Below are positions 1 through 64,000 of a stretch of DNA of 64,000 bases, one piece after another. Where the stretch lies: NCBI RefSeq assembly GCF_008362905.1, contig NZ_VFJB01000007.1, positions 21,936 through 85,935 on the forward strand, written 5' to 3'. The number at the start of each line of letters is the position of its first letter. The first letter of the stretch is position 1. The DNA is from Deferribacter autotrophicus. Lineage in GTDB: Bacteria; Chrysiogenota; Deferribacteres; Deferribacterales; Deferribacteraceae. The notes under the pieces were generated by a model. The model saw nothing but the letters and a program-made list of their open reading frames with translations, did no database searches and had not been told where the DNA came from. The position numbers and the translations under genes were made by a program.

Positions 1-137
1 ACAATCCAAATGCTCTTTCAAGGGATCTTCCACATATTGAAGACTGTAATTGGCAGAATATATCTGACCGATTGGGATGGTTAACTTGGGAAGAGTTTAA
101 AAATGTAAATAAAGATTGTTGTAAGTGGTTAGATTAA
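1..137 (+). CDS. 3' end of an unidentified protein
   Basis: An open frame runs from the window edge (codons in phase from base 3) to TAA at 135-137 and encodes 44 residues rich in Trp, Cys and acidic residues, ending CCKWLD. The start lies outside the window. I do not recognise the family. It sits just upstream of the endonuclease III-like gene in the same direction and could belong to the same accessory cassette region. Confidence 0.5.
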   Translation, partial: NPNALSRDLPHIEDCNWQNISDRLGWLTWEEFKNVNKDCCKWLD

Positions 138-168
138 ATGATTTTGTGTGCGGTAGTATCTAAAAAGT

Positions 169-1014
169 ATGTGTATTCAATATTTTTCTACAATTCTAAT
201 TAATAAAACTTCAGATACGCTCGTAACGTTAGCAGAAATTCAGGGGGTGCCTGTGAATGATAAACAAAAAGAAATAGTAAGAAACTTAATAAATAAAGGA
301 GAAAAACTACTAAAACAACCATACGAGAAAATAAAATTTACTGGAAATTCAGAGGCAGATAACTTACTTAATGATCTTAAGAACTTTCCTCATGCCTTTG
401 TATTAGCATGTATAATGGATAGGCAAGTTAAAGCAGAAAAAGCTTGGTTAATTCCATATGAGATCTCAAACGAAATTGGAGGTTTTGAGTTTTCAAGACT
501 TTTAAGATTAAATCATGAAAGCATTAAAGAAATATTTAAGAGAAAAAGTCTTCATAGATTTAATGATGATATGGCTCGGAACTTCTATTTTGGAATTCAA
601 AAAATACATGAAGATTACAATGATGATGCTTCAAATATTTGGAAAGATAGTCCAAAAAGTGCCACAGTTGTTAGAAGATTTTTAGAATTCAAAGGGATTG
701 GTGTAAAAATTGCAACTATGGCAGCGAATATACTGGCAAGAGAATTTAAAATTCCTATGAGCGATTATATATGTATAGATATTTCGCCAGATACGCATGT
801 AAAAAGAGTTTTTAAAAGATTGGGATTTATATCCAAAAATGCAAGCAATGATGAGTTAATTTATGCTGCAAGAGAACTTAATCCAGAGTATCCAGGAATT
901 TTTGATTTGTCATGTTGGGAGATTGGAAGAAAATGGTGTAAACCCAAAAAAACACAGTGTAAAAATTGTTATTTGAATGATTATTGTCCAAAAAAATTTG
1001 AGGAGAGAACGTGA
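169..1014 (+). CDS. Endonuclease III-like HhH-GPD protein with 4Fe-4S cluster
   Basis: Predicted base-excision DNA glycosylase/AP lyase family protein. The helix-hairpin-helix is visible as GIGVKIATMAANIL with the Lys at the catalytic position, followed by PDTHVKRVFKRLGF, which carries the conserved Asp. The C-terminus has the exact endonuclease III iron-sulfur spacing C-X6-C-X2-C-X5-C. At 281 aa it is longer than typical Nth (~210 aa), the excess being N-terminal. An alternative GTG start at 253 has a good Shine-Dalgarno (CAGGGGG, 5 nt away) and would remove 28 residues. An attC-like half site follows the stop. Fold confidence is high; substrate is unknown. Confidence 0.8.
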   Translation: MCIQYFSTILINKTSDTLVTLAEIQGVPVNDKQKEIVRNLINKGEKLLKQPYEKIKFTGNSEADNLLNDLKNFPHAFVLACIMDRQVKAEKAWLIPYEISNEIGGFEFSRLLRLNHESIKEIFKRKSLHRFNDDMARNFYFGIQKIHEDYNDDASNIWKDSPKSATVVRRFLEFKGIGVKIATMAANILAREFKIPMSDYICIDISPDTHVKRVFKRLGFISKNASNDELIYAARELNPEYPGIFDLSCWEIGRKWCKPKKTQCKNCYLNDYCPKKFEERT

Positions 1015-1059
1015 AAAAGTAAAAATAATCAAATTTGTTGCAAACTCTCAAATTCATTG

Positions 1060-1130
1060 GCACTTCGTACCTTTGCCCAAATCCTCATATATTGGCTCGA
1101 ACTTCAGATATCCGCAAAACGTTATAGATA
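1060..1130 (+). repeat. attC-like integron half site (copy a)
   Basis: About 70 bp containing GGCACTTCGTACC, TTGCCCAAAT, GAACTTCAGATATCCGC and AACGTTATAG. This matches in order the site at 62792-62882, which is a near-complete attC. The right arm and the GTTA core are present, but I cannot find a complementary left arm after the stop codon at 1014, so this copy looks like the 3' half only. Confidence 0.5.
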
Positions 1131-1212
1131 AAAAATTACCAATTTTTGTATATTTTTGACATTCAAGTCAAAAACCACAAAACTAGAATGTGTATGAACT
1201 ATAATAAACATC

Positions 1213-1650
1213 ATGAGACTCGCATCCCACAAAGCAATAGGAGTATCCACAGCATTAGTGTTAGGATATGACGTTTATGGTGTAATTGGCGTAACAGTAG
1301 GTTCCATATTGCCAGATGTTATAGATATGTTTATATCTGGCGGAGGAGATTTTTTCTTCCAGAAAGTTCATCGGAAACTATCACATTGGTGGGTATTGTA
1401 TGCAGTTTTAATCTACGTTGCATATAAAGTTTATTTGTTTAGTGTTTATATAAATCAAGTAATATTTTACATATCTATAGGAGCTTTATTGCATATAATC
1501 TGCGACAGTTTAACAAAGTCAGGCGTGCCTTTGTTTAATCCTTTTAAACAGGATTTCCGCATAGGGTTGTTTAAAACAGGATCACCTGTGGAATATTTGT
1601 TGGTAACGGTGGTGACGACTTTGTTAATGTATATGAGGTATAAAAGTTGA
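1213..1650 (+). CDS. DUF457/YdjM-like membrane-bound metal-dependent hydrolase
   Basis: A 145-aa integral membrane protein with about four hydrophobic segments. It has the conserved polar motifs of the DUF457/YdjM family in order: SHKAIG near the N-terminus, LPDVID, HRKLSHWW, then HIICDSLTKSGVPLFNPF. The His and Asp residues are the presumed metal ligands; the family is annotated as metal-dependent hydrolases but the substrate is not established. It overlaps the next gene by 4 nt, so the two are co-transcribed. Such proteins are common on plasmids and phages. Confidence 0.75.
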   Translation: MRLASHKAIGVSTALVLGYDVYGVIGVTVGSILPDVIDMFISGGGDFFFQKVHRKLSHWWVLYAVLIYVAYKVYLFSVYINQVIFYISIGALLHIICDSLTKSGVPLFNPFKQDFRIGLFKTGSPVEYLLVTVVTTLLMYMRYKS

Positions 1651-2138
1651 GAGTGTTGGTTATTTTTTTAGCAATTATGGTAAGCGTAAAAGTGTATGCA
1701 AAGAGTGTAAGCGATGAGATAATAGACTGTGTAATGAAAGCCTCAAAGAGGTATAGCGTGCCGTCAGAGTTGATACTGGCAATAATAGACGTGGAGAGCG
1801 GATTTCATCCTTATGCGTTAAATGTTGCTGGGAAATCGATGTTTTTCGAGAGCGAAGAAGAGGCGATAAAAAAGGTTAAGGAGCTTGGCAGTAGTAAAAA
1901 GAGTTTTGACATAGGGCTTACGCAGATAAACCGGTGGTGGTTTGAAAAATATGGCTATTCTTATGAATTTGGGTTAAATGTATGCTTTAATATCAACTTT
2001 GGGACATACATACTAGCGTATGAGATAAACCGAAATGGGTATAACTGGGATGCGATAGGTAAGTATCATTCCAAGAAAGAGAGAAGAAAGCAAGAATATG
2101 CGTTAAAGGTTTGGGAGAGGATGAAGAGATTAAAGTAG
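1647..2138 (+). CDS. VirB1-type lytic transglycosylase (SLT fold)
   Basis: The TTG start at 1647 overlaps the previous stop. Residues 1-18 form a signal peptide (hydrophobic run ending VYA). The mature part has the SLT motifs: LILAIIDVESGFHPYALN carries the catalytic Glu, SFDIGLTQIN is the GLMQ-type motif, and IGKYHSK is the late motif. It should cut peptidoglycan in the periplasm. On a conjugative element the likely role is opening the wall for the type IV secretion machine, although the main tra operon is 15 kb away. 163 aa is normal for the family. Confidence 0.85.
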   Translation: MRVLVIFLAIMVSVKVYAKSVSDEIIDCVMKASKRYSVPSELILAIIDVESGFHPYALNVAGKSMFFESEEEAIKKVKELGSSKKSFDIGLTQINRWWFEKYGYSYEFGLNVCFNINFGTYILAYEINRNGYNWDAIGKYHSKKERRKQEYALKVWERMKRLK

Positions 2139-2183
2139 TTTTCGAAATATATGCGAGAAGGAAAGCGCAAGGGAGGTGTAAAT

Positions 2184-2261
2184 ATGCGTATTTACATACC
2201 AACCAGCGGAGAAGTTTTTGAAGCGGTGAAGGGGTTAGGTGTTGTAAACATTTATTTTTAA
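2184..2261 (+). CDS. Short ORF, 25 aa, unknown
   Basis: ATG at 2184 is preceded by a strong Shine-Dalgarno (GGGAGGTG, 2171-2178). The 25 codons read MRIYIPTSGEVFEAVKGLGV plus five more and stop at 2259-2261. It lies between the transglycosylase and a GC-rich hairpin. The strong ribosome site is the only support; no family is recognised. Confidence 0.35.
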   Translation: MRIYIPTSGEVFEAVKGLGVVNIYF

Positions 2262-2325
2262 TTATTTCGGTGCCGTAATACCCCGCTTCTATAGTTATTA
2301 TAGTATATATATAGCTTATATATAA

Positions 2326-2363
2326 AGAGAGAGGGGCGCTTTTTAAGAGCGCCCCCTCTCTCT
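2326..2363 (+). terminator. GC-rich hairpin, probable transcription terminator
   Basis: AGAGAGAGGGGCGCT (2326-2340) pairs with AGCGCCCCCTCTCTCT (2348-2363) through a 7-nt loop with one bulged C. No long T run follows, so termination strength is uncertain. The position, after the rightward genes and before the leftward toxin-antitoxin genes, fits a terminator. Confidence 0.5.
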
Positions 2364-2574
2364 AATCTTAAAAAGGGAAGTGAGAAAAAAATGGGAAGAG
2401 AGACCGACTGCAAACAAAAATCTTATTACCTGCTTTAAGACTGGAGTTAGGATTAAGAACTGGTAAGTAAAATCTCCTCCCTGAGCCCGTCAGAGGCTCT
2501 CAGAGCGTCGTTTTGGCATCGAGTAATGGTATCAGGTCGGATGCGAAACGTGGCTTACAGGGCGATTTTTGGTG
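2364..2574. other. Intergenic stretch without a recognised feature
   Basis: About 210 bases between the hairpin and the end of the RelE-like gene. It is less AT-rich than its surroundings. No convincing ORF, repeat or RNA was found. Confidence 0.5.
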
Positions 2575-2862
2575 TCAAAGGTAGATGTTTTTTCTATGGC
2601 TAATTCTTATTATCAAAATTACCAATTCGTTAGCATTCTTTTGATAAATTACACGATAGGTTCTAAGTCTTAACCTATAAAATCCTTCCCATTCGCCTTT
2701 TAATTTTTTTATTTTTCCAGTCTTAATAAGTTCTGCTTCGTATTCATTTGAGAAATTATTGGCAAATTCCTTAAGAGAGTTTAAAATAAATTTCTGGATA
2801 TATACTGGCAGTTTTTTTAAGTCTTTTTTAGTTTGAGGCGCAAATTTGAGAGTATAACTCAA
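2575..2862 (-). CDS. RelE/ParE-superfamily toxin
   Basis: A 95-aa basic protein with the RelE pattern: FAPQTKKDLKKLP at the start, KLKGEWEGFYRLRLRTYRVIY in the middle strand pair, and ILIIRISHRKNIY at the end. RelE-like toxins cleave mRNA on the ribosome; ParE-like ones poison gyrase, and sequence alone does not separate them here. Its start overlaps the antitoxin stop by 4 nt, the usual arrangement for coupled translation. Confidence 0.85.
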   Translation of the reverse strand: MSYTLKFAPQTKKDLKKLPVYIQKFILNSLKEFANNFSNEYEAELIKTGKIKKLKGEWEGFYRLRLRTYRVIYQKNANELVILIIRISHRKNIYL

Positions 2863-3086
2863 AGTCTAAGCTCTTTTTCTATTTCTTCTATAGAAAGACA
2901 TTTAAGGTTTTTAGTTTTAATTTCATCGATTCTTTCTTTTGCAATTTTCAAGTCCATATAATCAAAAAACATTTCAAGAGCTGAAACGACAACATTAGAT
3001 TTTTTTAAACCGCTTTCTTTCGCATAATTGTTCAATTCATCCATAATTTCTTGAGGAATTGAAAAAGTTGCTTTAACTGTATTCAT
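2859..3086 (-). CDS. Ribbon-helix-helix antitoxin for the RelE-like toxin
   Basis: The N-terminus MNTVKATFSIPQEIMDEL is a ribbon-helix-helix DNA-binding strand and helix; the acidic C-terminus (SIEEIEKELRL) is the probable toxin-binding tail. I chose ATG at 3086 rather than 3098 because GGAG lies 8 nt upstream of it. Expected to bind the toxin and repress its own promoter at 3111-3139. It shares its first four residues with the antitoxin of the neighbouring MazF pair. Confidence 0.8.
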   Translation of the reverse strand: MNTVKATFSIPQEIMDELNNYAKESGLKKSNVVVSALEMFFDYMDLKIAKERIDEIKTKNLKCLSIEEIEKELRL

Positions 3087-3110
3087 ACCACACTCCATAC
3101 TTTTTTACAT

Positions 3111-3139
3111 AATATAACCTCAAGAGAGGCTTACGTCAA
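3111..3139 (-). promoter_or_regulatory. Sigma-70 promoter of the RelE-type pair, with internal dyad
   Basis: On the minus strand TTGACG (3139-3134) and TATATT (3116-3111) are separated by exactly 17 nt. The spacer contains the inverted repeat CCTCTCTTGAGG, well placed to be the antitoxin operator. Confidence 0.65.
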
Positions 3140-3157
3140 CTATCCAATCGGCAAAAT

Positions 3158-3511
3158 TCATCCGATATTCAAATCCAAATGAACACTTATAGCATATTCA
3201 ATTTTCTTTGTAATATCATCTGGTAGTTTTCCAATTTCTTTTACAATTCTTGACTTATCTATTGTTCTAATTTGGTTTGCTTTTGCTTTTGAGTCTTTGT
3301 CTAAATTAGCTATATCTTTTGGTATTTTTACTTCAAAAGGATAAATTTTTTGAACATTACCTGAAGTGATGGGAACTATTGTCACCGTATCAGCATATTG
3401 ATTATTTATATCGTTCGATACGATAACAACTGGTCTAATTTTGTTGATTTCTGCGCCTTTAGTTGGATTTAAATTCGCAAGATATACATAACCTCTTTTT
3501 ATATCAATCAA
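3158..3511 (-). CDS. MazF/PemK-family mRNA interferase toxin
   Basis: A 117-aa protein with the MazF beta-barrel motifs: KRGYVYLANLNPTKGAEINK, then RPVVIVSNDINNQ, then TIVPITSG, and QIRTIDKSRIVKEIGKL near the C-terminus. Predicted sequence-specific RNase. Its start overlaps the upstream antitoxin stop by 8 nt. Length is normal and no conserved position appears lost. Confidence 0.9.
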   Translation of the reverse strand: MIDIKRGYVYLANLNPTKGAEINKIRPVVIVSNDINNQYADTVTIVPITSGNVQKIYPFEVKIPKDIANLDKDSKAKANQIRTIDKSRIVKEIGKLPDDITKKIEYAISVHLDLNIG

Positions 3512-3731
3512 TACCGTCTCCTATTGTATCAATCCATTCATTTGATAATTCTTTATCTTCTTTTTTTGTAGCGATATATCCTTCTTTAAGGGCTTCAGTT
3601 AAACGTTTTTTTTCTTCCTGTTTAACATATGCTCTAATAGATTCAGCGATAAAGGCAGATTTATTTTTCACGTTTTTAAGCATATCAGCAACATCAGCCG
3701 GCAAGGTAATGTTTAATCTAACTGTATTCAT
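3504..3731 (-). CDS. Ribbon-helix-helix antitoxin for MazF
   Basis: 75 aa. MNTVRLNITLPADVADMLKN is a ribbon-helix-helix N-terminus; the C-terminal part is acidic and should wrap the toxin. First gene of a two-gene operon with mazF. Two 12-bp direct repeats lie directly upstream (3754-3777) and probably act as its operator. Confidence 0.8.
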   Translation of the reverse strand: MNTVRLNITLPADVADMLKNVKNKSAFIAESIRAYVKQEEKKRLTEALKEGYIATKKEDKELSNEWIDTIGDGID

Positions 3732-3753
3732 AATACACCTCGTTTATGTATTT

Positions 3754-3777
3754 ATAATACAGAAGATAATACAGAGT
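3754..3777 (-). promoter_or_regulatory. Tandem 12-bp repeats, probable antitoxin operator
   Basis: ATAATACAG occurs at 3754-3762 and again at 3766-3774, a 12-bp tandem repeat upstream of the mazE-like gene. On the minus strand these give CTGTATTAT twice, and the TATTAT parts could also serve as the -10 element. Ribbon-helix-helix antitoxins commonly bind such repeats. Confidence 0.5.
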
Positions 3778-4048
3778 CTGAAAAAATCAATAATTACTTT
3801 TAAATTAAAAGTGTTCTTTTCGCCTGTGGCGGCAAGACGCCATCCATGATGGCTATAGAGATGTTCGCGGGAAGAAAACTAAAAAAGTAGACGGTGTGAT
3901 GGAATCTGATATGGTCACTGAACGAAGAATAGTAAAGAAGGTTGATTCTCGGGTATGATGAGGGTAAATTCCGTAAAAAGAAAGTGAAAAACGGTTGAAT
4001 ATTTTAAGAAGATAAGGCATTATTATATGTAACTTGAGAGGTGAATTA
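3778..4048 (+). other. Intergenic stretch, possible remnant of a lost gene
   Basis: Bases 3826-3888 can be read as CGGKTPSMMAIEMFAGRKLKK followed by a stop. This resembles the tail of a coding sequence, but it has no start and no recognised homologue. The rest lacks a plausible ORF. The segment ends with GAGAGGTG, the ribosome site for the methyltransferase. Confidence 0.3.
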
Positions 4049-4891
4049 ATGTGCAATATTGAGCTTTACTGCGGAGATTGTCTTGATGTGCTTCAAAATA
4101 TCCCTGATAATTCTGTTGATTTGATTTTTACTTCACCACCTTATGCTGATAGACGGAAAAATGTATATGGCGGGATACATCCGGATAAATATGTTGAGTG
4201 GTTTTTGCCACGTGCGGAGCAGTTTTTGAGAGTGTTAAAACCTACGGGTTCTTTTGTGTTGAATATTAAAGAAAGAGTTGTAAACGGTGAAAGGCATACT
4301 TATGTGCTTGAGTTGATTATTGCTTTAAGAAAACAGGGCTGGTTATGGACGGAAGAGTATATCTGGCATAAAAAGAACTGTTATCCGGGTAAATGGCCAA
4401 ACAGGTTTAGAGATGCATGGGAAAGATTACTGCATTTTACAAAACAGAAAAAGTTTAAAATGTTTCAGGATGAGGTGAAAGAGCCTATAGGTGATTGGGC
4501 TAATACAAGGTTAAAACATCTTGGCAAGAATGATGTGGTGAGATTTAATTCGAGGTCTGGCAGCGGGTTTGGTAAAAATATTGCGAATTGGCTGGGTAAA
4601 GATTTGGTTTATCCTACTAATGTGTTGCATATGGCCACAGAATGCGGATACAGGGGGCACAGTGCTGTTTTTCCTGTAAAACTACCGGAATGGTTTATTA
4701 AACTGTTTACTGAAAAGGATGATTTGGTGCTCGATCCTTTTGTTGGTTCGGGGACTACATGTGTGGCAGCTTACAATCTTGGCAGGAATTGTATAGGGAT
4801 TGATATAAAAGAAGAGTATATAGATTTGACAAAGCAGAGACTTGAAGAGATTAGAAAAGATGAGGAGATTTTGAATGTCGTTGTTGGATGA
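4049..4891 (+). CDS. Type II DNA methyltransferase (beta-class, TSPPY)
   Basis: Modifies DNA at the amino group of cytosine N4 or adenine N6. The catalytic motif TSPPY is at residues 28-32 and the SAM-binding motif DPFVGSGTT near residue 229, the beta-class order. TSPPY rather than DPPY favours N4-cytosine. ATG at 4049 is chosen because GAGAGGTG is 6 nt upstream; an in-frame TTG at 4034 has no ribosome site. The next gene overlaps by 17 nt and encodes the probable cognate endonuclease. Confidence 0.85.
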   Translation: MCNIELYCGDCLDVLQNIPDNSVDLIFTSPPYADRRKNVYGGIHPDKYVEWFLPRAEQFLRVLKPTGSFVLNIKERVVNGERHTYVLELIIALRKQGWLWTEEYIWHKKNCYPGKWPNRFRDAWERLLHFTKQKKFKMFQDEVKEPIGDWANTRLKHLGKNDVVRFNSRSGSGFGKNIANWLGKDLVYPTNVLHMATECGYRGHSAVFPVKLPEWFIKLFTEKDDLVLDPFVGSGTTCVAAYNLGRNCIGIDIKEEYIDLTKQRLEEIRKDEEILNVVVG

Positions 4892-5603
4892 GATTAGGGT
4901 TTATGTTGCAGAGAATATAGGCAAGTTTCACGGTAAGAAGCTTGCGAGATTAAGGAAATTAAAGCTTAAAGAGATATTGAGAAAGAAAAATCCTTATCTT
5001 TTTAAAGTGAAAAATTTTGAAAGTGCCAGTGAAATTGTTAAAGGGATTGTGGACGCTTTTATATCCTCACAAGAAGAGACAATGTTTGGTGACTGGCTTG
5101 AAGATCTGGCTATATTTGTGTGCTATAAAGTTTATGGCGGGATGAAGTCGACTGCTCTTGGTATAGACCTGGAATTTGTAAGAGATGGAAAAAGGTATCT
5201 TGTGTCTATCAAGTCAGGGCCTAATTGGGGAAATAGCAGTCAAATTAAGAAAATGGAGCAAGATTTTAAAAATGCTAAAATACGTCTTAGAGGGCGAGTA
5301 AATGAGGAGATAGTATGTGTAAATGGATGTTGTTATGGACGTGTAACTGTAGATAAAGGGGGTTATTTAAAAATATGCGGGCAAGATTTTTGGGAGCTGA
5401 TTTCAGGAGAGCCTAATCTTTATATTGATATTATTGAGCCACTTGGTTATCAGGCCAGAGAAAAGAATGAGGAATATTTGGTAGAGTATAATGCTAAACT
5501 TAATTTGTTTACTAATGAGTTTATTGAGATTTTTTGTTTTAAGGATGGGAGGATTGACTGGGAGAGGCTTGTAAATTTTAATTCTGGTTCAAGAAGGGGT
5601 TAG
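4875..5603 (+). CDS. Type II restriction endonuclease, PD-(D/E)XK, EcoO109I/PmeII-like
   Basis: A 242-aa protein whose core reads GIDLEFVRDGKRYLVSIKSG followed by PNWGNSSQ, an Asp then a Ser-Ile-Lys active-site strand of the restriction-endonuclease fold. The SIKSGPNWGNSSQ string is typical, as I recall it, of EcoO109I/PmeII-type enzymes. Two cysteines (CVNGCCYG) are close together in the middle. Overlap with the methyltransferase indicates translational coupling. The recognition sequence cannot be deduced. Confidence 0.75.
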   Translation: MSLLDEIRVYVAENIGKFHGKKLARLRKLKLKEILRKKNPYLFKVKNFESASEIVKGIVDAFISSQEETMFGDWLEDLAIFVCYKVYGGMKSTALGIDLEFVRDGKRYLVSIKSGPNWGNSSQIKKMEQDFKNAKIRLRGRVNEEIVCVNGCCYGRVTVDKGGYLKICGQDFWELISGEPNLYIDIIEPLGYQAREKNEEYLVEYNAKLNLFTNEFIEIFCFKDGRIDWERLVNFNSGSRRG

Positions 5604-5605
5604 GT

Positions 5606-5674
5606 ATGGCTGATAAGATAAATCAGGAAAATCTTGTGAAGAGAGTTTGCAGAAAACTGGAGATTATGCAATAG
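5606..5674 (+). CDS. Short ORF, 22 aa, possibly a gene remnant
   Basis: ATG at 5606, three bases after the endonuclease stop, opens a 22-codon frame (MADKINQENLVKRVCRKLEIMQ) that stops at 5674. It could be the residual N-terminus of a third restriction-operon gene. There is no strong ribosome site and no recognised family. Confidence 0.25.
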   Translation: MADKINQENLVKRVCRKLEIMQ

Positions 5675-5764
5675 GAGTTGGTAAATATAAAAGTTAATGC
5701 TACTTGAGAGCCAATTTTGATGTTGTTTTTATCCATAACCACCCCCTAAATTTATAATTTAACA

Positions 5765-6385
5765 TCAAAAAGGCAAATCATCTTCACCAAAGATAATCTT
5801 ATAGTTTTTGCCAATTTCAAACTCCTGGATAGGCGAATAACATTCACAGCCATATAGTTGTTCATTTCCGTTGTATTGGACAACAACTGTATCAATTAAT
5901 CCAAGATTTAACAGTCTCATTGATATGGCTAAAGGGGAGCAATTATTGTAAATATCATACAGGTGATATAGATTGAAGCCGTATGCTTTAGCCTGATCTG
6001 TGAATTCATCTGAGGGCATTAAAAATTCAGCGGCGGCCCAATTAAAATCTTTTTCAACAAAGCCAATATATCTCCTATTTAGAGTATCTTCAAAAATTTC
6101 GTGAGCAAGGGTGAATGTTTTTCTGTAGTAATTTGTGTCGTGCAGATAAATAACTTTGCTAAAAGGTAAAGTGCATCCGTCAAATTCAGGGATGTCATGT
6201 TTTTTATTAAAAGTTATTTTATATCCCAAACATTCGGCAAGACTGTAAGGGTCGTAAGGAGGGAACGGTATATTAGAAATTTCTCTAAAACGCTCTACAA
6301 TATTAGAAATTATTTTTTCTTTTACTTTACAATCCGTAATAATCTTCCGATTTGTTGTTAAACTTGCAGATTGAATAAAAGACAT
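5765..6385 (-). CDS. ImmA/IrrE-like protein with degenerate metalloprotease motif and SSB-like tail
   Basis: The region TLAHEIFEDTLN then AAEFLMP follows the ImmA/IrrE (DUF955) pattern, where an HExxH zinc motif precedes a distal E and LMP. Here the motif is HEIFE, so the second zinc His is missing and protease activity is doubtful. The protein ends GEDDLPF, a copy of the SSB acidic tip. A Shine-Dalgarno GTGGGGG precedes the ATG. It is the second gene after a HTH repressor, as in ImmR/ImmA pairs that control ICEBs1-type elements, so a role in induction of the element is plausible. Confidence 0.65.
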   Translation of the reverse strand: MSFIQSASLTTNRKIITDCKVKEKIISNIVERFREISNIPFPPYDPYSLAECLGYKITFNKKHDIPEFDGCTLPFSKVIYLHDTNYYRKTFTLAHEIFEDTLNRRYIGFVEKDFNWAAAEFLMPSDEFTDQAKAYGFNLYHLYDIYNNCSPLAISMRLLNLGLIDTVVVQYNGNEQLYGCECYSPIQEFEIGKNYKIIFGEDDLPF

Positions 6386-6412
6386 ATATCCCCCACTATA
6401 AAGATTTACAGT

Positions 6413-6889
6413 TTATTTTTTGCCGTTAATTTCCTCTTCAATTTCATCAAGAAGGATATCAACCATATCTCTGGGGCGATAGCTTTCGGAATCTATGGCG
6501 AAGTCTCCGGAGCGGATGAGGTCTAACAGTTGGAGATAACCTTTTTTAGTGATGTGCTTTCCTCTGAATTTAGCTCCAATAAGAGCCTCAAGTTCTTTTA
6601 TAGTAACGTTATATTTAGGATCACGATAAATTTCCATAATAGTATCGAGGGCTTCTTTTTCAGGCAGTCCTCTTAAAAGAGTGAGAGGTGAAATTTTGAG
6701 AGCTTTTGCAATCTGTTCTATTTTTTTGAAAGATAATCCAGCAGTCCCCGACTCTATTTTTGAAACATAAACACGTGAAGTGCCTAATCTTTTGGCAAAT
6801 TCCTCACCTGTTAATCCAAAAATATTCTTTCTCCAAAACTGTATAGTTTTGCCTATTAGTCTCTCAATTTTTTTTTCTGACAAACTCAT
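6413..6889 (-). CDS. XRE-family HTH repressor (copy 1)
   Basis: A 158-aa protein with an N-terminal helix-turn-helix: LTGEEFAKRLGTSRVYVSKI then ESG at about residues 25-48. A helical C-terminal part follows, ending in an acidic stretch (DILLDEIEEEI). It is clearly paralogous to the divergent gene at 7196-7651 along its whole length (RLIGKTIQFWRKN, KIEQIAKALKISPLTLLRGL). It should bind the operator region between the two genes. The ImmA-like gene downstream suggests an ImmR/ImmA-style switch. Confidence 0.85.
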   Translation of the reverse strand: MSLSEKKIERLIGKTIQFWRKNIFGLTGEEFAKRLGTSRVYVSKIESGTAGLSFKKIEQIAKALKISPLTLLRGLPEKEALDTIMEIYRDPKYNVTIKELEALIGAKFRGKHITKKGYLQLLDLIRSGDFAIDSESYRPRDMVDILLDEIEEEINGKK

Positions 6890-6911
6890 AATTAATAATT
6901 AATAAATAACT

Positions 6912-6949
6912 AATAAAATATCAAGTTACGTTTAAAAGATATTTTATTT
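6912..6949. promoter_or_regulatory. Inverted-repeat operator between divergent repressors
   Basis: AATAAAATATC (6912-6922) and GATATTTTATT (6939-6949) are perfect 11-bp inverted repeats with a 16-bp spacer, in the gap between the leftward repressor gene and the rightward small gene. On the minus strand TTGATA overlaps the left arm and could be a -35 element. The site is well placed to be bound by one or both paralogous HTH proteins. Confidence 0.6.
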
Positions 6950-6966
6950 AAAAAAAGGAGGTTACT

Positions 6967-7209
6967 ATGGTTTCTGAATCAACTATAAAGAGAAATATTA
7001 AATTAGATAAAGAAACAGCCAAAATAATAGAATACTTGCACTCATCTACATTAATTCCAAAATCTGGAATAGTTAAAATTCTTATACTCAACAGTATTTT
7101 AAACTCAGACACATTACCAAAAGTAATAAGGGTTTTTATAACAAATGAAATCAAAAACATAAGCATTTCAATAATGAAGAAAGGAACTAAAAAAAATGAA
7201 AAAAATTGA
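6967..7209 (+). CDS. Small protein of unknown function, possible ribbon-helix-helix
   Basis: 80 aa, preceded by AAAAGGAGG, a strong ribosome site. The N-terminus (STIKRNIKLDKETAKIIEYL) looks like a beta strand and helix, as in ribbon-helix-helix regulators, but the match is weak. It overlaps the following repressor gene by 14 nt and starts just after the operator, so it is the first gene of the rightward transcript and is probably regulatory. Confidence 0.55.
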   Translation: MVSESTIKRNIKLDKETAKIIEYLHSSTLIPKSGIVKILILNSILNSDTLPKVIRVFITNEIKNISISIMKKGTKKNEKN

Positions 7210-7651
7210 TAAATTAATAGGAAAGACTATACAGTTTTGGCGTAAAAATGTTTTTGGTTATACAGCAGAAAAATTTGCTGAAAAATTAGGTATCTCAAAA
7301 GGATATATATCAAAAGTTGAGTCAGGCTATACGGGAATATCTTTAAGTAAGATCGAACAAATCGCCAAAATATTAAAAATTTCTCCATTAACGATTCTGT
7401 CTGGCTTACCCGTTAAAGAATCTCTCGACGCCATTTTAAGAATATATCGCAATCCCAAGTATGAAGTTACCATTAAAGAGCTTGAAACACTTGTCAATAT
7501 CAGATTTAGAGACAAAGTAATCAAGGAAGAACATTACTTACAAATACTGAAAATGCTCCGTTCTTCTAATTCTAATCTTAACTCTTACCGTCCTAAAAAT
7601 GAAATAGATATTTTGCTTTTAGATATCGAAGAGGAATTATCAAACAATTAA
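7196..7651 (+). CDS. XRE-family HTH repressor (copy 2)
   Basis: A 151-aa paralogue of the protein at 6413-6889 with the same order of motifs: LIGKTIQFWRKN, then the HTH YTAEKFAEKLGISKGYISKV, then KIEQIAKILKISPLTILSGL and an acidic C-terminus. Two related repressors facing away from a shared operator resemble a cI/cro-type decision circuit. It lies directly upstream of the replication initiator, so it may couple replication to that decision. Confidence 0.85.
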   Translation: MKKIDKLIGKTIQFWRKNVFGYTAEKFAEKLGISKGYISKVESGYTGISLSKIEQIAKILKISPLTILSGLPVKESLDAILRIYRNPKYEVTIKELETLVNIRFRDKVIKEEHYLQILKMLRSSNSNLNSYRPKNEIDILLLDIEEELSNN

Positions 7652-7671
7652 AGTGAAAAGGGGTATTAAAA

Positions 7672-9195
7672 ATGACAATTCCTACTAAAAAACCAGAGAA
7701 ACTCAAAAGAGGAGTAATAAAAGAAGAGCTTGTCTTACTAACTGGAGACTATATTAAGGCTTTAATTTTAAATCAGTTTTTATTTTGGACGCAAAGAAGT
7801 AACGATTTTGATAAATTTATTGAAGAAGAAAGAGAAAGATTTTTAAAAGAAGGAAAAAATATTGAACTGCAAAAAAATTACGGTTGGATTTATAAGAAAT
7901 CGAGTGAACTTTCACAAGAGATTCTGCTGGGGCTATCTGATAGTAATATAAGAAGTCATATAAAAACTTTAATAGAATTAAATTATCTTGAAGAACGCAA
8001 CAATCCTATACATTCATGGGATAAAACAAAACAATACAGGGTGAATCTAAAAGAGCTGATTATTGATCTCTGGATATACGGTTATTATCTGGAAGATTTT
8101 AAGTATGATTTTCAAAGCATTTTCTTAGAATATCTCCAAAACCTTGATTTTCTCGAATTTCTATCACAGAAATTCGAAAGTCTTTCCACGAAAATTCGAT
8201 TTTCTGATACGAAAATTCGATTTTCTGCTATAGAAACTCGAATTTCTATCTTAGAAACTCGAATTTCTATCATAGAAAAGCAATACCATAGACTACTAAC
8301 AAAGACTACTAACAAAGAAAATAATAATTCTTTAAATACTACTGCACCGAACGATAACGGATCGTTCGATGCCGAAGAAAGTTTACCGTCATCTCATCCA
8401 AAACCTTCTTTAGAAACTGAGAAAAGAACAAACAAAAACCAAGCGTTACAATGTAACGAAGATGTAACAAAATGTAACGATAATGTAACAAAAATGAAAC
8501 AAAAAAGTAACATAGAGTATAAGAGTATAGAGAATAAGAGTTTAGAGAAAGAAAATAATAATACATATGCACCGAACGATAAAGAATCGTTCTGTGCTGA
8601 AGAAAATGGAACGGAAACTCAAGCTTCAATTGAAAAACAAAATCAAGAACAACCTCAAAAAGCAAATCAACCTGAAACACCCTCTTTAGAAATTCAAAAT
8701 GATACTGAAAACGTAGACAGGAATACAACGGTAAACGAGTCTGATAGCGTAGACTGCAAGATAGAAAGAGAGAGTTCCGCTCGTGCCGCCGCTGGCGATG
8801 GATTAGTTGCGAGCGAGCCCGCCGACCCGCCCGCTGGCGATAAGCATCGAAAGATTGGGACTGGATTAGGTAATTCGAATATAGCTAACAAAAAGCCAAA
8901 AATCAACTTTAATTTTGAGACTGAGGAGTGGGAAAACATAACGGATAAGCATATAGCAGACTGGAACGAGGCGTTCCCTGCGTGTAATGTTAAGGTTGAG
9001 TTGAAACGTATGAGGCTATGGTTGCTTGCTAATCCTCACAAACGGAAGAAGAACTACGAGAGATTTATCCTTAACTGGTTATCAAAACAACAAGATAGGG
9101 GCGGAAGCAAGCAGTTAGAAGCAAATACCAGCAACGGCGAGAAAAAGGTTAAATACATAATTGAACCCTATAAACCTGAGAGGAGGAAAGCATGA
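7672..9195 (+). CDS. Replication initiator / replisome-organiser-like protein
   Basis: 507 aa. The N-terminal ~170 residues look like a winged-helix DNA-binding domain (LILNQFLFWTQRS, then SDSNIRSHIKTLIELNYLEE). The middle is low-complexity, hydrophilic and encoded by several repeat families. The C-terminus WNEAFPACNVKVELKRMRLW with ANPHKRKKNYERFILNWL resembles the C-terminal module of phage replisome organisers that contact helicase or loader. The DnaB-type helicase gene follows with a 4-nt overlap. By analogy with lambda O, the replication origin may be the repeats inside this gene. Family name is inferred, not certain. Confidence 0.65.
   Translation: MTIPTKKPEKLKRGVIKEELVLLTGDYIKALILNQFLFWTQRSNDFDKFIEEERERFLKEGKNIELQKNYGWIYKKSSELSQEILLGLSDSNIRSHIKTLIELNYLEERNNPIHSWDKTKQYRVNLKELIIDLWIYGYYLEDFKYDFQSIFLEYLQNLDFLEFLSQKFESLSTKIRFSDTKIRFSAIETRISILETRISIIEKQYHRLLTKTTNKENNNSLNTTAPNDNGSFDAEESLPSSHPKPSLETEKRTNKNQALQCNEDVTKCNDNVTKMKQKSNIEYKSIENKSLEKENNNTYAPNDKESFCAEENGTETQASIEKQNQEQPQKANQPETPSLEIQNDTENVDRNTTVNESDSVDCKIERESSARAAAGDGLVASEPADPPAGDKHRKIGTGLGNSNIANKKPKINFNFETEEWENITDKHIADWNEAFPACNVKVELKRMRLWLLANPHKRKKNYERFILNWLSKQQDRGGSKQLEANTSNGEKKVKYIIEPYKPERRKA
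8154..8271. repeat. Iteron-like 21-bp repeats and inverted repeat inside the initiator gene
   Basis: A perfect inverted repeat CGAATTTCT (8154-8162) / AGAAATTCG (8168-8176) is followed by four adjacent 21-bp units at 8188-8208, 8209-8229, 8230-8250 and 8251-8271. Units 1 and 2 share GAAAATTCGATTTTCTG; units 3 and 4 share TAGAAACTCGAATTTCTATC. The 21-bp period is two helical turns and also encodes 7-residue repeats (TKIRFSD, TKIRFSA, IETRISI, LETRISI). Probable initiator-binding iterons, that is, a candidate origin. Confidence 0.6.
8345..8606. repeat. Two copies of a dyad-containing repeat in the initiator gene
   Basis: Copy 1 has CGAACGAT (8348-8355) and ATCGTTCG (8361-8368) as perfect inverted arms; copy 2 has CGAACGAT (8573-8580) and ATCGTTCT (8586-8593). 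Both are embedded in the frame GCACCGAACGATAA...TGC-GAAGAAA, about 35 bp. They encode APNDNGSFDAEE and APNDKESFCAEE. Possible binding sites near the origin. Confidence 0.5.
8451..8489 (+). repeat. Helically phased ATGTAAC heptamers
   Basis: ATGTAAC occurs at 8451, 8462, 8472 and 8483, that is with 11, 10 and 11 bp steps, so all copies face one side of the helix. A degenerate copy (ATGAAAC) follows near 8494. Such phasing is typical of arrays bound by an initiator or repressor. They lie inside the coding region of the initiator. Confidence 0.5.
8773..8846. repeat. GC-rich insert in the initiator gene
   Basis: About 70 bp of very high GC inside an otherwise AT-rich gene, encoding an Ala/Pro/Gly-rich run (SSARAAAGDGLVASEPADPP). 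CGCTGGCGAT occurs twice (8792 and 8832 regions), and GCTCG and CGAGC occur as inverted pieces. Composition suggests acquisition of a short foreign module in a disordered linker. Confidence 0.45.
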
Positions 9196-10466
9196 AATAT
9201 TTTGAATTCGATTACTCAACCATGCAAGAATATGTAATCAATAGCTTGCTTGTTAATAATGAATTTTTATACCTAGTGGATTTAAAAAAAGAGTATTTTA
9301 CCGGCAAGTATCACAAACTAGCATCAGTAATCATCGAAAAAATTAAATCTGGAGAAACTGTAAGCCTATCTTCAATGGCGCCAGTAATCATTAAATTAAA
9401 GCTAGAAAACGTAATTGACAACGTAAACGGGGCATTTAGTGAAAACGAGTATATTTCAGCGGTTGAGTCTTTAAGAGCGTTCTATCAACTAAAAAGCGTC
9501 AAAAATCTTTTAGAAAAATACATTGCCCATATCGACAGACAGTTAGTTCCTGAAATGGATATAGTGTCAGACTTAATTTTGAAGCTTGAAAATATGCAGG
9601 AACAGGAAACAAAGCAGTTAGTAGTTGATATTAAGGAAATTGAAGATGAAATAGAGACGGCATTGCAGGAGCTTGTAGACAATGAAACAAAGATTGGTGT
9701 TCAAACCGGTTTAGAAAATTTTGACAGAGTTGTTGGCGGTTTAAAGAACGGGTTTATTTACGGCATAGCAGGTCGAACACACATGGGAAAAACAGAATTT
9801 GGGTTAGAATTGGCTTTAAGGGCATTAGAGCAAGGAAAAAAGGTTTTGTATTTTAATTTTGAACAGCAGGGTAAAGATATTGCAAAGCTCTTGTCAATTA
9901 AAAAAGCCGGTTTCTCTTATACAGAATTTGATAGCGCTAATTTAGATGTTTTTAAAGTTTTTGATGCAAAAGATTGGCTTGTAAATCAAAATTTTATTTT
10001 AACTAAAAAAGTATGCACTGATTTTGAAATTATATCGACTATTAAAAAGTTAAAAATACAGAACAAAATAGATATAGTTTTTATTGATTATCTTGGGCTT
10101 ATATCTCTTAGCAACTACCCATCTTATATGACAAGGCATGAAAAAATGGCCGAAGTTTCAAAGAATCTTAAGAAAGCGGCCATAGAGATGAATATTCCTA
10201 TTGTCGTAATGATACAAATAAACAGAGAAGTTGAAAAGTTAAAAGACAAACGTCCTTTGATGTCACATTTAAGAGATAGTGGGCAAATTGAGCAGGATTT
10301 AGACTGTATTATGCTCTTATACCGTCCGAATTACTACGACAAAAGTTTACCTGATTTTTTAGAAGTAAATGTTGCAAAAAACAGAGTGACTCACAGAACC
10401 GGCAAGATATTTTTTACGCTTGAACATGGCAGATTAGAACCTGCAAATGTAGCAATTGAAGCGTGA
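9192..10466 (+). CDS. DnaB-type replicative helicase
   Basis: 424 aa. A short N-terminal helical domain is followed by the RecA-like core: QTGLENFDRVVGGLKNGFIY, Walker A GRTHMGKTEF near residue 196, Walker B IDIVFIDYLGLI, and the H3/H4 region VVMIQINREVEKLKDKRP with LRDSGQIEQDLDCIMLL. These are the DnaB family motifs, with SGQIEQDAD as SGQIEQDLD. It should unwind DNA at the element's fork after recruitment by the upstream initiator, which it overlaps by 4 nt. The C-terminal loop VAKNRVTHRTG is the ssDNA-contacting segment. Confidence 0.9.
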   Translation: MKYFEFDYSTMQEYVINSLLVNNEFLYLVDLKKEYFTGKYHKLASVIIEKIKSGETVSLSSMAPVIIKLKLENVIDNVNGAFSENEYISAVESLRAFYQLKSVKNLLEKYIAHIDRQLVPEMDIVSDLILKLENMQEQETKQLVVDIKEIEDEIETALQELVDNETKIGVQTGLENFDRVVGGLKNGFIYGIAGRTHMGKTEFGLELALRALEQGKKVLYFNFEQQGKDIAKLLSIKKAGFSYTEFDSANLDVFKVFDAKDWLVNQNFILTKKVCTDFEIISTIKKLKIQNKIDIVFIDYLGLISLSNYPSYMTRHEKMAEVSKNLKKAAIEMNIPIVVMIQINREVEKLKDKRPLMSHLRDSGQIEQDLDCIMLLYRPNYYDKSLPDFLEVNVAKNRVTHRTGKIFFTLEHGRLEPANVAIEA

Positions 10467-10474
10467 GGTGGGCT

Positions 10475-10726
10475 GTGAATTTTTGGCAGAATGAACGGAT
10501 GAACATTTTTCAAAAAGCTATTCACTGGATAGGAGAAAGATACGACTGGACTGACAATGAAGAAGCGGAAAGGGGGCTTTTTAAGAGGTTAAACAAAATA
10601 GACATGCTTATCTTAAACGAGGCAGATATTGAAAGAATTAAAAACGAATGCAGGAAATTATGCTTATTCGTCAGAAAGAATTTTAACAAAAAAGGAGTAC
10701 AGAATGGCAACAAACAAGTTTATTGA
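10475..10726 (+). CDS. Small protein, paralogue of 11423-11689, unknown
   Basis: About 83 aa from GTG at 10475, chosen because TGAGGTGGG precedes it. It aligns end to end with the product of 11423-11689: an aromatic N-terminal helix (HWIGERYDW versus AWLRERFIY), an acidic middle, and CRKLCLFVRKNF versus ARSICVFAKKYF at the end. Likely all-helical and basic. The two copies bracket the DGNHR-motif gene, so the three may act together. No family recognised. Confidence 0.6.
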   Translation: MNFWQNERMNIFQKAIHWIGERYDWTDNEEAERGLFKRLNKIDMLILNEADIERIKNECRKLCLFVRKNFNKKGVQNGNKQVY

Positions 10727-11420
10727 ACAGGTTAACAATTCAAAACTTGAATTTGCCGATAAACAAATCAAAAACTGGTATGATGTTTTCAAAAAAGATT
10801 ATGAGCCTTTTGTTGTGTGTCGTGAATGGATATCTGACACTTCAATAAACATCGGCTCAGTAATAGGTACAAAACACCCCGATTACATAGGTTTGACATG
10901 GAGAGAATTTATAAAAGTCGGAAAAAGAATGCCATCAAATATACAGCTATATGAGCAAAATCCCGATTATTACTATACTGTCGATAAAAAACTTCCAGAA
11001 ATATCATATATTTCAATAGACAAGACTAATTACTACGTTGATGCCGATGGTAATCATAGAACGGCCATAGCAAAATTTATTTTTGAAAACAGTCGATTAT
11101 TTCAGGGTGTATCAATAACAAATCTTAAGATCGATTATGATTTTTATAAGTTTTATGTGGGTTTTATTCAAACGATTAAAGCTAAAAATTTGCCTTTGCA
11201 TGTAGGAGTAAATTCAAAGCACGTTGCTCGTGAAGATGGTTCTGGCTGGTGTAGAGATTATTTTGAAACGGAATTTTCTGTAGTCAATTATAGAAACAAT
11301 ACTCATGCGTATTACAGTAAAACTGAATTTGGAATGTTAGTCAGTTATTTTGCGAGAACCAACAGGCTTGTTCGATTTTTCAAAGTTCCTGAAAAGTTTG
11401 CTGTATTAAGAGGGATTTAA
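10704..11420 (+). CDS. ParB-like nuclease-fold protein with DGNHR motif
   Basis: 238 aa from ATG 10704, which has AAAGGAG 6 nt upstream; the frame is open further 5' but without a ribosome site. YVDADGNHRTAIAKFIFEN matches the DG(N/Q)HR active-site-like loop of ParB/Srx-fold proteins. The rest is unlike canonical ParB and lacks an obvious HTH. It could be a DNA-binding or nucleotide-hydrolysing protein in element maintenance. Overlaps the previous gene by 23 nt. Confidence 0.55.
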   Translation: MATNKFIEQVNNSKLEFADKQIKNWYDVFKKDYEPFVVCREWISDTSINIGSVIGTKHPDYIGLTWREFIKVGKRMPSNIQLYEQNPDYYYTVDKKLPEISYISIDKTNYYVDADGNHRTAIAKFIFENSRLFQGVSITNLKIDYDFYKFYVGFIQTIKAKNLPLHVGVNSKHVAREDGSGWCRDYFETEFSVVNYRNNTHAYYSKTEFGMLVSYFARTNRLVRFFKVPEKFAVLRGI

Positions 11421-11422
11421 GA

Positions 11423-11689
11423 ATGCAAGAAACCTATAAAAAACTTGAAATATATCACAGGTTAATGGCCTGGTTAAGGGAAAGGTTTATTTATCCCGAA
11501 GGAGCTATTTATGATGAATTCAGACATAGAATGCAGAAACTTGGCGAGTTGCTTGCTGATTATGATGTTGGTTTTGAGCGGTTTGTTAAGGAAGCAAGAA
11601 GTATTTGTGTCTTTGCAAAAAAGTATTTTTCAAGGATCAAAATAGGAGGATCTTATGCAGGGGACAGCGCTACAGACTGTAGAAAATAA
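11423..11689 (+). CDS. Small protein, paralogue of 10475-10726, unknown
   Basis: 88 aa beginning MQETYKKLEIYHRLMAWLRE. Shares the helical pattern and the ERFVKEARSICVFAKKYF end with the small protein upstream of the DGNHR gene. Its last 35 bases overlap the next gene. The tail after KKYF (about 18 residues) runs through the ribosome site of the next gene and is absent from the paralogue, so it may be fortuitous read-on. Confidence 0.6.
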   Translation: MQETYKKLEIYHRLMAWLRERFIYPEGAIYDEFRHRMQKLGELLADYDVGFERFVKEARSICVFAKKYFSRIKIGGSYAGDSATDCRK

Positions 11690-12638
11690 GCAGAATGCTC
11701 AAAATCAATTAAGCTTAAACAAGCCGGTATTAACTCCTCAGGATATTGTACATCAGGTAAATTTAATTCAGGAAGTTATGAAAACAGTCATGAAAGAAGG
11801 TGAGCATTACGGAATTATACCGGGAACCAATAAACCAACTCTGTACAAAGCGGGCGCAGAAAAGCTTTTGATTACGTTCAGGCTTGATCCTGAATATGAG
11901 GTAATTTCATCTGTTCATGAAAAAGACTTTGTTTCCTATACAGTCAAGTGCACTCTTTATCACATCAATACAGGCAATAGAGTATCTTCCGGGCTAGGTA
12001 GTTGCAATAGCCGTGAGAAAAAGTACAGAAAGCAAAACCCTTATGACATAGATAACACCATCCTGAAAATGGCTTCCAAGAGAGCTTTGATTGCAGCAGT
12101 ATTAAACGGAACTGCCGCATCAGATATTTTTACTCAGGATATAGAAGATATTTCTGATCTTTCGGAAAACAACTCTAAGCAAATAAAAACTCCTGAAAAA
12201 CTGAAAGAAAAATCCAAAGTAAGTTACAAGCTATTGTTAGGAGAACTTTTGTTCAGAAAATACGGAATCGATTTAAAGACAGAGAAAGAGAAAGCCGTAG
12301 AATTTATTTATCAGAGGACTGGCAAACGTTCTTTGACAGAGAATGAAGCAAGAGAATTATATGAAAAACTGAACGAGGAACTTGAAACAAACCTGTCCAG
12401 GCAACAGAGGGAAGAACTGGAAAGTTATCTTAAAGAGGCAGGATTTTTCAGTAATCGTATTGAGTTAATTCTTGATACAATTGATTTTTTCAAAACTATT
12501 GACGTTCTGAAGCAGTTCAGAAGTGGCAATATTGAAGAAGCTCTAAAATTGTTGGGCTACCGTATCAATGCAAATACCATTGTTACACTTGATGGCGAAG
12601 TCGTTGGTGAAATTGAAGAGGACGATGTTCCTTTTTAA
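11655..12638 (+). CDS. Phage/plasmid recombination-associated protein with SSB-like C-terminal tip
   Basis: 327 aa from ATG 11655 with AGGAGG upstream. Residues ~35-80 (VMKEGEHYGIIPGTNKPTLY then KAGAEKLLITFRL) match a conserved protein family found in phages and plasmids near ssDNA-annealing functions; no biochemical role is firmly known to me. A charged helical linker follows and the protein ends GEIEEDDVPF, the acidic tip by which SSB recruits partner enzymes. That ending and the replication neighbourhood suggest a ssDNA-associated role. Confidence 0.6.
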   Translation: MQGTALQTVENKQNAQNQLSLNKPVLTPQDIVHQVNLIQEVMKTVMKEGEHYGIIPGTNKPTLYKAGAEKLLITFRLDPEYEVISSVHEKDFVSYTVKCTLYHINTGNRVSSGLGSCNSREKKYRKQNPYDIDNTILKMASKRALIAAVLNGTAASDIFTQDIEDISDLSENNSKQIKTPEKLKEKSKVSYKLLLGELLFRKYGIDLKTEKEKAVEFIYQRTGKRSLTENEARELYEKLNEELETNLSRQQREELESYLKEAGFFSNRIELILDTIDFFKTIDVLKQFRSGNIEEALKLLGYRINANTIVTLDGEVVGEIEEDDVPF

Positions 12639-12657
12639 TTAAAATCAGGAGGTAGTT

Positions 12658-12852
12658 ATGATTATTCAGGTAAAAGATAAGAATTATAAGAAAAGTATAA
12701 GAAAACACGCAGGGTGCAGGAATTTCACATGTCAGGAATGCGGGATTGAGTTTGATTATATGGAAGTGGCGATAAATAGGTTTTTTTGTCCGGTTTGCGG
12801 CGCATATATGGATATTTGTAATGGTTGCGGAAAATGTGGGAGATGGAATTAG
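12658..12852 (+). CDS. Small zinc-ribbon protein
   Basis: 64 aa with CQECGIEF, CPVCGAY and CNGCGKCGRW: three or four CxxC knuckles, enough for two zinc sites. Preceded by CAGGAGG. Probably a DNA- or protein-binding zinc finger of the replication operon; no specific family recognised. Confidence 0.65.
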   Translation: MIIQVKDKNYKKSIRKHAGCRNFTCQECGIEFDYMEVAINRFFCPVCGAYMDICNGCGKCGRWN

Positions 12853-12863
12853 AGGAGACGCAT

Positions 12864-13055
12864 ATGAGCGTAAGAGAAAAAGTGATTTTAGAAAAAAGAC
12901 AGGGGCTTGGCATTCTATTATGTCAGGCGATTGATCTGATTAATAATGAGCAATATGAGAACGCGATAATAACATTGGAGCAAGCTATTAAAAAAGTGAG
13001 AGACATAAAAATCTTGAAGCAAAACAACAACAAAAAGGAGGTTTGTCATGCTTAG
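12864..13055 (+). CDS. Small helical protein, unknown
   Basis: 63 aa from ATG 12864, chosen for AGAGGAG upstream. The segment LLCQAIDLINNEQYENAIIT then LEQAIKK has the amphipathic look of a TPR-like hairpin. The end overlaps the next start by 8 nt. No recognised function. Confidence 0.55.
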   Translation: MSVREKVILEKRQGLGILLCQAIDLINNEQYENAIITLEQAIKKVRDIKILKQNNNKKEVCHA

Positions 13056-13506
13056 CACAGTTGGAGCATTATGGAAAAAAGATTACAAAGGTGAGGATGG
13101 CAAGAAACATGCTTTTCTTACTGGTGAAGTAAATCTTGGCATTCTTGGTCGCAAAAGGATATCAGCGTTTAAAAATGAAAAGAAGGAAAAAGATACACAT
13201 CCAGATTGGCGTATTGTTATGTCTGAAGAGGTGGCTAGTGATGATGGGAAGAAGGAATACAAGCAGAATACTTGTGGAGCTCTTTGGTTAAAGGAGTATA
13301 CGGATAAGGATGGTAATAATAAAAAATATTTTTCTGGCGTTATTCAAATTGGATTAATGGAGCATAATATTGCAATATTTGCCAACGAGAACAAAAAAGA
13401 AGAGAAGCATCCGGACTATCGAGTTGTTTTCAGTAAGCCTGACAGGATGACTCCAGACCAAAGTATTGAAGACGATAGTTTTGATGAAGATGATTTGCCT
13501 TTTTAG
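13048..13506 (+). CDS. Tandem DUF736-like protein with SSB-like tip
   Basis: 152 aa made of two copies of a ~65-residue domain. Copy 1 is GALWKKDYKGEDGKKHAFLT ... HPDWRIVMS and copy 2 is GALWLKEYTDKDGNNKKYFS ... HPDYRVVFS. Each has the W-K/G-alternating strand pattern and final PDYR-(V/I) strand of DUF736 proteins of plasmids. It ends FDEDDLPF, an SSB-type acidic tip. The combination suggests a small ssDNA-binding or replication accessory factor. AAAAGGAGG precedes the ATG. Confidence 0.65.
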   Translation: MLSTVGALWKKDYKGEDGKKHAFLTGEVNLGILGRKRISAFKNEKKEKDTHPDWRIVMSEEVASDDGKKEYKQNTCGALWLKEYTDKDGNNKKYFSGVIQIGLMEHNIAIFANENKKEEKHPDYRVVFSKPDRMTPDQSIEDDSFDEDDLPF

Positions 13507-13530
13507 AGGGGATTGCTCCCTCTCTTTTTT
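13505..13530 (+). terminator. Rho-independent terminator
   Basis: GAGGGGA (13506-13512) pairs with TCCCTCTC through a TTGC loop and is followed by six T. It overlaps the last codon of the DUF736-like gene and closes the replication operon. Confidence 0.75.
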
Positions 13531-13544
13531 GCCGGAGGTAATAA

Positions 13545-13748
13545 ATGCAGAATGTTAAATGGATCAATTATGGAGGTAATCTGATATGCGATATGAAAAC
13601 AGCATCAAAACTTCTATTGTTAAGAGAAAAGACAATTTACAACCTGGTATCGAAAGGGGATCTAAGGGTTTTCAAAGTAGGGAGAAAAAACTTTTTCACA
13701 AAAGAGGAGATAGAAAGATACCAGAGGCAAAGAGTTATATTGAAGTAA
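13545..13748 (+). CDS. Excisionase-type HTH (MerR-like winged helix) DNA-binding protein
   Basis: 67 aa. The segment CDMKTASKLLLLREKTIYNL then VSKGDLRVFKVGRKNFFTKE matches the HTH_17/excisionase pattern. Preceded by CCGGAGG. Such proteins direct excision by tyrosine recombinases or act as small regulators. A second reading frame (13586-13987) overlaps most of this gene in another phase. Confidence 0.75.
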   Translation: MQNVKWINYGGNLICDMKTASKLLLLREKTIYNLVSKGDLRVFKVGRKNFFTKEEIERYQRQRVILK

Positions 13749-13987
13749 GATATTCAAACTCGATACTGGATATAATTGTTAATGTCAGAAATATTGAACT
13801 TGGAGAATTAATAGAATTGCTTAAGAATAAACTTCCTGATGTCGAAAAAGTTTTGGGTAAAAATTTGAAAATCAGAGGCAGGTTTCCGTATCAGATAGGT
13901 TTTTGGATTGCAAAGAGATACTATAAACTTGCAAGCAGTATAAGCGTATTTGACCCTGTCACCAAAGAGTATGTTCGTATTTTTTAA
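13739..13987 (+). CDS. Possible Csx3-like small protein (start uncertain)
   Basis: The frame is open from ATG 13586 (GGAGGT 9 nt upstream, 133 aa), but its first ~50 codons lie out of phase over the HTH gene and look like chance. From about 13739 the sequence is protein-like: IEVRYSNSILDIIVNV, then LKIRGRFPYQIGFWIAKRYY and SISVFDPVTKEYVRI. This resembles the Csx3 pattern of a GR-P strand, a helix and a VAVFDP strand. The Arg after the DP motif and a catalytic His are not seen. Csx3 proteins degrade cyclic oligoadenylate, so an anti-CRISPR role is conceivable. The assignment is tentative. Confidence 0.35.
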   Translation: MEVRYSNSILDIIVNVRNIELGELIELLKNKLPDVEKVLGKNLKIRGRFPYQIGFWIAKRYYKLASSISVFDPVTKEYVRIF

Positions 13988-13993
13988 TAAAAG

Positions 13994-14023
13994 GAAATAA
14001 AATGAAATAAAGTGAAATAAAAG
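13994..14023 (+). repeat. Three tandem 10-bp repeats upstream of the ParB-like gene
   Basis: GAAATAAAAT, GAAATAAAGT, GAAATAAAAG follow each other without gaps, one helical turn apart. They sit 40 bp before the ParB-like start and could be its binding site (centromere or operator). Confidence 0.5.
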
Positions 14024-14062
14024 GAAGTTTGCCACTGAGTGCAAAAAATAGAGGGGGTTATT

Positions 14063-15073
14063 ATGAATGTAAAAATGATTGAAATAAACAAATTAAAACA
14101 ACATACAAAAAACAAAGATTTTTTTGAAGATATGGTTGGATATGATTTTGAAGAATTAAAAAGAAGTATTGTTGAAAATGGTCTTATAGAACCTTTAATT
14201 GTCACCCCTGATAAAAATGGATACTATAAAATAATTTGCGGAAATCAGAGATATAAAGCCTGTAAAGAATTAAATATAGAGGAAATTCCGTGTATTATCA
14301 AAGAATTTAAAAATGAAGATGAAGAATTGAAAACATTGATTGAAGATAATCTTGTTAGAAGACATTTAACACCATATCAAAGAGCAAAGCTAATGAATGA
14401 ACTATTTAAACTTTCAAACAAAAAAACTAAAACTGAAAGAATCAAAGAATTGAGTCAAAAAACCGAATACAAAGAAAGACAAATCAGTAAATATTTAAAA
14501 ATAGCAGAGAACCTGATTCGAGAATTTGCGGCAATGCTTGATAAAGGAGAGATAAACATAAATACAGCAAATGAACTGGCTACTCATTCCAAAGAAGTTC
14601 AATATGAAATATATAACATTATTAAAGAAAAAGCCGTTGATGATGTAAAAAATACAATAACAGAGCAACTGCAAAGAATAAAACAATTGCTAAACGAAAA
14701 TAAAAAGAAAGATGAAAAGATTAAACAAATAGAAAAGGAATATTCAGAATTTAAAAACCTCTTAAAAATTAAAAGTCTTGATCCTGAAACTAAAAAACAT
14801 GATGCTGAAATTGTTCGGGATATAATAACAATAAATGTTCAAATACTGAATTTAATTAAAAAATGTTTAAAATATTCAGTTGATATGAAAAAAATGGGTT
14901 TTGCTGATGAAAATATAAAAATGGATGTAACACTTTTTAGTGAAATAAAGCCTCCAGTATTCCCTATATTTAAAGTAGATTTGAAAGATATTGCTGATTA
15001 TATTGAATTAAGCAAGGATGTAAGGAAATATGAAGAAGTAATTGAAGAGCATGTATTAAAATATCTTGAGTAG
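14063..15073 (+). CDS. ParB/Spo0J-family partition or regulatory protein
   Basis: 336 aa from ATG 14063 (GAGGGGG upstream). Residues ~1-110 are the ParB N-domain with SIVENGLIEPLIVTPDKNGY, ICGNQRYKACKELN (the GxRR/CTP-binding type box appears as GNQRYKA) and LVRRHLTPYQRAKLMNEL. A central HTH with RQISKYLKIAENL follows, then a long coiled coil (LNENKKKDEKIKQIEKEYSE). No ParA ATPase is adjacent; the element's NTPase for segregation appears to be the ParM-like gene at 24662. Confidence 0.85.
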   Translation: MNVKMIEINKLKQHTKNKDFFEDMVGYDFEELKRSIVENGLIEPLIVTPDKNGYYKIICGNQRYKACKELNIEEIPCIIKEFKNEDEELKTLIEDNLVRRHLTPYQRAKLMNELFKLSNKKTKTERIKELSQKTEYKERQISKYLKIAENLIREFAAMLDKGEININTANELATHSKEVQYEIYNIIKEKAVDDVKNTITEQLQRIKQLLNENKKKDEKIKQIEKEYSEFKNLLKIKSLDPETKKHDAEIVRDIITINVQILNLIKKCLKYSVDMKKMGFADENIKMDVTLFSEIKPPVFPIFKVDLKDIADYIELSKDVRKYEEVIEEHVLKYLE

Positions 15074-15079
15074 GGTATT

Positions 15080-15829
15080 ATGCTCAAATACAGCGATGTA
15101 GTTCAATACCTGAAACAAAAGGGGTTGAAAAACAAATACATTGCAGAAATGACAGGGTTATCCTGTTCTTATATAAGGCAATACTATGGAAATGATGACT
15201 GTAATCATACTAAAAAGAAGCCTAATGCAAGAGAAATAAAAATAGCTAGCATTCTCATAACAAAAAGAAATAAAAGTTTTATAGATGTTGTGGAAATATT
15301 TTCAGACAAATATGATATAAACGTTTTTTACGAGTCACTTGCTGATGAAATAAAAAAGCAATCGCTAAATATTGTTGATTCTTTTTTTGAAGATGCTTCA
15401 AAGTTATTAAAACTTGGTCTTTCTTTAAGGCAGGTGTGTAAACTTTTTGAGGTGGCGAACGATGGTTTTACGCCTGATCATTCGTCGCTTAGAAAACATT
15501 TAATCAAAAAAGGTATTTATACAAAAGTTGTTAATTTAACTACGCAAGATAAAAAATTGACGTTGAGAGACAGAAAGAAAATATTATTTTTTATTCGTAA
15601 AAATAATCTTAAACTCAGAATAGAAGATTTTATGTTGTTGTATTCAAAGTTTTCAGACGTTCATGTTAAAACATTATTCGAATTGTTAGAAAATAGTGAG
15701 AATTATGAAGTAAAGAAATGTATATGCTGTGGGAAAGAATATTTGTTTAAAGATAAAAAATTCCGTTTATGTCCGCAATGCCGCAATAAAGCAAGTTATG
15801 AGAGTCACTATGGTAGCCTATCAATTTAA
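15080..15829 (+). CDS. HTH plus zinc-ribbon protein, probable regulator
   Basis: 249 aa, starting 7 nt after the ParB-like stop. The N-terminus DVVQYLKQKGLKNKYIAEMT then GLSCSYIRQYYG is helix-turn-helix-like. The C-terminus CICCGKEYLFKDKKFRLCPQ then CRNKASY is a two-knuckle zinc ribbon. The middle is helical without a recognised domain. Likely a DNA-binding regulator of the maintenance module. Its stop overlaps the convergent downstream gene. Confidence 0.6.
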   Translation: MLKYSDVVQYLKQKGLKNKYIAEMTGLSCSYIRQYYGNDDCNHTKKKPNAREIKIASILITKRNKSFIDVVEIFSDKYDINVFYESLADEIKKQSLNIVDSFFEDASKLLKLGLSLRQVCKLFEVANDGFTPDHSSLRKHLIKKGIYTKVVNLTTQDKKLTLRDRKKILFFIRKNNLKLRIEDFMLLYSKFSDVHVKTLFELLENSENYEVKKCICCGKEYLFKDKKFRLCPQCRNKASYESHYGSLSI

Positions 15830-16218
15830 AAAGAGAATTTGTTTTTTGGTATTTCGATAATATATTTGCCTTTAACAGAAATTAGCCTTTTGATAGGAAA
15901 ATCAAAACATTCATTTAACAAAAATTCTTTTGACGCTACTTTTTTCAGTGAGCAAATCACCAGCGGGAATTGCATTTCCATCGATTGAAAAATGTAGATA
16001 TTGTTTTGTTTAAAAACAAACAACATGCCATCATATGGATAGTTTCTCACATTGCTCAGTCCTTTGCGTCTCAAATAGTTATTATCAGCTATTTGAATAT
16101 GAAATGTTTTGCCATTAATGGTGATAACATCGCTTGAAAACTGAAAATAATCAAAAATATTAACGATGATTAAAATAATTGTTAAAGTTAATAATATTGT
16201 CTTTATGTTTTTTGGGTT
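15826..16218 (-). CDS. Membrane-anchored DUF192 protein
   Basis: One N-terminal membrane helix (IKTILLTLTIILIIVNIF) and an exported DUF192 domain: NYLRRKGLSNVRNYPYDGML then FVFKQNNIYIFQSMEMQFPL. DUF192 proteins have a conserved GML-F and W/S-M core but no known activity. The frame allows a start at 16248, but ATG 16218 begins directly before the helix. It is convergent with the upstream gene and overlaps the 5' neighbour's end. Confidence 0.7.
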   Translation of the reverse strand, partial: NPKNIKTILLTLTIILIIVNIFDYFQFSSDVITINGKTFHIQIADNNYLRRKGLSNVRNYPYDGMLFVFKQNNIYIFQSMEMQFPLVICSLKKVASKEFLLNECFDFPIKRLISVKGKYIIEIPKNKFSF

Positions 16219-16378
16219 CATAATCTTCTCTAAAATCGAAATGTTCAATCATCGGAACATCAACACTTTTTACAGCCATACATTCCGGACAGATATACAG
16301 CAATGATAGCATTTTTTTGTTCCTGTCAATAATTGCCTTAAAAACAAGGTAATCGATACCGCATTTTTTACATTTCAT
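16160..16378 (-). CDS. Small zinc-knuckle protein
   Basis: 72 aa from ATG 16378: MKCKKCGIDYLVFKAI at the start and YICPECMAVKSVDVPM in the middle give two CxxC pairs, one zinc site. The acidic tail HFDFREDYEPKKHKDN overlaps the start of the DUF192 gene in another frame. The longer open frame to 16456 lacks support because the zinc ribbon begins at this Met. Function unknown. Confidence 0.55.
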   Translation of the reverse strand: MKCKKCGIDYLVFKAIIDRNKKMLSLLYICPECMAVKSVDVPMIEHFDFREDYEPKKHKDNIINFNNYFNHR

Positions 16379-16488
16379 GCTTTTACAATAATAAAATTTT
16401 GTCAAAAAAATAGTGGTTTTCTGAAATACCACAAACAAATCCCATAAAATCGGCAATATTTAAAAATGATAAAAGTTGAGGTGCGGTT

Positions 16489-17001
16489 ATGCCAGTTATG
16501 ATTATTGAGAAGAATATTGATTATTACAAATATCATGAGGCAATAAATAACAAAAGCAGACAGTTTGTTATCAGTGAAGAACAGTTAAATTATCCATCAG
16601 TAAATCCTTTTGCGATTTTAGGTCACAAGAAATCAAATATTAATCGAGACAAACCATTGAAAACTGGAATAAGAAAGGGGGTGATAGGAAACATATACTT
16701 TGATTTTGATAAATATAACATAAAGCCTGAAGAACAGAGAAAACTTCAACAAATCATCAAAACTCTCAAATCAAAATATTCCAACAAAATAATCAAAGTC
16801 ATCGGATACACTGACTGGTTTGGAACAGAAAAGTATAACGATGAACTGGCAAGAAAACGTGCTTATCAGGTTGCTCTTCACTTATGGAAGGCTGGGTTGA
16901 CAGTTAAACCTGAGGGGAGAGGCAAGTGTTGTTATAAAACCACACCCGAAAAGTCAAGGAGAGTGGAAATTATCATTGAAGATAAAAAGGAGGTGAAATG
17001 A
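16489..17001 (+). CDS. OmpA-like peptidoglycan-binding domain protein
   Basis: 170 aa. After ~65 residues without a signal peptide or membrane helix comes an OmpA C-terminal domain: GNIYFDFDKYNIKPEEQRKL, then IKVIGYTDWFGTEKYNDELA and RKRAYQVALHLWKAG, ending SRRVEIIIED. This domain binds peptidoglycan, so absence of an export signal is odd. It is the first gene of the tra operon and overlaps the pilin start by 4 nt, suggesting a role in anchoring the transfer apparatus. Confidence 0.75.
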   Translation: MPVMIIEKNIDYYKYHEAINNKSRQFVISEEQLNYPSVNPFAILGHKKSNINRDKPLKTGIRKGVIGNIYFDFDKYNIKPEEQRKLQQIIKTLKSKYSNKIIKVIGYTDWFGTEKYNDELARKRAYQVALHLWKAGLTVKPEGRGKCCYKTTPEKSRRVEIIIEDKKEVK

Positions 17002-17354
17002 CAATGAAAAAGAAACTTAAAAAATTAGCAACAAAGTTATACGTAACCTTATGTGATCCCAGAGTTCAGGCAGTTTTAATTGTTGCGTTTGTTATTGCTT
17101 TATCAAGCGCAGATGTAATGGCACAAACATCAGATCCATGGGAAACTTCATATTCTACCATTTCTGACTGGATAAGCGGTAATTTGGGTCTTTTAATGGC
17201 TCTTGTAACATTTATCATCGGTGTAGGTATTTCAATTGCAACAAAGTCTCTTGCTACTCTTGGATGGGCGATTGTTCTTGCGTTTGTAATTGGTGGTCTT
17301 GGCGGTATTGCAAAAAGCTTCTTCAACTTAGGTGGAACTGCTTTTGGGCATTAA
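16998..17354 (+). CDS. traA: TraA/VirB2-type conjugative pilin precursor
   Basis: 118 aa with a long basic leader, a hydrophobic segment VQAVLIVAFVIALSSADVMA ending in an AQ cleavage-like site, and two further membrane segments (NLGLLMALVTFIIGVGISIA and LGWAIVLAFVIGGLGGIAKS). Long leader plus two helices separated by a short basic loop is the TraA/VirB2 pilin plan. AAAGGAGGTG gives a very strong ribosome site, as expected for the most abundant subunit. TraL follows directly. Confidence 0.75.
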   Translation: MTMKKKLKKLATKLYVTLCDPRVQAVLIVAFVIALSSADVMAQTSDPWETSYSTISDWISGNLGLLMALVTFIIGVGISIATKSLATLGWAIVLAFVIGGLGGIAKSFFNLGGTAFGH

Positions 17355-17372
17355 TAAACGAAGAGGTGGCGT

Positions 17373-17654
17373 ATGAACAATGAGGATTACAGAATACCGA
17401 AATATTTAGACTCACAACCGGTTATTTTGTTCTGGGAGTTAGATGAATTTATATTGTTTATAGTCATAATCTTTGTGAGCATGTTCATACGCCACCAATT
17501 TATAGGGTTTGTTATAGCCTTTACGGTTGTGCAGACATTTAAAAAAATCAAAAAGAAAAAGCACAAAGGATTTTTATTTCATGTCGGATATAAGCTTGGA
17601 CTTGTCCAGATAAAAAACATTCCGCCATATCACATTAAAGAATTCGGGGATTAA
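17373..17654 (+). CDS. traL: TraL, type IV secretion inner-membrane protein
   Basis: 93 aa; begins with the TraL motif RIPKYLDSQPVILFWELDEF, followed by two membrane segments and the basic ending with HVGYKLGL and IPPYHIKEFG. TraL corresponds to VirB3 and helps assemble the F-type pilus. Placed between pilin and TraE, the canonical order. Confidence 0.9.
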   Translation: MNNEDYRIPKYLDSQPVILFWELDEFILFIVIIFVSMFIRHQFIGFVIAFTVVQTFKKIKKKKHKGFLFHVGYKLGLVQIKNIPPYHIKEFGD

Positions 17655-17655
17655 T

Positions 17656-18261
17656 ATGAGCTTTGTAGAACAATGGGAAAACATCAGAAAAAGTAAAAAT
17701 CTGCTGACTTATGTAGCAATAGGTTTGTTTGCGTTAAATATTCTTCAATTGATTTTATTGGGGTATGTGAGCGCTCACAGGAAAGTGTTAATTCAACTTC
17801 CCCCTACAAGATTAGTAGAAAGCATAAATTACGCATCAAACGAGGCAAATCCGGCATTTTTTAAAATGTGGGCGAGATACATTATAGCGACACTAACAAA
17901 TTATACTCAGGATACAATAGATGATAATGTATTCATAATTTCTCAATATTTGCATCCTGAAATTTACAACAAGGTTACTGCCGATCTCGAAGAATTAAGA
18001 AAAACGGTTAAAGAGAACAGAATGAGCCAGGCTTTTTACCCAGACTGGGAAAGAGCTGAATACGATTACCGTGGAAAATACGCTCTTGTCAGAGTTAAAG
18101 GCAAGGGCTTGAAATACATAGGCTTTAAGAAAAAAGAAATCAAAGAAGGCTATGAATTAAAAATGCTTATAGAGGATGGTCATTTATATATCGTTGGTAT
18201 TTCAAAACTTGATGATAATGAAAAGAAAACTCCTGAACAAAACAATAAGGGGGCAAAATGA
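17656..18261 (+). CDS. traE: TraE, VirB8-like type IV secretion protein
   Basis: 201 aa: short cytoplasmic N-terminus, one membrane helix (LLTYVAIGLFALNILQLILL) and a periplasmic domain with FFKMWARYIIATLTNYT and LHPEIYNKVTADLEEL typical of TraE. Bridges the inner-membrane complex to the core. It overlaps traK by 4 nt. Confidence 0.9.
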   Translation: MSFVEQWENIRKSKNLLTYVAIGLFALNILQLILLGYVSAHRKVLIQLPPTRLVESINYASNEANPAFFKMWARYIIATLTNYTQDTIDDNVFIISQYLHPEIYNKVTADLEELRKTVKENRMSQAFYPDWERAEYDYRGKYALVRVKGKGLKYIGFKKKEIKEGYELKMLIEDGHLYIVGISKLDDNEKKTPEQNNKGAK

Positions 18262-18938
18262 GAAAATTATTAATTTCTACGATTTTAATTATAAGTGTTG
18301 CATCAACTATATATGCTAAAGTTATAAAAAAAGATTTTCGTGAGCTGATAGGTAACAAATTTATCAATGTATCAATAAAAGACATAAACCTTCTTAGATT
18401 TCCGTATCAGGTTAAAGAGGTTCAATCAAGCAAAGATTTATCCATGAATATCAGAGGTAAAAATATATTTGTTAAATTGATTGAAAAAGTGCCAACCGAA
18501 TTGTTCGTTATGCTGAATGATCCAGATGAAACGACAATTAATATTATCTTAAATCCAAAAGACATTCCATCACAAACGATAGAGTTTACTGACAAATCAG
18601 CAGAGATGAAAAAAGTCTATGAAGAAGAAAAATCTATGCCTTATGAAAAAGCGATAAGGAACATTATCGTGTCAATTTCTAAAACAGGAAAAGTAAAAGG
18701 TTATTCTGTTTTAGAAGCGGATAATGAAACAATCAAAACTAACGAGCTGGAATTAACAAAACTTAGAACATACCAGGGCTATAAGTATAGCGCCGAAGTC
18801 TGGAAAGTTAAAAATATCTCTAATAAGGCTTTATATCTTGAAGAACCTTTCTTTTACATGATTGGCATGAGGGCAATCAGTATCGAAAAGCATAATCTTG
18901 CACAAGGTGAAGAGACCTTACTCTATATTGTGAGGTGA
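18258..18938 (+). CDS. traK: TraK, type IV secretion secretin-like protein
   Basis: 226 aa with signal peptide (LLISTILIISVASTIYAK). The mature region contains INLLRFPYQVKEVQSSKDLS and GMRAISIEKHNLAQGEETLL, consistent with TraK (VirB9-like) of F-type systems. Expected in the outer-membrane core complex with TraV and TraB. Confidence 0.85.
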   Translation: MRKLLISTILIISVASTIYAKVIKKDFRELIGNKFINVSIKDINLLRFPYQVKEVQSSKDLSMNIRGKNIFVKLIEKVPTELFVMLNDPDETTINIILNPKDIPSQTIEFTDKSAEMKKVYEEEKSMPYEKAIRNIIVSISKTGKVKGYSVLEADNETIKTNELELTKLRTYQGYKYSAEVWKVKNISNKALYLEEPFFYMIGMRAISIEKHNLAQGEETLLYIVR

Positions 18939-18941
18939 CAA

Positions 18942-20270
18942 ATGCTTGATAAGATTAAGAATATATTTAATAGAGACGGTTTGGTTACTAATGAGGATAT
19001 TTTAAACAGGAAAAGAATTTATATTGGTATAGGAGCAATAGTTCTTGTTTTAGGTGTCATAACATACAGTTATATCAGTTACGCAAATAAAGTTAAAGAA
19101 TATGCTAAAAGAAATAAAATTGTCCGTAAAGATTCCATAATTACAGATGAAGATAAAAGAAATTCCTGGAAAGTATATATTGAATCAGAACTTGAGAAGA
19201 TAAAAAATGAAAATGAACAATTAAAAAAGACGATTGAGGAACAGAAGAAAGTTATAGAAACATACAAAAATCAAAATACCGTTGTTGATACAAATACAGT
19301 AAAAACGAAAGAAGCGGTAAAAAAAGAAGATGCCGAACAGATAGAGAAAGAAGTTTTAGCAAAGTATAAAGAGAAGAAAAGAACGGAGCCAGAAACTGCA
19401 AAGTTTGACTTAAATTTATTGCCTCCGCCTCCGGCGCCAAGAAAGAATATAGATGTTTCATACAATCGCCCAAACACAAGAAATGCTAAGTACAACAGAA
19501 CAACAAGGGCAGGGGGAAATAAAGGCGCTCAAGATGCAGGCATAAGAGTTTATAAACCAGCGGAAGAGCCAAAGCAAACACAACAGGAAAAACCTAAAAA
19601 ATCTATATACATTCCGTCAGGTAGTTTTTTTGAGGGCATATTATTAACTGGACTTGATGCTCCAACCATGCAAGCTGGAACAAATAATCCTCAACCCATA
19701 TTAATCAACGTAAACAAAGATGCAATACTTCCTAATAATTATTCAACGGACATAGTCGATTGCTTTCTTTTAGGTAGCGGATATGGTGATCTATCAAGCG
19801 AAAGGGCTTATATCAGATTAGTAAAGCTTTCATGTATAGATAAAAATAAGCAGGTAATTGATACTGATATAACAGGATGGGTAATAGGAGAAGACGGAAA
19901 AGTTGGAGTAAGAGGCAGACTTGTATCAAAACAAGGTTCTTTGCTTGCAAAGGCATTGTTAGCTGGGTTTGCTGAAGGAGTATCTAAAGCGTTCACAAAT
20001 TCAGCAAGCAATATAAGTGTAACTCCAGAGGGTTCGGTAAGCACTATTGACCCTAACAAAACGTTTCAAGCCGCCGCATATACCGGCATAGGCGAGGCTA
20101 TGAAACGTTTAGCAGATTTTTATATGAAAATGGCTGAGAGTATGTTCCCTGTGATTGAAGTTGGAGCAGGCAGAACAGTAACCGTAGTTATTAAAGACGG
20201 AAAAGAGCTAATTTTAGATAAGAAGAAAATAGTTCAAACAATAAACTACAACATTAAGGAGGCAGAATAA
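18942..20270 (+). CDS. traB: TraB, type IV secretion core scaffold (VirB10-like)
   Basis: 442 aa: N-terminal cytoplasmic tail, one membrane helix (YIGIGAIVLVLGVITYSYIS), a coiled coil around residues 65-110, a proline-rich stretch (LLPPPPAPRK), then the C-terminal barrel starting SGSFFEGILLTGLDAPT and continuing DCFLLGSGYGDLSSERAYIR. This is the TraB/VirB10 plan. It spans both membranes and links the ATPases to the outer-membrane ring. The next gene starts on its stop codon. Confidence 0.9.
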   Translation: MLDKIKNIFNRDGLVTNEDILNRKRIYIGIGAIVLVLGVITYSYISYANKVKEYAKRNKIVRKDSIITDEDKRNSWKVYIESELEKIKNENEQLKKTIEEQKKVIETYKNQNTVVDTNTVKTKEAVKKEDAEQIEKEVLAKYKEKKRTEPETAKFDLNLLPPPPAPRKNIDVSYNRPNTRNAKYNRTTRAGGNKGAQDAGIRVYKPAEEPKQTQQEKPKKSIYIPSGSFFEGILLTGLDAPTMQAGTNNPQPILINVNKDAILPNNYSTDIVDCFLLGSGYGDLSSERAYIRLVKLSCIDKNKQVIDTDITGWVIGEDGKVGVRGRLVSKQGSLLAKALLAGFAEGVSKAFTNSASNISVTPEGSVSTIDPNKTFQAAAYTGIGEAMKRLADFYMKMAESMFPVIEVGAGRTVTVVIKDGKELILDKKKIVQTINYNIKEAE

Positions 20271-20581
20271 TGAAAAAGGGTATTTTTATAGCGTTTATGT
20301 TGTTAATTTCAATGGTGGCTTTTGCGAGAGATATAACAATGGCAAAGACGGATTTTGATCATAGCAGATTTGAGTTAATTACGATGGCTTATAGTTATAG
20401 AACTCAACCGCTTTATATGGATGTCGGTCTTGGTATTGAAGAGCTATTAAAAACAACAAAAAATATGTGTTTGAAACTTCCGGATTGTGTTGGCGTGTAT
20501 AACTTTGAGATGAATGTTTCAGCATCACAAGGTGGTAGATTTTATTATGCTACATTTGATCTTGTAAGGAGAAAGAAATGA
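20270..20581 (+). CDS. Small exported protein of the tra operon, unknown
   Basis: 103 aa with a signal peptide (FIAFMLLISMVAFA). The mature ~85 residues have two Cys (MCLKLPDCVGVY) that could form a disulfide, relevant because a DsbC-like protein is encoded on the element. It lies between traB and traV with overlaps of 1 and 4 nt, so it is probably a transfer component. I do not recognise the family. Confidence 0.6.
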   Translation: MKKGIFIAFMLLISMVAFARDITMAKTDFDHSRFELITMAYSYRTQPLYMDVGLGIEELLKTTKNMCLKLPDCVGVYNFEMNVSASQGGRFYYATFDLVRRKK

Positions 20582-21192
20582 GAAAACCAGCAATAATGTT
20601 ATTAATAAGTTTCGCGGTAATGTTTTCAGGTTGCGCAAAGATGCTTAGTCCGGGAGCAACTGAATTTAAATGTCCGGCTAGCGGGACTGGCGTATGTGCG
20701 GATGTTACGACTGTTTATCAGAACAGGCACAACATAGAAGCATTAAAGTTTAAAGATTTGCCTGATAAAAACACATATATTGAAGAGAAATGCGGATTTT
20801 TAAAGAATTCAAGCGAAAGCGAGGGGAATTTTGAATACAACGATTGCGTTTATAGGGCAGGTAATGAATATGAAAAACTTAAAAAACAGGCAAAAATTGA
20901 AGATAAAAATACAAAGCTTAAAGTATTAGCAACCGGCAATGAGACATTATACAAAGCTTTGAGAGCCGACGAGGGCATTCCTTTAAGACAACCTGATGAA
21001 GTTATCAGTATCTGGATTGCTCCATATAAAGCTGATACAGGCGATTTAGTATATAGCCATTACATTTATGCGGTTAGGAAAAAATCTGACTGGTTATTTG
21101 TTCCGGAAAGCGAACAGACAAAAATATTAAGACAGAGCAAACAGTTTAATCCGCTTATGCCATACCTGCCTGAAAGCAAAATTGTAAAATAG
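20578..21192 (+). CDS. traV: TraV, outer-membrane lipoprotein of the transfer system
   Basis: 204 aa with a lipobox (MFSGC, Cys about residue 19). LSPGATEFKCPASGTGVCAD has the paired-cysteine segment typical of TraV. C-terminal SIWIAPYKADTGDLVYSHYI matches the TraV family pattern. It forms the outer-membrane ring with TraK and TraB. Confidence 0.85.
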   Translation: MRKPAIMLLISFAVMFSGCAKMLSPGATEFKCPASGTGVCADVTTVYQNRHNIEALKFKDLPDKNTYIEEKCGFLKNSSESEGNFEYNDCVYRAGNEYEKLKKQAKIEDKNTKLKVLATGNETLYKALRADEGIPLRQPDEVISIWIAPYKADTGDLVYSHYIYAVRKKSDWLFVPESEQTKILRQSKQFNPLMPYLPESKIVK

Positions 21193-21203
21193 GGGAGAAA
21201 TAC

Positions 21204-23708
21204 ATGGGATTGGCGGTAAAAAATCTGCAGGCAATATTTGAGCGTGGAAGGATAGCGGATTATTTAAGCGTATATCATTATGTAAAAGACGGTATTTATG
21301 CTTTGCGTGACGGATGGGGGTTCTGTATTGAATGCGAACCCATGCCGTTTGCCGGCACAAATACAGCTAAGGCTATTGAATCGCTATTAACGGCTCCGAG
21401 ACATTCTGATGACTGGTATTTGAATATTTTTTTGTATGCTTCTCCATACATAGATGAGTTGATGGATGAATACCTTAAAAGAAAGGAACAGGGAAAAACA
21501 AATATCAACGATGAAGTTATTCTTGAACTGTTCAAACAAAGACGAAAATATTATGAAGAACATACTAAAAAATCTTTTTTTGATGAGTTTGATTTTCGGG
21601 TTAGAGATTTCAAATTATTTATTTCAGTTATCATTCCATATAAAAATAAAAAGCAAACTGCAACCGAGATAGATGTAAAGATTGAGTTAGAAGACGCTAT
21701 AAAAGCAAAGAATGCTTATTTTGGAGTTTTAAAATCTGAGGGTCTGGCCCCAAGAATAGTATCACCTGAGCGATATATTGCGATAATGAAAGAGATTTTA
21801 AATCAAGAAAAACCAACCATAAATAACTACAACCCTCATAAAGAAATAAAAGAACAGATTATTTATCCGTCAACAAAGATAAAAATAAAAGAAAACGGGG
21901 ATTTATTGATAAACGGCAATCCTTTGCGTGTATTTTCAGTTAAAACTTATCCTAACGTGATAAATCTTTTTCAATTTGGTGAAATAATTGGTTCGTATAT
22001 TGACAATATGAAACAGATACCAACTACATTTGCTTTAGCTATGAATGTTAAGCTGGTTGATCCCGTTAAGAGTAAAGAGAAGTTTCAAATGAAGTCTAAT
22101 TTTATAACACAGCAGGCTGATGGCAATCCTGTTGCGAAATATATTCCTACATTGCACATTCGTTATCAAAACTACCAGCTGGCAATGAAATATTTTGAAG
22201 AAGATGGAAAAGTTTTAACTCCGACACAATTAACATTTTGGGTTATTGGGGATGATGAACATCATCTTGAATATTTAGCGCAATTTGTTCGCAATCACTG
22301 GTCACAACATAAATTTGAAATTGCAAAAGAAAATGACGATACTTCATTTACCGTATTTTTATCAACTCTTCCAATGCAGATGGACAGTTATTATGATAAG
22401 TTTTTACATAGGTTTGAGCCTATATTCTGTCACAATACATCCAATTTAGCTCCAGTGTTTGGCGATTACAAAGGCAATGGTTATCCGCTATTAACTTTTA
22501 TCAGCAGGCGTGGCCAGATTATGAGTTTCGATCCGTTCGTATCCGATGGCAATTACAATATTGCGGTGGCAGCGGAATCAGGCAAAGGAAAATCATTTTT
22601 TACAAATGAGCTGATTACTTCAGTTTTAGGGGAGGGCGGAAAAGTTTTTGTTATTGATGTGGGTCGTTCATATGAAAAGTTATGTGAGCAATTAGGCGGT
22701 GAATTCATAGAGTTTGATGAAAAGAAAAATATAGTTATTAACCCCTTTACAAACATAAAAACAAATGAAAACGGCGAAATAGACAGTTCGGAATTTGAAT
22801 TGCTTGTTCCGTTTATCGGTAATATGTGCGGAATGAATTTAATGGCATCTACGGAAGAAAAAGATCCGACGAAAAGAGTTCTTGCTTCATTTATTGAACA
22901 GGCTTGCAGGGAAGCATTCAGGCAAAAGCAACACGATACAACAATTAACGATATTTATGAAATTTTGCAGAAACATCCGGATAATAGAGCAAAGGATATT
23001 GCTCAGGCATTGTATCCATTTTCAATACATGGTCGTTATGGCAAATGGTTAAATGGAAGGGATAATTTTCAGTATCAAAAGGACTTTGTAGTACTTGAAT
23101 TGGATTCTCTTGAGCAAAAAGAAGATTTAAAATCATTAATTTTAATGCTGATGATGTTCAGGATCAGTCAGGATATTTTCTTTGATTTTAAACGCAGGAA
23201 GATGTTTATTATTGATGAGGCCTGGCAGTTGTTGAGAGATAATATTTCATCTGCTTTCATCGAAAAAGGTTTCAGGAGATTCAGGAAACACAATGCTTCT
23301 GCAATGACAGTAACCCAGACAATAAACGACTATTTCACCAACGAAACCACAAAAGCGCTTTTTAATAATGCAGAGTGGAAAATATTTCTTGGGCAGAAGA
23401 ATGAGGCAATTGAACAGGCAAAAGAAGAAAAGAAACTGGTAATGCACGAATATTTTTTTGATTTACTCAAGACAGTTGATACTGTGAAAGGCAGGTATTC
23501 GGAAATAATGATTATCGGATCCAAAGGTATTGGTATTGGACGTTTATTAGTTGATAGGTTTACATATTATCTCTACACAACGGACGCTAACGATAAGATG
23601 AAAATTGCGCAAATTCAGAATGAACTGGGTTGCAGTTTATCCGAAGCAATTAAGATTCTTGTTGAGAGGGAACATGGTGCGAAAAGTGGAACATTACTGG
23701 AAAAGTAG
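21204..23708 (+). CDS. traC: TraC, VirB4-like ATPase
   Basis: 834 aa. N-terminal TraC domain, Walker A AAESGKGKSFFTNE near residue 457, Walker B FIIDEAWQLLRD near residue 672, and the later VTQTINDYF and NNAEWKIFLGQ segments of TraC/VirB4. It powers pilus assembly at the inner membrane. Length and motifs are complete. The following gene starts inside its 3' end. Confidence 0.95.
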   Translation: MGLAVKNLQAIFERGRIADYLSVYHYVKDGIYALRDGWGFCIECEPMPFAGTNTAKAIESLLTAPRHSDDWYLNIFLYASPYIDELMDEYLKRKEQGKTNINDEVILELFKQRRKYYEEHTKKSFFDEFDFRVRDFKLFISVIIPYKNKKQTATEIDVKIELEDAIKAKNAYFGVLKSEGLAPRIVSPERYIAIMKEILNQEKPTINNYNPHKEIKEQIIYPSTKIKIKENGDLLINGNPLRVFSVKTYPNVINLFQFGEIIGSYIDNMKQIPTTFALAMNVKLVDPVKSKEKFQMKSNFITQQADGNPVAKYIPTLHIRYQNYQLAMKYFEEDGKVLTPTQLTFWVIGDDEHHLEYLAQFVRNHWSQHKFEIAKENDDTSFTVFLSTLPMQMDSYYDKFLHRFEPIFCHNTSNLAPVFGDYKGNGYPLLTFISRRGQIMSFDPFVSDGNYNIAVAAESGKGKSFFTNELITSVLGEGGKVFVIDVGRSYEKLCEQLGGEFIEFDEKKNIVINPFTNIKTNENGEIDSSEFELLVPFIGNMCGMNLMASTEEKDPTKRVLASFIEQACREAFRQKQHDTTINDIYEILQKHPDNRAKDIAQALYPFSIHGRYGKWLNGRDNFQYQKDFVVLELDSLEQKEDLKSLILMLMMFRISQDIFFDFKRRKMFIIDEAWQLLRDNISSAFIEKGFRRFRKHNASAMTVTQTINDYFTNETTKALFNNAEWKIFLGQKNEAIEQAKEEKKLVMHEYFFDLLKTVDTVKGRYSEIMIIGSKGIGIGRLLVDRFTYYLYTTDANDKMKIAQIQNELGCSLSEAIKILVEREHGAKSGTLLEK

Positions 23709-24000
23709 GAGCTACATTTATCTGTTAAGGGATGGAGAAAAAATTTTAAATGCGACAGGCAATGTAATCTCCCGAATAGGAGATATAGCGGTACGCAAAG
23801 GTTATATAACTGAAAATCAACTCAGGAAGGCTTTAGAAATACAGCAAAAAGCCCCTTTTATTCGTTTAGGAGAGATATTGGTGGAGCAGGGATTTATTAA
23901 TGAAAGGCAACTTGAAGAAATCATTAACGAACAGATTAAAGAAGCGTTACAACTTATTGATAATTGGGAATATTGTAACTATGAGGAGAAAATACTGTAA
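23674..24000 (+). CDS. MshEN-like domain protein (possible cyclic-di-GMP sensor)
   Basis: 108 aa from ATG 23674 (GAGAGGGAA upstream), overlapping traC by 35 nt. Contains two tandem units: SRIGDIAVRKGYITENQLRK with ALEIQQ, and IRLGEILVEQGFINERQLEE with IINEQ. RLGxxLxxxGxIxxxQLxxAxxxQ is the MshEN (GspE N-terminal) pattern, known to bind cyclic di-GMP in MshE-type ATPases. It stands alone here rather than fused to an ATPase and its stop overlaps the start of an EAL gene, suggesting a sensor-hydrolase pair. Confidence 0.65.
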   Translation: MVRKVEHYWKSRSYIYLLRDGEKILNATGNVISRIGDIAVRKGYITENQLRKALEIQQKAPFIRLGEILVEQGFINERQLEEIINEQIKEALQLIDNWEYCNYEEKIL

Positions 24001-24632
24001 TGTTTAAAGTAGAGCCTATCGTAAACATTATATCCAACGAGGTTATTGGTTATGAAATATTGTTTAATGGGAGTATTCCTAATGATGTCTTGTTTAAAGA
24101 GCCGAGTGTTTATATTGATTTGTTTATATTTGATAAAATCAAGCAGTTCTTCTTTGATAAATTCAGCAAGATAAAGAAGAAGATTTTTATAAATATCAAT
24201 ATAGAAACGCTTTGCGCTAACAGTAATTTATTTTCGGAGCTTCCAGGAAATGTTTATTTTGAAGTGATTGAAAACGGCAGAAAGTTTAATTTTTATGAAA
24301 ACTGTTTATGTAATGAAAAGGATAAAATTATTATTGATGATTTTGGAACAGGCAATGCGAATATTGATACGATTATAAGGTTAAAGCCTTTTGGAGTTAA
24401 ACTAGATAGAATTATTTTGAATTTTTCGGATACGTTTTTAATCAATTTATTATCAGAACTGAATAAACACTGCCAGATTGTGATTTTTGAGAAGATAGAA
24501 ACTCAGGAAGAATTAGAAAGAATCAAGAGTCTTGGATTTCAATTTGCGCAAGGTTATATTTTCTCAAAGCTCAAACATTACGAATTCCTTTTCAAAATAC
24601 CACAAAAATTATCCGTAAAATCGATATTCTAA
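24000..24632 (+). CDS. EAL-domain cyclic-di-GMP phosphodiesterase
   Basis: 210 aa, a stand-alone EAL domain. The signature reads EIL (GYEILFNG) instead of EAL; other catalytic positions are kept: Asn in ININIETL, Glu in FEVIEN, DDFGTG, Lys in VKLDRI, Glu in EKIETQEEL and Gln in FAQGYIFSK. So activity is likely. Starts at the stop of the MshEN-like gene, in the tra operon, and could lower cyclic di-GMP locally or globally to favour a mating state. Confidence 0.8.
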   Translation: MFKVEPIVNIISNEVIGYEILFNGSIPNDVLFKEPSVYIDLFIFDKIKQFFFDKFSKIKKKIFININIETLCANSNLFSELPGNVYFEVIENGRKFNFYENCLCNEKDKIIIDDFGTGNANIDTIIRLKPFGVKLDRIILNFSDTFLINLLSELNKHCQIVIFEKIETQEELERIKSLGFQFAQGYIFSKLKHYEFLFKIPQKLSVKSIF

Positions 24633-24661
24633 TTAATAAATATTAAACCAGGAGGCAGTTA

Positions 24662-25642
24662 ATGAATATTGTAGCAGTTGATATAGGGTATGGCAGGATA
24701 AAACTATATAACAGTAAGATAAAGTTTAGTTATCCGTCATATTTAGTCAAATACACTCCTTCTGATATAAGTTTTTTTGCGACACCAGACTATATAGAAG
24801 TTAACGACAATAAATTTTATGTCGGTGAAGACGCTTATACTATGGGTAAATTAATCCCTTTGATAGGAGAAAATTTTCACGGATCAAACGAATGGAAAGC
24901 GCTTCTAAGTTATGCTTTATACAGGTATTTTCAAGAAAAAGGTGGTTACAGCGATATTGATTTGCTTATTTTAGGTTTACCACTTAATCAGTATAATGAA
25001 GAAAGAAAACAGAAAATCAAATCTATTAAATCAATTACAGCAAGCGTAAATGACCAGAGTTTTAGCCTAAAAGTTAAAGATGTCATTGTGTTGCCTCAAG
25101 GCGCTGGGGCAGTAATGTTATACCAGGACAAATATGATTCAATGGCCATAATTGATATTGGTTATTACACGATAGATTTAGCGCTTTTTCTTGATGGAAA
25201 ATTTGTTTTTAACAGGTCATTGTCATTCAATTTTGGCATTCACGAACTATATAAAAACGTTGCAAAGAAAATTAGCAAAAAATTTAACTACCGTCCTGAT
25301 TACAAGAAGATAGAGGAAATTGTAAAAACAAAGAAAGTTAGAATCAAGGGAGCGGAACATAAAGTAGATGATATAGTTGACGAATGCAAATTGAATTACT
25401 GCTTTGACTTAGTGAATATGATTAAAGATGAGTGGGAAGATAGTCAAAAAGAAGCGGAAAAAATGCTTTTTATTGGCGGTGGAGCTGAGGTTATTAAGGA
25501 TATACTGCCTGCCGATCCGCAGTTTTTGGTTCCTGATAATCCGGCTTTTGCAAATGCAATCGGATATATGAAGTATGCGGAGGTTTTTCATGGACAAAGA
25601 GAGGCAGATGTGGCGGAAAGGGAAGAAGAAAATGGTAATTAA
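24662..25642 (+). CDS. parM: ParM/StbA-like actin-family plasmid segregation ATPase
   Basis: 326 aa with actin-fold motifs: phosphate 1 AVDIGYGRIKLYNS, phosphate 2 AIIDIGYYTIDLAL, adenosine motif MLFIGGGAEVIKD, and final PDNPAFANAIGYMKYAE as in ParM. It should polymerise and push plasmid copies apart through an adaptor bound to a centromere. CAGGAGG precedes the ATG. The ParR-like adaptor candidate lies two genes on. Confidence 0.85.
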   Translation: MNIVAVDIGYGRIKLYNSKIKFSYPSYLVKYTPSDISFFATPDYIEVNDNKFYVGEDAYTMGKLIPLIGENFHGSNEWKALLSYALYRYFQEKGGYSDIDLLILGLPLNQYNEERKQKIKSIKSITASVNDQSFSLKVKDVIVLPQGAGAVMLYQDKYDSMAIIDIGYYTIDLALFLDGKFVFNRSLSFNFGIHELYKNVAKKISKKFNYRPDYKKIEEIVKTKKVRIKGAEHKVDDIVDECKLNYCFDLVNMIKDEWEDSQKEAEKMLFIGGGAEVIKDILPADPQFLVPDNPAFANAIGYMKYAEVFHGQREADVAEREEENGN

Positions 25643-25757
25643 ATGTTTGAGATGCGGAGATAAATTTGTAAGCGAAGGCGCTCACAATAGATTGTGCAGA
25701 AACTGTAGACGATTGGTAAGTTCGATTAATTTTGTCAATCACAGGATCATAAAATGA
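25632..25757 (+). CDS. Small zinc-ribbon protein
   Basis: 41 aa from ATG 25632: VIKCLRCGDKFVSEGAHNRL then CRNCRRLVS, two CxxC knuckles. It overlaps the parM end by 11 nt and the next gene by 4 nt. The ribbon resembles the C-terminal one of the protein at 15080-15829. Function unknown, perhaps a regulator of segregation genes. Confidence 0.6.
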   Translation: MVIKCLRCGDKFVSEGAHNRLCRNCRRLVSSINFVNHRIIK

Positions 25758-26047
25758 GAAAGACTTATTCTTTCTCCCTATATGAAAACAATGAAAAAGA
25801 TAAAGCTCTAATTCAGTTGCTTGAAATTTTACCTAAACATCTCCGAGGCAAATTTATTCGCAGTATGCTGTTAAAAGCGATAGAAGATAAGGTTTTTGAA
25901 AGTGTAGAAGTTTTGAAAAGGGAAGCAGAAACCGAAAATAGAAAAGAGGATACAACGCAAGAGCAAAAAATTGCGGAAAATACCACAAAATCGGAAACTA
26001 AAAAGACATATAGTAAAAATAATCCTTTTGAAGGATTGAAAATATAG
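25754..26047 (+). CDS. ParR/StbB-like adaptor candidate
   Basis: 97 aa. N-terminal RKTYSFSLYENNEKDKALIQ with LLEILPKHLRGKFIRSMLLK fits the ribbon-helix-helix start of ParR/StbB proteins; the C-terminal half is charged and disordered, ending SKNNPFEGLKI, a possible filament-binding tail. Position two genes after parM supports the assignment. Overlaps the zinc-ribbon gene by 4 nt. Confidence 0.6.
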   Translation: MRKTYSFSLYENNEKDKALIQLLEILPKHLRGKFIRSMLLKAIEDKVFESVEVLKREAETENRKEDTTQEQKIAENTTKSETKKTYSKNNPFEGLKI

Positions 26048-26062
26048 TTACGGAGGTGAGTA

Positions 26063-26365
26063 ATGAGCAAAGCAAAAAACGGAACAATTGAAATAATACC
26101 AAACACACCAATTACAAGAAAGCTTGCAAGTGAGGTAATCAGGGCGGACAGTATTCTCAGAAGTGTGAATAATAGACTGATGGCTGGTCATCTGGATTAC
26201 GAGACTCATCAAAAGATAATAAGCGAATATCAGGACATAGTGGGCAAGATTACAGCAATGAATAGCGAATTGACAAAGAAACTGTTTTCAAGAGGAAAGA
26301 AGGAAAAAGAAAAAACTGTTAAGGCAGATGATGAACCAAAAGTAGAGAAAGCGGTAGTGGTTTGA
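26063..26365 (+). CDS. Hypothetical helical protein
   Basis: 100 aa, preceded by ACGGAGGTG. Residues 20-75 form amphipathic helices (RADSILRSVNNRLMAGHLDY and KIISEYQDIVGKITAMNSEL), followed by a highly charged tail. Last gene of the parM operon before the terminator at 26487. No family recognised. Confidence 0.6.
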   Translation: MSKAKNGTIEIIPNTPITRKLASEVIRADSILRSVNNRLMAGHLDYETHQKIISEYQDIVGKITAMNSELTKKLFSRGKKEKEKTVKADDEPKVEKAVVV

Positions 26366-26486
26366 ATTATTCTGATGAATAATGAGTTTAGTAACCAATT
26401 ATGGGATATAAAGAAATTTGTCGCTGGCAAAAAATTCAAGGAGTTTTCAATTTAGAAGCACCTCCTCCCCCTCCTGTTTTGTTTTG

Positions 26487-26515
26487 CCGTCTGCGCAATG
26501 CAGGCGGTTTTTTTT
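26487..26515 (+). terminator. Rho-independent terminator
   Basis: CCGTCTGC (26487-26494) pairs with GCAGGCGG (26500-26507) with one G-U pair and a 5-nt loop; eight T follow. It closes the tra/parM transcript. Confidence 0.8.
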
Positions 26516-26539
26516 AAAAGTAGTAGTGAGGATACAAAT

Positions 26540-26887
26540 ATGAAAAGGTTGTATTTATTGATAGTTCTTATAATTTTAATGAGCTGGAACAATACAAAAG
26601 CAGAGAACATTAATGCAATAACATTGAAAAGTATCACTGCGTTAAACTGTAAAATTCAGTATTTAATGTATAAGTTTTATAATTCTGAAGAAAGCGGAGT
26701 AACGATCAAGCAAAAGGTTGTAAAAGCATTAGAAAAAGCAGTTAAAATTGATAGGATCGATGGGATTAAAGCAAGTGTAATTATAAATAGCTGTAGGCAG
26801 GGAATAGATGACATATTGGATATTGGTGAAAGCACAAGAACGTTTACAGATTTGTATAGCGTGTTGGATAGTTTGTTGGGAAATTAA
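26540..26887 (+). CDS. Small secreted protein, unknown
   Basis: 115 aa from ATG 26540, where a signal peptide begins (MKRLYLLIVLIILMSWNNTK, Ala-Glu cleavage). The upstream in-frame region overlaps the terminator and is not coding. The mature protein is helical with two Cys (NCKIQ, NSCRQ). No family recognised. It lies between the terminator and a strong promoter. Confidence 0.55.
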   Translation: MKRLYLLIVLIILMSWNNTKAENINAITLKSITALNCKIQYLMYKFYNSEESGVTIKQKVVKALEKAVKIDRIDGIKASVIINSCRQGIDDILDIGESTRTFTDLYSVLDSLLGN

Positions 26888-26895
26888 AAAAAGCA

Positions 26896-26925
26896 TTGAC
26901 AATTTAAAATTGGGATTCATACTAT
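26896..26925 (+). promoter_or_regulatory. Strong sigma-70-like promoter
   Basis: TTGACA (26896-26901) and TACTAT (26920-26925) with an 18-bp spacer, directly after the stop of the secreted protein gene. Transcription would start near 26932 and enter the structured region at 26960-27020 and then the leader-controlled genes. Confidence 0.65.
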
Positions 26926-26931
26926 TTAATA

Positions 26932-27100
26932 GATATTTATGTTGTTTGAAAGCTGAATACAAAACCAGCCTGTGTGGGGCTGTCCGTTGGGCAGGACAGT
27001 TGTTAATCCCAGCAGGCATGTGTAGCCCGAAGAAATTAATTACCCTCGCTATTCAAATTGAAATAACTTAACAAATTTGTTAAGTAACGGCAACGTAGAT
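26932..27100 (+). ncRNA. Candidate structured RNA and palindrome downstream of the promoter
   Basis: GCCTG (26968-26972) can pair with CAGGC (27013-27017), enclosing a CTGTCC/GGACAG hairpin (26980-26985 with 26994-26999). A perfect 20-bp palindrome ACTTAACAAATTTGTTAAGT lies at 27066-27085. The GC-rich part contrasts with its AT-rich flanks. It could be a small RNA, a long 5' leader, or part of an origin of transfer. No ORF here has a convincing start. Confidence 0.4.
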
Positions 27101-27409
27101 AAATTTTATAATTTTTAAATATCTTATAATTCCCTCCTAATCTAGACCAAGCTTGATCTTTTGTGTTCACGTAAAATATCCATAACTTAATCATTCTATA
27201 TATAAATCCCAGCATACAATAGTATTGCAGCTAAAATTATGTTTTTTGCCAATATCGGTGTATCTATCTGTCGTTGCAGTGTTTTTGTATGCGAGGGATT
27301 TGTAACGAGAGATGAAAAAATACGCCTCTGATTGGCGGTGTTCGATCAGTAGGCGAAATAACCCATAACCGGCTATGATTGGTTAGCGGGTAAAAAAAAG
27401 AAAGAAAAA
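27101..27409. other. Non-coding stretch, possible oriT or regulatory region
   Basis: About 310 bases without a convincing gene. Features seen are short repeats only: GATTGGCGG and GATTGGTTAGCGG near 27330 and 27378, and an AACC...GGTT dyad near 27367-27384. It precedes the first copy of the leader-RNA family. An origin of transfer is one possibility; no relaxase gene is near to support it. Confidence 0.3.
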
Positions 27410-27489
27410 CCCCGTCAGGGGGCAGTTTGTCCCCTGACGGGGATACGACTGCCTCCTGACAAAAAAAAATAAAACAAGGAGGCAGAGCT
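27410..27489 (+). promoter_or_regulatory. Leader RNA switch E1
   Basis: Perfect 12-bp stem CCCCGTCAGGGG (27410-27421) / CCCCTGACGGGG (27431-27442). Anti-SD ACTGCCTCCTGAC (27448-27460) pairs with SD AGGAGGCAG (27477-27485), 9 bp. The same anti-SD pairs 13 bp (one G-U) with left arm plus loop GTCAGGGGGCAGT, so the two states exclude each other. ATG is at 27490. Confidence 0.75.
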
Positions 27490-27765
27490 ATGTTCAAGTT
27501 TATCAAATCAAAAAGAGAAGAAAAAGAAAAAGAATTCTTTGAAATTATCAAGGAGTTCAGGAGTCAATTTCCAGCAACAGAAGGCTGGAGCATTAATACC
27601 TTTATTAACAACAAAACTGGATACGTTGTAACAAAAATTGAAAAAAATGGAAAAGTTATGTCTCAAGCAACTGTTGAAAAGGGTGACTCGATAATTGACT
27701 CCGAAAGAAAAAGTATAATGGAAGCATTAATACGCTTCGGGTTTGTCCCTGATGTAACAAGTTAA
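27490..27765 (+). CDS. Hypothetical protein under leader E1
   Basis: 91 aa, charged N-terminus (KSKREEKEKEFFEIIKEFRS) and an alpha-beta remainder with STFINNKTGY-like strands and KVMSQATVEKGDSIIDSERK. Cytoplasmic, no recognised domain. First gene of the leader-controlled block. Confidence 0.65.
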   Translation: MFKFIKSKREEKEKEFFEIIKEFRSQFPATEGWSINTFINNKTGYVVTKIEKNGKVMSQATVEKGDSIIDSERKSIMEALIRFGFVPDVTS

Positions 27766-27788
27766 ACATTAAAAATTAAAAAAAATAT

Positions 27789-27879
27789 CCCCGCAGGGGG
27801 AGGTATTTCTCCCTCTGCGGGAGAGTTACGCCTCCTTTCTGCGGGACTGGTTGGGTCTTAAAGAAAGGAGGTGAGGAGA
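27789..27879 (+). promoter_or_regulatory. Leader RNA switch E2 (variant SD)
   Basis: Stem CCCGCAGGGGGAG (27790-27802) / CTCCCTCTGCGGG (27809-27821), 13 bp with one G-U. Anti-SD CGCCTCCTTTCT (27829-27840) pairs 12 bp with AGAAAGGAGGTG (27862-27873). The loop copy is GGAGGT instead of GGCAG, and the SD also ends GGAGGTG, so loop and SD changed together. CTGCGGG (27839-27845) repeats the right arm and can pair with CCCGCAG of the left arm. Confidence 0.7.
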
Positions 27880-28074
27880 ATGTTTAAGTTATATTTGAAA
27901 TCACTTTTATTAACAGCAGAGGATACTTTAAAGAACATAACCTTTGCTGGAGCAATAGCTATTTTTATTGATAGGAATTATACGGTTGTAAAACTAATAG
28001 TTACATTACTTAGCTTTACATTGACAGTAATATTGAAAAAGAATATTTTAGAAGAAGAAAAGTTGGAGGAATAA
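27880..28074 (+). CDS. Small two-helix membrane protein
   Basis: 64 aa from ATG 27880, chosen because the leader's GGAGGTG is 8 nt upstream. Two membrane segments (ITFAGAIAIFI and VVKLIVTLLSFTLTVIL) and an acidic tail (EEEKLEE). Followed at 3 nt by a run of tiny single-helix proteins. Function unknown; size and topology would also suit a holin-like protein. Confidence 0.6.
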   Translation: MFKLYLKSLLLTAEDTLKNITFAGAIAIFIDRNYTVVKLIVTLLSFTLTVILKKNILEEEKLEE

Positions 28075-28076
28075 AA

Positions 28077-28190
28077 ATGTTAGGGATTGTTCTTTTGGGA
28101 GTATTTGTATTAATTATTGGAATAGCAGGAATAATAGCTGGAAGATATTTGATAAATGAAAAAAAGAAAGAAAAGCATAATCACGTTTAA
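28077..28190 (+). CDS. Tiny single-pass membrane protein 1
   Basis: 37 aa: MLGIVLLGVFVLIIGIAGII, then AGRYLINEKKKEKHNHV. One helix and a basic tail ending His-Asn-His. TTGGAGGA is the ribosome site. Closely similar in plan to the products of 28194 and 28432 (all have GI-AG- and an HNH-type tail). Function unknown. Confidence 0.6.
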   Translation: MLGIVLLGVFVLIIGIAGIIAGRYLINEKKKEKHNHV

Positions 28191-28193
28191 AAT

Positions 28194-28310
28194 ATGAGTG
28201 GTGTAGAAATAGCATTTATAATTGGAATAGCCGTTGCACTAATAGGTGCTATAGCTGGATTTTTAGCGTTTAGAGAATTGAAAAAAGGAAATCATAACCA
28301 TGTTAAATGA
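28194..28310 (+). CDS. Tiny single-pass membrane protein 2
   Basis: 38 aa with helix VEIAFIIGIAVALIGAIAGF and tail LAFRELKKGNHNHVK. It begins 3 nt after the previous stop without a clear ribosome site, so translation is probably coupled. Shares the NHNHV tail with proteins 1 and 4. Confidence 0.55.
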   Translation: MSGVEIAFIIGIAVALIGAIAGFLAFRELKKGNHNHVK

Positions 28311-28329
28311 AGTGTAATAGAGGAAAAAA

Positions 28330-28422
28330 ATGAGTGTAGGTGCAATTTTATTAATTATGTTACTAATAACAGCAATAATAGGGTTTACAGCCGTATATTT
28401 TTACTTCAAAGATGAAAAGTAG
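28330..28422 (+). CDS. Tiny single-pass membrane protein 3
   Basis: 30 aa: MSVGAILLIMLLITAIIGFT then AVYFYFKDEK. Preceded by AGAGGA. Differs from its neighbours in the tail (YFKDEK, no His). A truncated second copy of its C-terminus lies at 28567-28608. Confidence 0.55.
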   Translation: MSVGAILLIMLLITAIIGFTAVYFYFKDEK

Positions 28423-28431
28423 AAAATAAAT

Positions 28432-28551
28432 ATGGAAGGGATAATTTTCATAGGAATATTTTTTGGAATTATGGGAATACTTGCGATAATTGCAGGTTAT
28501 TATCTTCAAAAAGAGAAAGAAAAAAAGGAAAATCACAACCATATTCATTAA
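28432..28551 (+). CDS. Tiny single-pass membrane protein 4
   Basis: 39 aa: helix GIIFIGIFFGIMGILAIIAG followed by YYLQKEKEKKENHNHIH. His-rich tail as in proteins 1 and 2. No strong ribosome site, so coupling is likely. Function unknown; the tail could bind metal. Confidence 0.55.
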   Translation: MEGIIFIGIFFGIMGILAIIAGYYLQKEKEKKENHNHIH

Positions 28552-28566
28552 AACATAATAAGTGAA

Positions 28567-28608
28567 ATAGGTTTCACTGCAACATACCTATATTTCAAAG
28601 ACGAATAA
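28567..28608 (+). pseudogene. Fragment of a tiny membrane protein gene
   Basis: ATA GGT TTC ACT ... TAA encodes IGFTATYLYFKDE, matching IGFTAVYFYFKDEK of the gene at 28330. There is no start codon and the membrane helix is missing, so it is a decayed duplicate. Confidence 0.6.
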
Positions 28609-28649
28609 GATGGTCTAATTTAAATCAAAAATAGAATATGAAACTAACA

Positions 28650-28736
28650 CCCCGCAGGGGGAGCAGTCTATTTGCGTCCCCTTGCGGGGATAAGACTGCC
28701 TCCTTCTGCGGGTAAAAAAGAAGAAGGAGGTAGATT
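28650..28736 (+). promoter_or_regulatory. Leader RNA switch E3
   Basis: Stem CCCCGCAGGGGG (28650-28661) / CCCCTTGCGGGG, 12 bp with one G-U. Anti-SD CTGCCTCCTTCT pairs 12 bp (one G-U) with AGAAGGAGGTAG, the SD of ssb (GGAGG at 28726-28730). As in E2, CTGCGGG (28706-28712) repeats the right arm and can pair with CCCGCAG of the left. Confidence 0.7.
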
Positions 28737-29141
28737 ATGTATTTCAATAAGGTAGTTCTTTTAGGAAATATGACAAGAAACCCAGAAGTCAGATATATAC
28801 CAGGGAGTGGAACTCCCGTAGCAACTTTTGGGTTAGCGGTTAACAGAAAGTATAAGAAAGATGATGAAAGTATGACAGAAACCTGTTTTGTAGATGTAGT
28901 TGCCTACTCAAAATTAGCCGAGTTTATAGGAGAATATACGGCTAAGGGCATGGCAATATTGGTAGAAGGGCGTCTATCATATCGAACTTGGGAACAAGAC
29001 GGTCAAAAACGTAGCAAACACGAAATTGTTGCTGAGAATATTCAACTTGTTTGGAGGAAAGATAAAACAACGGAAGAATCAGATCTTGTAGAAGAAAATG
29101 ACTCTGATGAATTTTTTGATGAAGATGATATACCCTTTTAA
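28737..29141 (+). CDS. ssb: Single-stranded DNA-binding protein
   Basis: 134 aa, complete OB fold: MYFNKVVLLGNMTRNPEVRY, TPVATFGLAVNRKY, FVDVVAYSKLAEFIGEYTAK and GMAILVEGRLSYRTWEQDGQ. A short linker leads to the acidic tip DEDDIPF that recruits partner enzymes. Element-encoded SSB protects incoming single-stranded DNA during conjugation. The next gene is RecT. Confidence 0.95.
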   Translation: MYFNKVVLLGNMTRNPEVRYIPGSGTPVATFGLAVNRKYKKDDESMTETCFVDVVAYSKLAEFIGEYTAKGMAILVEGRLSYRTWEQDGQKRSKHEIVAENIQLVWRKDKTTEESDLVEENDSDEFFDEDDIPF

Positions 29142-29150
29142 TAAATAAAC

Positions 29151-29266
29151 CCTCCCCGTCGGGGGACTCCAGTATCCCCCGATGGGGGATTACTGCCTCC
29201 TTGAAGAGGACTCCCGTGGCGGGAGTGAGTCTCTCGGCGGGAGAAAAACATAAAGGAGGCAGAGTT
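29151..29266 (+). promoter_or_regulatory. Leader RNA switch E4 (with additional hairpins)
   Basis: Stem CCCCGTCGGGGGA / TCCCCCGATGGGG, 13 bp with one G-U. Anti-SD CTGCCTCCTT pairs with AAGGAGGCAG before ATG 29267. Between them is an extra insert that folds as ACTCCC/GGGAGT and contains a second GC-rich piece (CTCTCGGCGGGAG). The anti-SD tail does not echo the right arm here, unlike in most other copies. Confidence 0.65.
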
Positions 29267-30097
29267 ATGAGTAACGTAGTTAAACTTGAAAAATCTTTTA
29301 ATGAAAAAGAGCTTGAGGTAATCAAAAAACAATTTTTTCCATCAAATACAAGCAAAGAAGAAATGGAATATTGCCTTGCAGTCGCAAAAACATTTGGTCT
29401 CAATCCAATTACAAAAGAAATTCACTTCGTACCTCGAAAACAACAGGTAAACGGAAAATGGATAGAAAAAGTTGAACCGCTGGTTGGCAGAGACGGCTTT
29501 TTATCAATAGCGCACAAAAGCGGCCAACTTGCAGGAATGAAAACTGAAAGTTATATCAAAGAAGTTCCCACTCTTGAAAATAGTAAATGGGTGATTAAAC
29601 CTGACCTGGTGGCAAGATGTGAAGTATATCGTAAAGATAGTGATAAACCTTTTGTAGTTGAAGTTAGATATTCCGAATATGTTCAATATACTAAGGACGG
29701 TAAACCAACACGCTTTTGGCAGAAAATGCCTGATACTATGCTTAAAAAAGTTGCTGAATCACAGGCACTCAGAAAAGCTTTCAATATATCGGGCATTTAT
29801 GCTGCCGAAGAAGTTGGTATAGGCACTTATTCGGAAAATGGTGATCTTATAATTGATACTGAAGTTGAAATAACTCAAGAGGATAAGCCTACTGAGTTAT
29901 CTAAAGGTTATATTGACCCTGATGAAATTATAGAAGCTTTTAAAGCTTTAGGTTTTGACGCTGCGTTTGGAAAAAATAGAGATAGAATATATGTGCGGGG
30001 TAATTTCTACAACAAACCCGCAGCAAAAAAATTACTCGAAATGTATAATTTTACAAAAACAAAAGAAAAAAATGTTTACTGCTTAAGAATTGCTTAA
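29267..30097 (+). CDS. recT: RecT-family single-strand annealing protein
   Basis: 276 aa from ATG 29267 (SD GGAGGCAG). RecT motifs: LGVIKKQF-type start ELEVIKKQFFP, CLAVAKTFGLNPITKEIHFV, PLVGRDGFLSIAHKSGQLAG, RCEVYRKDSDKPFVVEVRYS and MLKKVAESQALRKAF. It pairs complementary single strands. Partners in the same block are SSB and a Cas4/RecB-like nuclease, together a complete annealing toolkit. The C-terminal ~60 residues form an extra small domain. Confidence 0.9.
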   Translation: MSNVVKLEKSFNEKELEVIKKQFFPSNTSKEEMEYCLAVAKTFGLNPITKEIHFVPRKQQVNGKWIEKVEPLVGRDGFLSIAHKSGQLAGMKTESYIKEVPTLENSKWVIKPDLVARCEVYRKDSDKPFVVEVRYSEYVQYTKDGKPTRFWQKMPDTMLKKVAESQALRKAFNISGIYAAEEVGIGTYSENGDLIIDTEVEITQEDKPTELSKGYIDPDEIIEAFKALGFDAAFGKNRDRIYVRGNFYNKPAAKKLLEMYNFTKTKEKNVYCLRIA

Positions 30098-30107
30098 GAG
30101 GTGTTAA

Positions 30108-30299
30108 ATGAAAATAATAATCGAAAAATTACTTGATTTAGCCAACATGTTTATTGCAGGCTATGTGATCTCATATATTTTTAAACCAGAATTTAAAAAA
30201 TTCTGGTATATAATCTTTCCCATCAGTTTAAGTATTTATCTAATTGCGATAACATCATTAATTATTGAATATTTGAAAAAAAACAGTAAATTAAAATAG
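30108..30299 (+). CDS. Small two-helix membrane protein
   Basis: 63 aa with helices around NMFIAGYVISYIF and WYIIFPISLSIYLIAITSLI and a basic tail. AAGAGGTG is the ribosome site. Begins a second cluster of small membrane proteins after recT. Function unknown. Confidence 0.6.
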   Translation: MKIIIEKLLDLANMFIAGYVISYIFKPEFKKFWYIIFPISLSIYLIAITSLIIEYLKKNSKLK

Positions 30300-30308
30300 G
30301 AGTAAAAA

Positions 30309-30419
30309 ATGAGGAGTAACATGATAGTTTGGATAGCGTTATATGCTACAATTGCAATTATAATTATAGCAACTGCGATAGGAATGTATATAGAATACAA
30401 AATTGATAAGAAGAAATAA
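30309..30419 (+). CDS. Tiny single-pass membrane protein 5
   Basis: 36 aa: MRSNMIVWIALYATIAIIII then ATAIGMYIEYKIDKKK. TAGGAGT gives a ribosome site. The stop TAA overlaps the ATG of the next tiny gene. Same plan (short N-terminus, one helix, basic tail) as the 28.1-28.5 kb set. Confidence 0.55.
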   Translation: MRSNMIVWIALYATIAIIIIATAIGMYIEYKIDKKK

Positions 30420-30511
30420 TGATTGGATTGTATGTAACAATAGGCACTATTGTTGTAATGTTCATAATCGGCGTAATTGTTGAACATAAAATAGAAAAAC
30501 CAAAAAAGTAA
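30419..30511 (+). CDS. Tiny single-pass membrane protein 6
   Basis: 30 aa: MIGLYVTIGTIVVMFIIGVI then VEHKIEKPKK. Starts within the previous stop (TAATG), so its translation is coupled. EHKIEK resembles EYKIDK of protein 5, suggesting duplication. Confidence 0.55.
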   Translation: MIGLYVTIGTIVVMFIIGVIVEHKIEKPKK

Positions 30512-30568
30512 TTTCTCAATAATAATTAAAAAACTTCCTACATATTTTAAATCATAAAAAATAAATAT

Positions 30569-30643
30569 CCCCCGCAGGGGGCAGTTGTCCTCCTGCGGGA
30601 GGATTACTGCCTCCTGTTAAATAAAAGTAAGGAGGTAGATAAA
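30569..30643 (+). promoter_or_regulatory. Leader RNA switch E5
   Basis: Stem core CCCGCAGGGGG / TCCTCCTGCGGG, 11 bp with one G-U and an outer C-A mismatch. Anti-SD ACTGCCTCCTGT pairs with AGGAGGTAG before ATG 30644 and alternatively pairs 12 bp with GCAGGGGGCAGT of the left arm and loop. Confidence 0.7.
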
Positions 30644-30850
30644 ATGTATAACATTAAAAAAATCGAAAAAGAATTGAAAAGATATGGATATGACAGGGTT
30701 TTTCAATGGCTTGATGACCCATGTTACGATTTACCTGACTATTTATCAGACTTCCAGAAGGTTGCCGAAATGTCAGGAGCAACCAATATTCGACAGGTTC
30801 TATTTTTTATGGAAATTTTAAATAAACTTGAACGTCTTGAACACAGATAA
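30644..30850 (+). CDS. Hypothetical protein under leader E5
   Basis: 68 aa, KELKRYGYDRVFQWLDDPCY at the N-terminus and NIRQVLFFMEILNKLERLEH at the C-terminus. Helical, cytoplasmic, no recognised domain. Confidence 0.6.
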   Translation: MYNIKKIEKELKRYGYDRVFQWLDDPCYDLPDYLSDFQKVAEMSGATNIRQVLFFMEILNKLERLEHR

Positions 30851-30862
30851 ATAAAAATCCAT

Positions 30863-30941
30863 CCCCGCAGGGGGCAGATACTGTCCCCTGCGAGGGGATA
30901 AGTCTGCCTCCTGCAAAGAAAAAATTACTAGGGAGGCAGAA
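30863..30941 (+). promoter_or_regulatory. Leader RNA switch E6
   Basis: Stem CGCAGGGG / CCCCTGCG plus CCCC/GGGG around one bulged A. Loop copy is GGCAGA and anti-SD is TCTGCCTCCTGC: the usual loop T / anti-SD A pair is replaced by A / T. Alternative pairing is 12 bp. The SD GGAGGCAGA also carries the A and pairs 9 bp with TCTGCCTCC. Confidence 0.75.
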
Positions 30942-31880
30942 ATGATTCACGAAATAATAAAAAAATACTTACCTAAAATTATTAAAGAAAAATCAGAAAT
31001 AGAATTAGGCAACCGTAAAGAATATATAGGAGCAAGTGATATTGCTCAGTGTTCAAGAAAGGTTGTTCTAAGTAAACTAAATCCTGTTGAACACGATGTT
31101 GAGACTTTAATACGTTTACAGCGTGGCCATTTAACGGAAAATCTGTTAAAAATGATATTTGATAAAACTCCTTATAAATATACAACTCAAATGGAATTAA
31201 CACATCCGGATTTGCCATATCTTAAAGCACATTTAGATTTTGTGTTTTATACCAAAGATATGAGCAAAATCGGTGTATTGGAATTAAAAACTGTTTCAAG
31301 TATGCCAGATGAACCTCATGAGAGCTGGATTCAACAGCTTCATTTTCAATTAGGATTAATGATATTGAAATATCCTGATGCGGAAATAAAAGGTTCAGTT
31401 CTGGTTATCAATATCAATACAGGCGAAATGAAGGAATTTAACAATTATGAACCTAATAATGTAATTTTTAATGCCTTATTAGAAAAGGCAAAAAAGATAA
31501 AAATGGCATTGGACGGACAAATAGAACCTAAGACTGAACAAGGTTTTTTATGTTCCAGTTGTCCATATAAAACTGATTGTCCCGCTTTAATTAAGGGAGA
31601 AAAAGTTGAGTTTCCTGACGATATGAAACAAAGAGTAAAAAAACTAAAAGAATTGGTTAAAATCGAAAAAGAAACTAAGTCATTAAAAAATGAAATTAAG
31701 CTGTATATGGAATCAATAGGTATCAAAACGGGAATTGCCGATGATATCATAGTTCAGTATCAATCAAGAAAAGGACGTAAAACTCTTGATGAAAAAGCTT
31801 TAAAAGAAGCTTATCCGGAAATAGATATAACGCCTTTCTATAAAGAAGGCGATCCTTATAGTTTCATAACATTGAAGTAA
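30942..31880 (+). CDS. Cas4/RecB-like PD-(D/E)XK nuclease with iron-sulfur motif
   Basis: 312 aa. Active-site strands HLDFVF and IGVLELKTVSS give the D...ExK signature; the QxxHxQL-type helix is WIQQLHFQLGLM. Four cysteines (AQCSRK upstream, then CSSCPYKTDC) match the Cas4/AddB iron-sulfur arrangement. Predicted exonuclease making single-stranded ends for the RecT neighbour. A charged helix and a ~40-residue C-terminal piece follow. Confidence 0.85.
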   Translation: MIHEIIKKYLPKIIKEKSEIELGNRKEYIGASDIAQCSRKVVLSKLNPVEHDVETLIRLQRGHLTENLLKMIFDKTPYKYTTQMELTHPDLPYLKAHLDFVFYTKDMSKIGVLELKTVSSMPDEPHESWIQQLHFQLGLMILKYPDAEIKGSVLVININTGEMKEFNNYEPNNVIFNALLEKAKKIKMALDGQIEPKTEQGFLCSSCPYKTDCPALIKGEKVEFPDDMKQRVKKLKELVKIEKETKSLKNEIKLYMESIGIKTGIADDIIVQYQSRKGRKTLDEKALKEAYPEIDITPFYKEGDPYSFITLK

Positions 31881-31886
31881 AACCCA

Positions 31887-31962
31887 CCCCCATCGGGGGC
31901 AGGCAACTGTCCCCGATGAGGGGATTAGTGCCTGCCTCCGATAGTGAAGAAAGGAGGCAAAG
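31887..31962 (+). promoter_or_regulatory. Leader RNA switch E7
   Basis: Stem CATCGGGG / CCCCGATG, then CCCC/GGGG around a bulged A. Anti-SD TGCCTGCCTCCGAT (31929-31942) pairs 14 bp (one G-U) with left arm and loop ATCGGGGGCAGGCA (31892-31905) and 7 bp with SD GGAGGCA. Both the stem core and the extra GCA in the loop are mirrored in the anti-SD. Confidence 0.8.
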
Positions 31963-32211
31963 ATGCTGACAGCTGTTAATGAATTAAATAAAATAAAAGC
32001 AAAAGATATTAAAAAGTTTTTAGATTCCATTAATTTAAGCCTTAAAGTAAACAAAAAACCACATAGCTTATCATCAACATATACGATTGTTGATAAAAAA
32101 GGTTATCCTGTATTTTACGGAAATTACAACGCATTTATAAAGTTTATTTGTTCACTAAACTACATTCTCAACTATGTGAGAACAAATAATATTAATGAAA
32201 GAATGAATTAA
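31963..32211 (+). CDS. Hypothetical protein under leader E7
   Basis: 82 aa. LTAVNELNKIKAKDIKKFLD suggests N-terminal helices; YTIVDKKGYPVFYGNYNAFI a beta-rich middle. No recognised family. Confidence 0.6.
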   Translation: MLTAVNELNKIKAKDIKKFLDSINLSLKVNKKPHSLSSTYTIVDKKGYPVFYGNYNAFIKFICSLNYILNYVRTNNINERMN

Positions 32212-32219
32212 ATAACCCG

Positions 32220-32318
32220 CCCCGACAGGGGGTAGTCAATCCCCTGTCGGGGGATTACTGCGACTGCCTCCTGTCCTTTTCTGGGTGGGTAACCAAAAAA
32301 TATGACAGGAGGTAGAAA
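32220..32318 (+). promoter_or_regulatory. Leader RNA switch E8
   Basis: Perfect 12-bp stem CCCCGACAGGGG (32220-32231) / CCCCTGTCGGGG (32241-32252). Anti-SD ACTGCCTCCTGTC pairs 13 bp with GACAGGGGGTAGT of left arm and loop, and 12 bp with GACAGGAGGTAG around the SD. Left arm and SD region are thus near-identical copies competing for one anti-SD. Confidence 0.8.
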
Positions 32319-32549
32319 ATGGCAGTATTAGTTATTACAGAAAATAATTATCAAACTGTTTTCCCATCAATAAAGGAAGCATCTCCTTTCTTAAAAGAAA
32401 TAGTCCAGCAATATGGAAAGATTAAACAAATAATAACAGATTACTCCCCTAAAACTCCCCATGGCAGTTGTCCAGAATGCGGATCGCCAATGGCATTTGA
32501 GGAAGGTTGTCGCAAGTGTCATAGTTGCGGTTATTCGCTTTGTGGATAA
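32319..32549 (+). CDS. Zinc-ribbon protein resembling the C-terminus of B12-dependent ribonucleotide reductase
   Basis: 76 aa. The C-terminal CPECGSPMAFEEGCRKCHSC then GYSLCG closely follows the zinc-binding tail of class II (NrdJ) ribonucleotide reductase, which regenerates the active-site disulfide. Here it stands alone after ~50 unrelated residues. It may be a borrowed zinc module or an accessory to nucleotide supply; I cannot decide. Confidence 0.65.
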   Translation: MAVLVITENNYQTVFPSIKEASPFLKEIVQQYGKIKQIITDYSPKTPHGSCPECGSPMAFEEGCRKCHSCGYSLCG

Positions 32550-32561
32550 GGGGGATAAATT

Positions 32562-32924
32562 ATGAATAGGGAAGAACTAAATGAAATAATAGAAATAATT
32601 GCTTCCAACGGTATTTATGCCGGTGGAAAGGGATTTGAAATTCACAAACCTAAATTTAAGAGGATATTTGAACTATATTATCAACTTGTATGTATTAGAG
32701 GAAGGGTCCAAACACTTGCAATTAATACAAAGAATAGAACAATAAAAGGTATTCAGAACTTTTGTTCTGGGTGTTCTAATGTAAAAAACAAATCAATAAA
32801 AAAATGCTTCAATATTTATACTAGCGCTGATTTTGAGCGCTGGTATGAAAAAAATCATACTCTCATCTTTAATAAGGAAGGTGAGAGAAAAATCCAAGAA
32901 ACTAAAAGAGCTTTAACCATATAA
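32562..32924 (+). CDS. Hypothetical protein
   Basis: 120 aa, AAGGGGGA upstream. Contains a Cys cluster (NFCSGCSNVKNKSIKKC) that could bind metal and a C-terminal DFERWYEKNHTLIF helix. It shares the transcript of the zinc-ribbon gene and has no leader of its own. Family not recognised. Confidence 0.6.
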   Translation: MNREELNEIIEIIASNGIYAGGKGFEIHKPKFKRIFELYYQLVCIRGRVQTLAINTKNRTIKGIQNFCSGCSNVKNKSIKKCFNIYTSADFERWYEKNHTLIFNKEGERKIQETKRALTI

Positions 32925-32930
32925 TACCTA

Positions 32931-33001
32931 CCCCCGCAGGGGGCAGTTGATCCCCCTGTGGGGGATTACTGTCTCCTGCGAAAAAACAAAAGGAGGCAGA
33001 A
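32931..33001 (+). promoter_or_regulatory. Leader RNA switch E9
   Basis: Stem CCCCCGCAGGGGG / CCCCCTGTGGGGG, 13 bp with one G-U. Anti-SD ACTGTCTCCTGCG pairs 13 bp (two G-U) with CGCAGGGGGCAGT of left arm and loop, and with SD AGGAGGCAG. The right arm has drifted to TGTG while the anti-SD keeps TGCG, matching the left arm better. Confidence 0.7.
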
Positions 33002-33415
33002 ATGATTTTGAAAGAATATAAAAGTAAAAAGATAAAAAACCCTAAAGATGTAGCTAAGATTTTACAAGCAATTTTATGTTCAGAACATAAAATTGATCAA
33101 GACAAAGAGCATCTCTGGTGCATAGGATTGAACACCAGAAATATCATTAAATATATTGAGTTAGTTTCTTTAGGAACTTTAGACGAAACGTTAATAGAAC
33201 CAAGAGAGGTCTTTCGATTAGCAATTTTCAAAGGGGTGAAGAATATAATAGTTGCACATAATCATCCCTCTGGAAATTTGAGATTCAGTAATGCAGACAT
33301 ACAAGCTACTGAAAGGCTTAAAAAATGTGGAGAAATATTGGGAATAGGAGTCTTAGACCATATTCTTATAACTGTAGATGATTACATATCAATGAAACAA
33401 GAAGGTTTAATGTGA
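33002..33415 (+). CDS. RadC-like JAB/MPN domain protein
   Basis: 137 aa, essentially only the JAB domain: EPREVFRLAIFKGVKNIIVA, then HNHPSGNLRFSNADIQATER (the metal motif HxHPSGxxxxSxxD) and GVLDHILITVDDYISM. Short RadC-like proteins are common on plasmids and ICEs; the domain may be a metallo-hydrolase, but the role in DNA repair is unproven. SD from leader E9. Confidence 0.9.
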   Translation: MILKEYKSKKIKNPKDVAKILQAILCSEHKIDQDKEHLWCIGLNTRNIIKYIELVSLGTLDETLIEPREVFRLAIFKGVKNIIVAHNHPSGNLRFSNADIQATERLKKCGEILGIGVLDHILITVDDYISMKQEGLM

Positions 33416-33422
33416 AAACCCA

Positions 33423-33496
33423 CCCCGCAGGGGGCGTAGTCCTCCTGCGGGAGGATTACTGCCTCCTGCAAAAAAACAAAATAAGGAGGCAAAGTA
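33423..33496 (+). promoter_or_regulatory. Leader RNA switch E10
   Basis: Stem core CCCGCAGGGGG / TCCTCCTGCGGG. Anti-SD ACTGCCTCCTGC pairs with SD GGAGGCA before ATG 33497 and with GCAGGGGGC of the left arm (9-10 bp). The loop reads GGCGTAGT, so the outer part of the alternative pairing is weaker than in other copies. Confidence 0.65.
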
Positions 33497-34561
33497 ATGG
33501 CAAGGTTAGAAAGTCAAAAGAAAATGGGATATTATCCTACTCCAAAGGAAGTAGTTGAACAAATTAGAGAACTATTATCTTTTTCAGCAGGTGCAAGATG
33601 TTTAGATACCTGTTGCGGAACAGGTGAAGCTCTCGCTACACTAACCAAAAATGCACCTGTCAGAACCTATGGTGTGGAGTTAGATAAAGAAAGAGCAATA
33701 ACAGCAAGGCAAAAGCTATATAAAGTATTAAACTGTGATGCTTTATATGAAACACGCATCACAAATAATGCTTTTGACTTGCTATTTTTAAACCCACCAT
33801 ATGATTGGGATGTAAAAGAAAATGAAACTGAGAATAGTGAAAAAACGGAGAAAAAATTTTTACAATTTCATCTCCGTTATCTAAACACGAAGGGTGTAAT
33901 AATTTATGTAATTCCATTTTTATCTCTAAAATACACTTATCGATTTTTCCTTAGAATGAAAAATTTACGGGTGTTGGCTTTTCCAGAGGAACTCTATAAA
34001 CAGTTTAAGCAAATAGTAATTATAGGAAAATCAACACCGTTTGCTGATAAAGAACTAATAAACAATAATCGAAATATGCTAAAAAATATAATAAATATGG
34101 TTGACTCAGAGAGGGCTTATGAAACTCTCTGGACAACCGAAAGTATATTAACAAGTGATTATCGTCCTCTTTATGAGGTTGAAGCGAATACGGTTGAGTT
34201 AAAAACGTTCAGCTCAACTCGTATTGACCCAGAAGATGCAATAGAACAGTTAAAAAATTCGGTAGTTTATACCGAATTCAATAAATTAACGAAAATTCAA
34301 AAAGTAGAGGAAATCCGTCCGCTTGCAATGTTGAGAAATGGGCATTTAGCAATGCTTTTAGCAAGCGGTATAATGAATGGTAGATTAAAAAATAATAAAT
34401 ACGACTTGATAGTTAAAGGAAGTATCAAGTCATATATGGAAAAAACAGACTCCGACTATGACGAAGAAAAAGCAAGTTTAGTAGAGAAATCTGTCAAGAA
34501 ATACCAGATAGTAGTCAGAAGTTTAGATTTAAAAAAATTACGATTTATCGAAATTAAATGA
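33497..34561 (+). CDS. DUF6094-like SAM-dependent methyltransferase
   Basis: 354 aa. Begins MARLESQKKMGYYPTP; SAM site CLDTCCGTGEALATLT; acidic loop YGVELDKERA; catalytic-type motif LLFLNPPYDW. This is an N6-adenine-type class I fold found next to large helicases on conjugative elements (DUF6094). The SNF2 helicase two genes downstream fits that pairing. Target (DNA or rRNA) unknown; it may protect the element from host restriction. Confidence 0.8.
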   Translation: MARLESQKKMGYYPTPKEVVEQIRELLSFSAGARCLDTCCGTGEALATLTKNAPVRTYGVELDKERAITARQKLYKVLNCDALYETRITNNAFDLLFLNPPYDWDVKENETENSEKTEKKFLQFHLRYLNTKGVIIYVIPFLSLKYTYRFFLRMKNLRVLAFPEELYKQFKQIVIIGKSTPFADKELINNNRNMLKNIINMVDSERAYETLWTTESILTSDYRPLYEVEANTVELKTFSSTRIDPEDAIEQLKNSVVYTEFNKLTKIQKVEEIRPLAMLRNGHLAMLLASGIMNGRLKNNKYDLIVKGSIKSYMEKTDSDYDEEKASLVEKSVKKYQIVVRSLDLKKLRFIEIK

Positions 34562-34578
34562 CTAAATGAGGTGCAAAA

Positions 34579-35097
34579 ATGGAAAGATATAGAAAAATAA
34601 AGTATTTAGGTAATGAAGTATATACTGATAAATATATTGAAAGAGGTAGTTTTATCTATCTTATGTCAATATTTGGAACTCCCGAATTAGTTAAAGGTTT
34701 AACATCTGCGATACTAACGGGAGAAGAAATAGAAGTTGAAAATGATGGAGTAATGGCAAGGAGTAATACAACTAAATACACATTCATACAGAAAAAGGTA
34801 GGGCAAAATTTGGTTCATTGTTTGCTCTACCAAAAAGAATTATTTGTGTTTAATCAAATAAATAAAGTAGCAGTAATTATTGAACCTACTATTGAAAAGA
34901 TATATGAGCTGATAGACAGTAAAATATCAACCCCATTAATTCCTGAATGGAAAGAGTTTATAATGGAATTGGTTAATCCAATACCATTAAATACATTCGG
35001 GTACAAAAGTGCTGTGGAAATAGAAATACCAGAAGAAAGCTATATTGAAAATGAAATAATTAATAATCTAAAGGAAAGAAGATTAGCACTAAACTAA
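34579..35097 (+). CDS. Hypothetical protein between methylase and helicase
   Basis: 172 aa, preceded by GAGGTG. SFIYLMSIFGTPELVKGLTS near the start and VEIEIPEESYIENEIINNLK at the end. Same transcript as the DUF6094-like gene and no leader of its own. No family recognised, but the position suggests it works with the methylase or helicase. Confidence 0.65.
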   Translation: MERYRKIKYLGNEVYTDKYIERGSFIYLMSIFGTPELVKGLTSAILTGEEIEVENDGVMARSNTTKYTFIQKKVGQNLVHCLLYQKELFVFNQINKVAVIIEPTIEKIYELIDSKISTPLIPEWKEFIMELVNPIPLNTFGYKSAVEIEIPEESYIENEIINNLKERRLALN

Positions 35098-35115
35098 CTA
35101 AAATATGGATAAAAA

Positions 35116-35197
35116 CCCCTGCGGGGGGCAGGTAACTCCCCGCAGGGGGGATAATTATGCCTGCCTCCCGCAAGAAAAAAATAAAAGGAGGCAGGTT
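35116..35197 (+). promoter_or_regulatory. Leader RNA switch E11 (stem orientation reversed)
   Basis: Stem CCCCTGCGGGG / CCCCGCAGGGG, the mirror of the usual GCA/TGC core. The anti-SD tail follows: ATGCCTGCCTCCCGCA (35157-35172) pairs 15 bp (two G-U) with TGCGGGGGGCAGGTA (35120-35134). SD GGAGGCAGG pairs 9 bp with CCTGCCTCC. Stem, loop, anti-SD and SD changed together. Confidence 0.8.
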
Positions 35198-37753
35198 ATG
35201 AAAAAATTTCTACAAAAGTATGAGACATATTTCTTTTTTTACAATGTCAAATTAGATTGGTATTGGTTTCCTCTCGAATATGTAGGCAAAAGAGATGGTA
35301 TAGTATTTGGATTTGTAGTAGGGGATTTCCCAGAATTTGGGGATTTTTCCTTGCACGAAATATTTAGCATAGGCGGAACAGTCGGAGGAGCATTTGAAAA
35401 AGCAAGAAAATTGGACGAATTAGTAGAAATAGTCGAAAAAGGCGGTATTTTAGAAGCAGACGCAGACATATATCTTGATGAATTTATAAAAGTTACGAGG
35501 AGTAAGGCAAGTTTACAAGAGTATCTTGAAACCTTGCCAAACTCAAAAGTAACATTTAACGAAATAGAAAAAGATGAAGAAAATAAAAAAGAATTATCCT
35601 TAAAAGACTTTTTAAATGAATTTGGTGATACACTAAAAGAAAAAGTATTAAAAAAACTAAATCCTATTTATAACCCTGCTCAAATTGGTGAGTGGGAAAA
35701 GAAAGAAAATCATAAGTTAAATAAATTATTAAGAAAACCCTTTAATGCCCAGAGGCACGCTATTTTAGCGTTGGCTAAAGGGTTTTATAAGGAAAACAAA
35801 AAATCTCTTATCTTAACCGCTGAAATGGGAACAGGAAAAACAATAATGGGAATGAGTGTTGCATATCTAAATCCCAAAAAGAACAAAAGAACACTTGTTG
35901 TTTGTCCTCCCCATTTAGCGGAAAAATGGGTAAGAGAAATAAAGGAAACAATACCTAATGCCAAAGTAAAGGTTTTGAGGTCCATATCTGATATAGACAA
36001 ATCAAAACCGCAAGGAATTGAGTATTGGGTATTAAAAAACACCACTGCTAAATTACATTACTCTGTAAAATATGTGAAAAGACTGAATGATAATGACACC
36101 TTAAATAAATGTCCAGATTGCGGAGTCGAGTTATCTATTGACAATGTAATTGGTAACACAATGCCTAAATGTGCGGTATGTAAAACACCTCTATACTACG
36201 CAGATAAAGATAGATTCCGCAGATATGGATTAGCAGAATATATAAAAAGAAAAAAAATAAGAATTGATTTTCTAATATTAGATGAAGTTCACGAATTAAA
36301 AGGTGGCGACACTGCGGTTGGTCAAGCAATGGCTAACCTTGTAAGTGTTGCTGATAAAACACTTGCAATGACAGGAACTCTAATGGGCGGATATGCAAAA
36401 AACCTTTTCTATATCCTTTTTAGAATGTTTACGAAAAGGTTTATAGAAAAGGGATATACTCATAGTTCCGTAACATCTTTTGAAAGGAACTATGGGGTAA
36501 TTGAAGAAACAAGAGTGTATGTAAAAGACTCTGGTAGAAGCTCTTCTATTGGAGCAAGGTTAAAGAGTGTTAAAGTTCACTCAAAACCGGGTATGTCCCC
36601 AGGACTTCTACCAGAATTTATTTTAGATAGCACTTATTTTATGAAGTTGTCAGATGTTTCGGATCAGCTACCTGAATATTCGGAATATCTGATAGGTGTT
36701 GAAATGGATGAATTACAATATGACATCTACAAGCATTTTGAAAATTCGCTTGTAGATGAAGTTAAAAGGTTGTTGGTTGTTGGAAGCACAAGGCTATTGG
36801 GAGCAATGGTTAATTCTCTTTACGCTTTGCCTGATGGGGCAAGACGAGGTGAAATTGCTATTGATCCAGCAACCAAAGAAGAGATTGCTGTTGCACCACC
36901 AATAGATTTGTATATGCTTCCAAAAGAAAAAAAGCTAATAGAACTAATAATGAAAGAAAAACAAAAGAACCGTAAGTGTGCCATATTTCTAGAACACACA
37001 GGCACAAGAGATTTAATTCCTGATTTAGTCGAAAGACTTGAAAATAACGGGATAAAAACTCTTGTGTTAAGGAGTGGTTCTCCTGCAACAGACAAACGGG
37101 AAGCATGGATAAAAAGAAAATTAAAGGAAAATCCAGATACAGATGTTCTAATCTGTAATCCTAACCTTGTTAAGACAGGGTTAGATTTATTGGATTTTCC
37201 TACAATTATATTTTTTCAAACAGGGTATAACATATATACCCTAAGACAGGCTTCTCGTAGGTCATGGAGAATTGGGCAAAAACAACCCGTTAGGGTGTAT
37301 TATATGTATTACAATGATACTATGCAGGAAAGGGCAATGAAGCTGATAGCGACAAAAATGGAAACTTCTCTTGCAGTAGAAGGTGATTTATCCGAAAACG
37401 GTTTGACATCTCTTTCTGAAGGCGAATCAATGACAATTCAAATGGCTAAAGCACTTGTTGATGGTGATAAAGATAATAAGAAACTTGAAGATATATTCTC
37501 ATCTTATAGAGAAAAGGATATGACAACTGATTTAGAGTTAGATGAGACATACGAAATAGTAAATCTTACTGAAATTGAAAGAAAAGAAATTAAAACCTCA
37601 AAGGGTAAGACAAGGACAATTGAAACAGGAATTGAAACTGTTATAGAAAAAGCATGGGAAAATGCTAAAAAGAAAGAAGTTGGTAACTATACACTAGAGT
37701 ATGTAACGATTGATGACTTATTAAAAGCATTAGAAATAGAAGAAGTGGCTTAG
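35198..37753 (+). CDS. SNF2-family helicase with zinc-ribbon insert
   Basis: 851 aa from ATG 35198; the in-frame 5' extension lies in leader E11 and is excluded. Walker A AEMGTGKTIMG near residue 208, DEVH box (LDEVHELKGGD) near 361, motif III AMTGTLMGG, and motif VI SRRSWRIGQKQPVRVYY near 686, the SNF2 signature. A four-Cys insert (CPDCGVELS and CAVCKTPLYY) lies before the DEVH box. Likely a double-stranded DNA translocase of the element; the methylase upstream is a probable partner. Confidence 0.9.
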   Translation: MKKFLQKYETYFFFYNVKLDWYWFPLEYVGKRDGIVFGFVVGDFPEFGDFSLHEIFSIGGTVGGAFEKARKLDELVEIVEKGGILEADADIYLDEFIKVTRSKASLQEYLETLPNSKVTFNEIEKDEENKKELSLKDFLNEFGDTLKEKVLKKLNPIYNPAQIGEWEKKENHKLNKLLRKPFNAQRHAILALAKGFYKENKKSLILTAEMGTGKTIMGMSVAYLNPKKNKRTLVVCPPHLAEKWVREIKETIPNAKVKVLRSISDIDKSKPQGIEYWVLKNTTAKLHYSVKYVKRLNDNDTLNKCPDCGVELSIDNVIGNTMPKCAVCKTPLYYADKDRFRRYGLAEYIKRKKIRIDFLILDEVHELKGGDTAVGQAMANLVSVADKTLAMTGTLMGGYAKNLFYILFRMFTKRFIEKGYTHSSVTSFERNYGVIEETRVYVKDSGRSSSIGARLKSVKVHSKPGMSPGLLPEFILDSTYFMKLSDVSDQLPEYSEYLIGVEMDELQYDIYKHFENSLVDEVKRLLVVGSTRLLGAMVNSLYALPDGARRGEIAIDPATKEEIAVAPPIDLYMLPKEKKLIELIMKEKQKNRKCAIFLEHTGTRDLIPDLVERLENNGIKTLVLRSGSPATDKREAWIKRKLKENPDTDVLICNPNLVKTGLDLLDFPTIIFFQTGYNIYTLRQASRRSWRIGQKQPVRVYYMYYNDTMQERAMKLIATKMETSLAVEGDLSENGLTSLSEGESMTIQMAKALVDGDKDNKKLEDIFSSYREKDMTTDLELDETYEIVNLTEIERKEIKTSKGKTRTIETGIETVIEKAWENAKKKEVGNYTLEYVTIDDLLKALEIEEVA

Positions 37754-37778
37754 CGGGTTAATCCCGTTAGCCACTTTC
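37745..37778 (+). terminator. Hairpin terminator overlapping the helicase stop
   Basis: GTGGCTTAGCGGG pairs with CCCGTTAGCCAC (one bulge, one G-U) through TTAAT, followed by TTTC. It contains the helicase stop codon TAG at 37751-37753. Confidence 0.5.
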
Positions 37779-37788
37779 TAATTAAATC

Positions 37789-37936
37789 TCCTATCCTTGG
37801 GGGTTGGGCAACCCATAGAGTGCATGGTAACCGTGGTGGTTTGGGGTGACCATCGGGAGAGTCTATGATCTGCCTCCGCTCTCCCTTCCATGTCCTTTGT
37901 GGGTTGCCCACCCAAAAAAGGATAGGAGGTAGTCTT
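37789..37936 (+). promoter_or_regulatory. Large leader E12 sequestering a ribosome site
   Basis: CTCCTATCC (37789-37797) is the exact complement of GGATAGGAG (37920-37928), which contains the SD. Inside it, GGGTTGGGCAACCCA pairs with TGGGTTGCCCACCC (one bulge), then GCATGG with CCATGT, then GGGAGAG with CTCTCCC. A four-helix, ~150-nt fold unlike E1-E11, although the inner loop still contains CTGCCTCC. Confidence 0.65.
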
Positions 37937-38059
37937 ATGATAAGATTTAAACTTTTATCAGGCAGAATTTATGAAGTAACTGTTGAGGAATGGTTGGGAC
38001 TTGAGAAGTGGCTAAAAGAAATTGCAACAATAATTATTGATGAGATGACTTATGCGTGA
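37937..38059 (+). CDS. Hypothetical 40-aa protein under leader E12
   Basis: MIRFKLLSGRIYEVTVEEWL, then GLEKWLKEIATIIIDEMTYA. Beta hairpin then helix; AGGAGGTAG is the ribosome site. Overlaps the next gene by 8 nt. No recognised family. Confidence 0.55.
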   Translation: MIRFKLLSGRIYEVTVEEWLGLEKWLKEIATIIIDEMTYA

Positions 38060-38267
38060 ACATAAAATATCTCAATTGATGTTAGAAATATGGGAAAAAA
38101 CAAAATACATTAAAGTTAGGGAAAAAAGAAGAATTGAATATATTACCCAGTTGTTTATAGAACTGGGATTGAAACCTCCCGCAAGGGAGTGCCTCTCTGC
38201 TTCTGGCAGAGGGGAACATCTCTCGGAAGCCGTTCTCTCAGACTTACTCAAACCTAACCATAGTTAG
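38052..38267 (+). pseudogene. Hypothetical gene interrupted by the IS607-type element
   Basis: The first ~45 residues (MREHKISQLMLEIWEKTKYI then KVREKRRIEYITQLFIELGL) look like a normal helical protein. From about 38172 the sequence is the GC-rich hairpin end of the transposon, and the rest of the frame (PPARECLSASGRGEHLSEAV) is transposon DNA read through. I infer that insertion truncated the gene. Confidence 0.5.
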
Positions 38268-38330
38268 GTTTTGCTGAGTTCCTGCTTCAGCGAGAGGGTG
38301 CTTCTTAGGTAGCACAAGGCTACGGTCGTC
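38172..38330 (-). ncRNA. Probable omega (re)RNA / transposon right end
   Basis: Downstream of and overlapping the tnpB 3' end on the minus strand. Hairpins seen: CCTCCC/GGGAG, CCTCTGC/GCAGAGG and AACCTAAC/GTTAGGTT. TnpB nucleases are known to use a guide RNA transcribed from this position, with the guide just outside the element end. Boundaries are inferred. Confidence 0.5.
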
Positions 38331-39449
38331 CACAGAGCCTCTCTCCACAGGCGTATAGGTTCGGGTGGAACTCACCCTACCGTAATTTAACAGGTTGATA
38401 GCGGCGTTTAAGTCTCTATTAATTACCAAACCACAGTTAGGACACTTGAAGGTTCTGTCGCTTAATTTTAAGTTGTAATTTACATAGCCGCACTTTGAAC
38501 AGATCTTAGAGCTTGGAAACCACCTATTTACAATAATAAGGTTGTTGCCTCTTAGTTGTGTTTTGTATTCAAGTTGTCTTTTAAGTTCATGGAAACCTAC
38601 ATCCGATATAGCTTTGGCAAGATGGTGATTTTTAAGTAAACCTTTTACATTTAAGTCCTCAATCACAATGGTTTTGTAATTTTTGGTTAGATAAGTGGTT
38701 ATTTTATGCAGATAATCACTGCGAATGTTTCTTATTCTATAGTATAGTTTTTCTATCCTTACAACCTGTTTTTTGTATCTGTTAGAGCCTTTTTGTTTCC
38801 TTGAAAGCTGACGCTGTAATCTTTTTAAACGCTTTTCATACCTGTTTAGAGTTTTGATATTTTCAAAAAAAGTCCCATCAGACAGCACTGCAAGTTTTTC
38901 TATTCCCAAATCCACACCAACCTCTGCTTGGTTCTCGCAGGGTTGGTATGGGTTTTGAACCACATCAATAGTAAAAGATATAAACCACTTACCAGCTTTG
39001 CAGGATACGGTTGCATTTAGGATTTTACCGTTAAACCTTAAGTTTTCCCTCATTCTTACCCAACCGAGTTTTGGTATTCTCACTTTGTTGTCGTGTACTT
39101 TTATCTGGTCTCCACCGATGTAAAAACTATCTTTATTGGACTTTTTCTTTTTAAATCTTGGTTTTCTGGCTAATCCTTTAAAATATCTACCAAAAGCTTC
39201 TTGTAGTTGTAAAAATGGCTGTTGAGAGGCGTATTTTGTTACCTCTAAAACAAAGGGGTATTCTTTTCTTTTTATAGAGTTGAATTGCTTTTTGAGCTCT
39301 AAAGCGTTTGGCTTTTTGCCAGTTTTATACTGTTTTTCCCAATTCTCTAAAGCCCAATTCCATACAAATCTGGCTACACCGCAGGCTTTTTTAAAGTATG
39401 TTATTTGCTTATTATTAGGGTCTAACCTAATTTTGTGAGCTAACTGCAT
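38244..39449 (-). CDS. tnpB: TnpB, RNA-guided endonuclease of IS607/IS605 type
   Basis: 401 aa, full length. N-terminal HTH (KIRLDPNNKQITYFKKACGV with ARFVWNWAL), RuvC motifs VGVDLGIEKLAVLSDG (Asp), TIVIEDLNVKGL (Glu) and NRDLNAAINLL (Asp), and a zinc finger CSKCGYVNYNL then CPNCGLVINR. All catalytic positions are kept, so it is probably active. Its start overlaps the end of the broken tnpA. Confidence 0.95.
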   Translation of the reverse strand: MQLAHKIRLDPNNKQITYFKKACGVARFVWNWALENWEKQYKTGKKPNALELKKQFNSIKRKEYPFVLEVTKYASQQPFLQLQEAFGRYFKGLARKPRFKKKKSNKDSFYIGGDQIKVHDNKVRIPKLGWVRMRENLRFNGKILNATVSCKAGKWFISFTIDVVQNPYQPCENQAEVGVDLGIEKLAVLSDGTFFENIKTLNRYEKRLKRLQRQLSRKQKGSNRYKKQVVRIEKLYYRIRNIRSDYLHKITTYLTKNYKTIVIEDLNVKGLLKNHHLAKAISDVGFHELKRQLEYKTQLRGNNLIIVNRWFPSSKICSKCGYVNYNLKLSDRTFKCPNCGLVINRDLNAAINLLNYGRVSSTRTYTPVERGSVDDRSLVLPKKHPLAEAGTQQNLTMVRFE

Positions 39450-39958
39450 CGCTTACTGCCTTTTGCATATTTTCTATTAGCTTTTTGTTTTTGTTTGACC
39501 TACTGCCGTATAACCTTACTGAGAATACGGTTATTATCTCAAAAACATCTTTGACTAATTCCTCTTCAAAACTGGATGTATCTTCACCATTGTATTGATT
39601 ATAACTACCTCTACCTCTTTAGCCTCACAAATAGCAAATATTAGTTCTGCTCCAAACCTTAAAAGTCTATCTTTATGAGTTATGATAAGCCTGCCAACCT
39701 CCCATCAATTATGGCGTTGATAAGCTTTTTTAAACCTTTTTTTTGTAGTTTATACCACTTCCTAAATCGCTTATTATTTCAAAATCCCAACCATTAGATG
39801 CACAAAACAGATAGGAGCGTTGATAATTTATATCTTCTTTGCCTGCCTTTTGTTCTGGTGTCGGGTATTAATTTATCCTCTTGCTCCCACCTTCTAAGAA
39901 TTGATATGGAAACTCCAAGTATTTTGGCAGCCTCTAAAATACTTAACAACCTTTCCAT
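39427..39958 (-). pseudogene. tnpA: IS607 TnpA serine recombinase, frameshifted
   Basis: From ATG 39958 the minus strand reads MERLLSILEAAKILGVSISI then LRRWEQEDKLIPDTRTKGRQ, a MerR-like HTH. Later pieces in other frames read GWDFEIISDLGSGINYKKKG, LINAIIDGRLAGL, LRFGAELIFAICEAKEVEVV and SFEEELVKDVFEIITVFSVR, the serine-recombinase core and C-terminus. Several frame changes and stops interrupt it, so transposition by its own TnpA is unlikely. Confidence 0.85.
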
Positions 39959-40035
39959 ATTTGACAATTTAAGCTAAACCTGCTTAAAATCAAGTAGTTT
40001 TAGATATAAATAATAATTTTTTAAAAACTGCTGTT

Positions 40036-40070
40036 AACCCGCTGTCCCTTTTGAGGATAGCGGGTTTTTT
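40036..40070 (+). terminator. Rho-independent terminator
   Basis: AACCCGCTGTCC (40036-40047) pairs with GGATAGCGGGTT (40055-40066) with one G-U; six T follow. It probably ended the original operon now split by the IS607-type element. Confidence 0.75.
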
Positions 40071-40162
40071 ATTGTCAAAAAAAATCAGAATCGTCTCAAA
40101 TACCACACTTTGGATACCAAAATTCGATTATATTTAGCCAAAAATAATAAAGGAGGTTTTAC

Positions 40163-41065
40163 ATGATAAGAATATTTAAGTACGAAACAATCAACCAAAC
40201 AATTCAAGCATTGGCTACTTTAGCAGGTATCCTATTTTTAGGAATGATCCTGAATCTTGCAACAGTAACTTTAGGACATTCGGCAGAAAAAGAATATTCA
40301 AAAACAGCAAAAAAAGTCGCAAAAATAATTAAAAAAAGACTTCATCATAAGGGTAAAGTTACAATAGTCGATGAAATCGATCCTAAGGTGCTGGAAGGAT
40401 TTAAATATGTAAAACTCAATATAACTACCGACGCAGATAATAAAACTTTTGGATTTTATACAGATGGAAAATATGTAATTACCGGCCTCGCAGATTTAAA
40501 AACAGGTGAAAATATTATTAACTACATAAAAGCGATAAGCGATACTATTGATGTTGAAATCAGAAGCGATGAATTGATGTATGGAAATATAAATGCTCCT
40601 GTAAAAATTGTGGTTTTTAGCGATTTTGAATGTCCATTCTGTAAAAGAGTATCAAAGGAGATGCAATACATTATCAAAAAACATAAAGGAAAAATTGCCA
40701 TATTTTATAAACATTATCCATTGCCATTCCATAAACATGCAGAGCTATTAGCAAAAATATACGAAGCGGGAAAGAAACTTGGTTACAAGTGGGATATGTA
40801 TAAATATGATTTTAATGGCAAAAATAATGATGAGATATTAAAAACTTTTGAAAATCAACTGCCTAAAAATAAGCTTGTAGAGTTTTATAAGTATTTAAAT
40901 TCTCAGGAAATAAAAGATAAAATTGAACGCAATAAAAAGGAAGGACAAGCATTAGGAATTAAAGGAACTCCGTATATTTTAGTCAATAGTCATCCTGTTG
41001 AGGGTTACCAACCGAACCTTATCTATGAAATAGTAAATATGGAATTGGATAAGTCTAAAAAGTAA
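40163..41065 (+). CDS. DsbC/DsbG-like thiol-disulfide protein
   Basis: 300 aa, AAAGGAGG upstream. One N-terminal membrane segment (LATLAGILFLGMILNLATVT), a dimerisation-like region with KTFGFYTDGKYVITG, then a thioredoxin fold: VVFSDFECPFCKRVSKEM with the CxxC active site and GIKGTPYILVN with the cis-Pro. It should act in the periplasm on cysteine-containing transfer proteins. F-type systems carry such a helper (TrbB/DsbC), and the TraD gene follows. Confidence 0.85.
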   Translation: MIRIFKYETINQTIQALATLAGILFLGMILNLATVTLGHSAEKEYSKTAKKVAKIIKKRLHHKGKVTIVDEIDPKVLEGFKYVKLNITTDADNKTFGFYTDGKYVITGLADLKTGENIINYIKAISDTIDVEIRSDELMYGNINAPVKIVVFSDFECPFCKRVSKEMQYIIKKHKGKIAIFYKHYPLPFHKHAELLAKIYEAGKKLGYKWDMYKYDFNGKNNDEILKTFENQLPKNKLVEFYKYLNSQEIKDKIERNKKEGQALGIKGTPYILVNSHPVEGYQPNLIYEIVNMELDKSKK

Positions 41066-41084
41066 AACTGAGGCAGGCCCAACA

Positions 41085-42809
41085 ATGTATGTTCAAAATT
41101 ATTACCTGAAACCGTTTATTATAGAGTTTTTTTTAGGCTGTGTGGTTCTATATTTCAGGCATTACTTATTGTTAGGAGACAAAATAGGCATTTTGACAGG
41201 AGTTTCAATTATACTCCTGTCTTTTACAAGGTTCTATAAATATCTGGAAAAATCATCTTTAATTAAGCAAATGAGCAAAAATAGTTCTCTAACAGTTAGT
41301 CTGAAAAAAGGAAAAATACCAAAAGATAAGGTGTTTATCGGTAAAGGATTTGTATGGCAAAACGACCACGTTCAGAAAATGTATGATTTAAAAAGCATGA
41401 ACAGATTGGATGGGCTTCTTAATCCTAATAGCGATGGATTATCTCTTATTCATGGAATAGGGAAGAAAGAAGAAAAAAATATTTATTTGCCTGTTGAAGA
41501 ATTAAATACCCATACAGCCATTGTAGGAACAACAGGCGTGGGTAAAACGAGGGCTTTAGAACTGTTTATCGGACAAGCGATTTTACAAAATGAACCTGTT
41601 GTGGTCATTGATCCGAAGGGGGATAATCAACTTGTTGATAGAGTATATGATTTATGTATTAAAGCTGGTAGGAAAAATGATTTTATGTTCTTTTCTCTTG
41701 CGCATCCTAAAAGCAGTAGCACATATAACCCTCTTGAAAATTTTTCAAAGCCCACAGATATAGCGTCAAGAATAAGGTCCATAATGGATATAGGCGAAGA
41801 ACCTTTTTATGCTGATTTTGCATGGAATTTGATACTGGGAATTACATCAGCCCTTTTATCTCTTGATGAAAAACCGACTATCAGGTCAATACATAGATAT
41901 TCTCTTATTGATTTTGAAGAATTGATGACAAAGTTTACAAAAAGATACAATGAAGCAAAAATGAGTAACGATGAAGCTATAGTAACAAAACTTGAGCCTG
42001 CTCTGAAATACCTTAAAAAGATTGAAAGTCATCCGAGAGATCACTTTGCTAAAGTAACAGCTTCACTTGAACCTGTATTAGCTTCTTTAAGTCACGGTGA
42101 AATTGGAGATTTGTTATCGACAATACCATCGGATATAACATTTGAGAAAGTTATTAATAAGAATAAAGTGGTATATTTTTATTTAAGCTCAATGATTGAC
42201 AATCAGGTAGCGAGAAATGTCGGCCGAATGGCTTTGCAGGATTTACTATTTTATGTTGGTTCAATATATGCTCACTATCCTGATGTTGAGTTCCCTTTAA
42301 ATGTATTCGTAGATGAATTTTACAATGTAATTTTCGATGGATATGTAGATTTACTAAACAAGGCTCGTGGAGCGGGCGTCAGAGTAACTCTTGCCATGCA
42401 AACAAGCAAAGACGTTGAAAGTGTTGTTAGCGAACCTAAAGCAATGCAGATACTTGCTAACACAAACAATAAGATTTTCTTCAGAGTGCCGGAAATAGAG
42501 GTTGCCAAACTGTTTTCGGAGATGTTTGGGAAGACCGTTATTAAAGAAAGGATGAAAACAATAAGCGTAAGTCCGGATGTTGGCGACAATGGAATATATT
42601 ATGGAACAAATTCAGGTGAAAGATTGTTAAATAAGGAAGTAGATTTAATAGAACCCCAATTATTAACTTCACTGCCAAAAGGCGAGGTTTTTATGTATAC
42701 CCAAGGCAGGTTGCCGTATAAAGTCAGAATGCCGCTAATATCAGACAAAATTGAAAACCGCTTTATGGAAAAAGTTATAGAAAGCAATAGGGGGTTAGAG
42801 TATGTCTGA
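41085..42809 (+). CDS. traD: TraD-like coupling protein (type IV ATPase)
   Basis: 574 aa. Two membrane segments near the N-terminus, Walker A GTTGVGKTRALELFIG near residue 150, VVVIDPKGDNQLVDR, and Walker B FPLNVFVDEFYNV. The segment TLAMQTSKDVESV and IFFRVPE follow as in TraD/TraG family proteins. It links the DNA substrate to the secretion channel. No relaxase is encoded in the window. Overlaps the next gene by 8 nt. Confidence 0.9.
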   Translation: MYVQNYYLKPFIIEFFLGCVVLYFRHYLLLGDKIGILTGVSIILLSFTRFYKYLEKSSLIKQMSKNSSLTVSLKKGKIPKDKVFIGKGFVWQNDHVQKMYDLKSMNRLDGLLNPNSDGLSLIHGIGKKEEKNIYLPVEELNTHTAIVGTTGVGKTRALELFIGQAILQNEPVVVIDPKGDNQLVDRVYDLCIKAGRKNDFMFFSLAHPKSSSTYNPLENFSKPTDIASRIRSIMDIGEEPFYADFAWNLILGITSALLSLDEKPTIRSIHRYSLIDFEELMTKFTKRYNEAKMSNDEAIVTKLEPALKYLKKIESHPRDHFAKVTASLEPVLASLSHGEIGDLLSTIPSDITFEKVINKNKVVYFYLSSMIDNQVARNVGRMALQDLLFYVGSIYAHYPDVEFPLNVFVDEFYNVIFDGYVDLLNKARGAGVRVTLAMQTSKDVESVVSEPKAMQILANTNNKIFFRVPEIEVAKLFSEMFGKTVIKERMKTISVSPDVGDNGIYYGTNSGERLLNKEVDLIEPQLLTSLPKGEVFMYTQGRLPYKVRMPLISDKIENRFMEKVIESNRGLEYV

Positions 42810-43386
42810 AGTGGCAACAGTAAGCACATTTAGATACTGGATTGTATTCTTTTTGCTGATAATAATAGCAGGAGAGTTCTTTATCTATAAATATAAGTCA
42901 AATAATAATCCTGATTATAAATGGAATCTTTTAGTGAAAGAACAGGAACATTTTAAAATGGTAGCAGATAAGGAAGATATAGAGTTTGTAATAAATGTAA
43001 CTAATTTTATAGACAATTTTATGAAAGGAGCATTGAGAAGAGCGTATTATGGTGTAGAGGGTTGGTTTAAGCCTATAATGCAATTATCTATTATCAGATT
43101 GTATATGTATAAATTCATGCTCCCTCTTCTGATAGCTGCTATAATATTGGGATTAGTGGAAGGAAATCTACGCTATAAAAAGAAAATAGAAAAATTTGAA
43201 ATAACAAGCTCGTTAAAATTTCATTGGATTTTAAGACTTGCTTTGGCCATGAAACTTATGTTTATATTCGGTTATGTATTTTCTCCGATTCCTGTAAATC
43301 CTTTTTTATTTATCTATGGGATACCTTTAACCACGCTGATGGTTGTTTACTTATTAAGAGCCAATTTACCTCTAGAAAAATTGTAA
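42802..43386 (+). CDS. DUF4400-like integrating-element membrane protein
   Basis: 194 aa with about four membrane segments (WIVFFLLIIIAGEFF, FMLLPLLIAAIILGLV-like, LKFHWILRLALAMKLMFIFG and a final helix). The pattern GYVFSPIPVNPFLFIYGIPL resembles the C-terminal part of DUF4400 proteins that pair with TraD on ICEs. Overlap with traD supports this. Function unknown. Confidence 0.65.
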   Translation: MSEVATVSTFRYWIVFFLLIIIAGEFFIYKYKSNNNPDYKWNLLVKEQEHFKMVADKEDIEFVINVTNFIDNFMKGALRRAYYGVEGWFKPIMQLSIIRLYMYKFMLPLLIAAIILGLVEGNLRYKKKIEKFEITSSLKFHWILRLALAMKLMFIFGYVFSPIPVNPFLFIYGIPLTTLMVVYLLRANLPLEKL

Positions 43387-43666
43387 TAGTGGGTGAAATA
43401 TGTCAAAAGCAAATTAAAAAACTGTGATATCGAAGAACAGGAAAGGTTTTTTTAATTATATTACAGCAGGCTGAAAATATAAGATGCTTATAGAAAACTT
43501 GCTAAAACAGAATAGGATCAGCGGCCGTGTGGTATGAATGTGGAGAGAGTATATGGAGGTGAAAAAGGAATTAGAAAAAGATCAAAAACCACAATAAAGG
43601 TATTGACAAACTACCAAAGCACCGTTTGAAACTTATAATTATAAATTTTATAAAATAGAAATCAAA
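43387..43666. other. Intergenic stretch between converging operons
   Basis: No plausible gene. On the plus strand TTGAAA and TATAAA near 43627-43655 are 17 nt apart and look promoter-like but face the end of a minus-strand gene. No hairpin with a T run was found. Confidence 0.4.
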
Positions 43667-44056
43667 TCAATATCTCTGAATCTGCTTTATTAAACTATGA
43701 CATCTTTCAGCGTGAGATATTGCCTTCTCTAAGTCTTCTTTGTTCAACTTTTCATCTTTATAATCAGCATTTACTCTCAATCTTCTTAAAGTTTCAAATA
43801 TGTGTGGTAAACTCCGTATCTTTCTTTGTTTTATACCTAATATCTTTAAAACTTTAACTATTTCATCATGAGAACCTTTAAACTCACTCATAAAATCATA
43901 AAAATCAAATCTTTTAATTTTATCACGTGCAGGCCGGAAAACGGAATAATAAGCCCTACTAATCCCGGTTCGAATAAAATGCTGCTCTTCAACCCATTGT
44001 GAGTTATTTTTTATTGTTTTTGAAACTTCAAGAAATTTATAAAAATCAAAACTCAT
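43667..44056 (-). CDS. HEPN-like domain protein
   Basis: 129 aa. The helical sequence HFIRTGISRAYYSVFRPARD and RRLRVNADYKDEKLNKEDLE with KAISHAERCHSLIKQIQ follows the HEPN/DUF86-type pattern (Arg-x3-AYY-x-F, then R-x2-ADY). The catalytic RxxxxH of RNase HEPN proteins is not evident; RVNADY occupies its place. Last gene of the HerA-NurA operon, so a toxin, sensor or regulator of that system is possible. Confidence 0.65.
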   Translation of the reverse strand: MSFDFYKFLEVSKTIKNNSQWVEEQHFIRTGISRAYYSVFRPARDKIKRFDFYDFMSEFKGSHDEIVKVLKILGIKQRKIRSLPHIFETLRRLRVNADYKDEKLNKEDLEKAISHAERCHSLIKQIQRY

Positions 44057-44062
44057 ATCCCA

Positions 44063-44392
44063 TTAAACTGTCGTTATAAATATTTTTTCAATCAACGGAA
44101 AAGGTTGTTCGTAAATATAATCATAAATATCATCAAGTTTATCATAAACATCAACATCAGCATCTTTTAAAATAAAATAAAATTTCCCATCCTCAACTTT
44201 AAACTCCACTTCACCATCAAAAACACTCTTAATTTTATCTTCAATAATTTTCAAAGTATTCTTTATTATTTTATTCAAATAGATATCGCTTGCTTTATTG
44301 CTATCAATGTATTGAGGTGTTGTTTGATTAATACACTTCAACACAACTGGCGGTTTTCTAATATAACTCTCAACATACTTTATATGAGCCAT
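44063..44392 (-). CDS. Hypothetical protein of the HerA-NurA operon
   Basis: 109 aa, beginning MAHIKYVESYIRKPPVVLKC; the C-terminal half has alternating acidic strands (EFKVEDGKFYFILKDADVDV). No recognised family. Lies 6 nt upstream of the HEPN-like gene and 7 nt after the 44400 gene, so the three are one translational unit. Confidence 0.6.
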   Translation of the reverse strand: MAHIKYVESYIRKPPVVLKCINQTTPQYIDSNKASDIYLNKIIKNTLKIIEDKIKSVFDGEVEFKVEDGKFYFILKDADVDVYDKLDDIYDYIYEQPFPLIEKIFITTV

Positions 44393-44399
44393 ATTCTAC

Positions 44400-44723
44400 T
44401 TACTCCTTGTCCTTAAAGATCTTTCCTTCCACTACGTCCAATATAAACTGTGCAATCTCTCTAGCTTTATCAGGAGTCATAATCAATTCTATTTCAACCC
44501 GTCTTTCACCATCAAACTCTTGTTTGTTTATTTTACTTTCCTCTACTAAACCAGTTTTTTCATCCACATCAAGCTCTACACTCTCCGGCAATGTTAAATC
44601 CTCATAATAAAACTTTAATGTAACTAATCCATTCAAATTTAAACCGCCATAAGCACCATTTACAAATTTCTGAGTAAAATCTTTAGTTTTTATATATTTT
44701 ACTTTTACCTTTTTTGTTTCCAT
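44400..44723 (-). CDS. Hypothetical protein of the HerA-NurA operon
   Basis: 107 aa, beta-rich (VKVKYIKTKDFTQKF, NGLVTLKFYYEDLTLPESVE) ending in a helix MTPDKAREIAQFILDVVEGK. The strand-strand-helix ending is reminiscent of small DUF3467-type proteins, but I do not assign it. It has its own promoter at 44741-44770. Confidence 0.55.
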   Translation of the reverse strand: METKKVKVKYIKTKDFTQKFVNGAYGGLNLNGLVTLKFYYEDLTLPESVELDVDEKTGLVEESKINKQEFDGERRVEIELIMTPDKAREIAQFILDVVEGKIFKDKE

Positions 44724-44740
44724 ATCAATTCCTAATTTTT

Positions 44741-44782
44741 CTTTTATTATTTATATCGACCAATTTCCTCAAAAGTCAATAA
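44741..44782 (-). promoter_or_regulatory. Promoter for the three small genes after NurA
   Basis: On the minus strand TTGACT (in the ~44778 region) and TATAAA (~44753 region) are separated by 18 nt, upstream of the ATG at 44723. It gives the HEPN-like group a transcription start independent of the methylase-HerA-NurA genes. Confidence 0.5.
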
Positions 44783-44834
44783 AATTTTCACTCTCCAACA
44801 CCCCTCCCACTTAAAGTGTTTTACTATTAATAAA

Positions 44835-46187
44835 CTATTTTATTTCACGTTTTGAGAACTTTTCTAATAATACAGAACTGGGATGGTCTGCTATTGAAAC
44901 CAACTGATTTACCAATGCAACAGGAATTAGTGAATTATCATACATATCACATTTTAAATACTCAAGATTATTTAAAATAATATCAATATTTTTAAAATTT
45001 TCTTTCTGAGGATCTAATACTATATTTTCATCCTCTACCGGTATAGTTAATACATATATATATCCATTCTTTGAATGAAATATTAATTTTGCACTATAAT
45101 ATGAAGTTCGAGCATAAGGTTTTTCATCTTCAGGATCCCCTGGCAAAATATATTTATAAATGTGTTTGTTGCTGAGCAACAAATATTTTCCTCTTTCCAA
45201 AATTGGCTTACCATTTGTGGTATCGCATAGTTCAATCGCGTGTTCAACAAATGGACCGCTTTTTTCCAAACCTACAATAAAAACGTTATATTTCTTTGAC
45301 AGATAATTAAACAATTTTCTGAATGGCTTATGCATATTTGCTGTTTGTCCAAAAAATGCTAAAGGGCCATCTTTTATAAAAAGAATTTCGTTTAATAAAT
45401 CAGGTTTTTTTTCATAGATAAATTTTATGTAATATGCAATTATTATCTGTTCGATTAAACCAGTAATATAACCTAAAATACCATGTGCCCCTAATTCATC
45501 GTCAATAGCTTCATGTAATCTGAAAATATCCGTTAAATAAATTTTTCCATCTTCATGCTCAAATGTAAAATCTTTATTCATTTTATCACGAAATAGTTTT
45601 ATATTTTTCGCATCGGAATTTTTATTAGGATGACTTGCTAAATTATAAAACTCAACCTTATCAGTATTATAAATCTCAAAAACTAACCAATATAAAACAT
45701 CCATAAAACTAAAAGCATCTCTGGGAACCATAAAAAAATCATATATTGCTTTACGAATTGAATCAGTTAAAGTAGTTTGTTCATAATAAGTAATATTTCT
45801 TACAGGAATAACTAATTTTATTCGTTCTAATTCTTTAAGTTTGGCTATTTGCTCAGGGAAAATAAAAGGATCATGAGATAAATTTCTTAAATCCTCAACA
45901 GAAAAAGATAGTGCGCCAAATTGAAAAAATGCCAAAGAAGCAGAAGGAAATTTCTTTTTTACGTTTGCTTCATTATAACCACCATCAACTGCGATAATTA
46001 GTTTAATTGGATTATCAGTAATCTCAATTGTTTCATAAATATATTTATTATCAATAGATATTTCATCTTTTTCTTTAGGGAAAGAACACTTTTCTAAAAA
46101 TGTTCTAACATCATTGTCTTTAATTAAAAAAGTATGAGACGCTTTACTTGCCCATTGATTGGGTCTTCTCCTACCAGTATACCCCAT
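44835..46187 (-). CDS. nurA: NurA-domain nuclease
   Basis: 450 aa. NurA (RNase H-like) signatures: LIIAVDGGYNEANVKKKFPS with the first acidic residue, EILFIKDGPLAFFGQTANMH with the second, and a late His region. NurA nucleases resect DNA ends with HerA. It lies 1 nt from the HerA stop, with AGGAGATAGG as ribosome site. Bacterial NurA-HerA pairs on mobile elements are generally linked to defence. Confidence 0.85.
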   Translation of the reverse strand: MGYTGRRRPNQWASKASHTFLIKDNDVRTFLEKCSFPKEKDEISIDNKYIYETIEITDNPIKLIIAVDGGYNEANVKKKFPSASLAFFQFGALSFSVEDLRNLSHDPFIFPEQIAKLKELERIKLVIPVRNITYYEQTTLTDSIRKAIYDFFMVPRDAFSFMDVLYWLVFEIYNTDKVEFYNLASHPNKNSDAKNIKLFRDKMNKDFTFEHEDGKIYLTDIFRLHEAIDDELGAHGILGYITGLIEQIIIAYYIKFIYEKKPDLLNEILFIKDGPLAFFGQTANMHKPFRKLFNYLSKKYNVFIVGLEKSGPFVEHAIELCDTTNGKPILERGKYLLLSNKHIYKYILPGDPEDEKPYARTSYYSAKLIFHSKNGYIYVLTIPVEDENIVLDPQKENFKNIDIILNNLEYLKCDMYDNSLIPVALVNQLVSIADHPSSVLLEKFSKREIK

Positions 46188-46188
46188 C

Positions 46189-48225
46189 CTATCTCCTATC
46201 TGCTAAAAACTTATCAATTTGAACTGGCACAACAAAAGGATTAGAATATGTCTTCATTCTCACAAAACCTTTATCATTATTAGCACTAAATTTAATTAAA
46301 GAATCCGTAAAATCTGAGAAATCATAGTATTTTTTTAATTCTTTTGTTTCGTCTTCATTGTTTAGATGGGCAATAAACCAATTTTGTGTATTTTTCAAAA
46401 TATTAGAAGATATAGAACTTACTTCCTGAGTAGCATAAATCATCCCTAAATTTAATTTTGCCCCTTCTTTAGCAATTCTATTGTAAATCTGACTTAAATC
46501 TTTATCATCCTTTTTAGGAAACAAGTTATGTGCTTCTTCAAAATAGAATTGAATAAAATTATTGGGCTTCGTTGCGATGAACCTTCTCATAGCATCATTG
46601 AAAATTTCCCTACATATTCTTTCTGAATAGAGATTTTGAATTTCAGGATCACCCTGCGATAAATCAACTATTATTATTTTTCCATCTCTAAGATTTTTAA
46701 TTATATTCTTTTCAAATGAAACAAGTGCATTTTTACTATGAAGCTTTTTTAATGGTTTTAACTTTAAATAACCACTAACCAGGCTACTGCTCCCCGGTTC
46801 TTTGTGCCTTGTTAAAAAACCAAGAATTGCTTTTAATTCTTCATCTGCCCACTCTCTACCTTTCTCTTCATAATAATTGGAAAAAAAATCCCAATCTTTA
46901 TAATGATTCCAAACTTTCTCAAACCATGTACAGGCATCTGCCAAGGAAATCCCTCTTTCAGGATTTATTGGATTTTCTTCCCTTATTTTTTCATTTATTT
47001 CTTTATTCCCCTTAAATTTTACTTTAAAACCATCAGGAGGTGCAAATCCAGCTTTGTATAGACAACACAAATATGCTGCCACTTTTCTATCATATCTAGT
47101 TTTCACACTATAGTCATCTTCATAATCTTCAGGTTTCTCAAGAGATATTGATAAAAAACTATTTACATAATCTGAATTTTCACCAACTTCTCTAAAATGG
47201 TTTAATATCAAAGAAAACCCTGCTTCTATGTCCTTATAAAAATTGACTTTCATTACATTAAAACCCTCTTTTTCTAAAACACTATATCGAATTACATCTT
47301 CTTTATACAATTCAAAGATAGCAGTTCCTTCATCTTGCATATTTGCATTAGCATATTCACCATTTATATCAAAAATAATTTGTCCTACTGGATATTTTGG
47401 TGCCCCACTTTTATCAAACATTTCCAATGCTTCTTCAGGAGAAATAGAATCGTTTAATTTATTTTTCGCTTTTTTAGAAATCTCGGCTGTTGCTTCTATT
47501 ATCTTTTTCACTGTGTTAGATTTTCCGGTTCTGGTCATTCCAAACAAAGCAGTTCGTTTTCCTAAAAAGTCCTTCGGACTGATGTAAACTTTTATTTCTT
47601 CAGGTTCTTGATTTTGGAAACGCCTGGTTGAACTGTATCTAACCTTTCCAATTTTAAACTCATTTTCATTTCCTGGAATAACATCTCCAACTCTTTGATT
47701 TACTATCTCTTCTAAAACTTTTCCCCTGGCTTTATATACTTTATAATTATTTGCCGAATAAAAATTTTCCAAATCAGCTCCAAATTCTATTTTTTCTTTA
47801 CCATCAATAACAGTTTTATAAAAAACTCCCAAAATCCTACATTCTAATCCAGAAAAACTAAACTCATACCTTGTAAAATCATCTAATTTACTTTCCTTTT
47901 TAGCCCCAGCCCGACCTGATGTATCTAAATTATCCTTATAATATTCAATCATAGCACTTATAACATTATTATCTGTAGGTAATTTTGTCGGCGTCAAAGC
48001 TCTCAGCAAAATAGCTTCTTCCACATCATCTTCACCTTCATAAAAAGCAAGCAGAAATGCACCTTGGGGTATCCCTTTAACTCTCCACTTCCAAGCATCT
48101 GAAACCAAAATAAGAGCTTTGTTATAATCCAAATAGAAAGGACGACCTACAAAATTTTCTTCTTTCCTACCATCCCTAAAAATTGTTTTAATTTCGCTTT
48201 CAATTTTACTTAAAACTGAGTCCAT
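46189..48225 (-). CDS. herA: HerA-family DNA translocase ATPase
   Basis: 678 aa from ATG 48225, chosen because AGGAG is 8 nt upstream (GTG at 48231 is too close). Walker A FGMTRTGKSNTVKK near residue 230, IIFDINGEYANANMQDEGTA, Walker B FIQFYFEEAHNLFPKK and arginine-finger region GAKLNLGMIYATQEVSSIS. HerA forms a hexamer that pumps DNA to NurA. It overlaps the upstream methyltransferase, so the three form one system. Confidence 0.9.
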   Translation of the reverse strand: MDSVLSKIESEIKTIFRDGRKEENFVGRPFYLDYNKALILVSDAWKWRVKGIPQGAFLLAFYEGEDDVEEAILLRALTPTKLPTDNNVISAMIEYYKDNLDTSGRAGAKKESKLDDFTRYEFSFSGLECRILGVFYKTVIDGKEKIEFGADLENFYSANNYKVYKARGKVLEEIVNQRVGDVIPGNENEFKIGKVRYSSTRRFQNQEPEEIKVYISPKDFLGKRTALFGMTRTGKSNTVKKIIEATAEISKKAKNKLNDSISPEEALEMFDKSGAPKYPVGQIIFDINGEYANANMQDEGTAIFELYKEDVIRYSVLEKEGFNVMKVNFYKDIEAGFSLILNHFREVGENSDYVNSFLSISLEKPEDYEDDYSVKTRYDRKVAAYLCCLYKAGFAPPDGFKVKFKGNKEINEKIREENPINPERGISLADACTWFEKVWNHYKDWDFFSNYYEEKGREWADEELKAILGFLTRHKEPGSSSLVSGYLKLKPLKKLHSKNALVSFEKNIIKNLRDGKIIIVDLSQGDPEIQNLYSERICREIFNDAMRRFIATKPNNFIQFYFEEAHNLFPKKDDKDLSQIYNRIAKEGAKLNLGMIYATQEVSSISSNILKNTQNWFIAHLNNEDETKELKKYYDFSDFTDSLIKFSANNDKGFVRMKTYSNPFVVPVQIDKFLADRR

Positions 48226-48227
48226 TA

Positions 48228-49205
48228 TCACAACTCCTGTAAGATTCTATTATTTAATAATGGATCTTCAAATCTTATTTTCGCTTGCTCAGCATATTTC
48301 TCATTGATTTCACAAGAAATCCATCTTCTATTCATTTTTTCGGCACAATAACCGGTGGTATTACTTCCAGCAAAAGGATCCAAAATCAGGTCGTCCTCAT
48401 CTGTAAGAAACTCAATAAAAAACTCCACTATCCCTTTATGCATTCTGGCTGGATGTGGAGTTATGCCACGCTCCCGACACGTTTTAAGAAAGAAATCATT
48501 CGAATTGGTATTAGAAAAGCTGAGCACATTATGTGGTAGTCTTACCTCTCGTTTTTCATCTAAAGGCTCCAACTCAAAAAAATTATGAGCAATGCTCCCT
48601 CCATTGTTTTTTAAAAAACTTTTTTTACCTATATTATGTTCTGATGGACGCTTACCTGCATTGTATTTTTTTTTGGCCAATAACGACTTCATACTTTTAC
48701 TATAAGGTCTCAATACTTTACGATTGTCAGCCTTTGGAAAATCACTCTTTGCTATCCACCATATATGTGTATAACTATCAATTGTCCTAATTCTATTTAC
48801 TGTAACCCATTGCGCAGGAGAAGGAAGTCTCGAAGGATTATAAACAATAAATTCTTGGATAAGACGTAACCCTGCCTCTTCATGATGCACAAAATTTAGA
48901 AGACATTCTAAATGTAATGTAGATTGCACTGGCCTTCCAGGCTCCCATGCATTGCCCAATTCAATTACTATAGAACCATCTTCTTTTAATAAATTCGAAA
49001 ATAAAGGTGCCAACTGTATAAACCAGTTTTTGTATTCATCACCCTGATAATTACCATACTGTTTCTTTGCATTCAAAGGAAAAGGTGGAGAAGTTAAAAT
49101 TAGCTGAAATTTGTTTTTATAGTGTTTGCTAAGGTAGGTATCATATAATTTGAAAAAATCTTCTATAATAAATTTGCCATTTTCAGTTTGAAAATAAGTC
49201 TTCAT
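48228..49205 (-). CDS. DNA methyltransferase of the HerA-NurA system
   Basis: 325 aa from ATG 49205; the TTG at 49223 lacks a ribosome site. TSPPFPLNAKKQYGNYQG near residue 47 (catalytic TSPPF) and DLILDPFAGSNTTGYCAEKM near the C-terminus (SAM site): beta-class, N4-cytosine or N6-adenine. Genetic fusion to HerA and NurA suggests it marks self DNA while HerA-NurA degrades unmarked DNA. Confidence 0.85.
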   Translation of the reverse strand: MKTYFQTENGKFIIEDFFKLYDTYLSKHYKNKFQLILTSPPFPLNAKKQYGNYQGDEYKNWFIQLAPLFSNLLKEDGSIVIELGNAWEPGRPVQSTLHLECLLNFVHHEEAGLRLIQEFIVYNPSRLPSPAQWVTVNRIRTIDSYTHIWWIAKSDFPKADNRKVLRPYSKSMKSLLAKKKYNAGKRPSEHNIGKKSFLKNNGGSIAHNFFELEPLDEKREVRLPHNVLSFSNTNSNDFFLKTCRERGITPHPARMHKGIVEFFIEFLTDEDDLILDPFAGSNTTGYCAEKMNRRWISCEINEKYAEQAKIRFEDPLLNNRILQEL

Positions 49206-49257
49206 TGTTATCCCTAAACTCAATTTTCTATTTATAAACTGTTTAAAAAATTAAAAT

Positions 49258-49455
49258 CTATATCATTTTTACATTCCCTAAAATTTTACCGATACTTTCA
49301 CTTGAAACAAATAAATCTCCAAAATAAACTTTTAAATAATTATATCTCGAAACCTTTTCATTTTCAATTATTTCATCGAGAAAATCATCTTCCTTCTCCA
49401 CTTCTCAAGCTGTATCACAGTTTGCTATTTTGTTTTTATCCATTTTAATACTCAT
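49258..49455 (-). pseudogene. 66-codon gene with an in-frame TGA
   Basis: AAAAAGGAGGTA precedes ATG 49455. The frame reads MSIKMDKNKIANCDTA, then TGA (49407-49405), then EVEKEDDFLDEIIENEKVSR and NYLKVYFGDLFVSSESIGKI to TAG at 49258. The frame is open on both sides of the single stop and the total is a whole number of codons, so one nonsense change inactivated it recently, or it is read through. The product resembles no family I know. Confidence 0.55.
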
Positions 49456-49484
49456 CATTACCTCCTTTTTTAATTAATGTTTTG

Positions 49485-49510
49485 ATTTAATAAAGCGGGC
49501 ATCAGCCCGC
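49485..49510 (-). terminator. Rho-independent terminator of the 49522 gene
   Basis: GCGGGC and GCCCGC (49495-49500 and 49505-49510) form a 6-bp stem with a 4-nt loop; on the minus strand TTTATT follows. Confidence 0.65.
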
Positions 49511-49521
49511 ATAGTTTAATA

Positions 49522-49800
49522 TTACCTCCATAAACTATTTGACTTATAAGTATTCCCAAAACTGTTACTATTATTAAACAAGCTACCTGAAGGATAAGGA
49601 TTTTTGTATCCCCTCTGTCCCGTATAAGGATTAATATTCCCTCTTGTTGACCAATTATTCCAAACATTACCATCAGGATTGCTTCTATAATGAGGGCTCA
49701 CATAAGTTCCATTACTACGATAATAGCCATTCACATAAACATCGGCATAGACGAATGACGCTATTAATACAAACACAAGAATAATTAAAGATTTTTTCAT
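49522..49800 (-). CDS. Secreted YRSNPDGN-type repeat protein
   Basis: 92 aa: signal peptide (LIILVFVLIASFVYA), then VYVNGYYRSNGTYVSPHYRS and NPDGNVWNNWSTRGNINPYT with GQRGYKNPYPSGS. This GYxRxxGTYVxPHxRSxPDG pattern is a widespread small periplasmic or surface protein family of unknown function. AGGGGGATGTC precedes the ATG, as for the gene at 52991. Confidence 0.75.
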   Translation of the reverse strand: MKKSLIILVFVLIASFVYADVYVNGYYRSNGTYVSPHYRSNPDGNVWNNWSTRGNINPYTGQRGYKNPYPSGSLFNNSNSFGNTYKSNSLWR

Positions 49801-49942
49801 GACATCCCCCTTTAATAAATTATAAATAATTTTACCATATATTACTTAATCAATGCAAGAAAAGTTGAGGGAATAAAAATGCGAGCGACGGCCTGCTGTG
49901 TTATTAATATTCAATATGGTTAGTTATATTTATCTATCAACT
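49801..49942 (-). promoter_or_regulatory. Degenerate copy R0 of the promoter repeat
   Basis: TTTTACCATA and GCAAGAAAAGTTGAGGGAA match the R1-R4 consensus in order but with many changes. CATGACATCCCCC at its left end is identical to the start region of the 52991 gene. Probably an older copy supplying the promoter of the 49522 gene. Confidence 0.4.
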
Positions 49943-50818
49943 TTAATTACATTTAATTATTTTTTCCAATTCCTTAATTTTTTCTTTAACGATATTTGTC
50001 ATATAAATACATTGTGAACTGTCATAAACACCATCCCATATCGCATATTTATAAAAAGGGTGAAAGTCTTTGATAAGATTTTCTATTGTAATGATATAGA
50101 AATCACAAATTTTCATTACTTCATCACATATATCTTTTGTAATTTCATAATGTTTAGGTATTTCAATAGTGATTTCTGAATCCTTAATTCTTTGAATCAA
50201 TTCTTTCTTGTTTCCTGAAACTTTTAGGCCATTTTTCTTGCATATTTCCTTTAAGTCTTTTACTAAAAGATCTGACAAATACTTATCTTTAGAATATTCA
50301 ATCTCTCTTATAAAATTAGTATTTTTTAAAATATCATACCACTTATCATATTCATTAAATATAACTGCATCACTATCTTCACAAAAATAAAGTAAATCTT
50401 CTAACATATCAGCACGTAACTTTTTAGCCCACTCTAAATCCTTATTAAAATAATTCTTTAATCTTTGAAAACATTCAACTATTGATTCCACTTCAAATTG
50501 CAAGTCATAATAAGAAAAAAACTCATTGAAATCCTCAATGCTTTTAATTCTTATCTCGTCGTCTTTTAAACTTTCTCTAATGTCCTGATAATCAGAAACA
50601 TCACGAATTCTTATAGGGCTACTAATATTATATTTAGGAAACTTAAAATTACCTTTAGGTGTGTAAAATGCACTTTCATCAAAACCTGTGAATCGTTTTG
50701 ATTTATAAGTTTTACTGTAAATTATATTATTTGGTTGCCTCTTAGGCCCTCTTACTACTTTTTTAAAAATAAAATAGATAAATCCTATTATTATTAAAGA
50801 AGTGATGACATCGTTCAT
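49943..50818 (-). CDS. Membrane-anchored SAP-domain protein
   Basis: 291 aa. One N-terminal membrane helix (VITSLIIIGFIYFIFKKVVR), a long helical region, and a SAP motif LVKDLKEICKKNGLKVSGNK with KELIQRI, a putative DNA-binding hairpin. A membrane anchor with SAP suggests DNA tethering, but this is inference. Transcribed alone from promoter repeat R1. Confidence 0.65.
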   Translation of the reverse strand: MNDVITSLIIIGFIYFIFKKVVRGPKRQPNNIIYSKTYKSKRFTGFDESAFYTPKGNFKFPKYNISSPIRIRDVSDYQDIRESLKDDEIRIKSIEDFNEFFSYYDLQFEVESIVECFQRLKNYFNKDLEWAKKLRADMLEDLLYFCEDSDAVIFNEYDKWYDILKNTNFIREIEYSKDKYLSDLLVKDLKEICKKNGLKVSGNKKELIQRIKDSEITIEIPKHYEITKDICDEVMKICDFYIITIENLIKDFHPFYKYAIWDGVYDSSQCIYMTNIVKEKIKELEKIIKCN

Positions 50819-50872
50819 AAGCAGTTCCCATTTTTTATTTCATTCTCCCCCCTTCCATTATTTAATGACTAC

Positions 50873-50930
50873 TTTAAAATTTTAGCACGTAGGAAAAATA
50901 TTTTTCAAGAAAAGTTGCGGGAATTTTTTA
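50873..50930 (-). promoter_or_regulatory. Promoter repeat R1
   Basis: Copy of the ~83-bp repeat seen at R2-R4, truncated at its right end. On the minus strand TTGAAA (here TTGAAA from TTTTTCAAG) and TAAAAT are 18 nt apart around the palindrome GAAAAATATTTTTC. It drives the SAP-domain gene. Confidence 0.6.
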
Positions 50931-50950
50931 CAACTTTACTTTTATATTTT

Positions 50951-51394
50951 TTATTTTTGCGTATTTGAAACAACCCTTACATTTAAAGGGTTGTTAATAG
51001 GAAAATAATAAAATGTATCCTTTTTTGCTATGTTAGTAATTGCTATTTCATCAGGTAATGTCGTCAAAACCATTGCAGTATAACCAGGTGGCAACTTATC
51101 TATTCTAATAGCAACAATTTCAGAATTATATTCAGTATATACTACATCAATAGGATGCTTTTTATCTCCAACAAAAAATAGAAAATGGTAAAATTTAAAC
51201 GTCTTAGTTTTTTTTATCACTATATCAGGTGTAAGCTTAAATAAAATATAAGCCTTACATTCTGGAGCATATTTACCATATTTTTCAAGCTGTTCTTCAC
51301 ACTTCACTGTTTTACCTTTCAGTAATAACTCCCAATTTTCCGCATGCAAATTTAAAGAAAATAATAGAATTAATAGAGCAAAAAGCATCCTCAT
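50951..51394 (-). CDS. Secreted protein, unknown
   Basis: 147 aa with a signal peptide (ALLILLFSLNLHA). Two Cys in the mature part (VKCEEQ, PECKAY). Beta-rich afterwards (VIKKTKTFKFYHFLFFVGDK). No recognised family. Single-gene unit under repeat R2. Confidence 0.65.
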   Translation of the reverse strand: MRMLFALLILLFSLNLHAENWELLLKGKTVKCEEQLEKYGKYAPECKAYILFKLTPDIVIKKTKTFKFYHFLFFVGDKKHPIDVVYTEYNSEIVAIRIDKLPPGYTAMVLTTLPDEIAITNIAKKDTFYYFPINNPLNVRVVSNTQK

Positions 51395-51420
51395 TTTTTT
51401 ACCTCTTGTTAATATCTTTT

Positions 51421-51504
51421 TTTAAAATTTTACCATTTAGGAAAAACACCTTTCAAGAGAAGTTGCGGAAAATTTTCAGAATTTACTCAGAGATAAGCTT
51501 ATAA
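51421..51504 (-). promoter_or_regulatory. Promoter repeat R2
   Basis: Full-length copy: TTTAAAATTTTACCA at its left end, CAAGAGAAGTTGCGG in the middle and CTCAGAGATAAGCTTATAA at the right. On the minus strand the TTGAAA and TAAAAT boxes point at the secreted-protein gene. Confidence 0.65.
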
Positions 51505-51533
51505 AAAATCAGGCAACAGCCCATTTATTGTAA

Positions 51534-52169
51534 TCAAATAAACCTTATCCAGTGCTCTTCAGGAATTATTTTAATATCCAAACCTTCGTTGTTTATATAC
51601 GTCAAAGCTTTTTCAATTTTTCTACCATGTGTTGAGTGTTTCCAGTTAGGATTACTAATTATCCCAACAACAAGATAATTCACTTGTTTGGAAAAATCTT
51701 TTTTAAATATACCACCTTTTTGTTCTACTATCTTTGCTGCTTTGCTTCTTGGCATACTTGCTAGTTGCCCAGTAAAACAAAAAACTCTACCTTCATATTC
51801 AATTTCTGGCAACGGATTCGTATATGGCAACCTTGCACTCAAATTATGCAAAGAATAATCCGAATCAACACGCTCTCCGGTTATATCAGCTAATAAGTTA
51901 AGTAAATCCTTCTTTTCTTCTTCATCTAATACTCCATCAGCAAACATTACTGATAATCTATCATATATAATATTGTTAGGATACATATTTAATGACTCTT
52001 TATTATTTTCAAGCCATTTCAAAATATATTTTGCTTCAGATTCCGTAATAACCCTATCAGCAATCACACCTTTGCATAACCCTATTAATTCATCAACCTG
52101 TCTATCGACAACATCTGATAAACAAAAATTGAAAACTCTATCAGTTATAAAATCTACCTTTCTGTTCAT
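51534..52169 (-). CDS. BRCT-domain protein
   Basis: 211 aa. The C-terminal half is a BRCT domain like that of NAD-dependent ligase: YEGRVFCFTGQLASMPRSKA, then KIVEQKGGIFKKDFSKQVNY and LVVGIISNPNWKHSTHGRKI. The N-terminal ~100 residues are helical and acidic (ITESEAKYILKWLENNKE), resembling a TerB-like or Ca-binding helical unit. BRCT domains bind phosphopeptides or DNA ends. Under promoter repeat R3. Confidence 0.8.
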   Translation of the reverse strand: MNRKVDFITDRVFNFCLSDVVDRQVDELIGLCKGVIADRVITESEAKYILKWLENNKESLNMYPNNIIYDRLSVMFADGVLDEEEKKDLLNLLADITGERVDSDYSLHNLSARLPYTNPLPEIEYEGRVFCFTGQLASMPRSKAAKIVEQKGGIFKKDFSKQVNYLVVGIISNPNWKHSTHGRKIEKALTYINNEGLDIKIIPEEHWIRFI

Positions 52170-52196
52170 AAAACTCCCCCATTATTTCATTACTAC

Positions 52197-52278
52197 TTTA
52201 AAATTTTACCACACAGGAAAAATATTTTTCAAGGAAAGTTGCAGAAAAATTTCAGATTTATCAGAGATAAGCTTATAA
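52197..52278 (-). promoter_or_regulatory. Promoter repeat R3
   Basis: Full-length copy, close to R4 over ~80 bp: TTTAAAATTTTACCACA, GGAAAAATATTTTTCAAGG, AAAGTTGCAG and CAGAGATAAGCTTATAA. Minus-strand boxes TTGAAA-18-TAAAAT lead to ATG 52169. Confidence 0.7.
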
Positions 52279-52285
52279 AATAAAA

Positions 52286-52306
52286 AAGCGGGCCATTGCC
52301 CGTTCT
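52286..52306 (-). terminator. Rho-independent terminator of the 52308 gene
   Basis: On the minus strand CGGGC-AATG-GCCCG is followed by CTTTTTTATTTTA. It abuts promoter repeat R3, so each gene and its signals form a compact unit. Confidence 0.7.
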
Positions 52307-52307
52307 T

Positions 52308-52991
52308 TTATTGCTTAACCTCAAGTAACCTCTTTACAACTTTCTTTACTTTTTCAGGTTCAATTTTATTATAACCAGTTTCTTTCTTTAATCCTTTTAC
52401 AATTGCTTTTATAACATCATCTGTTAACAAAACTTTTTTGACTACAGTTTCGCTCAATGCTTGTAGTCTTTCATTATACTTACCAACCTCATTTCTTAAA
52501 AAACTATATTTTGTTAACAAACACAATTTTTCCAACATATTGTGCTTATTTTCTAACAGTGATATGTCAAAAACAAGTTCCCAAGATATTGGTTTTTCAA
52601 AATTTACATGATAAAGTTTCCATTCAATTCCATTTGTTAAAAGTACCCACTCAACTCCCTCATTTGCAGCATAAGTAGCAGCCTGTGTTAAATGATTGTC
52701 GTTTAACTTTGTTTTTAATGATTTCACTTCTATAATAAATAATATTTGTCCATCTACTTTTATAGCAAAATCAGCATATTGATTTCTAATGCGATGTTCA
52801 GTTGTAATCTCAAAAATAGTATAATCTAACAATTCTTCTAAAATTTTAGTTACTAAATTACATGTATCCGATTCATTCAGTTCTATTTCTGAAGCTTGTT
52901 TTAATATTGGTACAAACTTCTTATATTTTTCTTTTAAGGTTTCAAAATTTTTTATTCCCGTTTTGGTTGATTCTATAAGATCTTTTGGCAT
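52308..52991 (-). CDS. Type I restriction R-subunit N-terminal-like (HSDR_N) nuclease domain protein
   Basis: 227 aa. RNQYADFAIKVDGQILFIIE then VKSLKTKL is the PD-(D/E)XK core (Asp, Glu, x, Lys) in HSDR_N form, followed by HLTQAATYAANEGVEWVLLT and NGIEWKLYHV. Stand-alone HSDR_N proteins are frequent on mobile elements; function unknown, likely DNA cleavage. Under repeat R4 with SD AGGGGGATGTC. Confidence 0.75.
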   Translation of the reverse strand: MPKDLIESTKTGIKNFETLKEKYKKFVPILKQASEIELNESDTCNLVTKILEELLDYTIFEITTEHRIRNQYADFAIKVDGQILFIIEVKSLKTKLNDNHLTQAATYAANEGVEWVLLTNGIEWKLYHVNFEKPISWELVFDISLLENKHNMLEKLCLLTKYSFLRNEVGKYNERLQALSETVVKKVLLTDDVIKAIVKGLKKETGYNKIEPEKVKKVVKRLLEVKQ

Positions 52992-53015
52992 GACATCCCC
53001 CTATTTCATTATTCC

Positions 53016-53098
53016 TTTAAATTTTACCACATAGGAAAAATATTTTTCAAGGAAAGTTGCGGAAAAATTCCAAAATTTGCTCAGAGATAAGCTTATAA
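53016..53098 (-). promoter_or_regulatory. Promoter repeat R4
   Basis: Full-length copy of the repeat: ATTTTACCACATAGGAAAAA, TATTTTTCAAGGAAAGTTGC and CTCAGAGATAAGCTTATAA. Minus-strand TTGAAA-18-TAAAAT serves the HSDR_N gene. Confidence 0.7.
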
Positions 53099-53374
53099 TG
53101 TAAAAAAAGGTGACGATCTGCTGGTTCTATATTTTTATTACAAAGTATTTCTATAATTGTAACCGGGTAAATTTATTCCTATTAAAAAATTATTAATTTT
53201 GTCTATAATTATAACTGCTGATTACAAGTGTAATATTTTAATTGTTTTATTACACTTGAAGAAAATGAATCAAAACCGCATAAAATAGGTAAAAATGTCT
53301 TAGATTAAGAATTGAAATTTTTAAATAAGATGTAATAATACATAATATAATATTACAGTTAAAAGGTTTTAATA
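53099..53374. other. Intergenic region upstream of the recombinase
   Basis: AT-rich and without an ORF. It contains TGTAATATTTTAATTG and TGTTTTATTACACTTG near 53230, and TAATATTACA near 53348; TTACAAGTGTAAT and ATTACACTTG form an imperfect inverted pair (53221-53260) that could be a recombinase or regulator site. Divergent promoters probably lie here. Confidence 0.35.
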
Positions 53375-53989
53375 ATGAAAAGCATTCAGTTTAGTAATTT
53401 GCCTCAATTGACAGAATCAGCAAGTAAAATTAAATATTTCAATAATGAAGAATTGAATAGTTTGGTTAGAGAATTTCAAAATTATTATGATAATTCACCA
53501 AGACGAAGGTCAGCAGGAAAATATTGGCTAACTTTTTTATTTCTAAGATTTACGGGCGCAAGAGTTAGTGAAGTTTTAAGTATAGATGATACTAAAGATA
53601 TTGATTACAGAAATTCAAGGATTAGACTAATAACGCTAAAGAGAAAAAAGAAAGTTTATCGAACTATCCCGGTCCCAACAGATTTAATAAATGAGCTATT
53701 GCGTTATCTTGCGGAATATCCCGAAGAAAGAGGTAAGGTATTCAAAATTCAGTATGTTCATTTTTATAACAAGTTTAAAAATCTTTGCATTAAAGCTGGT
53801 ATAGATATTGAGAAAGCTCATCCTCATACTTTAAGACACACAAGAGCAATAGAACTTATAAATGCAGGTGTTCCTTTAAATCATATCCAAGCTTTACTTG
53901 GTCATTCAAGCATTTTAAATACATCTATATATTTACTTGTCACGGGTAAGGAACTTGAGGTAATATTAAAGGAAAAAGGTTTGATTTAA
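53375..53989 (+). CDS. Tyrosine recombinase (Xer-like)
   Basis: 204 aa. Catalytic residues are all visible: Arg in GARVSEVLSI, Lys in LKRKKKVYRTIPVP, HTLRH, LGHSS and the nucleophile Tyr in TSIYLLVTGKEL. The N-terminal core-binding domain is short, so it is smaller than XerC/D (~300 aa). Could resolve dimers or integrate DNA. A decayed duplicate of its C-terminus lies at 54841-55122. Confidence 0.85.
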   Translation: MKSIQFSNLPQLTESASKIKYFNNEELNSLVREFQNYYDNSPRRRSAGKYWLTFLFLRFTGARVSEVLSIDDTKDIDYRNSRIRLITLKRKKKVYRTIPVPTDLINELLRYLAEYPEERGKVFKIQYVHFYNKFKNLCIKAGIDIEKAHPHTLRHTRAIELINAGVPLNHIQALLGHSSILNTSIYLLVTGKELEVILKEKGLI

Positions 53990-54009
53990 GTTATATATAG
54001 GGGGATAAT

Positions 54010-54531
54010 ATGAAGAAGATTTTGTTTATATTTTTATTAAATCTTTTCTTGTTAACAAATGTTTTTGCTGGTGAGTTGGCAAGGATAGAGAAAATATCTG
54101 ACGGTGATACTTTCATTGTCAGAAACGAAAAAAATCAGAAAATCAAATTAAGGCTTATTTGGATAGATACTCCTGAAAAATTTTCATCAAAGAAACTCGA
54201 AAAAGACGCATGGATGTGCGGAGTTGGTAAAAATAGGATGATCCGTTTAGGCAAGATGGCTACAAGTTATGCTAAAAAATATTTTGAGAACAGTAAAAAT
54301 GTTGAAGTGGATTATTATGGAAAAGGTTACTATGGTCGCAGTTTAGCTGTAGTTTATAGACGAGGAGCTACACAACCCTATAATTTTGATGTAATTGCTG
54401 ATGGTTATGCCTGCGTTTACAGAAAAGCTAGATATCCACAAGTTCTTGACGAATTGCTTGAAAAAGCGAAAAAAGAACGAAGAGGACTATGGAGTGTGGA
54501 TTACGAAGTAATGAATTGTTTATGTAGATAA
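54010..54531 (+). CDS. Secreted thermonuclease-like protein (SNase family)
   Basis: 173 aa: signal peptide (ILFIFLLNLFLLTNVFA), then ARIEKISDGDTFIVRNEKNQ, IKLRLIWIDTPEKFSS (the R-x-IDxPE motif) and VDYYGKGYYGRSLAVVYR, the staphylococcal nuclease motifs with Arg, Asp, Glu and Arg. Four Cys in the mature part may form disulfides. Probably an extracytoplasmic DNase/RNase. Confidence 0.85.
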   Translation: MKKILFIFLLNLFLLTNVFAGELARIEKISDGDTFIVRNEKNQKIKLRLIWIDTPEKFSSKKLEKDAWMCGVGKNRMIRLGKMATSYAKKYFENSKNVEVDYYGKGYYGRSLAVVYRRGATQPYNFDVIADGYACVYRKARYPQVLDELLEKAKKERRGLWSVDYEVMNCLCR

Positions 54532-54550
54532 AAAAAAGGGGGGGATAAAA

Positions 54551-54817
54551 ATGAATAAAGCTAAATTGATACTGTCATTATTGATATTAGTTTTCACAAT
54601 TAGTTGCACACAGACTCAAAAAAAGAAACTAAAAGATTTCAAAGCTGAAACCATTGGAATAAAGAGAGAAATTATACTTTTTGCAGATAACGGCCAGGTT
54701 ATAAAAAGATGGGAAGGGAGATTCAATATAGAAAGAAAAGGTAGCAGTCTTTATTTTATTGATGAAAATGGTAAATCGGTGATCATTAATGGTACATACA
54801 TTGTTCAGGAAAAATAG
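54551..54817 (+). CDS. Small lipoprotein
   Basis: 88 aa with a lipobox (VFTISC, Cys ~19) and a ~65-residue beta-rich domain (REIILFADNGQVIKRWEGRF, SLYFIDENGKSVIINGTYIV). Preceded by GGGGGG. Co-oriented with the nuclease. Function unknown. Confidence 0.65.
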   Translation: MNKAKLILSLLILVFTISCTQTQKKKLKDFKAETIGIKREIILFADNGQVIKRWEGRFNIERKGSSLYFIDENGKSVIINGTYIVQEK

Positions 54818-54840
54818 GCAATGTCATTAATTCCTTATAA

Positions 54841-55122
54841 TGTACCATATATCCTGATATGAGAGGTAAAGTGTTTAAATTGAAATGTCAAAATTTCTAC
54901 GTTAAAATGAAAACAATTGGTAATAAAACTGATGTAAGTGAGGATCGATTGCATCTGCATGTACTTAGACATACAAAAGCTATTGAACTCATAAATGTTG
55001 GGATACCGTTAAACCATATTCAGTATTATTTAGGGCATGCGATTGTTTTAAACACTTCAATATGTCTATCAGTTACAGGTAAAGAGTTAGAACAGGTTAT
55101 AGAAGAAAAGGGTTTAATATAA
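54841..55122 (+). pseudogene. Decayed duplicate of the tyrosine recombinase
   Basis: From IYPDMRGKVFKLKCQNFYVK onward it aligns with the C-terminal half of the recombinase at 53375 (EYPEERGKVFKI). HVLRH, LGHAIVLNTS and TGKELEQVIEEKGLI are kept but the nucleophile Tyr is Cys (TSICLSVT) and the N-terminal half is absent. An inactive relic that brackets the nuclease and lipoprotein genes. Confidence 0.8.
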
Positions 55123-55200
55123 GCAGAAGTTTAAAATACGTAGTGTTGCCTTGAGGAGATTTAAAAATAAGGAAAAAATTATATTAAGGAGATAAGGAAT

Positions 55201-58200
55201 ATGAAAAGTAATAGCGATGAATTGAAGGAAAAACTCAAAGAAAAACTCAGAGAAATTTTTCAATTTGAAAACAAAAACTTAGATTTTGGTATCTATCGAA
55301 TAATGAATTACAAGCGTGAAGAAATTGAGGGATTTATTAAGGATGATTTAATAAAGGAAATTAAAGAGCAGTTGGCTTTACTAAATGAAGTGGAAAGAAG
55401 GAAAATTGAGGAAAATCTGAAAGAAATTTTATCAAAAAGCGGTGTTAAAAAATACCTTGAAGCATTACAAAAAGGTGATGAAGAAAGAACAAAGATTTAT
55501 AGAGAAGACTTTGCTAAGGACATAGAGGAATATGAAAGATTGGAGAAGCAATTAGAAGAAATCAGAATTTCAGAAGATTTAGAAAAAGCCATTTATAATC
55601 ATTTGATCAACTTCTTTTCTCGTTATTATGACGATGGGGATTTTATAAGCAAAAGAAGGTATGGGAAGAATGAAAAATATTGTATTCCATATAATGGTGA
55701 AGAAGTTTTTCTTTACTGGGTTAATAAAGATCAGTATTACATAAAAACTACTGAATATTTTAAAAAATATACTTTTTATTTAGACAGTCTTATTGGTAAA
55801 TTAAAAGTTAACTTCAGGGTTGTAGAAGCAGAAGAGGAAAAAGGTAATGTTAAAGCACAAGAGAAAAAGTTTTTCGTTTTGAATGATAAAATTTTTGATT
55901 ATGACGGGAAAAAGAAAGAGTTGAATATTTATTTTGAATATAGGGGTTTAACAGAAGAGGAAGAAAAGAAATACAAGCATGGAAACACAGTATCGCAGGA
56001 CAAAGCCAACGAGGAAACGATAAGAATTTTACAGGAAAAAATTCCTGAAAATAGCTTGGCAAGTTTAATATTTGAAAAAGAAAGAGAAAAAACCATAATT
56101 GAAAAACAGCTTTACAGATACACAAGAAGAAATACCACCGACTATTTCATTCATAAGGATTTGAAAGGATTTTTGGAAAGGGAGTTAGATTTCTACATAA
56201 AGAACGAATTTTTGAATTTGGAAGATCTGAGAGTTTTGGAAGAAAGTGGGTATTTTGATAAGTTAAGACTTTATCTTATCGGAGTTAGAGCATTTAGGAA
56301 TATTGCTTTAAAAATAATTGAGTTTTTAGCACAGATTGAAAATTTCCAGAAGAAAATTTGGGAGAAAAAGAAGTTTGTTATTGATACGCATTATGTAATT
56401 ACTCTGGACAAAATAAAAGAGTATGCAGGAGAAGAGTTTTTAGAAAATATTCTGGACGAAATTTTGTGTAATGAGAAGCAATTGGAAGAATGGAAAGAGT
56501 TGTTTGAAATTGAGGTTAAAGATAAGAAAGATTTAATTGTTAATAATACTTTACAAGGAAAAGAATGGAAGAAATTGCCAATAGATACAAAATATTTTGA
56601 TGAAGAATTTAAGTGGAAGTTATTAGTTGCTTTGAGTGAAAAGAATGATTTAGATGAGATTTTAGATGGGGTTTTGATTAAGTCTGAGAATTTTCAGGCT
56701 TTGAATTTACTTTTGAATAAGTATTATAAGAAAGTGCAGACTATATATATTGACCCGCCGTATAATACTGGAAATGATGATTTTTTATATAAAGATAAAT
56801 ATAAACATTCTTCGTGGATCACATTAATGTCCAACAGATTGGACTTATCAAAATATTTTATAAAAGAAGAAGGAAGTATTTTTACAAGCATTGATGATAC
56901 TGAAGATGCTTACTTAAAACTTCTTTTTAATTCAATTTTTGGTGAGAGAAATTTTTTAAATTCCATTGCATATGAACGTTCAAGTGTTTCGGGATTAGGT
57001 CAAGGAAGCACATTTCTAGTTAATACTCACGAAACGATCTTAAGCTATTCAAAAAATAAAATTAAATTAAAAACTTATGATCTAAACGGTGAATATCCTT
57101 TCAGATATGAAGATATGAAAAGATATAATAAAATATTAGTAGATGAAGGGATGAAAAATGAATTAATGAGGTTTCAAGCCCCATCTACAGGTGAGGATGT
57201 TATTATATATGAACATAAAAATCCTACAATAGAAACAATATCATTAGCTTCTTATGAAAAGAGAATGAAAGAAATAGAAAGTATTTACATCGATAATTTT
57301 AATAGAATTTTCAGGTTAACTATAGTTCAAAAAGAAAATAGATTCCAAAGAAAATTAATGGAAATTTGCAAAAAGGGTTTTTTTTCTGTCGAATATCTAG
57401 TATCTAGAGGAAAGAATAAAGGAAAAAGAGTTAAAATATTTCTTTATAATGGTCAAGTTTTAGCATGGTTAAAAGATACCGCAAAAATAGAAAATAATAA
57501 AATTATTAAAACAAACAAATTATCTGATTTTTGGCCTCATTCGTTTATTCCCAAAGCAGACTTATCTAATGAAGGAAAAGTTACGTTGAATAGGGGTAAA
57601 AAACCAGAGGCTTTATTAAAACTTATAATATTAGCTTCATCTAATGAAAGTAATATAGTATTAGATTTTTTCTTAGGAAGTGCAACAACAACAGCAGTAG
57701 CTCACAAATTGAAAAGAAAATGGATAGGAATAGAAATAGAGAAATATTTTGAGAATTTGGCGTTAAAAAGAATGAAATATGTTTTAAATGGTGAACAAAC
57801 AGGTATCTCAAAAGAAGTAAACTGGCGAGGTGGTGGTTTTTTCAAATACCACACTTTAGAGCAATACGAAGATGCTTTAGAAAACATTGAGTTTGAAGAA
57901 ACAAATAAATTAATGTTTGAACTTCCTGATTATTTTGTTAAATACATGCTTGAATGGGAGACAAAAAACAGCAATACTTTTTTAAATCTTGAAAAATTGA
58001 AAAATCCTTTTAATTATAGATTAAAAATAATGGAAGATTATCAGCAAAAAGAAGTTAAAACTGATGTAATAGAAACCTTCAATTATTTACTTGGCTTACA
58101 TGTTAGCAAATACAGAATTTTAGAAGATAATGATAGAAAATACGTTTTTGTCTTTGGTGAAAAAGAAGGTAAGAGAATTGCTATTGTTTGGAGAAGTATA

Positions 58201-58356
58201 GAGGATATTGATTTTGAAAAGGATAAGGAAGTTATTGAAGAAAACATAAAAGACTTTGAACCAGACGAGACTTATATAAATGGAGAGGCATTGGTTAAAA
58301 ACTTTAGGCATATAGAGCCTTTATTTAAATCTTCAATGTTTGAGAAGGTGGAGTAA
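55201..58356 (+). CDS. mod: Type III restriction-modification methyltransferase (Mod)
   Basis: 1051 aa. Catalytic [17 protein letters not shown] near residue 517, [20 protein letters not shown], and SAM motif [20 protein letters not shown] near 821: N6-adenine beta-class Mod. The ~480-residue N-terminal part ([20 protein letters not shown]) is longer than in classical Mod and typical of large Mod variants. It recognises DNA and is needed by Res for cutting. The res gene starts 2 nt after its stop. Confidence 0.9.
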
Positions 58357-58357
58357 A

Positions 58358-61300
58358 ATGAAGTTAGAAAAGCATCTGGTTTTAAACAAATATTTACTCA
58401 ATCTTTTCGGTTTTAATGAATTTAATGAATTAAGAGAGAAGCTAAAAGATACAGAAGAAGGTTATGATTCCATGGGAAGGAGTTGCTTTGTTGATGTTTT
58501 AATTGGACTAAAACCAGAATGGGAAGATTTGTTTTTAAGATATGATGAAGCAATAAGAGAGTATGTAGAAAGATTAAGACAGAACAGAAAACAGCCGAAC
58601 TTCAATCTTAAATACTTCCAGTATTTAGCGGTTTTATTCCCAGAAATGTTTTTAGATAGATATTACAACGATAGACAGAGGTTTTTAAATGAATTAAACG
58701 AATTTTTAAAAGAGTTTAACATAGAAAACGGAATAAAAATAACTTCTTTCACAGAACAAGACCTTAAAAAACTCGCCTTCTGGATGGCAACTGGAAGCGG
58801 AAAAACTCTTATAATGCATATAAATTACTGGCAGATTATGAAGTATTCTAAAAATAACTGGGACAACATAATTCTGATTACTCCAAACGAAGGATTATCA
58901 AAACAGCATTATGAAGAATTAAAGTCAAGTGGTATTCCATGCAAATTATATGATGGAAACATTGATAATTTAAAAACAAGAAATGGAGAAGTTTTAATTA
59001 TTGATATCCACAAACTTACAGAGGAAAAGAAAGGAGAAGGGGTAAGCATAGATATTTCCTATTTTGATGGGAAAAATTTGGTTTTCATAGATGAAGGACA
59101 TAAAGGACAAAAATCAGAAGAACGGAAATGGAAAAGGTTAAGAGAGGAAATAGGTAAAGACGGATTTTTATTTGAATACTCGGCAACCTTTGGACAGGTT
59201 ATAGGAAAGAATAAGGATTTGCTTGAAGAATATGCCAAAGCAATAATCTTCGATTACTCCTATAAGTACTTCTATACAGATGGATACGGCAAGGATTTTT
59301 ATGTTTATAACATACAATCACAAAAAAAAGAAAATAAAGAATACTATTCAGAAGAACAGCAAAATTTACTGCTTACAGCGGGATTACTATCTTTTTATGA
59401 GCAATTAACTATTTTTGAAAATAATAAAGAAAAATTAAGAGAATACAATATTGAAAAACCTTTATGGATTTTTGTTGGGAGTAAAGTTTCAGGGAAAGGT
59501 TTAGATTCTGATGTAGTAAGAGTAATTCAATTTTTAGAAAAAACAACAAGAGATGAAAAATATCTAAACGATAATGTTAAAAAGATATTAAAAGGAGAAT
59601 CGGGACTTATTGACAATGAAGGAAATGATATTTTTAATGGAAAATTTGAATATATAAGAAAACTTCCATTTGAAAAAATTACAGAAGGTATCTATCAGAA
59701 AATATTTGGTGGAAAAGGAAAAATTGAAATTTACGAGATAAAAAATGCTGAAGGTGAAATAGGGCTTAAAACTTCTACAGCAGAAAAATATTTTAGTGTT
59801 ATTAATGTGGGTGATGTGGGCAGTCTTTTGTTTTATTTTAAACCGGAAAAAGTAAGAGAAAAAATAGAGAAGTTAAAGAAAGACAAGAAAAAGAACGAAG
59901 AAAAGAAGAACAAAGAAATTAATGAATTAAATGAAATTTTAAATTATATTGAAAAGCATGATAATTTAATTCCTAAAGAAGATCATTTTAGTCAATCGTT
60001 ATTTTTTGGAATAAATGAAAGTGATTCTCACATAAACATTCTAATTGGCTCTAAAAAGTTTATTGAAGGATGGAACTCTTGGCGTGTATCAAATATGGGA
60101 TTGATTAACATGGGAAAAAGCGAAGGATCACAAATTATCCAACTCTTTGGAAGAGGAGTAAGGCTAAAAGGTAAAGAGTATTCTTTAAAGAGGGCGGAAA
60201 ATCCTGACTATAAATTAAAAGCACTGCAAACACTTTTCATTTTTGGTTTAAATGCAGATTATATAAATGCATTCCTCGCAACGCTAGAGAAAGAAGAAGT
60301 AGATTATGAGGAAATAACCATTCCGATCAAATTTAACATGTCTGAAAGATGGGAAGGAAAGATTTATACGATAAAAACAAAAGATGACTTTAATTTTCTC
60401 AATCATCCTTTGAAACTTACTATAGATGAAAATATCTTGAGAGATATTAATATTAACCTTAGACCAAAAATTACCATAACACGTGGTTTGAGTGTTGGTA
60501 CTGCTGATTCGGTAATAGATGATTCACTAACAATACCACAAGAGTATTTTGAGATTGTTGACTGGGATTCTTTTTATTCTGAAATTATAAATTATAAAAT
60601 TACAAAAGGAATGTTTAATTTGATTATTGATCGAGAGATTATAAAGCAAATAGTAAAATCAGGAAAATATAAAATATTTTTACATGAAGCAGCGGGAATA
60701 AGTGTTGAGAATAATAATGGAAAACCTGTTTTGAAAATTCGCTCATTTGAAGGTATAAAAAAATTCCACGAAATTATTTTAATGGCTTTGAAAGATTACA
60801 TTTTCAAATTTTATAGGAAAGAAGAGAAAAGAAAAACTATGGACTATTTGGAAGTTGAACCATTAACAATAAATGAGCATTCTTTCATGTATCCTGAAAA
60901 TAAAGAGGTCATACTCAAAATTCCGAAAAAATTAGCAAGCGATATTGAAGAGGTTATAAAACAACTTGAAGAATACGATTCAAATAATGATGAGTTGCCA
61001 GAGATATGGAAAAAGTGGGATTCTTTTATTGTTCATCTTAATAACCATTTATACACTCCGCTAATAATATGGAAGAAAAATAAGGAAGAAACAAAATCAA
61101 TTCCTGTTAAGTTGAATAAAGGAGAAACAAAGTTTGTAACGGAATTAAGAGTGTTTTTAAACAGAAATAAAGAATTACTTAAAGAATATGATATATTTTT
61201 GCTTAGAAATCTCTCCAGAAAAGGGATAGGATTTTTCTTTAGCTCTGGCTTCTATCCCGATTTTATTATTTGGGTTAAAAATGAGAGCAAGCAGAATGTT

Positions 61301-61615
61301 ATTTTCATTGATCCAAAAGGTTTGCAGACCAGTGGTGTTAGAAATTTCTATCATGATAAAATTCAGTTCTGTGTTTCTTACATTAAAAAAATAGAAAGTA
61401 AAGTAAACAAGGCATTGAAGAATAAAAATGAAAAAATTAACTTACAGTTGGATGCTTTTATCCTTTCTGTATCCTCTTATGATGATGTTAAAACAACCTT
61501 TGGCGATGGTAAGAATTCCAAAGACGAATTTGAAGCACATAACATTATATTTGAAGAAGACACCAAGTATATTAGAAAAATCTTTGAAAAAGTAGGAGTG
61601 ATCGCAAATAACTAA
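58358..61615 (+). CDS. res: Type III restriction enzyme helicase-nuclease (Res)
   Basis: 1085 aa from ATG 58358 (GGTGGAG 5 nt upstream). Walker A WMATGSGKTLIMHINYWQ near residue 145, DEGH box (FIDEGHKGQ) near 245, motif VI IQLFGRGVRLKGKE, and a C-terminal nuclease with GFYPDFIIWVKN and IFIDPKGLQ (PD...DxK). Complete, so the system is probably active. Its stop codon touches an attC-like site. Confidence 0.9.
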   Translation: MKLEKHLVLNKYLLNLFGFNEFNELREKLKDTEEGYDSMGRSCFVDVLIGLKPEWEDLFLRYDEAIREYVERLRQNRKQPNFNLKYFQYLAVLFPEMFLDRYYNDRQRFLNELNEFLKEFNIENGIKITSFTEQDLKKLAFWMATGSGKTLIMHINYWQIMKYSKNNWDNIILITPNEGLSKQHYEELKSSGIPCKLYDGNIDNLKTRNGEVLIIDIHKLTEEKKGEGVSIDISYFDGKNLVFIDEGHKGQKSEERKWKRLREEIGKDGFLFEYSATFGQVIGKNKDLLEEYAKAIIFDYSYKYFYTDGYGKDFYVYNIQSQKKENKEYYSEEQQNLLLTAGLLSFYEQLTIFENNKEKLREYNIEKPLWIFVGSKVSGKGLDSDVVRVIQFLEKTTRDEKYLNDNVKKILKGESGLIDNEGNDIFNGKFEYIRKLPFEKITEGIYQKIFGGKGKIEIYEIKNAEGEIGLKTSTAEKYFSVINVGDVGSLLFYFKPEKVREKIEKLKKDKKKNEEKKNKEINELNEILNYIEKHDNLIPKEDHFSQSLFFGINESDSHINILIGSKKFIEGWNSWRVSNMGLINMGKSEGSQIIQLFGRGVRLKGKEYSLKRAENPDYKLKALQTLFIFGLNADYINAFLATLEKEEVDYEEITIPIKFNMSERWEGKIYTIKTKDDFNFLNHPLKLTIDENILRDININLRPKITITRGLSVGTADSVIDDSLTIPQEYFEIVDWDSFYSEIINYKITKGMFNLIIDREIIKQIVKSGKYKIFLHEAAGISVENNNGKPVLKIRSFEGIKKFHEIILMALKDYIFKFYRKEEKRKTMDYLEVEPLTINEHSFMYPENKEVILKIPKKLASDIEEVIKQLEEYDSNNDELPEIWKKWDSFIVHLNNHLYTPLIIWKKNKEETKSIPVKLNKGETKFVTELRVFLNRNKELLKEYDIFLLRNLSRKGIGFFFSSGFYPDFIIWVKNESKQNVIFIDPKGLQTSGVRNFYHDKIQFCVSYIKKIESKVNKALKNKNEKINLQLDAFILSVSSYDDVKTTFGDGKNSKDEFEAHNIIFEEDTKYIRKIFEKVGVIANN

Positions 61616-61755
61616 AAATTTTGGCGGCGTGAGAACTCTTCGAAAGCTTTCGCTTTGTTCGAATTTGCTATCAGGTGTAGATGTGACTTTGCCTTCTGCT
61701 ACGTCCAAATTTCGCTTTACAGCGAAACTTTACATATCCCCAAAACATTAGGCGA
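61609..61755 (+). repeat. attC-like site (copy b)
   Basis: Begins at the res stop: CTAAAAATTTTGG (61612-61624) is nearly complementary to CCAAAACATTAG (61740-61751), and ATTAGGC (variant of the GTTRRRY core) ends it. The interior has GAACTCTTCGAAAGC and TTTCGCTTTACAGCGAAA hairpins. The dimensions (~145 bp) fit a long attC; the match is less exact than copy c. Confidence 0.45.
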
Positions 61756-61835
61756 AATAATTTGGGGCTATTAAAATGGTAATATTTTAATATGGCAAAA
61801 AATTTCAAGAATATAGATATAGTGGTGAGGATGCA

Positions 61836-62501
61836 TTGGAAAAAGAAATTGTAGATAATTCACAGTTATTTTTTGGAAAACATACAATATACATTGATGT
61901 AAAAAGGAAGATAGAGTTTAAAGCATTAGGAGGAACAATACCAGATGGGTTCCTATTTGATTTCTCTAATAAAGAAGAACCCGAGTTTTATATAGTAGAA
62001 GTGGAATTTAAAAACCACGACTTTTATAAACACATTTTTCCGCAAATAACCAAATTTTTTGCATTTTTTAAAAATAGAAAGAGTCAATCAGAGTTGGTTG
62101 AAAAAATATTTTCAATTGTAAATACAGATATAAAATTAAAGAAAGAGTTCAAAAAATATTTAGGAGAAAAAGAAATTTATAAGTCAATCAAAGATACCAT
62201 TGATAGCAGCCAAAACATTTTATTGATTATAGATGATAATAAAGATGAACTCCTAGAAATAATGGAAACATATTCCAATACATGGGGTAAGATGGTAAAA
62301 TTTTTGATTTTAAAAAAATTTGTTAATAATAATGAATTCATTTATGTTATTGAGCCAGACTTTGAAAATATTGAATATGGATTTGCAGAATCAGTTGATA
62401 AAGCTGAACGTGAAGAACTTGAGTATACTGAAGAGTTTCATTTAGAAGGTATTAATGATAATTCAAAGCGGCTTATTTTAAGATCAAAGAAGAACTATTA
62501 A
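61836..62501 (+). CDS. Predicted nuclease-fold cassette protein
   Basis: 221 aa from TTG 61836, with GGTGAGG 5 nt upstream. ALGGTIPDGFLFDFSNKEEP then EFYIVEVEFKNHDFYKHIFP gives PD...ExE/K-like strands of the restriction-nuclease fold, though the final Lys position is Glu. The remainder is helical and acidic. Lies between attC-like sites b and c, so probably a gene cassette. Specific function unknown. Confidence 0.55.
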   Translation: MEKEIVDNSQLFFGKHTIYIDVKRKIEFKALGGTIPDGFLFDFSNKEEPEFYIVEVEFKNHDFYKHIFPQITKFFAFFKNRKSQSELVEKIFSIVNTDIKLKKEFKKYLGEKEIYKSIKDTIDSSQNILLIIDDNKDELLEIMETYSNTWGKMVKFLILKKFVNNNEFIYVIEPDFENIEYGFAESVDKAEREELEYTEEFHLEGINDNSKRLILRSKKNY

Positions 62502-62611
62502 AAATTAACAAAGATTTAGTTTTTAATCCCCAAAAATATTATATTTCAATTATTTATAATAAGAATATAGCGTTTTTTATATTCAGAAAGAAGAAAATAA
62601 GGTTAATAGTT

Positions 62612-62797
62612 ATGTTACCTGGAGATGATGTTAGACTAAAAATAAAAAATCACAATATAAAACATCTTTCTGAAAGTGTTCAAAAATTTTATAATGGACC
62701 TAGTTGTGAAATTATTATAGATAATAAAGAAAATTTGGACGAGATTATTAATCTTTTTAAATATCTTATAAGTGAAAATAAAAATGACTTCGTCTAA
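62612..62797 (+). CDS. Small cassette protein, unknown
   Basis: 61 aa: MLPGDDVRLKIKNHNIKHLS then ESVQKFYNGPSCEIIIDNKE. Alpha-beta, no recognised family. Its stop codon (62795-62797) lies inside the first core of attC c, exactly as in integron gene cassettes. Confidence 0.6.
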   Translation: MLPGDDVRLKIKNHNIKHLSESVQKFYNGPSCEIIIDNKENLDEIINLFKYLISENKNDFV

Positions 62798-62882
62798 CAA
62801 GCGGGTATCTGGTTTCGGCACTTCGTGTCTTCGCCCAAATTCGCCCATCGGGTGAACTTCAGATACCCGCGGAACGTTAGTG
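62792..62882 (+). repeat. Integron attC recombination site (copy c)
   Basis: R'' GTCTAAC (62792-62798), left arm GCGGGTATCTG, central GGCACTTCGTGTC hairpin, right arm CAGATACCCGC and R' GTTAGTG (62876-62882). The arms are perfect 11-bp inverted complements and CTAAC pairs with GTTAG. The 91-bp length, imperfect palindrome and overlap with a stop codon are diagnostic of attC. Confidence 0.8.
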
Positions 62883-62907
62883 AAGTTTGGAAATTTTTTA
62901 AATATTC

Positions 62908-63219
62908 TTGCGTGCAGGCCTTCTTTTTCGTGAAAGTTTAAACAAGACAGAATTCAAGGTATTTTTTCCCCAGCCTTATGCAAGAATACACTATCTCAAT
63001 GAAACAGGCAATAAGGGTGTGGCTATATGGAAATTGAGGAACGAAAAAGAAAAAAAGGATCTAAAAGTTAATTTACAAATCACTGGCTGGGCTAAAATAG
63101 AAAGCATCAAGAAAGGATATTTAAATAAATTTAATCCAACAAAAGTTTATATTCCAGCAGTTGGATTTATAGAAAAAGATGAAAAAGATGAAAAAGAAAT
63201 TCTCATTGGTTTGAATTAA
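62908..63219 (+). CDS. Hypothetical cassette protein, start uncertain
   Basis: 103 aa if TTG 62908 is the start; no ribosome site is evident, so the gene may be truncated at its 5' end. FKVFFPQPYARIHYLNETGN and KVNLQITGWAKIESIKKGYL suggest a beta domain. Follows attC c by 25 nt, the expected place for a cassette gene. No family recognised. Confidence 0.45.
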   Translation: MRAGLLFRESLNKTEFKVFFPQPYARIHYLNETGNKGVAIWKLRNEKEKKDLKVNLQITGWAKIESIKKGYLNKFNPTKVYIPAVGFIEKDEKDEKEILIGLN

Positions 63220-63455
63220 AAGACAATGAGTTTATTTTGGCAGTTTGAATCGAGCAAAATTATTACAAAATTTGTTATATAATAATAAAACCTGTGCCTA
63301 ATGAATATAAGCATGTTTACGATAAATGGGTTATGAAATTAAAAAAAGATAATTTTCTTATTTTATGATAAAATAATTATGAGTTAGCATAAACGGAGAG
63401 TCGGCAAAGATAAGTTTGAAGTTATAAGCTAACAATAATATAAAGGTATGAAAAA
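63220..63455. other. Intergenic stretch
   Basis: AT-rich with no ORF. GTTAGCATAAAC (63382 region) and AAGCTAAC (63426 region) form a short inverted pair that could be a degenerate attC-type core. Nothing else supported. Confidence 0.3.
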
Positions 63456-63713
63456 ATGGAAAATAAAAACATTAATGAAATTAAAAAGTTGGTTTTAGAA
63501 AAAGCAAAGTTACCGAAACTTATTATTTATGAATGGGGTGAAGGAATACCTAATTATTGTAATATTAGTGTTAATTTAAACAAGTTTGAATGTTGGTATA
63601 TTAAATACAACTTTAAATGTGGTAATCAAAAATTAGAATCTGCAAGGATCTTGATTCTAGATAAAAAGTCTAATGAAGTATTATTTGATGGTCCATGTAA
63701 TAATGAGGGGTAA
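63456..63713 (+). CDS. Hypothetical small protein
   Basis: 85 aa: INEIKKLVLEKAKLPKLIIY then EWGEGIPNYCNISVNLNKFE. Alpha-beta with three Cys. A weak AAAGGTATG-type ribosome site precedes. Possibly another cassette gene. No family recognised. Confidence 0.5.
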   Translation: MENKNINEIKKLVLEKAKLPKLIIYEWGEGIPNYCNISVNLNKFECWYIKYNFKCGNQKLESARILILDKKSNEVLFDGPCNNEG

Positions 63714-63858
63714 TTAAATATAATAAATTGAGACTGAAATAAATTATTATCCCAATTTCTACTTTAATTTACAGTGGGTTGCTGATTATTCATAAAATCA
63801 AGTGATTTTGAAAAAAACATTATCTTTAGAGAGAACCAGTTTGCTTATCTAATTATAA
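63714..63858. other. Intergenic stretch before the right-edge fragment
   Basis: About 145 AT-rich bases without an ORF or clear repeat. It may contain the boundary between element and host DNA. Confidence 0.3.
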
Positions 63859-64000
63859 AAAAACAGAAAATTTAATAACTTAGAACTATGTAAGACAGGT
63901 TGTATAGGTTTTTGCGGAGAAGAACCTCTTGTAAATATAAAGATGCCGGGCAAAAGTATAGTAGTGCTACATAGAGTAACACCTAATGATGTGGATGATA
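63859..64000 (+). pseudogene. 5'-truncated NuoF/hydrogenase-type thioredoxin-like [2Fe-2S] protein fragment
   Basis: The frame opens after a stop at 63856 with no start codon and reads NLELCKTGCIGFCGEEPLVN then IKMPGKSIVVLHRVTPNDVD to the window edge. TGCxGxC-EPLV and VTPxDV are the N-terminal motifs of NADH-binding NuoF/HoxF/HydB subunits. The two earlier cysteines expected ~40 residues upstream are missing, so the gene is cut at its 5' end. It continues past the window. Confidence 0.7.

Follow-up and report, generated by a model that had tools for sequence, protein, structure and literature searches.

Eleven leader RNAs with two predicted, mutually exclusive folds precede genes of a bacterial conjugative element

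Eleven leaders of 71-116 nt (E1-E11), each 5' of its own gene, lie in one cluster on the + strand of the window, i.e. the whole stretch of 64,000 nucleotides of Deferribacter autotrophicus DNA that was analysed. These leaders are predicted to fold in two exclusive ways, one hiding and the other freeing the Shine-Dalgarno sequence (SD), and the set therefore appears to be shut by default and likely to be openable during synthesis. We tentatively read each leader as a two-state translational switch that would be closed at equilibrium and could likely be trapped in its open state before synthesis of the RNA is finished. In the closed form the right arm would pair with the left arm and the SD with an anti-SD segment; in the open form the anti-SD would be taken by the left arm plus loop, the right arm would become a self-folded tip and the SD would be largely free. 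The cluster resides in a bacterial conjugative element, and the led genes (SSB, RecT, exonuclease, RadC, methyltransferase and helicase, with ArdC in relatives) resemble establishment genes. The features are:

27410..27489, + strand: E1 leader (left arm 27410-27421, right arm 27431-27442, anti-SD 27449-27460, SD 27477-27485)
27490..27765, + strand: E1-led gene, 91 aa, no assigned function; orthologue in L160 led by F1 (56%)
27789..27879, + strand: E2 leader; at >=50 C, but not below, the open form is the pre-SD minimum
27880..28074, + strand: E2-led gene, 64 aa, membrane-like by eye, no Pfam match
28650..28736, + strand: E3 leader; long left arm/anti-SD match
28737..29141, + strand: E3-led gene, single-strand DNA-binding protein (SSB), PF00436 2.8e-32
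29151..29266, + strand: E4 leader; insert between anti-SD and SD, part of the open form
29267..30097, + strand: E4-led gene, RecT/Bet-like annealing protein, PF03837 3.9e-40
30569..30643, + strand: E5 leader
30644..30850, + strand: E5-led gene, 68 aa, no assigned function
30863..30941, + strand: E6 leader
30942..31880, + strand: E6-led gene, RecE/Cas4-like exonuclease, phrog_434 3.2e-21
31887..31962, + strand: E7 leader; begins 6 nt past the upstream stop codon
31963..32211, + strand: E7-led gene, 82 aa, no assigned function
32220..32318, + strand: E8 leader; the left arm and the SD region share a GACA core, whose complement occurs in the right arm and the anti-SD
32319..32549, + strand: E8-led gene, 76 aa, zinc-ribbon-like (Pfam match below cutoff)
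32931..33001, + strand: E9 leader
33002..33415, + strand: E9-led gene, RadC-like JAB protein, PF04002 2.2e-36
33423..33496, + strand: E10 leader
33497..34561, + strand: E10-led gene, DUF6094 methyltransferase, PF19587 1.7e-28
35116..35197, + strand: E11 leader
35198..37753, + strand: E11-led gene, SNF2-type helicase, PF00176 2.5e-16

The original prediction had described a family of leaders of one plan at these coordinates, and all eleven were found there; the shared plan was upheld as well, with an AGGAGG or GGGAGG SD, followed by the ATG of an open frame, closing every E leader (11/11). That eleven genes are led in this way also held; leaders do not precede all genes, however, those at 30108, 32562 and 34579 and the small frames lacking one. 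Mean column identity among the leaders is 46%, and the invariant alignment columns fall mostly in the arms, the anti-SD and the SD. The nucleotides of helices and SD are kept, whereas copies diverge in their arm cores, apical loops and linkers. A tertiary pocket may conceivably exist in the leaders. Relatives were found in four other Deferribacterales genomes, and 38 leaders were defined in four lineages (E 11, F 15, H 8 and K 4).

The closed form is the minimum-energy fold of all eleven E leaders, and in transcripts that still lack the SD the pairing of left arm plus loop with the anti-SD is the most favourable fold in 10/11 at 37 C (all but E2) and in 11/11 at 50, 60 and 70 C. The two pairings exclude each other, as had been claimed, whereas the geometry of the open form had to be corrected: it is one long continuous hairpin of left arm, loop, right arm self-folded at the tip, and anti-SD. 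E4 (RecT) also uses in its open form the insert between anti-SD and SD. When growing transcripts were folded at 37 C, the succession from arm:arm pairing to open hairpin to closed form was observed in 10/11 E, 12/15 F and 3/8 H leaders, and at 50-70 C in 11/11 E leaders. Among the exceptions, E2, F1 and F8 do not adopt the open form at 37 C ahead of SD synthesis, F12 stays in the open form at full length too, H2, H4 and H5 are not open before the SD, and H3 is already open at full length. Self-folding of the left arm beats shuffles (p<0.05) in 28/34 leaders and that of the right arm in 21/34.

The closed form is also the predicted equilibrium state of the E leaders; at 60 C the SD would be free with a probability of 3e-7 to 7e-3 in ten of them and 0.055 in E7. 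Once the open-form pairs are formed, this chance at 60 C is 0.18-0.98 (>=0.5 in 8/11 E leaders), and at 37 C it is >=0.5 in five of the 12 F and four of the five H leaders that were testable. It is below 0.3 given the open form in E5, E6, F2, F10, F12-F15 and H8, and in the open form of E7, F2, F10 and F12-F15 the left arm can pair its initial bases with the SD. One could think of an RNA thermometer, in which anti-SD:SD pairing melts on warming, since the organism carrying the window is possibly thermophilic, judging from its order and the GC-rich stems. We consider this extremely improbable: in silico, the closed form remains the minimum throughout 37-70 C in E, and even at 70 C the free-SD chance is <=0.025 in 10/11 E leaders (0.15 in E7).

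Both pairings leave a trace in the comparison of copies. The summed cognate energy of left module with anti-SD is -183.5, versus -72.1 +/- 10.8 in within-set permutations (0/20,000; by set, 0 for E, 0 for F and 657 for H, each of 20,000), and the cognate comes first for 8/11 E, 10/15 F and 5/8 H leaders. For anti-SD with SD, leaving out F4, the corresponding counts of 20,000 are 56 for E, 1 for F, 1924 for H and 0 for all sets together. The original prediction had proposed covariation as a check, and it withstood a substitute for that test: in 18 leaders from four lineages 42 open-form cells changed on both sides, versus 20.2 in shuffles (0/500); sliding the partner by 1-3 columns, instead of keeping it in register, gave 13-26 cells. 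This count relied on a MAFFT alignment with shuffles and on an imposed structure taken from leader F9. Unguided RNAalifold returned the open form for seven E leaders, and only part of the left:right arm stem for the four-lineage alignment of 18 leaders. The comparison shows both pairings to be real and conserved copy by copy in E and F, more weakly in the AT-rich H.

One may also consider that these are plain intercistronic hairpins with SD sequestration, the match between left arm and anti-SD being a by-product of an SD-like left arm. Left arms hold GGGGGCAG, close to the SD AGGAGGCAG, and part of the match is therefore common to all E copies. Chimeras carrying the anti-SD/SD part of another copy still reach three-phase folding at 37 C in 27/110 cases in E (27/210 in F and 5/56 in H), E chimeras fork kinetically as cognates do, and in several leaders the SD stays partly paired in the open form. 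Nevertheless, the match extends past the SD-like core and is copy-specific, and swapping parts between orthologous leaders mostly abolishes it, so that a by-product of this kind seems highly improbable.

As to what opens the leaders, kinetics is tentatively our first choice, followed by a trans factor or an upstream ribosome. During transcription, the left:right arm hairpin or self-hairpins of both arms would form first; the open form would be favoured before the SD emerges and the closed form once the SD is made, the final state being set by the speed of synthesis and by anything that holds the left arm off its partner, e.g. a ribosome ending the upstream gene. Both forms are predicted to be long-lived, and a transcript would therefore keep a memory of its making. 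Such behaviour might serve for a brief, coordinated burst of establishment-type proteins, with older transcripts silent.

Base-pair simulations of growing E transcripts at 60 C, using a rate model that has no shift moves, protein, polymerase footprint or calibrated clock, gave two persistent states. For E1, E5, E9, E10 and E11 pooled, 9/60, 12/60 and 17/30 runs were closed at 200, 2000 and 20000 time units per nucleotide, respectively; for E1 alone these were 0/12, 7/12 and 6/6, and in E5, E9 and E10 the closed fraction is not monotonic with transcription rate. At 2000 units, 51/96 runs of eight E leaders end in the open form and only 35/96 with the SD free, E3, E6 and E7 being mostly closed at the end; F14 ended in the open form in 10/10 runs and with a free SD in 0/10. 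Direct-path barriers from left:right arm pairing to the open form are 12.6-27.2 kcal/mol (exceptions: E4 2.7 and F5 2.9), so that the open form would hardly arise once left:right pairing has been completed; a fast route would probably lead through the arm self-hairpins, a result that depends on the rate model. In set E the open form was present before the SD in 41/64 chimera runs versus 26/48 cognate runs (16 of 56 possible chimeras), and hence the kinetic fork is not what the copy-specific match serves. In silico, access to the SD is governed by a form of the nascent RNA that gives way to a closed form of greater stability, as expected of metastable or delayed-folding leaders. In the accessible part of one source (PMC6733600), the MS2 maturation gene, hok and aapA3 are examples of such leaders, in which a transient form that controls the SD yields to a stable closed form, and in MS2 the transient form permits translation. 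Compared with these, as far as that source describes them, the present leaders are 71-116 nt long, stand before eleven genes and use the left arm as a second partner of the anti-SD.

A ribosome could also act directly: on ending the upstream gene it would cover the start of the left arm and break left:right pairing, the left arm would take the anti-SD, and the next gene would open. The first left-arm bases are unpaired in the open form in most E leaders, and in 8/11 E and 13/15 F leaders the stop codon of an upstream frame (>=30 aa) precedes the left arm by 2-24 nt. We blocked the bases up to 9-15 nt past the stop in 21 leaders, modelled at 60 C for E and at 50 C for F, and nine of them (E7, E9, E10, F7, F8, F9, F13, F14 and F15) flipped from the closed to the open form with a free-SD chance >=0.5 at some footprint, whereas 12/21 did not behave in this way. 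Moreover, E1, E3, E5 and F1 have no close upstream gene, an upstream stop within 24 nt exists in 1/8 H leaders, and four H leaders follow intrinsic terminators. Such a relay cannot be the common trigger, and as an explanation of the set it is improbable, yet it may contribute. In erm/cat translational attenuators the SD is exposed or masked according to which leader arms pair, and the first arm is where a ribosome can exert its effect. The alternative arm pairing is alike here, but by eye no leader peptide is seen in the plan, and a close upstream stop is found in only part of the leaders (those just counted in E, F and H).

A trans factor (an RNA-binding protein of element or host, a small RNA or a ligand) that opens the left:right hairpin or holds the open form, switching the whole set, is a possibility of some weight, though an unlikely one. 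Since equilibrium is predicted to favour the closed form strongly, something must open the leaders; a common regulator would suit eleven leaders of the same plan in one element, and the plan recurs in four lineages. Conversely, since the conserved nucleotides are those of helices and SD and the rest is variable, there is little for a sequence reader to recognize. No Rfam riboswitch match was obtained, no candidate regulator came up (without a systematic search), and words resembling the left arm or the anti-SD are few in the window outside the leaders, some of them ordinary SDs. Translational riboswitches comprise three segments, anti-anti-SD, anti-SD and SD. The leaders follow the same three-segment logic, with anti-SD:SD and anti-anti-SD:anti-SD pairings that exclude each other; here, however, no conserved unpaired core was seen, nor a known aptamer.

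It is also conceivable, if very unlikely, that the repeated palindrome works at the level of DNA, for a DNA-binding or DNA-processing protein or as a single-strand promoter of the Frpo type, with the RNA fold as a by-product. GC-rich inverted repeats stand 5' of SSB and other leading-region-type genes here, and, according to the available text of PMC11541004, Frpo stands upstream of SSB genes in other plasmids; as described there, the two are alike in being folded elements 5' of SSB and other leading-region genes, but here no sigma-70-like site lies in the leaders and anti-SD and SD belong to the plan. For sigma-70-like sites, the one promoter type counted, the region has 31 versus 34.5 in shuffles. 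Furthermore, the cores diverge between copies yet stay complementary inside each copy, and the sense strand is more stable than the antisense strand in 11/11 E, 15/15 F and 7/8 H leaders.

Returning to the kinetic switch, a more speculative and rather unlikely extension is that Deferribacterales conjugative elements place such a leader before every establishment gene as a one-device regulon, with no ligand or dedicated regulator, in which the palindromic arms would be the timer and a fresh transcript would fix its own translational fate while being made. The leaders suggest translational control of establishment genes in some conjugative elements; the published solutions, repressor escape and single-strand promoters, work at transcription in the parts of the literature available. 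In the accessible text of PMC8708921, the EGeRS1 leaders of pLS20-family Bacillus plasmids (420-750 bp, copies 62-95% identical) are GC-richer, contain inverted repeats and stand directly 5' of the ribosome-binding sites of several establishment operons, including ardC, by a mechanism that is still unexplained there. As far as that text goes, GC-richer inverted-repeat leaders before establishment genes are common to both; here the leaders are about 80 nt long, diverged and from Deferribacterales, outside the length and identity of EGeRS1. Since each element carries 4 to 15 diverged copies, both competing structures can be tested by covariation, and the 38 leaders form a natural series on how nascent RNA picks between two long-lived folds.

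The leaders form a compact family of RNAs that matches nothing in Rfam 15. None of its 4227 families matched the window at gathering score, and at E<=1 all matches were sub-threshold and none was convincing (FinP at E11 had 24.5 bits versus a cut-off of 45 and E 0.36). The view that this is not a described riboregulator therefore stands for Rfam 15 and the literature searched. An unbiased scan of SD-preceded starts in the window flagged 9/69 on the + strand, all of them E leaders, and 0/21 on the minus strand; E2, whose open form does not arise at 37 C ahead of the SD, was missed, as was E4, which exceeds the 110 nt examined. Allowing one mismatch, CTGCCTCCTG occurs 21 times on both strands, complements of SDs included, versus 1.0 expected. 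In its own genome, model R1 recovers these eleven, the best match beyond the cluster having E 0.91. On 81 viral-contig loci (L001 and 80 of at least 120 pattern-scan stretches) its best score was 23.4 bits, none being judged convincing. A RecT search gave no match in genome contigs and one weak viral contig. R2 found no leader on L167-L169 or L184-L188, contigs whose DUF6094 or helicase relatives are distant; three detector matches in the GC-rich L168/L169 were judged by eye to be chance, as were matches in G076 (the best without an SD) and G174 (one of 26.5 bits ends in SD and ATG but stands single). A 16S rRNA search was positive in G003 only, with none in G000. Among plasmids no near DNA match was obtained, and a DUF6094 relative, at <60% identity, is present in 73 plasmid records.

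The leaders E1 to E11 are real, conserved, predicted two-state elements preceding establishment-type genes, and they span 27410-35200 of the window (itself 21936-85935 of contig C7, in a 2.5 Mb genome). The genes that they lead are as follows:

E1: 91-aa protein
E2: 64-aa protein
E3: SSB
E4: RecT
E5: 68-aa protein
E6: RecE/Cas4-like exonuclease
E7: 82-aa protein
E8: zinc-ribbon-like protein
E9: RadC
E10: DUF6094 methyltransferase
E11: SNF2 helicase

The original prediction gave the leaders two exclusive forms, one closed (left arm with right arm, anti-SD with SD) and, in most copies, one open (form B: left arm and loop with anti-SD, ribosome site open). The closed form was borne out as the minimum-energy fold of 11/11 leaders. 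Forcing the SD open yielded a single long hairpin as the best fold in 10/11, E2 being the exception; the cost of this forcing was 4.4-13 kcal/mol across all leaders, E2 included. In the open hairpin the right arm pairs with itself, the loop with the linker, and left arm plus loop with the anti-SD, which explains why the linker is kept and the arms are palindromic. When folded as growing transcripts, the leaders form the left:right arm stem, then the open hairpin, and then the closed form once the SD is complete (seen in part for E5-E7). An ATG 5' of E11 is in frame with the helicase gene across the whole leader (35105-35197).

We then asked how often chance produces such leaders, using a detector that covers all starts with an SD of at least 5/6 and a frame of at least 30 aa, with no prior choice of sites. 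It flagged 9/69 starts on the plus strand of the window, every one an E leader (E2 and E4 were missed), and 0/21 on the minus strand. Stretches outside the clusters in this genome and in G003 (L159, L161 and L177-L179, partly overlapping the window) gave 0/101, and L167, L168, L169 and L175 gave 3/179, all three within the GC-rich L168 and L169. A model built from seven E leaders (R1) recovered 11/11 in its own genome, E2 weakly (E 0.28), and its best match there outside the cluster reached only E 0.91. The SD word AGGAGGCAG recurs at 20257-20265 and 24650-24658, before the element genes 20270 and 24662, where the detector flagged no leader.

Relatives were sought with R1 in 146 genomes, with a second model, R2, in 384, and by way of the DUF6094 protein in sets of 146 and 45; leader clusters were found in four more genomes, all Deferribacterales, an order represented by 45 genomes:

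L160 (genome G003): 15 leaders, F1-F15
L162 (G025 and G036): 8 leaders, H1-H8; the near-identical L163 is excluded from the count
L173, minus strand (G013): 4 leaders, K1-K4

Some of these leaders were set by eye after a model match had marked the region. The R2 search, with stricter filters and 12 candidates scored per genome, placed clusters in 5/384 genomes, the remaining 379 yielding no cluster; scattered weak matches were judged to be chance. The detector flagged 9/35 plus and 0/4 minus starts in L160, 2/18 and 0/2 in L162, 2/19 and 0/5 in L163, and, in L173, 2/27 minus and 0/5 plus. The sense strand folds more stably than the antisense in 11/11 E, 15/15 F and 7/8 H leaders. K1-K3 are closed at full length and adopt form B before the SD, and K4 is still in form B at full length.

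Both pairings appear to be fitted copy by copy. When the energy of the left module with the anti-SD region was compared between cognate halves and within-set permutations (K excluded), the cognate value was reached in 0/20,000 permutations for all sets together (E 0, F 0, H 657), and the cognate ranked first in 8/11 E, 10/15 F and 5/8 H leaders, the poorest ranks being E4 (9/11), F15 (5/15), E2 (4/11) and H8 (4/8). For anti-SD:SD the corresponding counts of 20,000 were E 56, F 1, H 1924 and all sets 0 (F4 excluded). Nine orthologous leader pairs of the E and F sets have diverged cores, and swapping their halves mostly abolishes the match, as in E11/F11 (-8.8 and -13.3 to -1.3 and -1.5); it survives in E4/F5, and in one direction only in E6/F6 (-5.6) and E10/F9 (-4.5). 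A MAFFT alignment made from sequence alone, of 18/38 leaders from four lineages (leaders with inserts and some others excluded), has changes on both sides at 9/12 pairs of the left arm:anti-SD helix, and 42 double-changed cells over the whole structure vs 20.2 for shuffles and 13-26 after sliding the partner; seven E leaders alone give 10 vs 4.0 in shuffles. Unguided RNAalifold on this alignment returned the left:right arm stem only, which counts against covariation of form B.

At equilibrium the SD is closed: at 60 C it is free with a chance of 3e-7 to 7e-3 in ten E leaders, and of 0.055 in E7. Expression therefore requires an opener; at 37 C F12 (0.03), H7 (0.09) and H3 (0.56) are leaky (F4 excluded). 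Once the pairs of form B are formed, this chance rises to 0.18-0.98 in E (60 C). At 37 C, in the leaders whose form B could be tested, it is 0.03-0.98 for the F set (12 leaders) and 0.28-0.92 for the H set (5 leaders), the SD in the low cases usually being held by the first bases of the left arm. The leaders likely act at translation.

As to the trigger, kinetic control is our first choice. By three-phase folding, form B is favoured before the SD is transcribed, and the rates would decide whether nascent RNA gets there. Direct-path barriers to form B are high, but a simulation of elongating chains at base-pair level points to a different route, in which each arm would fold on itself first, the right-arm hairpin serving as the ready tip of form B, and the anti-SD would then capture the left arm. 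All that should be drawn from these simulations is that a fork exists and which way it goes when runs are slow. At 60 C each run of the E transcripts finished in one of two persistent states. For eight of the eleven E leaders, form B was present before the SD in 57/96 runs at 200 units per nt and in 51/96 at 2000, and for five of them in 12/30 at 20000; closed ends in those five numbered 9/60 (after 1e4 units), 12/60 (1e5) and 17/30 (1e4) at 200, 2000 and 20000 units per nt. At 2000 units the eight leaders ended in form B in 51/96 runs, with the SD free in just 35/96. Of 12 leaders from the F and H sets, run at 37 C, form B arose in 10/10 runs for F9 and F14, 1/10 for F10 and 0/10 for F6 (H2 unscored). 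In-set chimeras fork like cognates, and therefore the first module sets the fork.

One may also consider a ribosome ending the upstream gene as the opener. In 8/11 E and 13/15 F leaders the stop of an upstream frame of at least 30 aa lies 2-24 nt before the left arm, a ribosome at that stop would mask the arm's first bases, mostly unpaired in form B of E leaders, and such masking opens 9/21 leaders computed. This suits many copies, but is unusable where no upstream gene is near (E1, E3, E5 and 7/8 H). A trans factor is a possible opener as well; no candidate for one came up in these analyses. Four leaders of L162 lie just 3' of similar intrinsic terminators (6402-6417, 7267-7284, 8293-8310 and 9447-9464) and therefore probably start transcripts; the terminators suggest separate transcripts or read-through control.

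No Rfam 15 family matched at gathering score, in agreement with the original prediction, in which no described riboregulator was recognised, and the titles and abstract openings searched, in which subscription journals are thinly covered, held no prior description. The leaders would behave as a cross between a delayed-folding leader and a translational riboswitch, with no known ligand. Among elements put to a comparable use, the nearest is EGeRS1 of pLS20 plasmids (PMC8708921), which is far longer and of a different plan.

An F-type conjugation system is encoded on contig C7 (TraE, TrbI, TraC, TraG, TraH, TraN, TraU, a coupling protein and DUF4400), together with ParB, an actin-like protein and DnaB; a TraI_2 relaxase sits on a separate contig, C5, and no overlap was found between the two ends of C7, so that the element may be either a plasmid or integrated. 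Leading regions typically hold SSB and methyltransferases (PMC11541004), and the recipient cell is where ArdC is needed (PMC7213743). In the relatives the led genes include SSB and ArdC-type antirestriction proteins: K2 leads SSB, K4 leads ArdC-N, and ArdC lies further downstream in the operon behind F15. The eleven-leader cluster is a putative leading region.

Several smaller features accompany the leaders. The RecT leaders E4 and F5 have inserts between anti-SD and SD (29203-29253 and L160 5592-5648), containing GTGGCGGG and a second hairpin, which take part in the open form with a computed barrier of just 2.7-2.9 kcal/mol; by eye, a free-standing GC-rich hairpin at L160 3195-3252 resembles this one. 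In the SSB leader F4 (L160 4935-5105), some 150 nt are inserted between anti-SD and SD; they have predicted hairpins of their own and no match in Rfam. The following also lie in the window:

28076-28560 and 30108-30520: series of small leaderless frames between led genes, seen by eye, for short membrane-like proteins
4034-5600 and 55201-61612: two gene pairs of the leader-bearing contig, one an EcoO109I-type restriction-modification pair, the other a type III-like methylase/helicase pair
44835-49223, minus strand: consecutive NurA-like nuclease, HerA-like ATPase and DNA methylase, possibly a defence module
38244-39449, minus strand: an IS605 OrfB/TnpB-type gene adjoining the leader cluster
38279-38351: a sub-threshold RAGATH-18 match within the span of that gene
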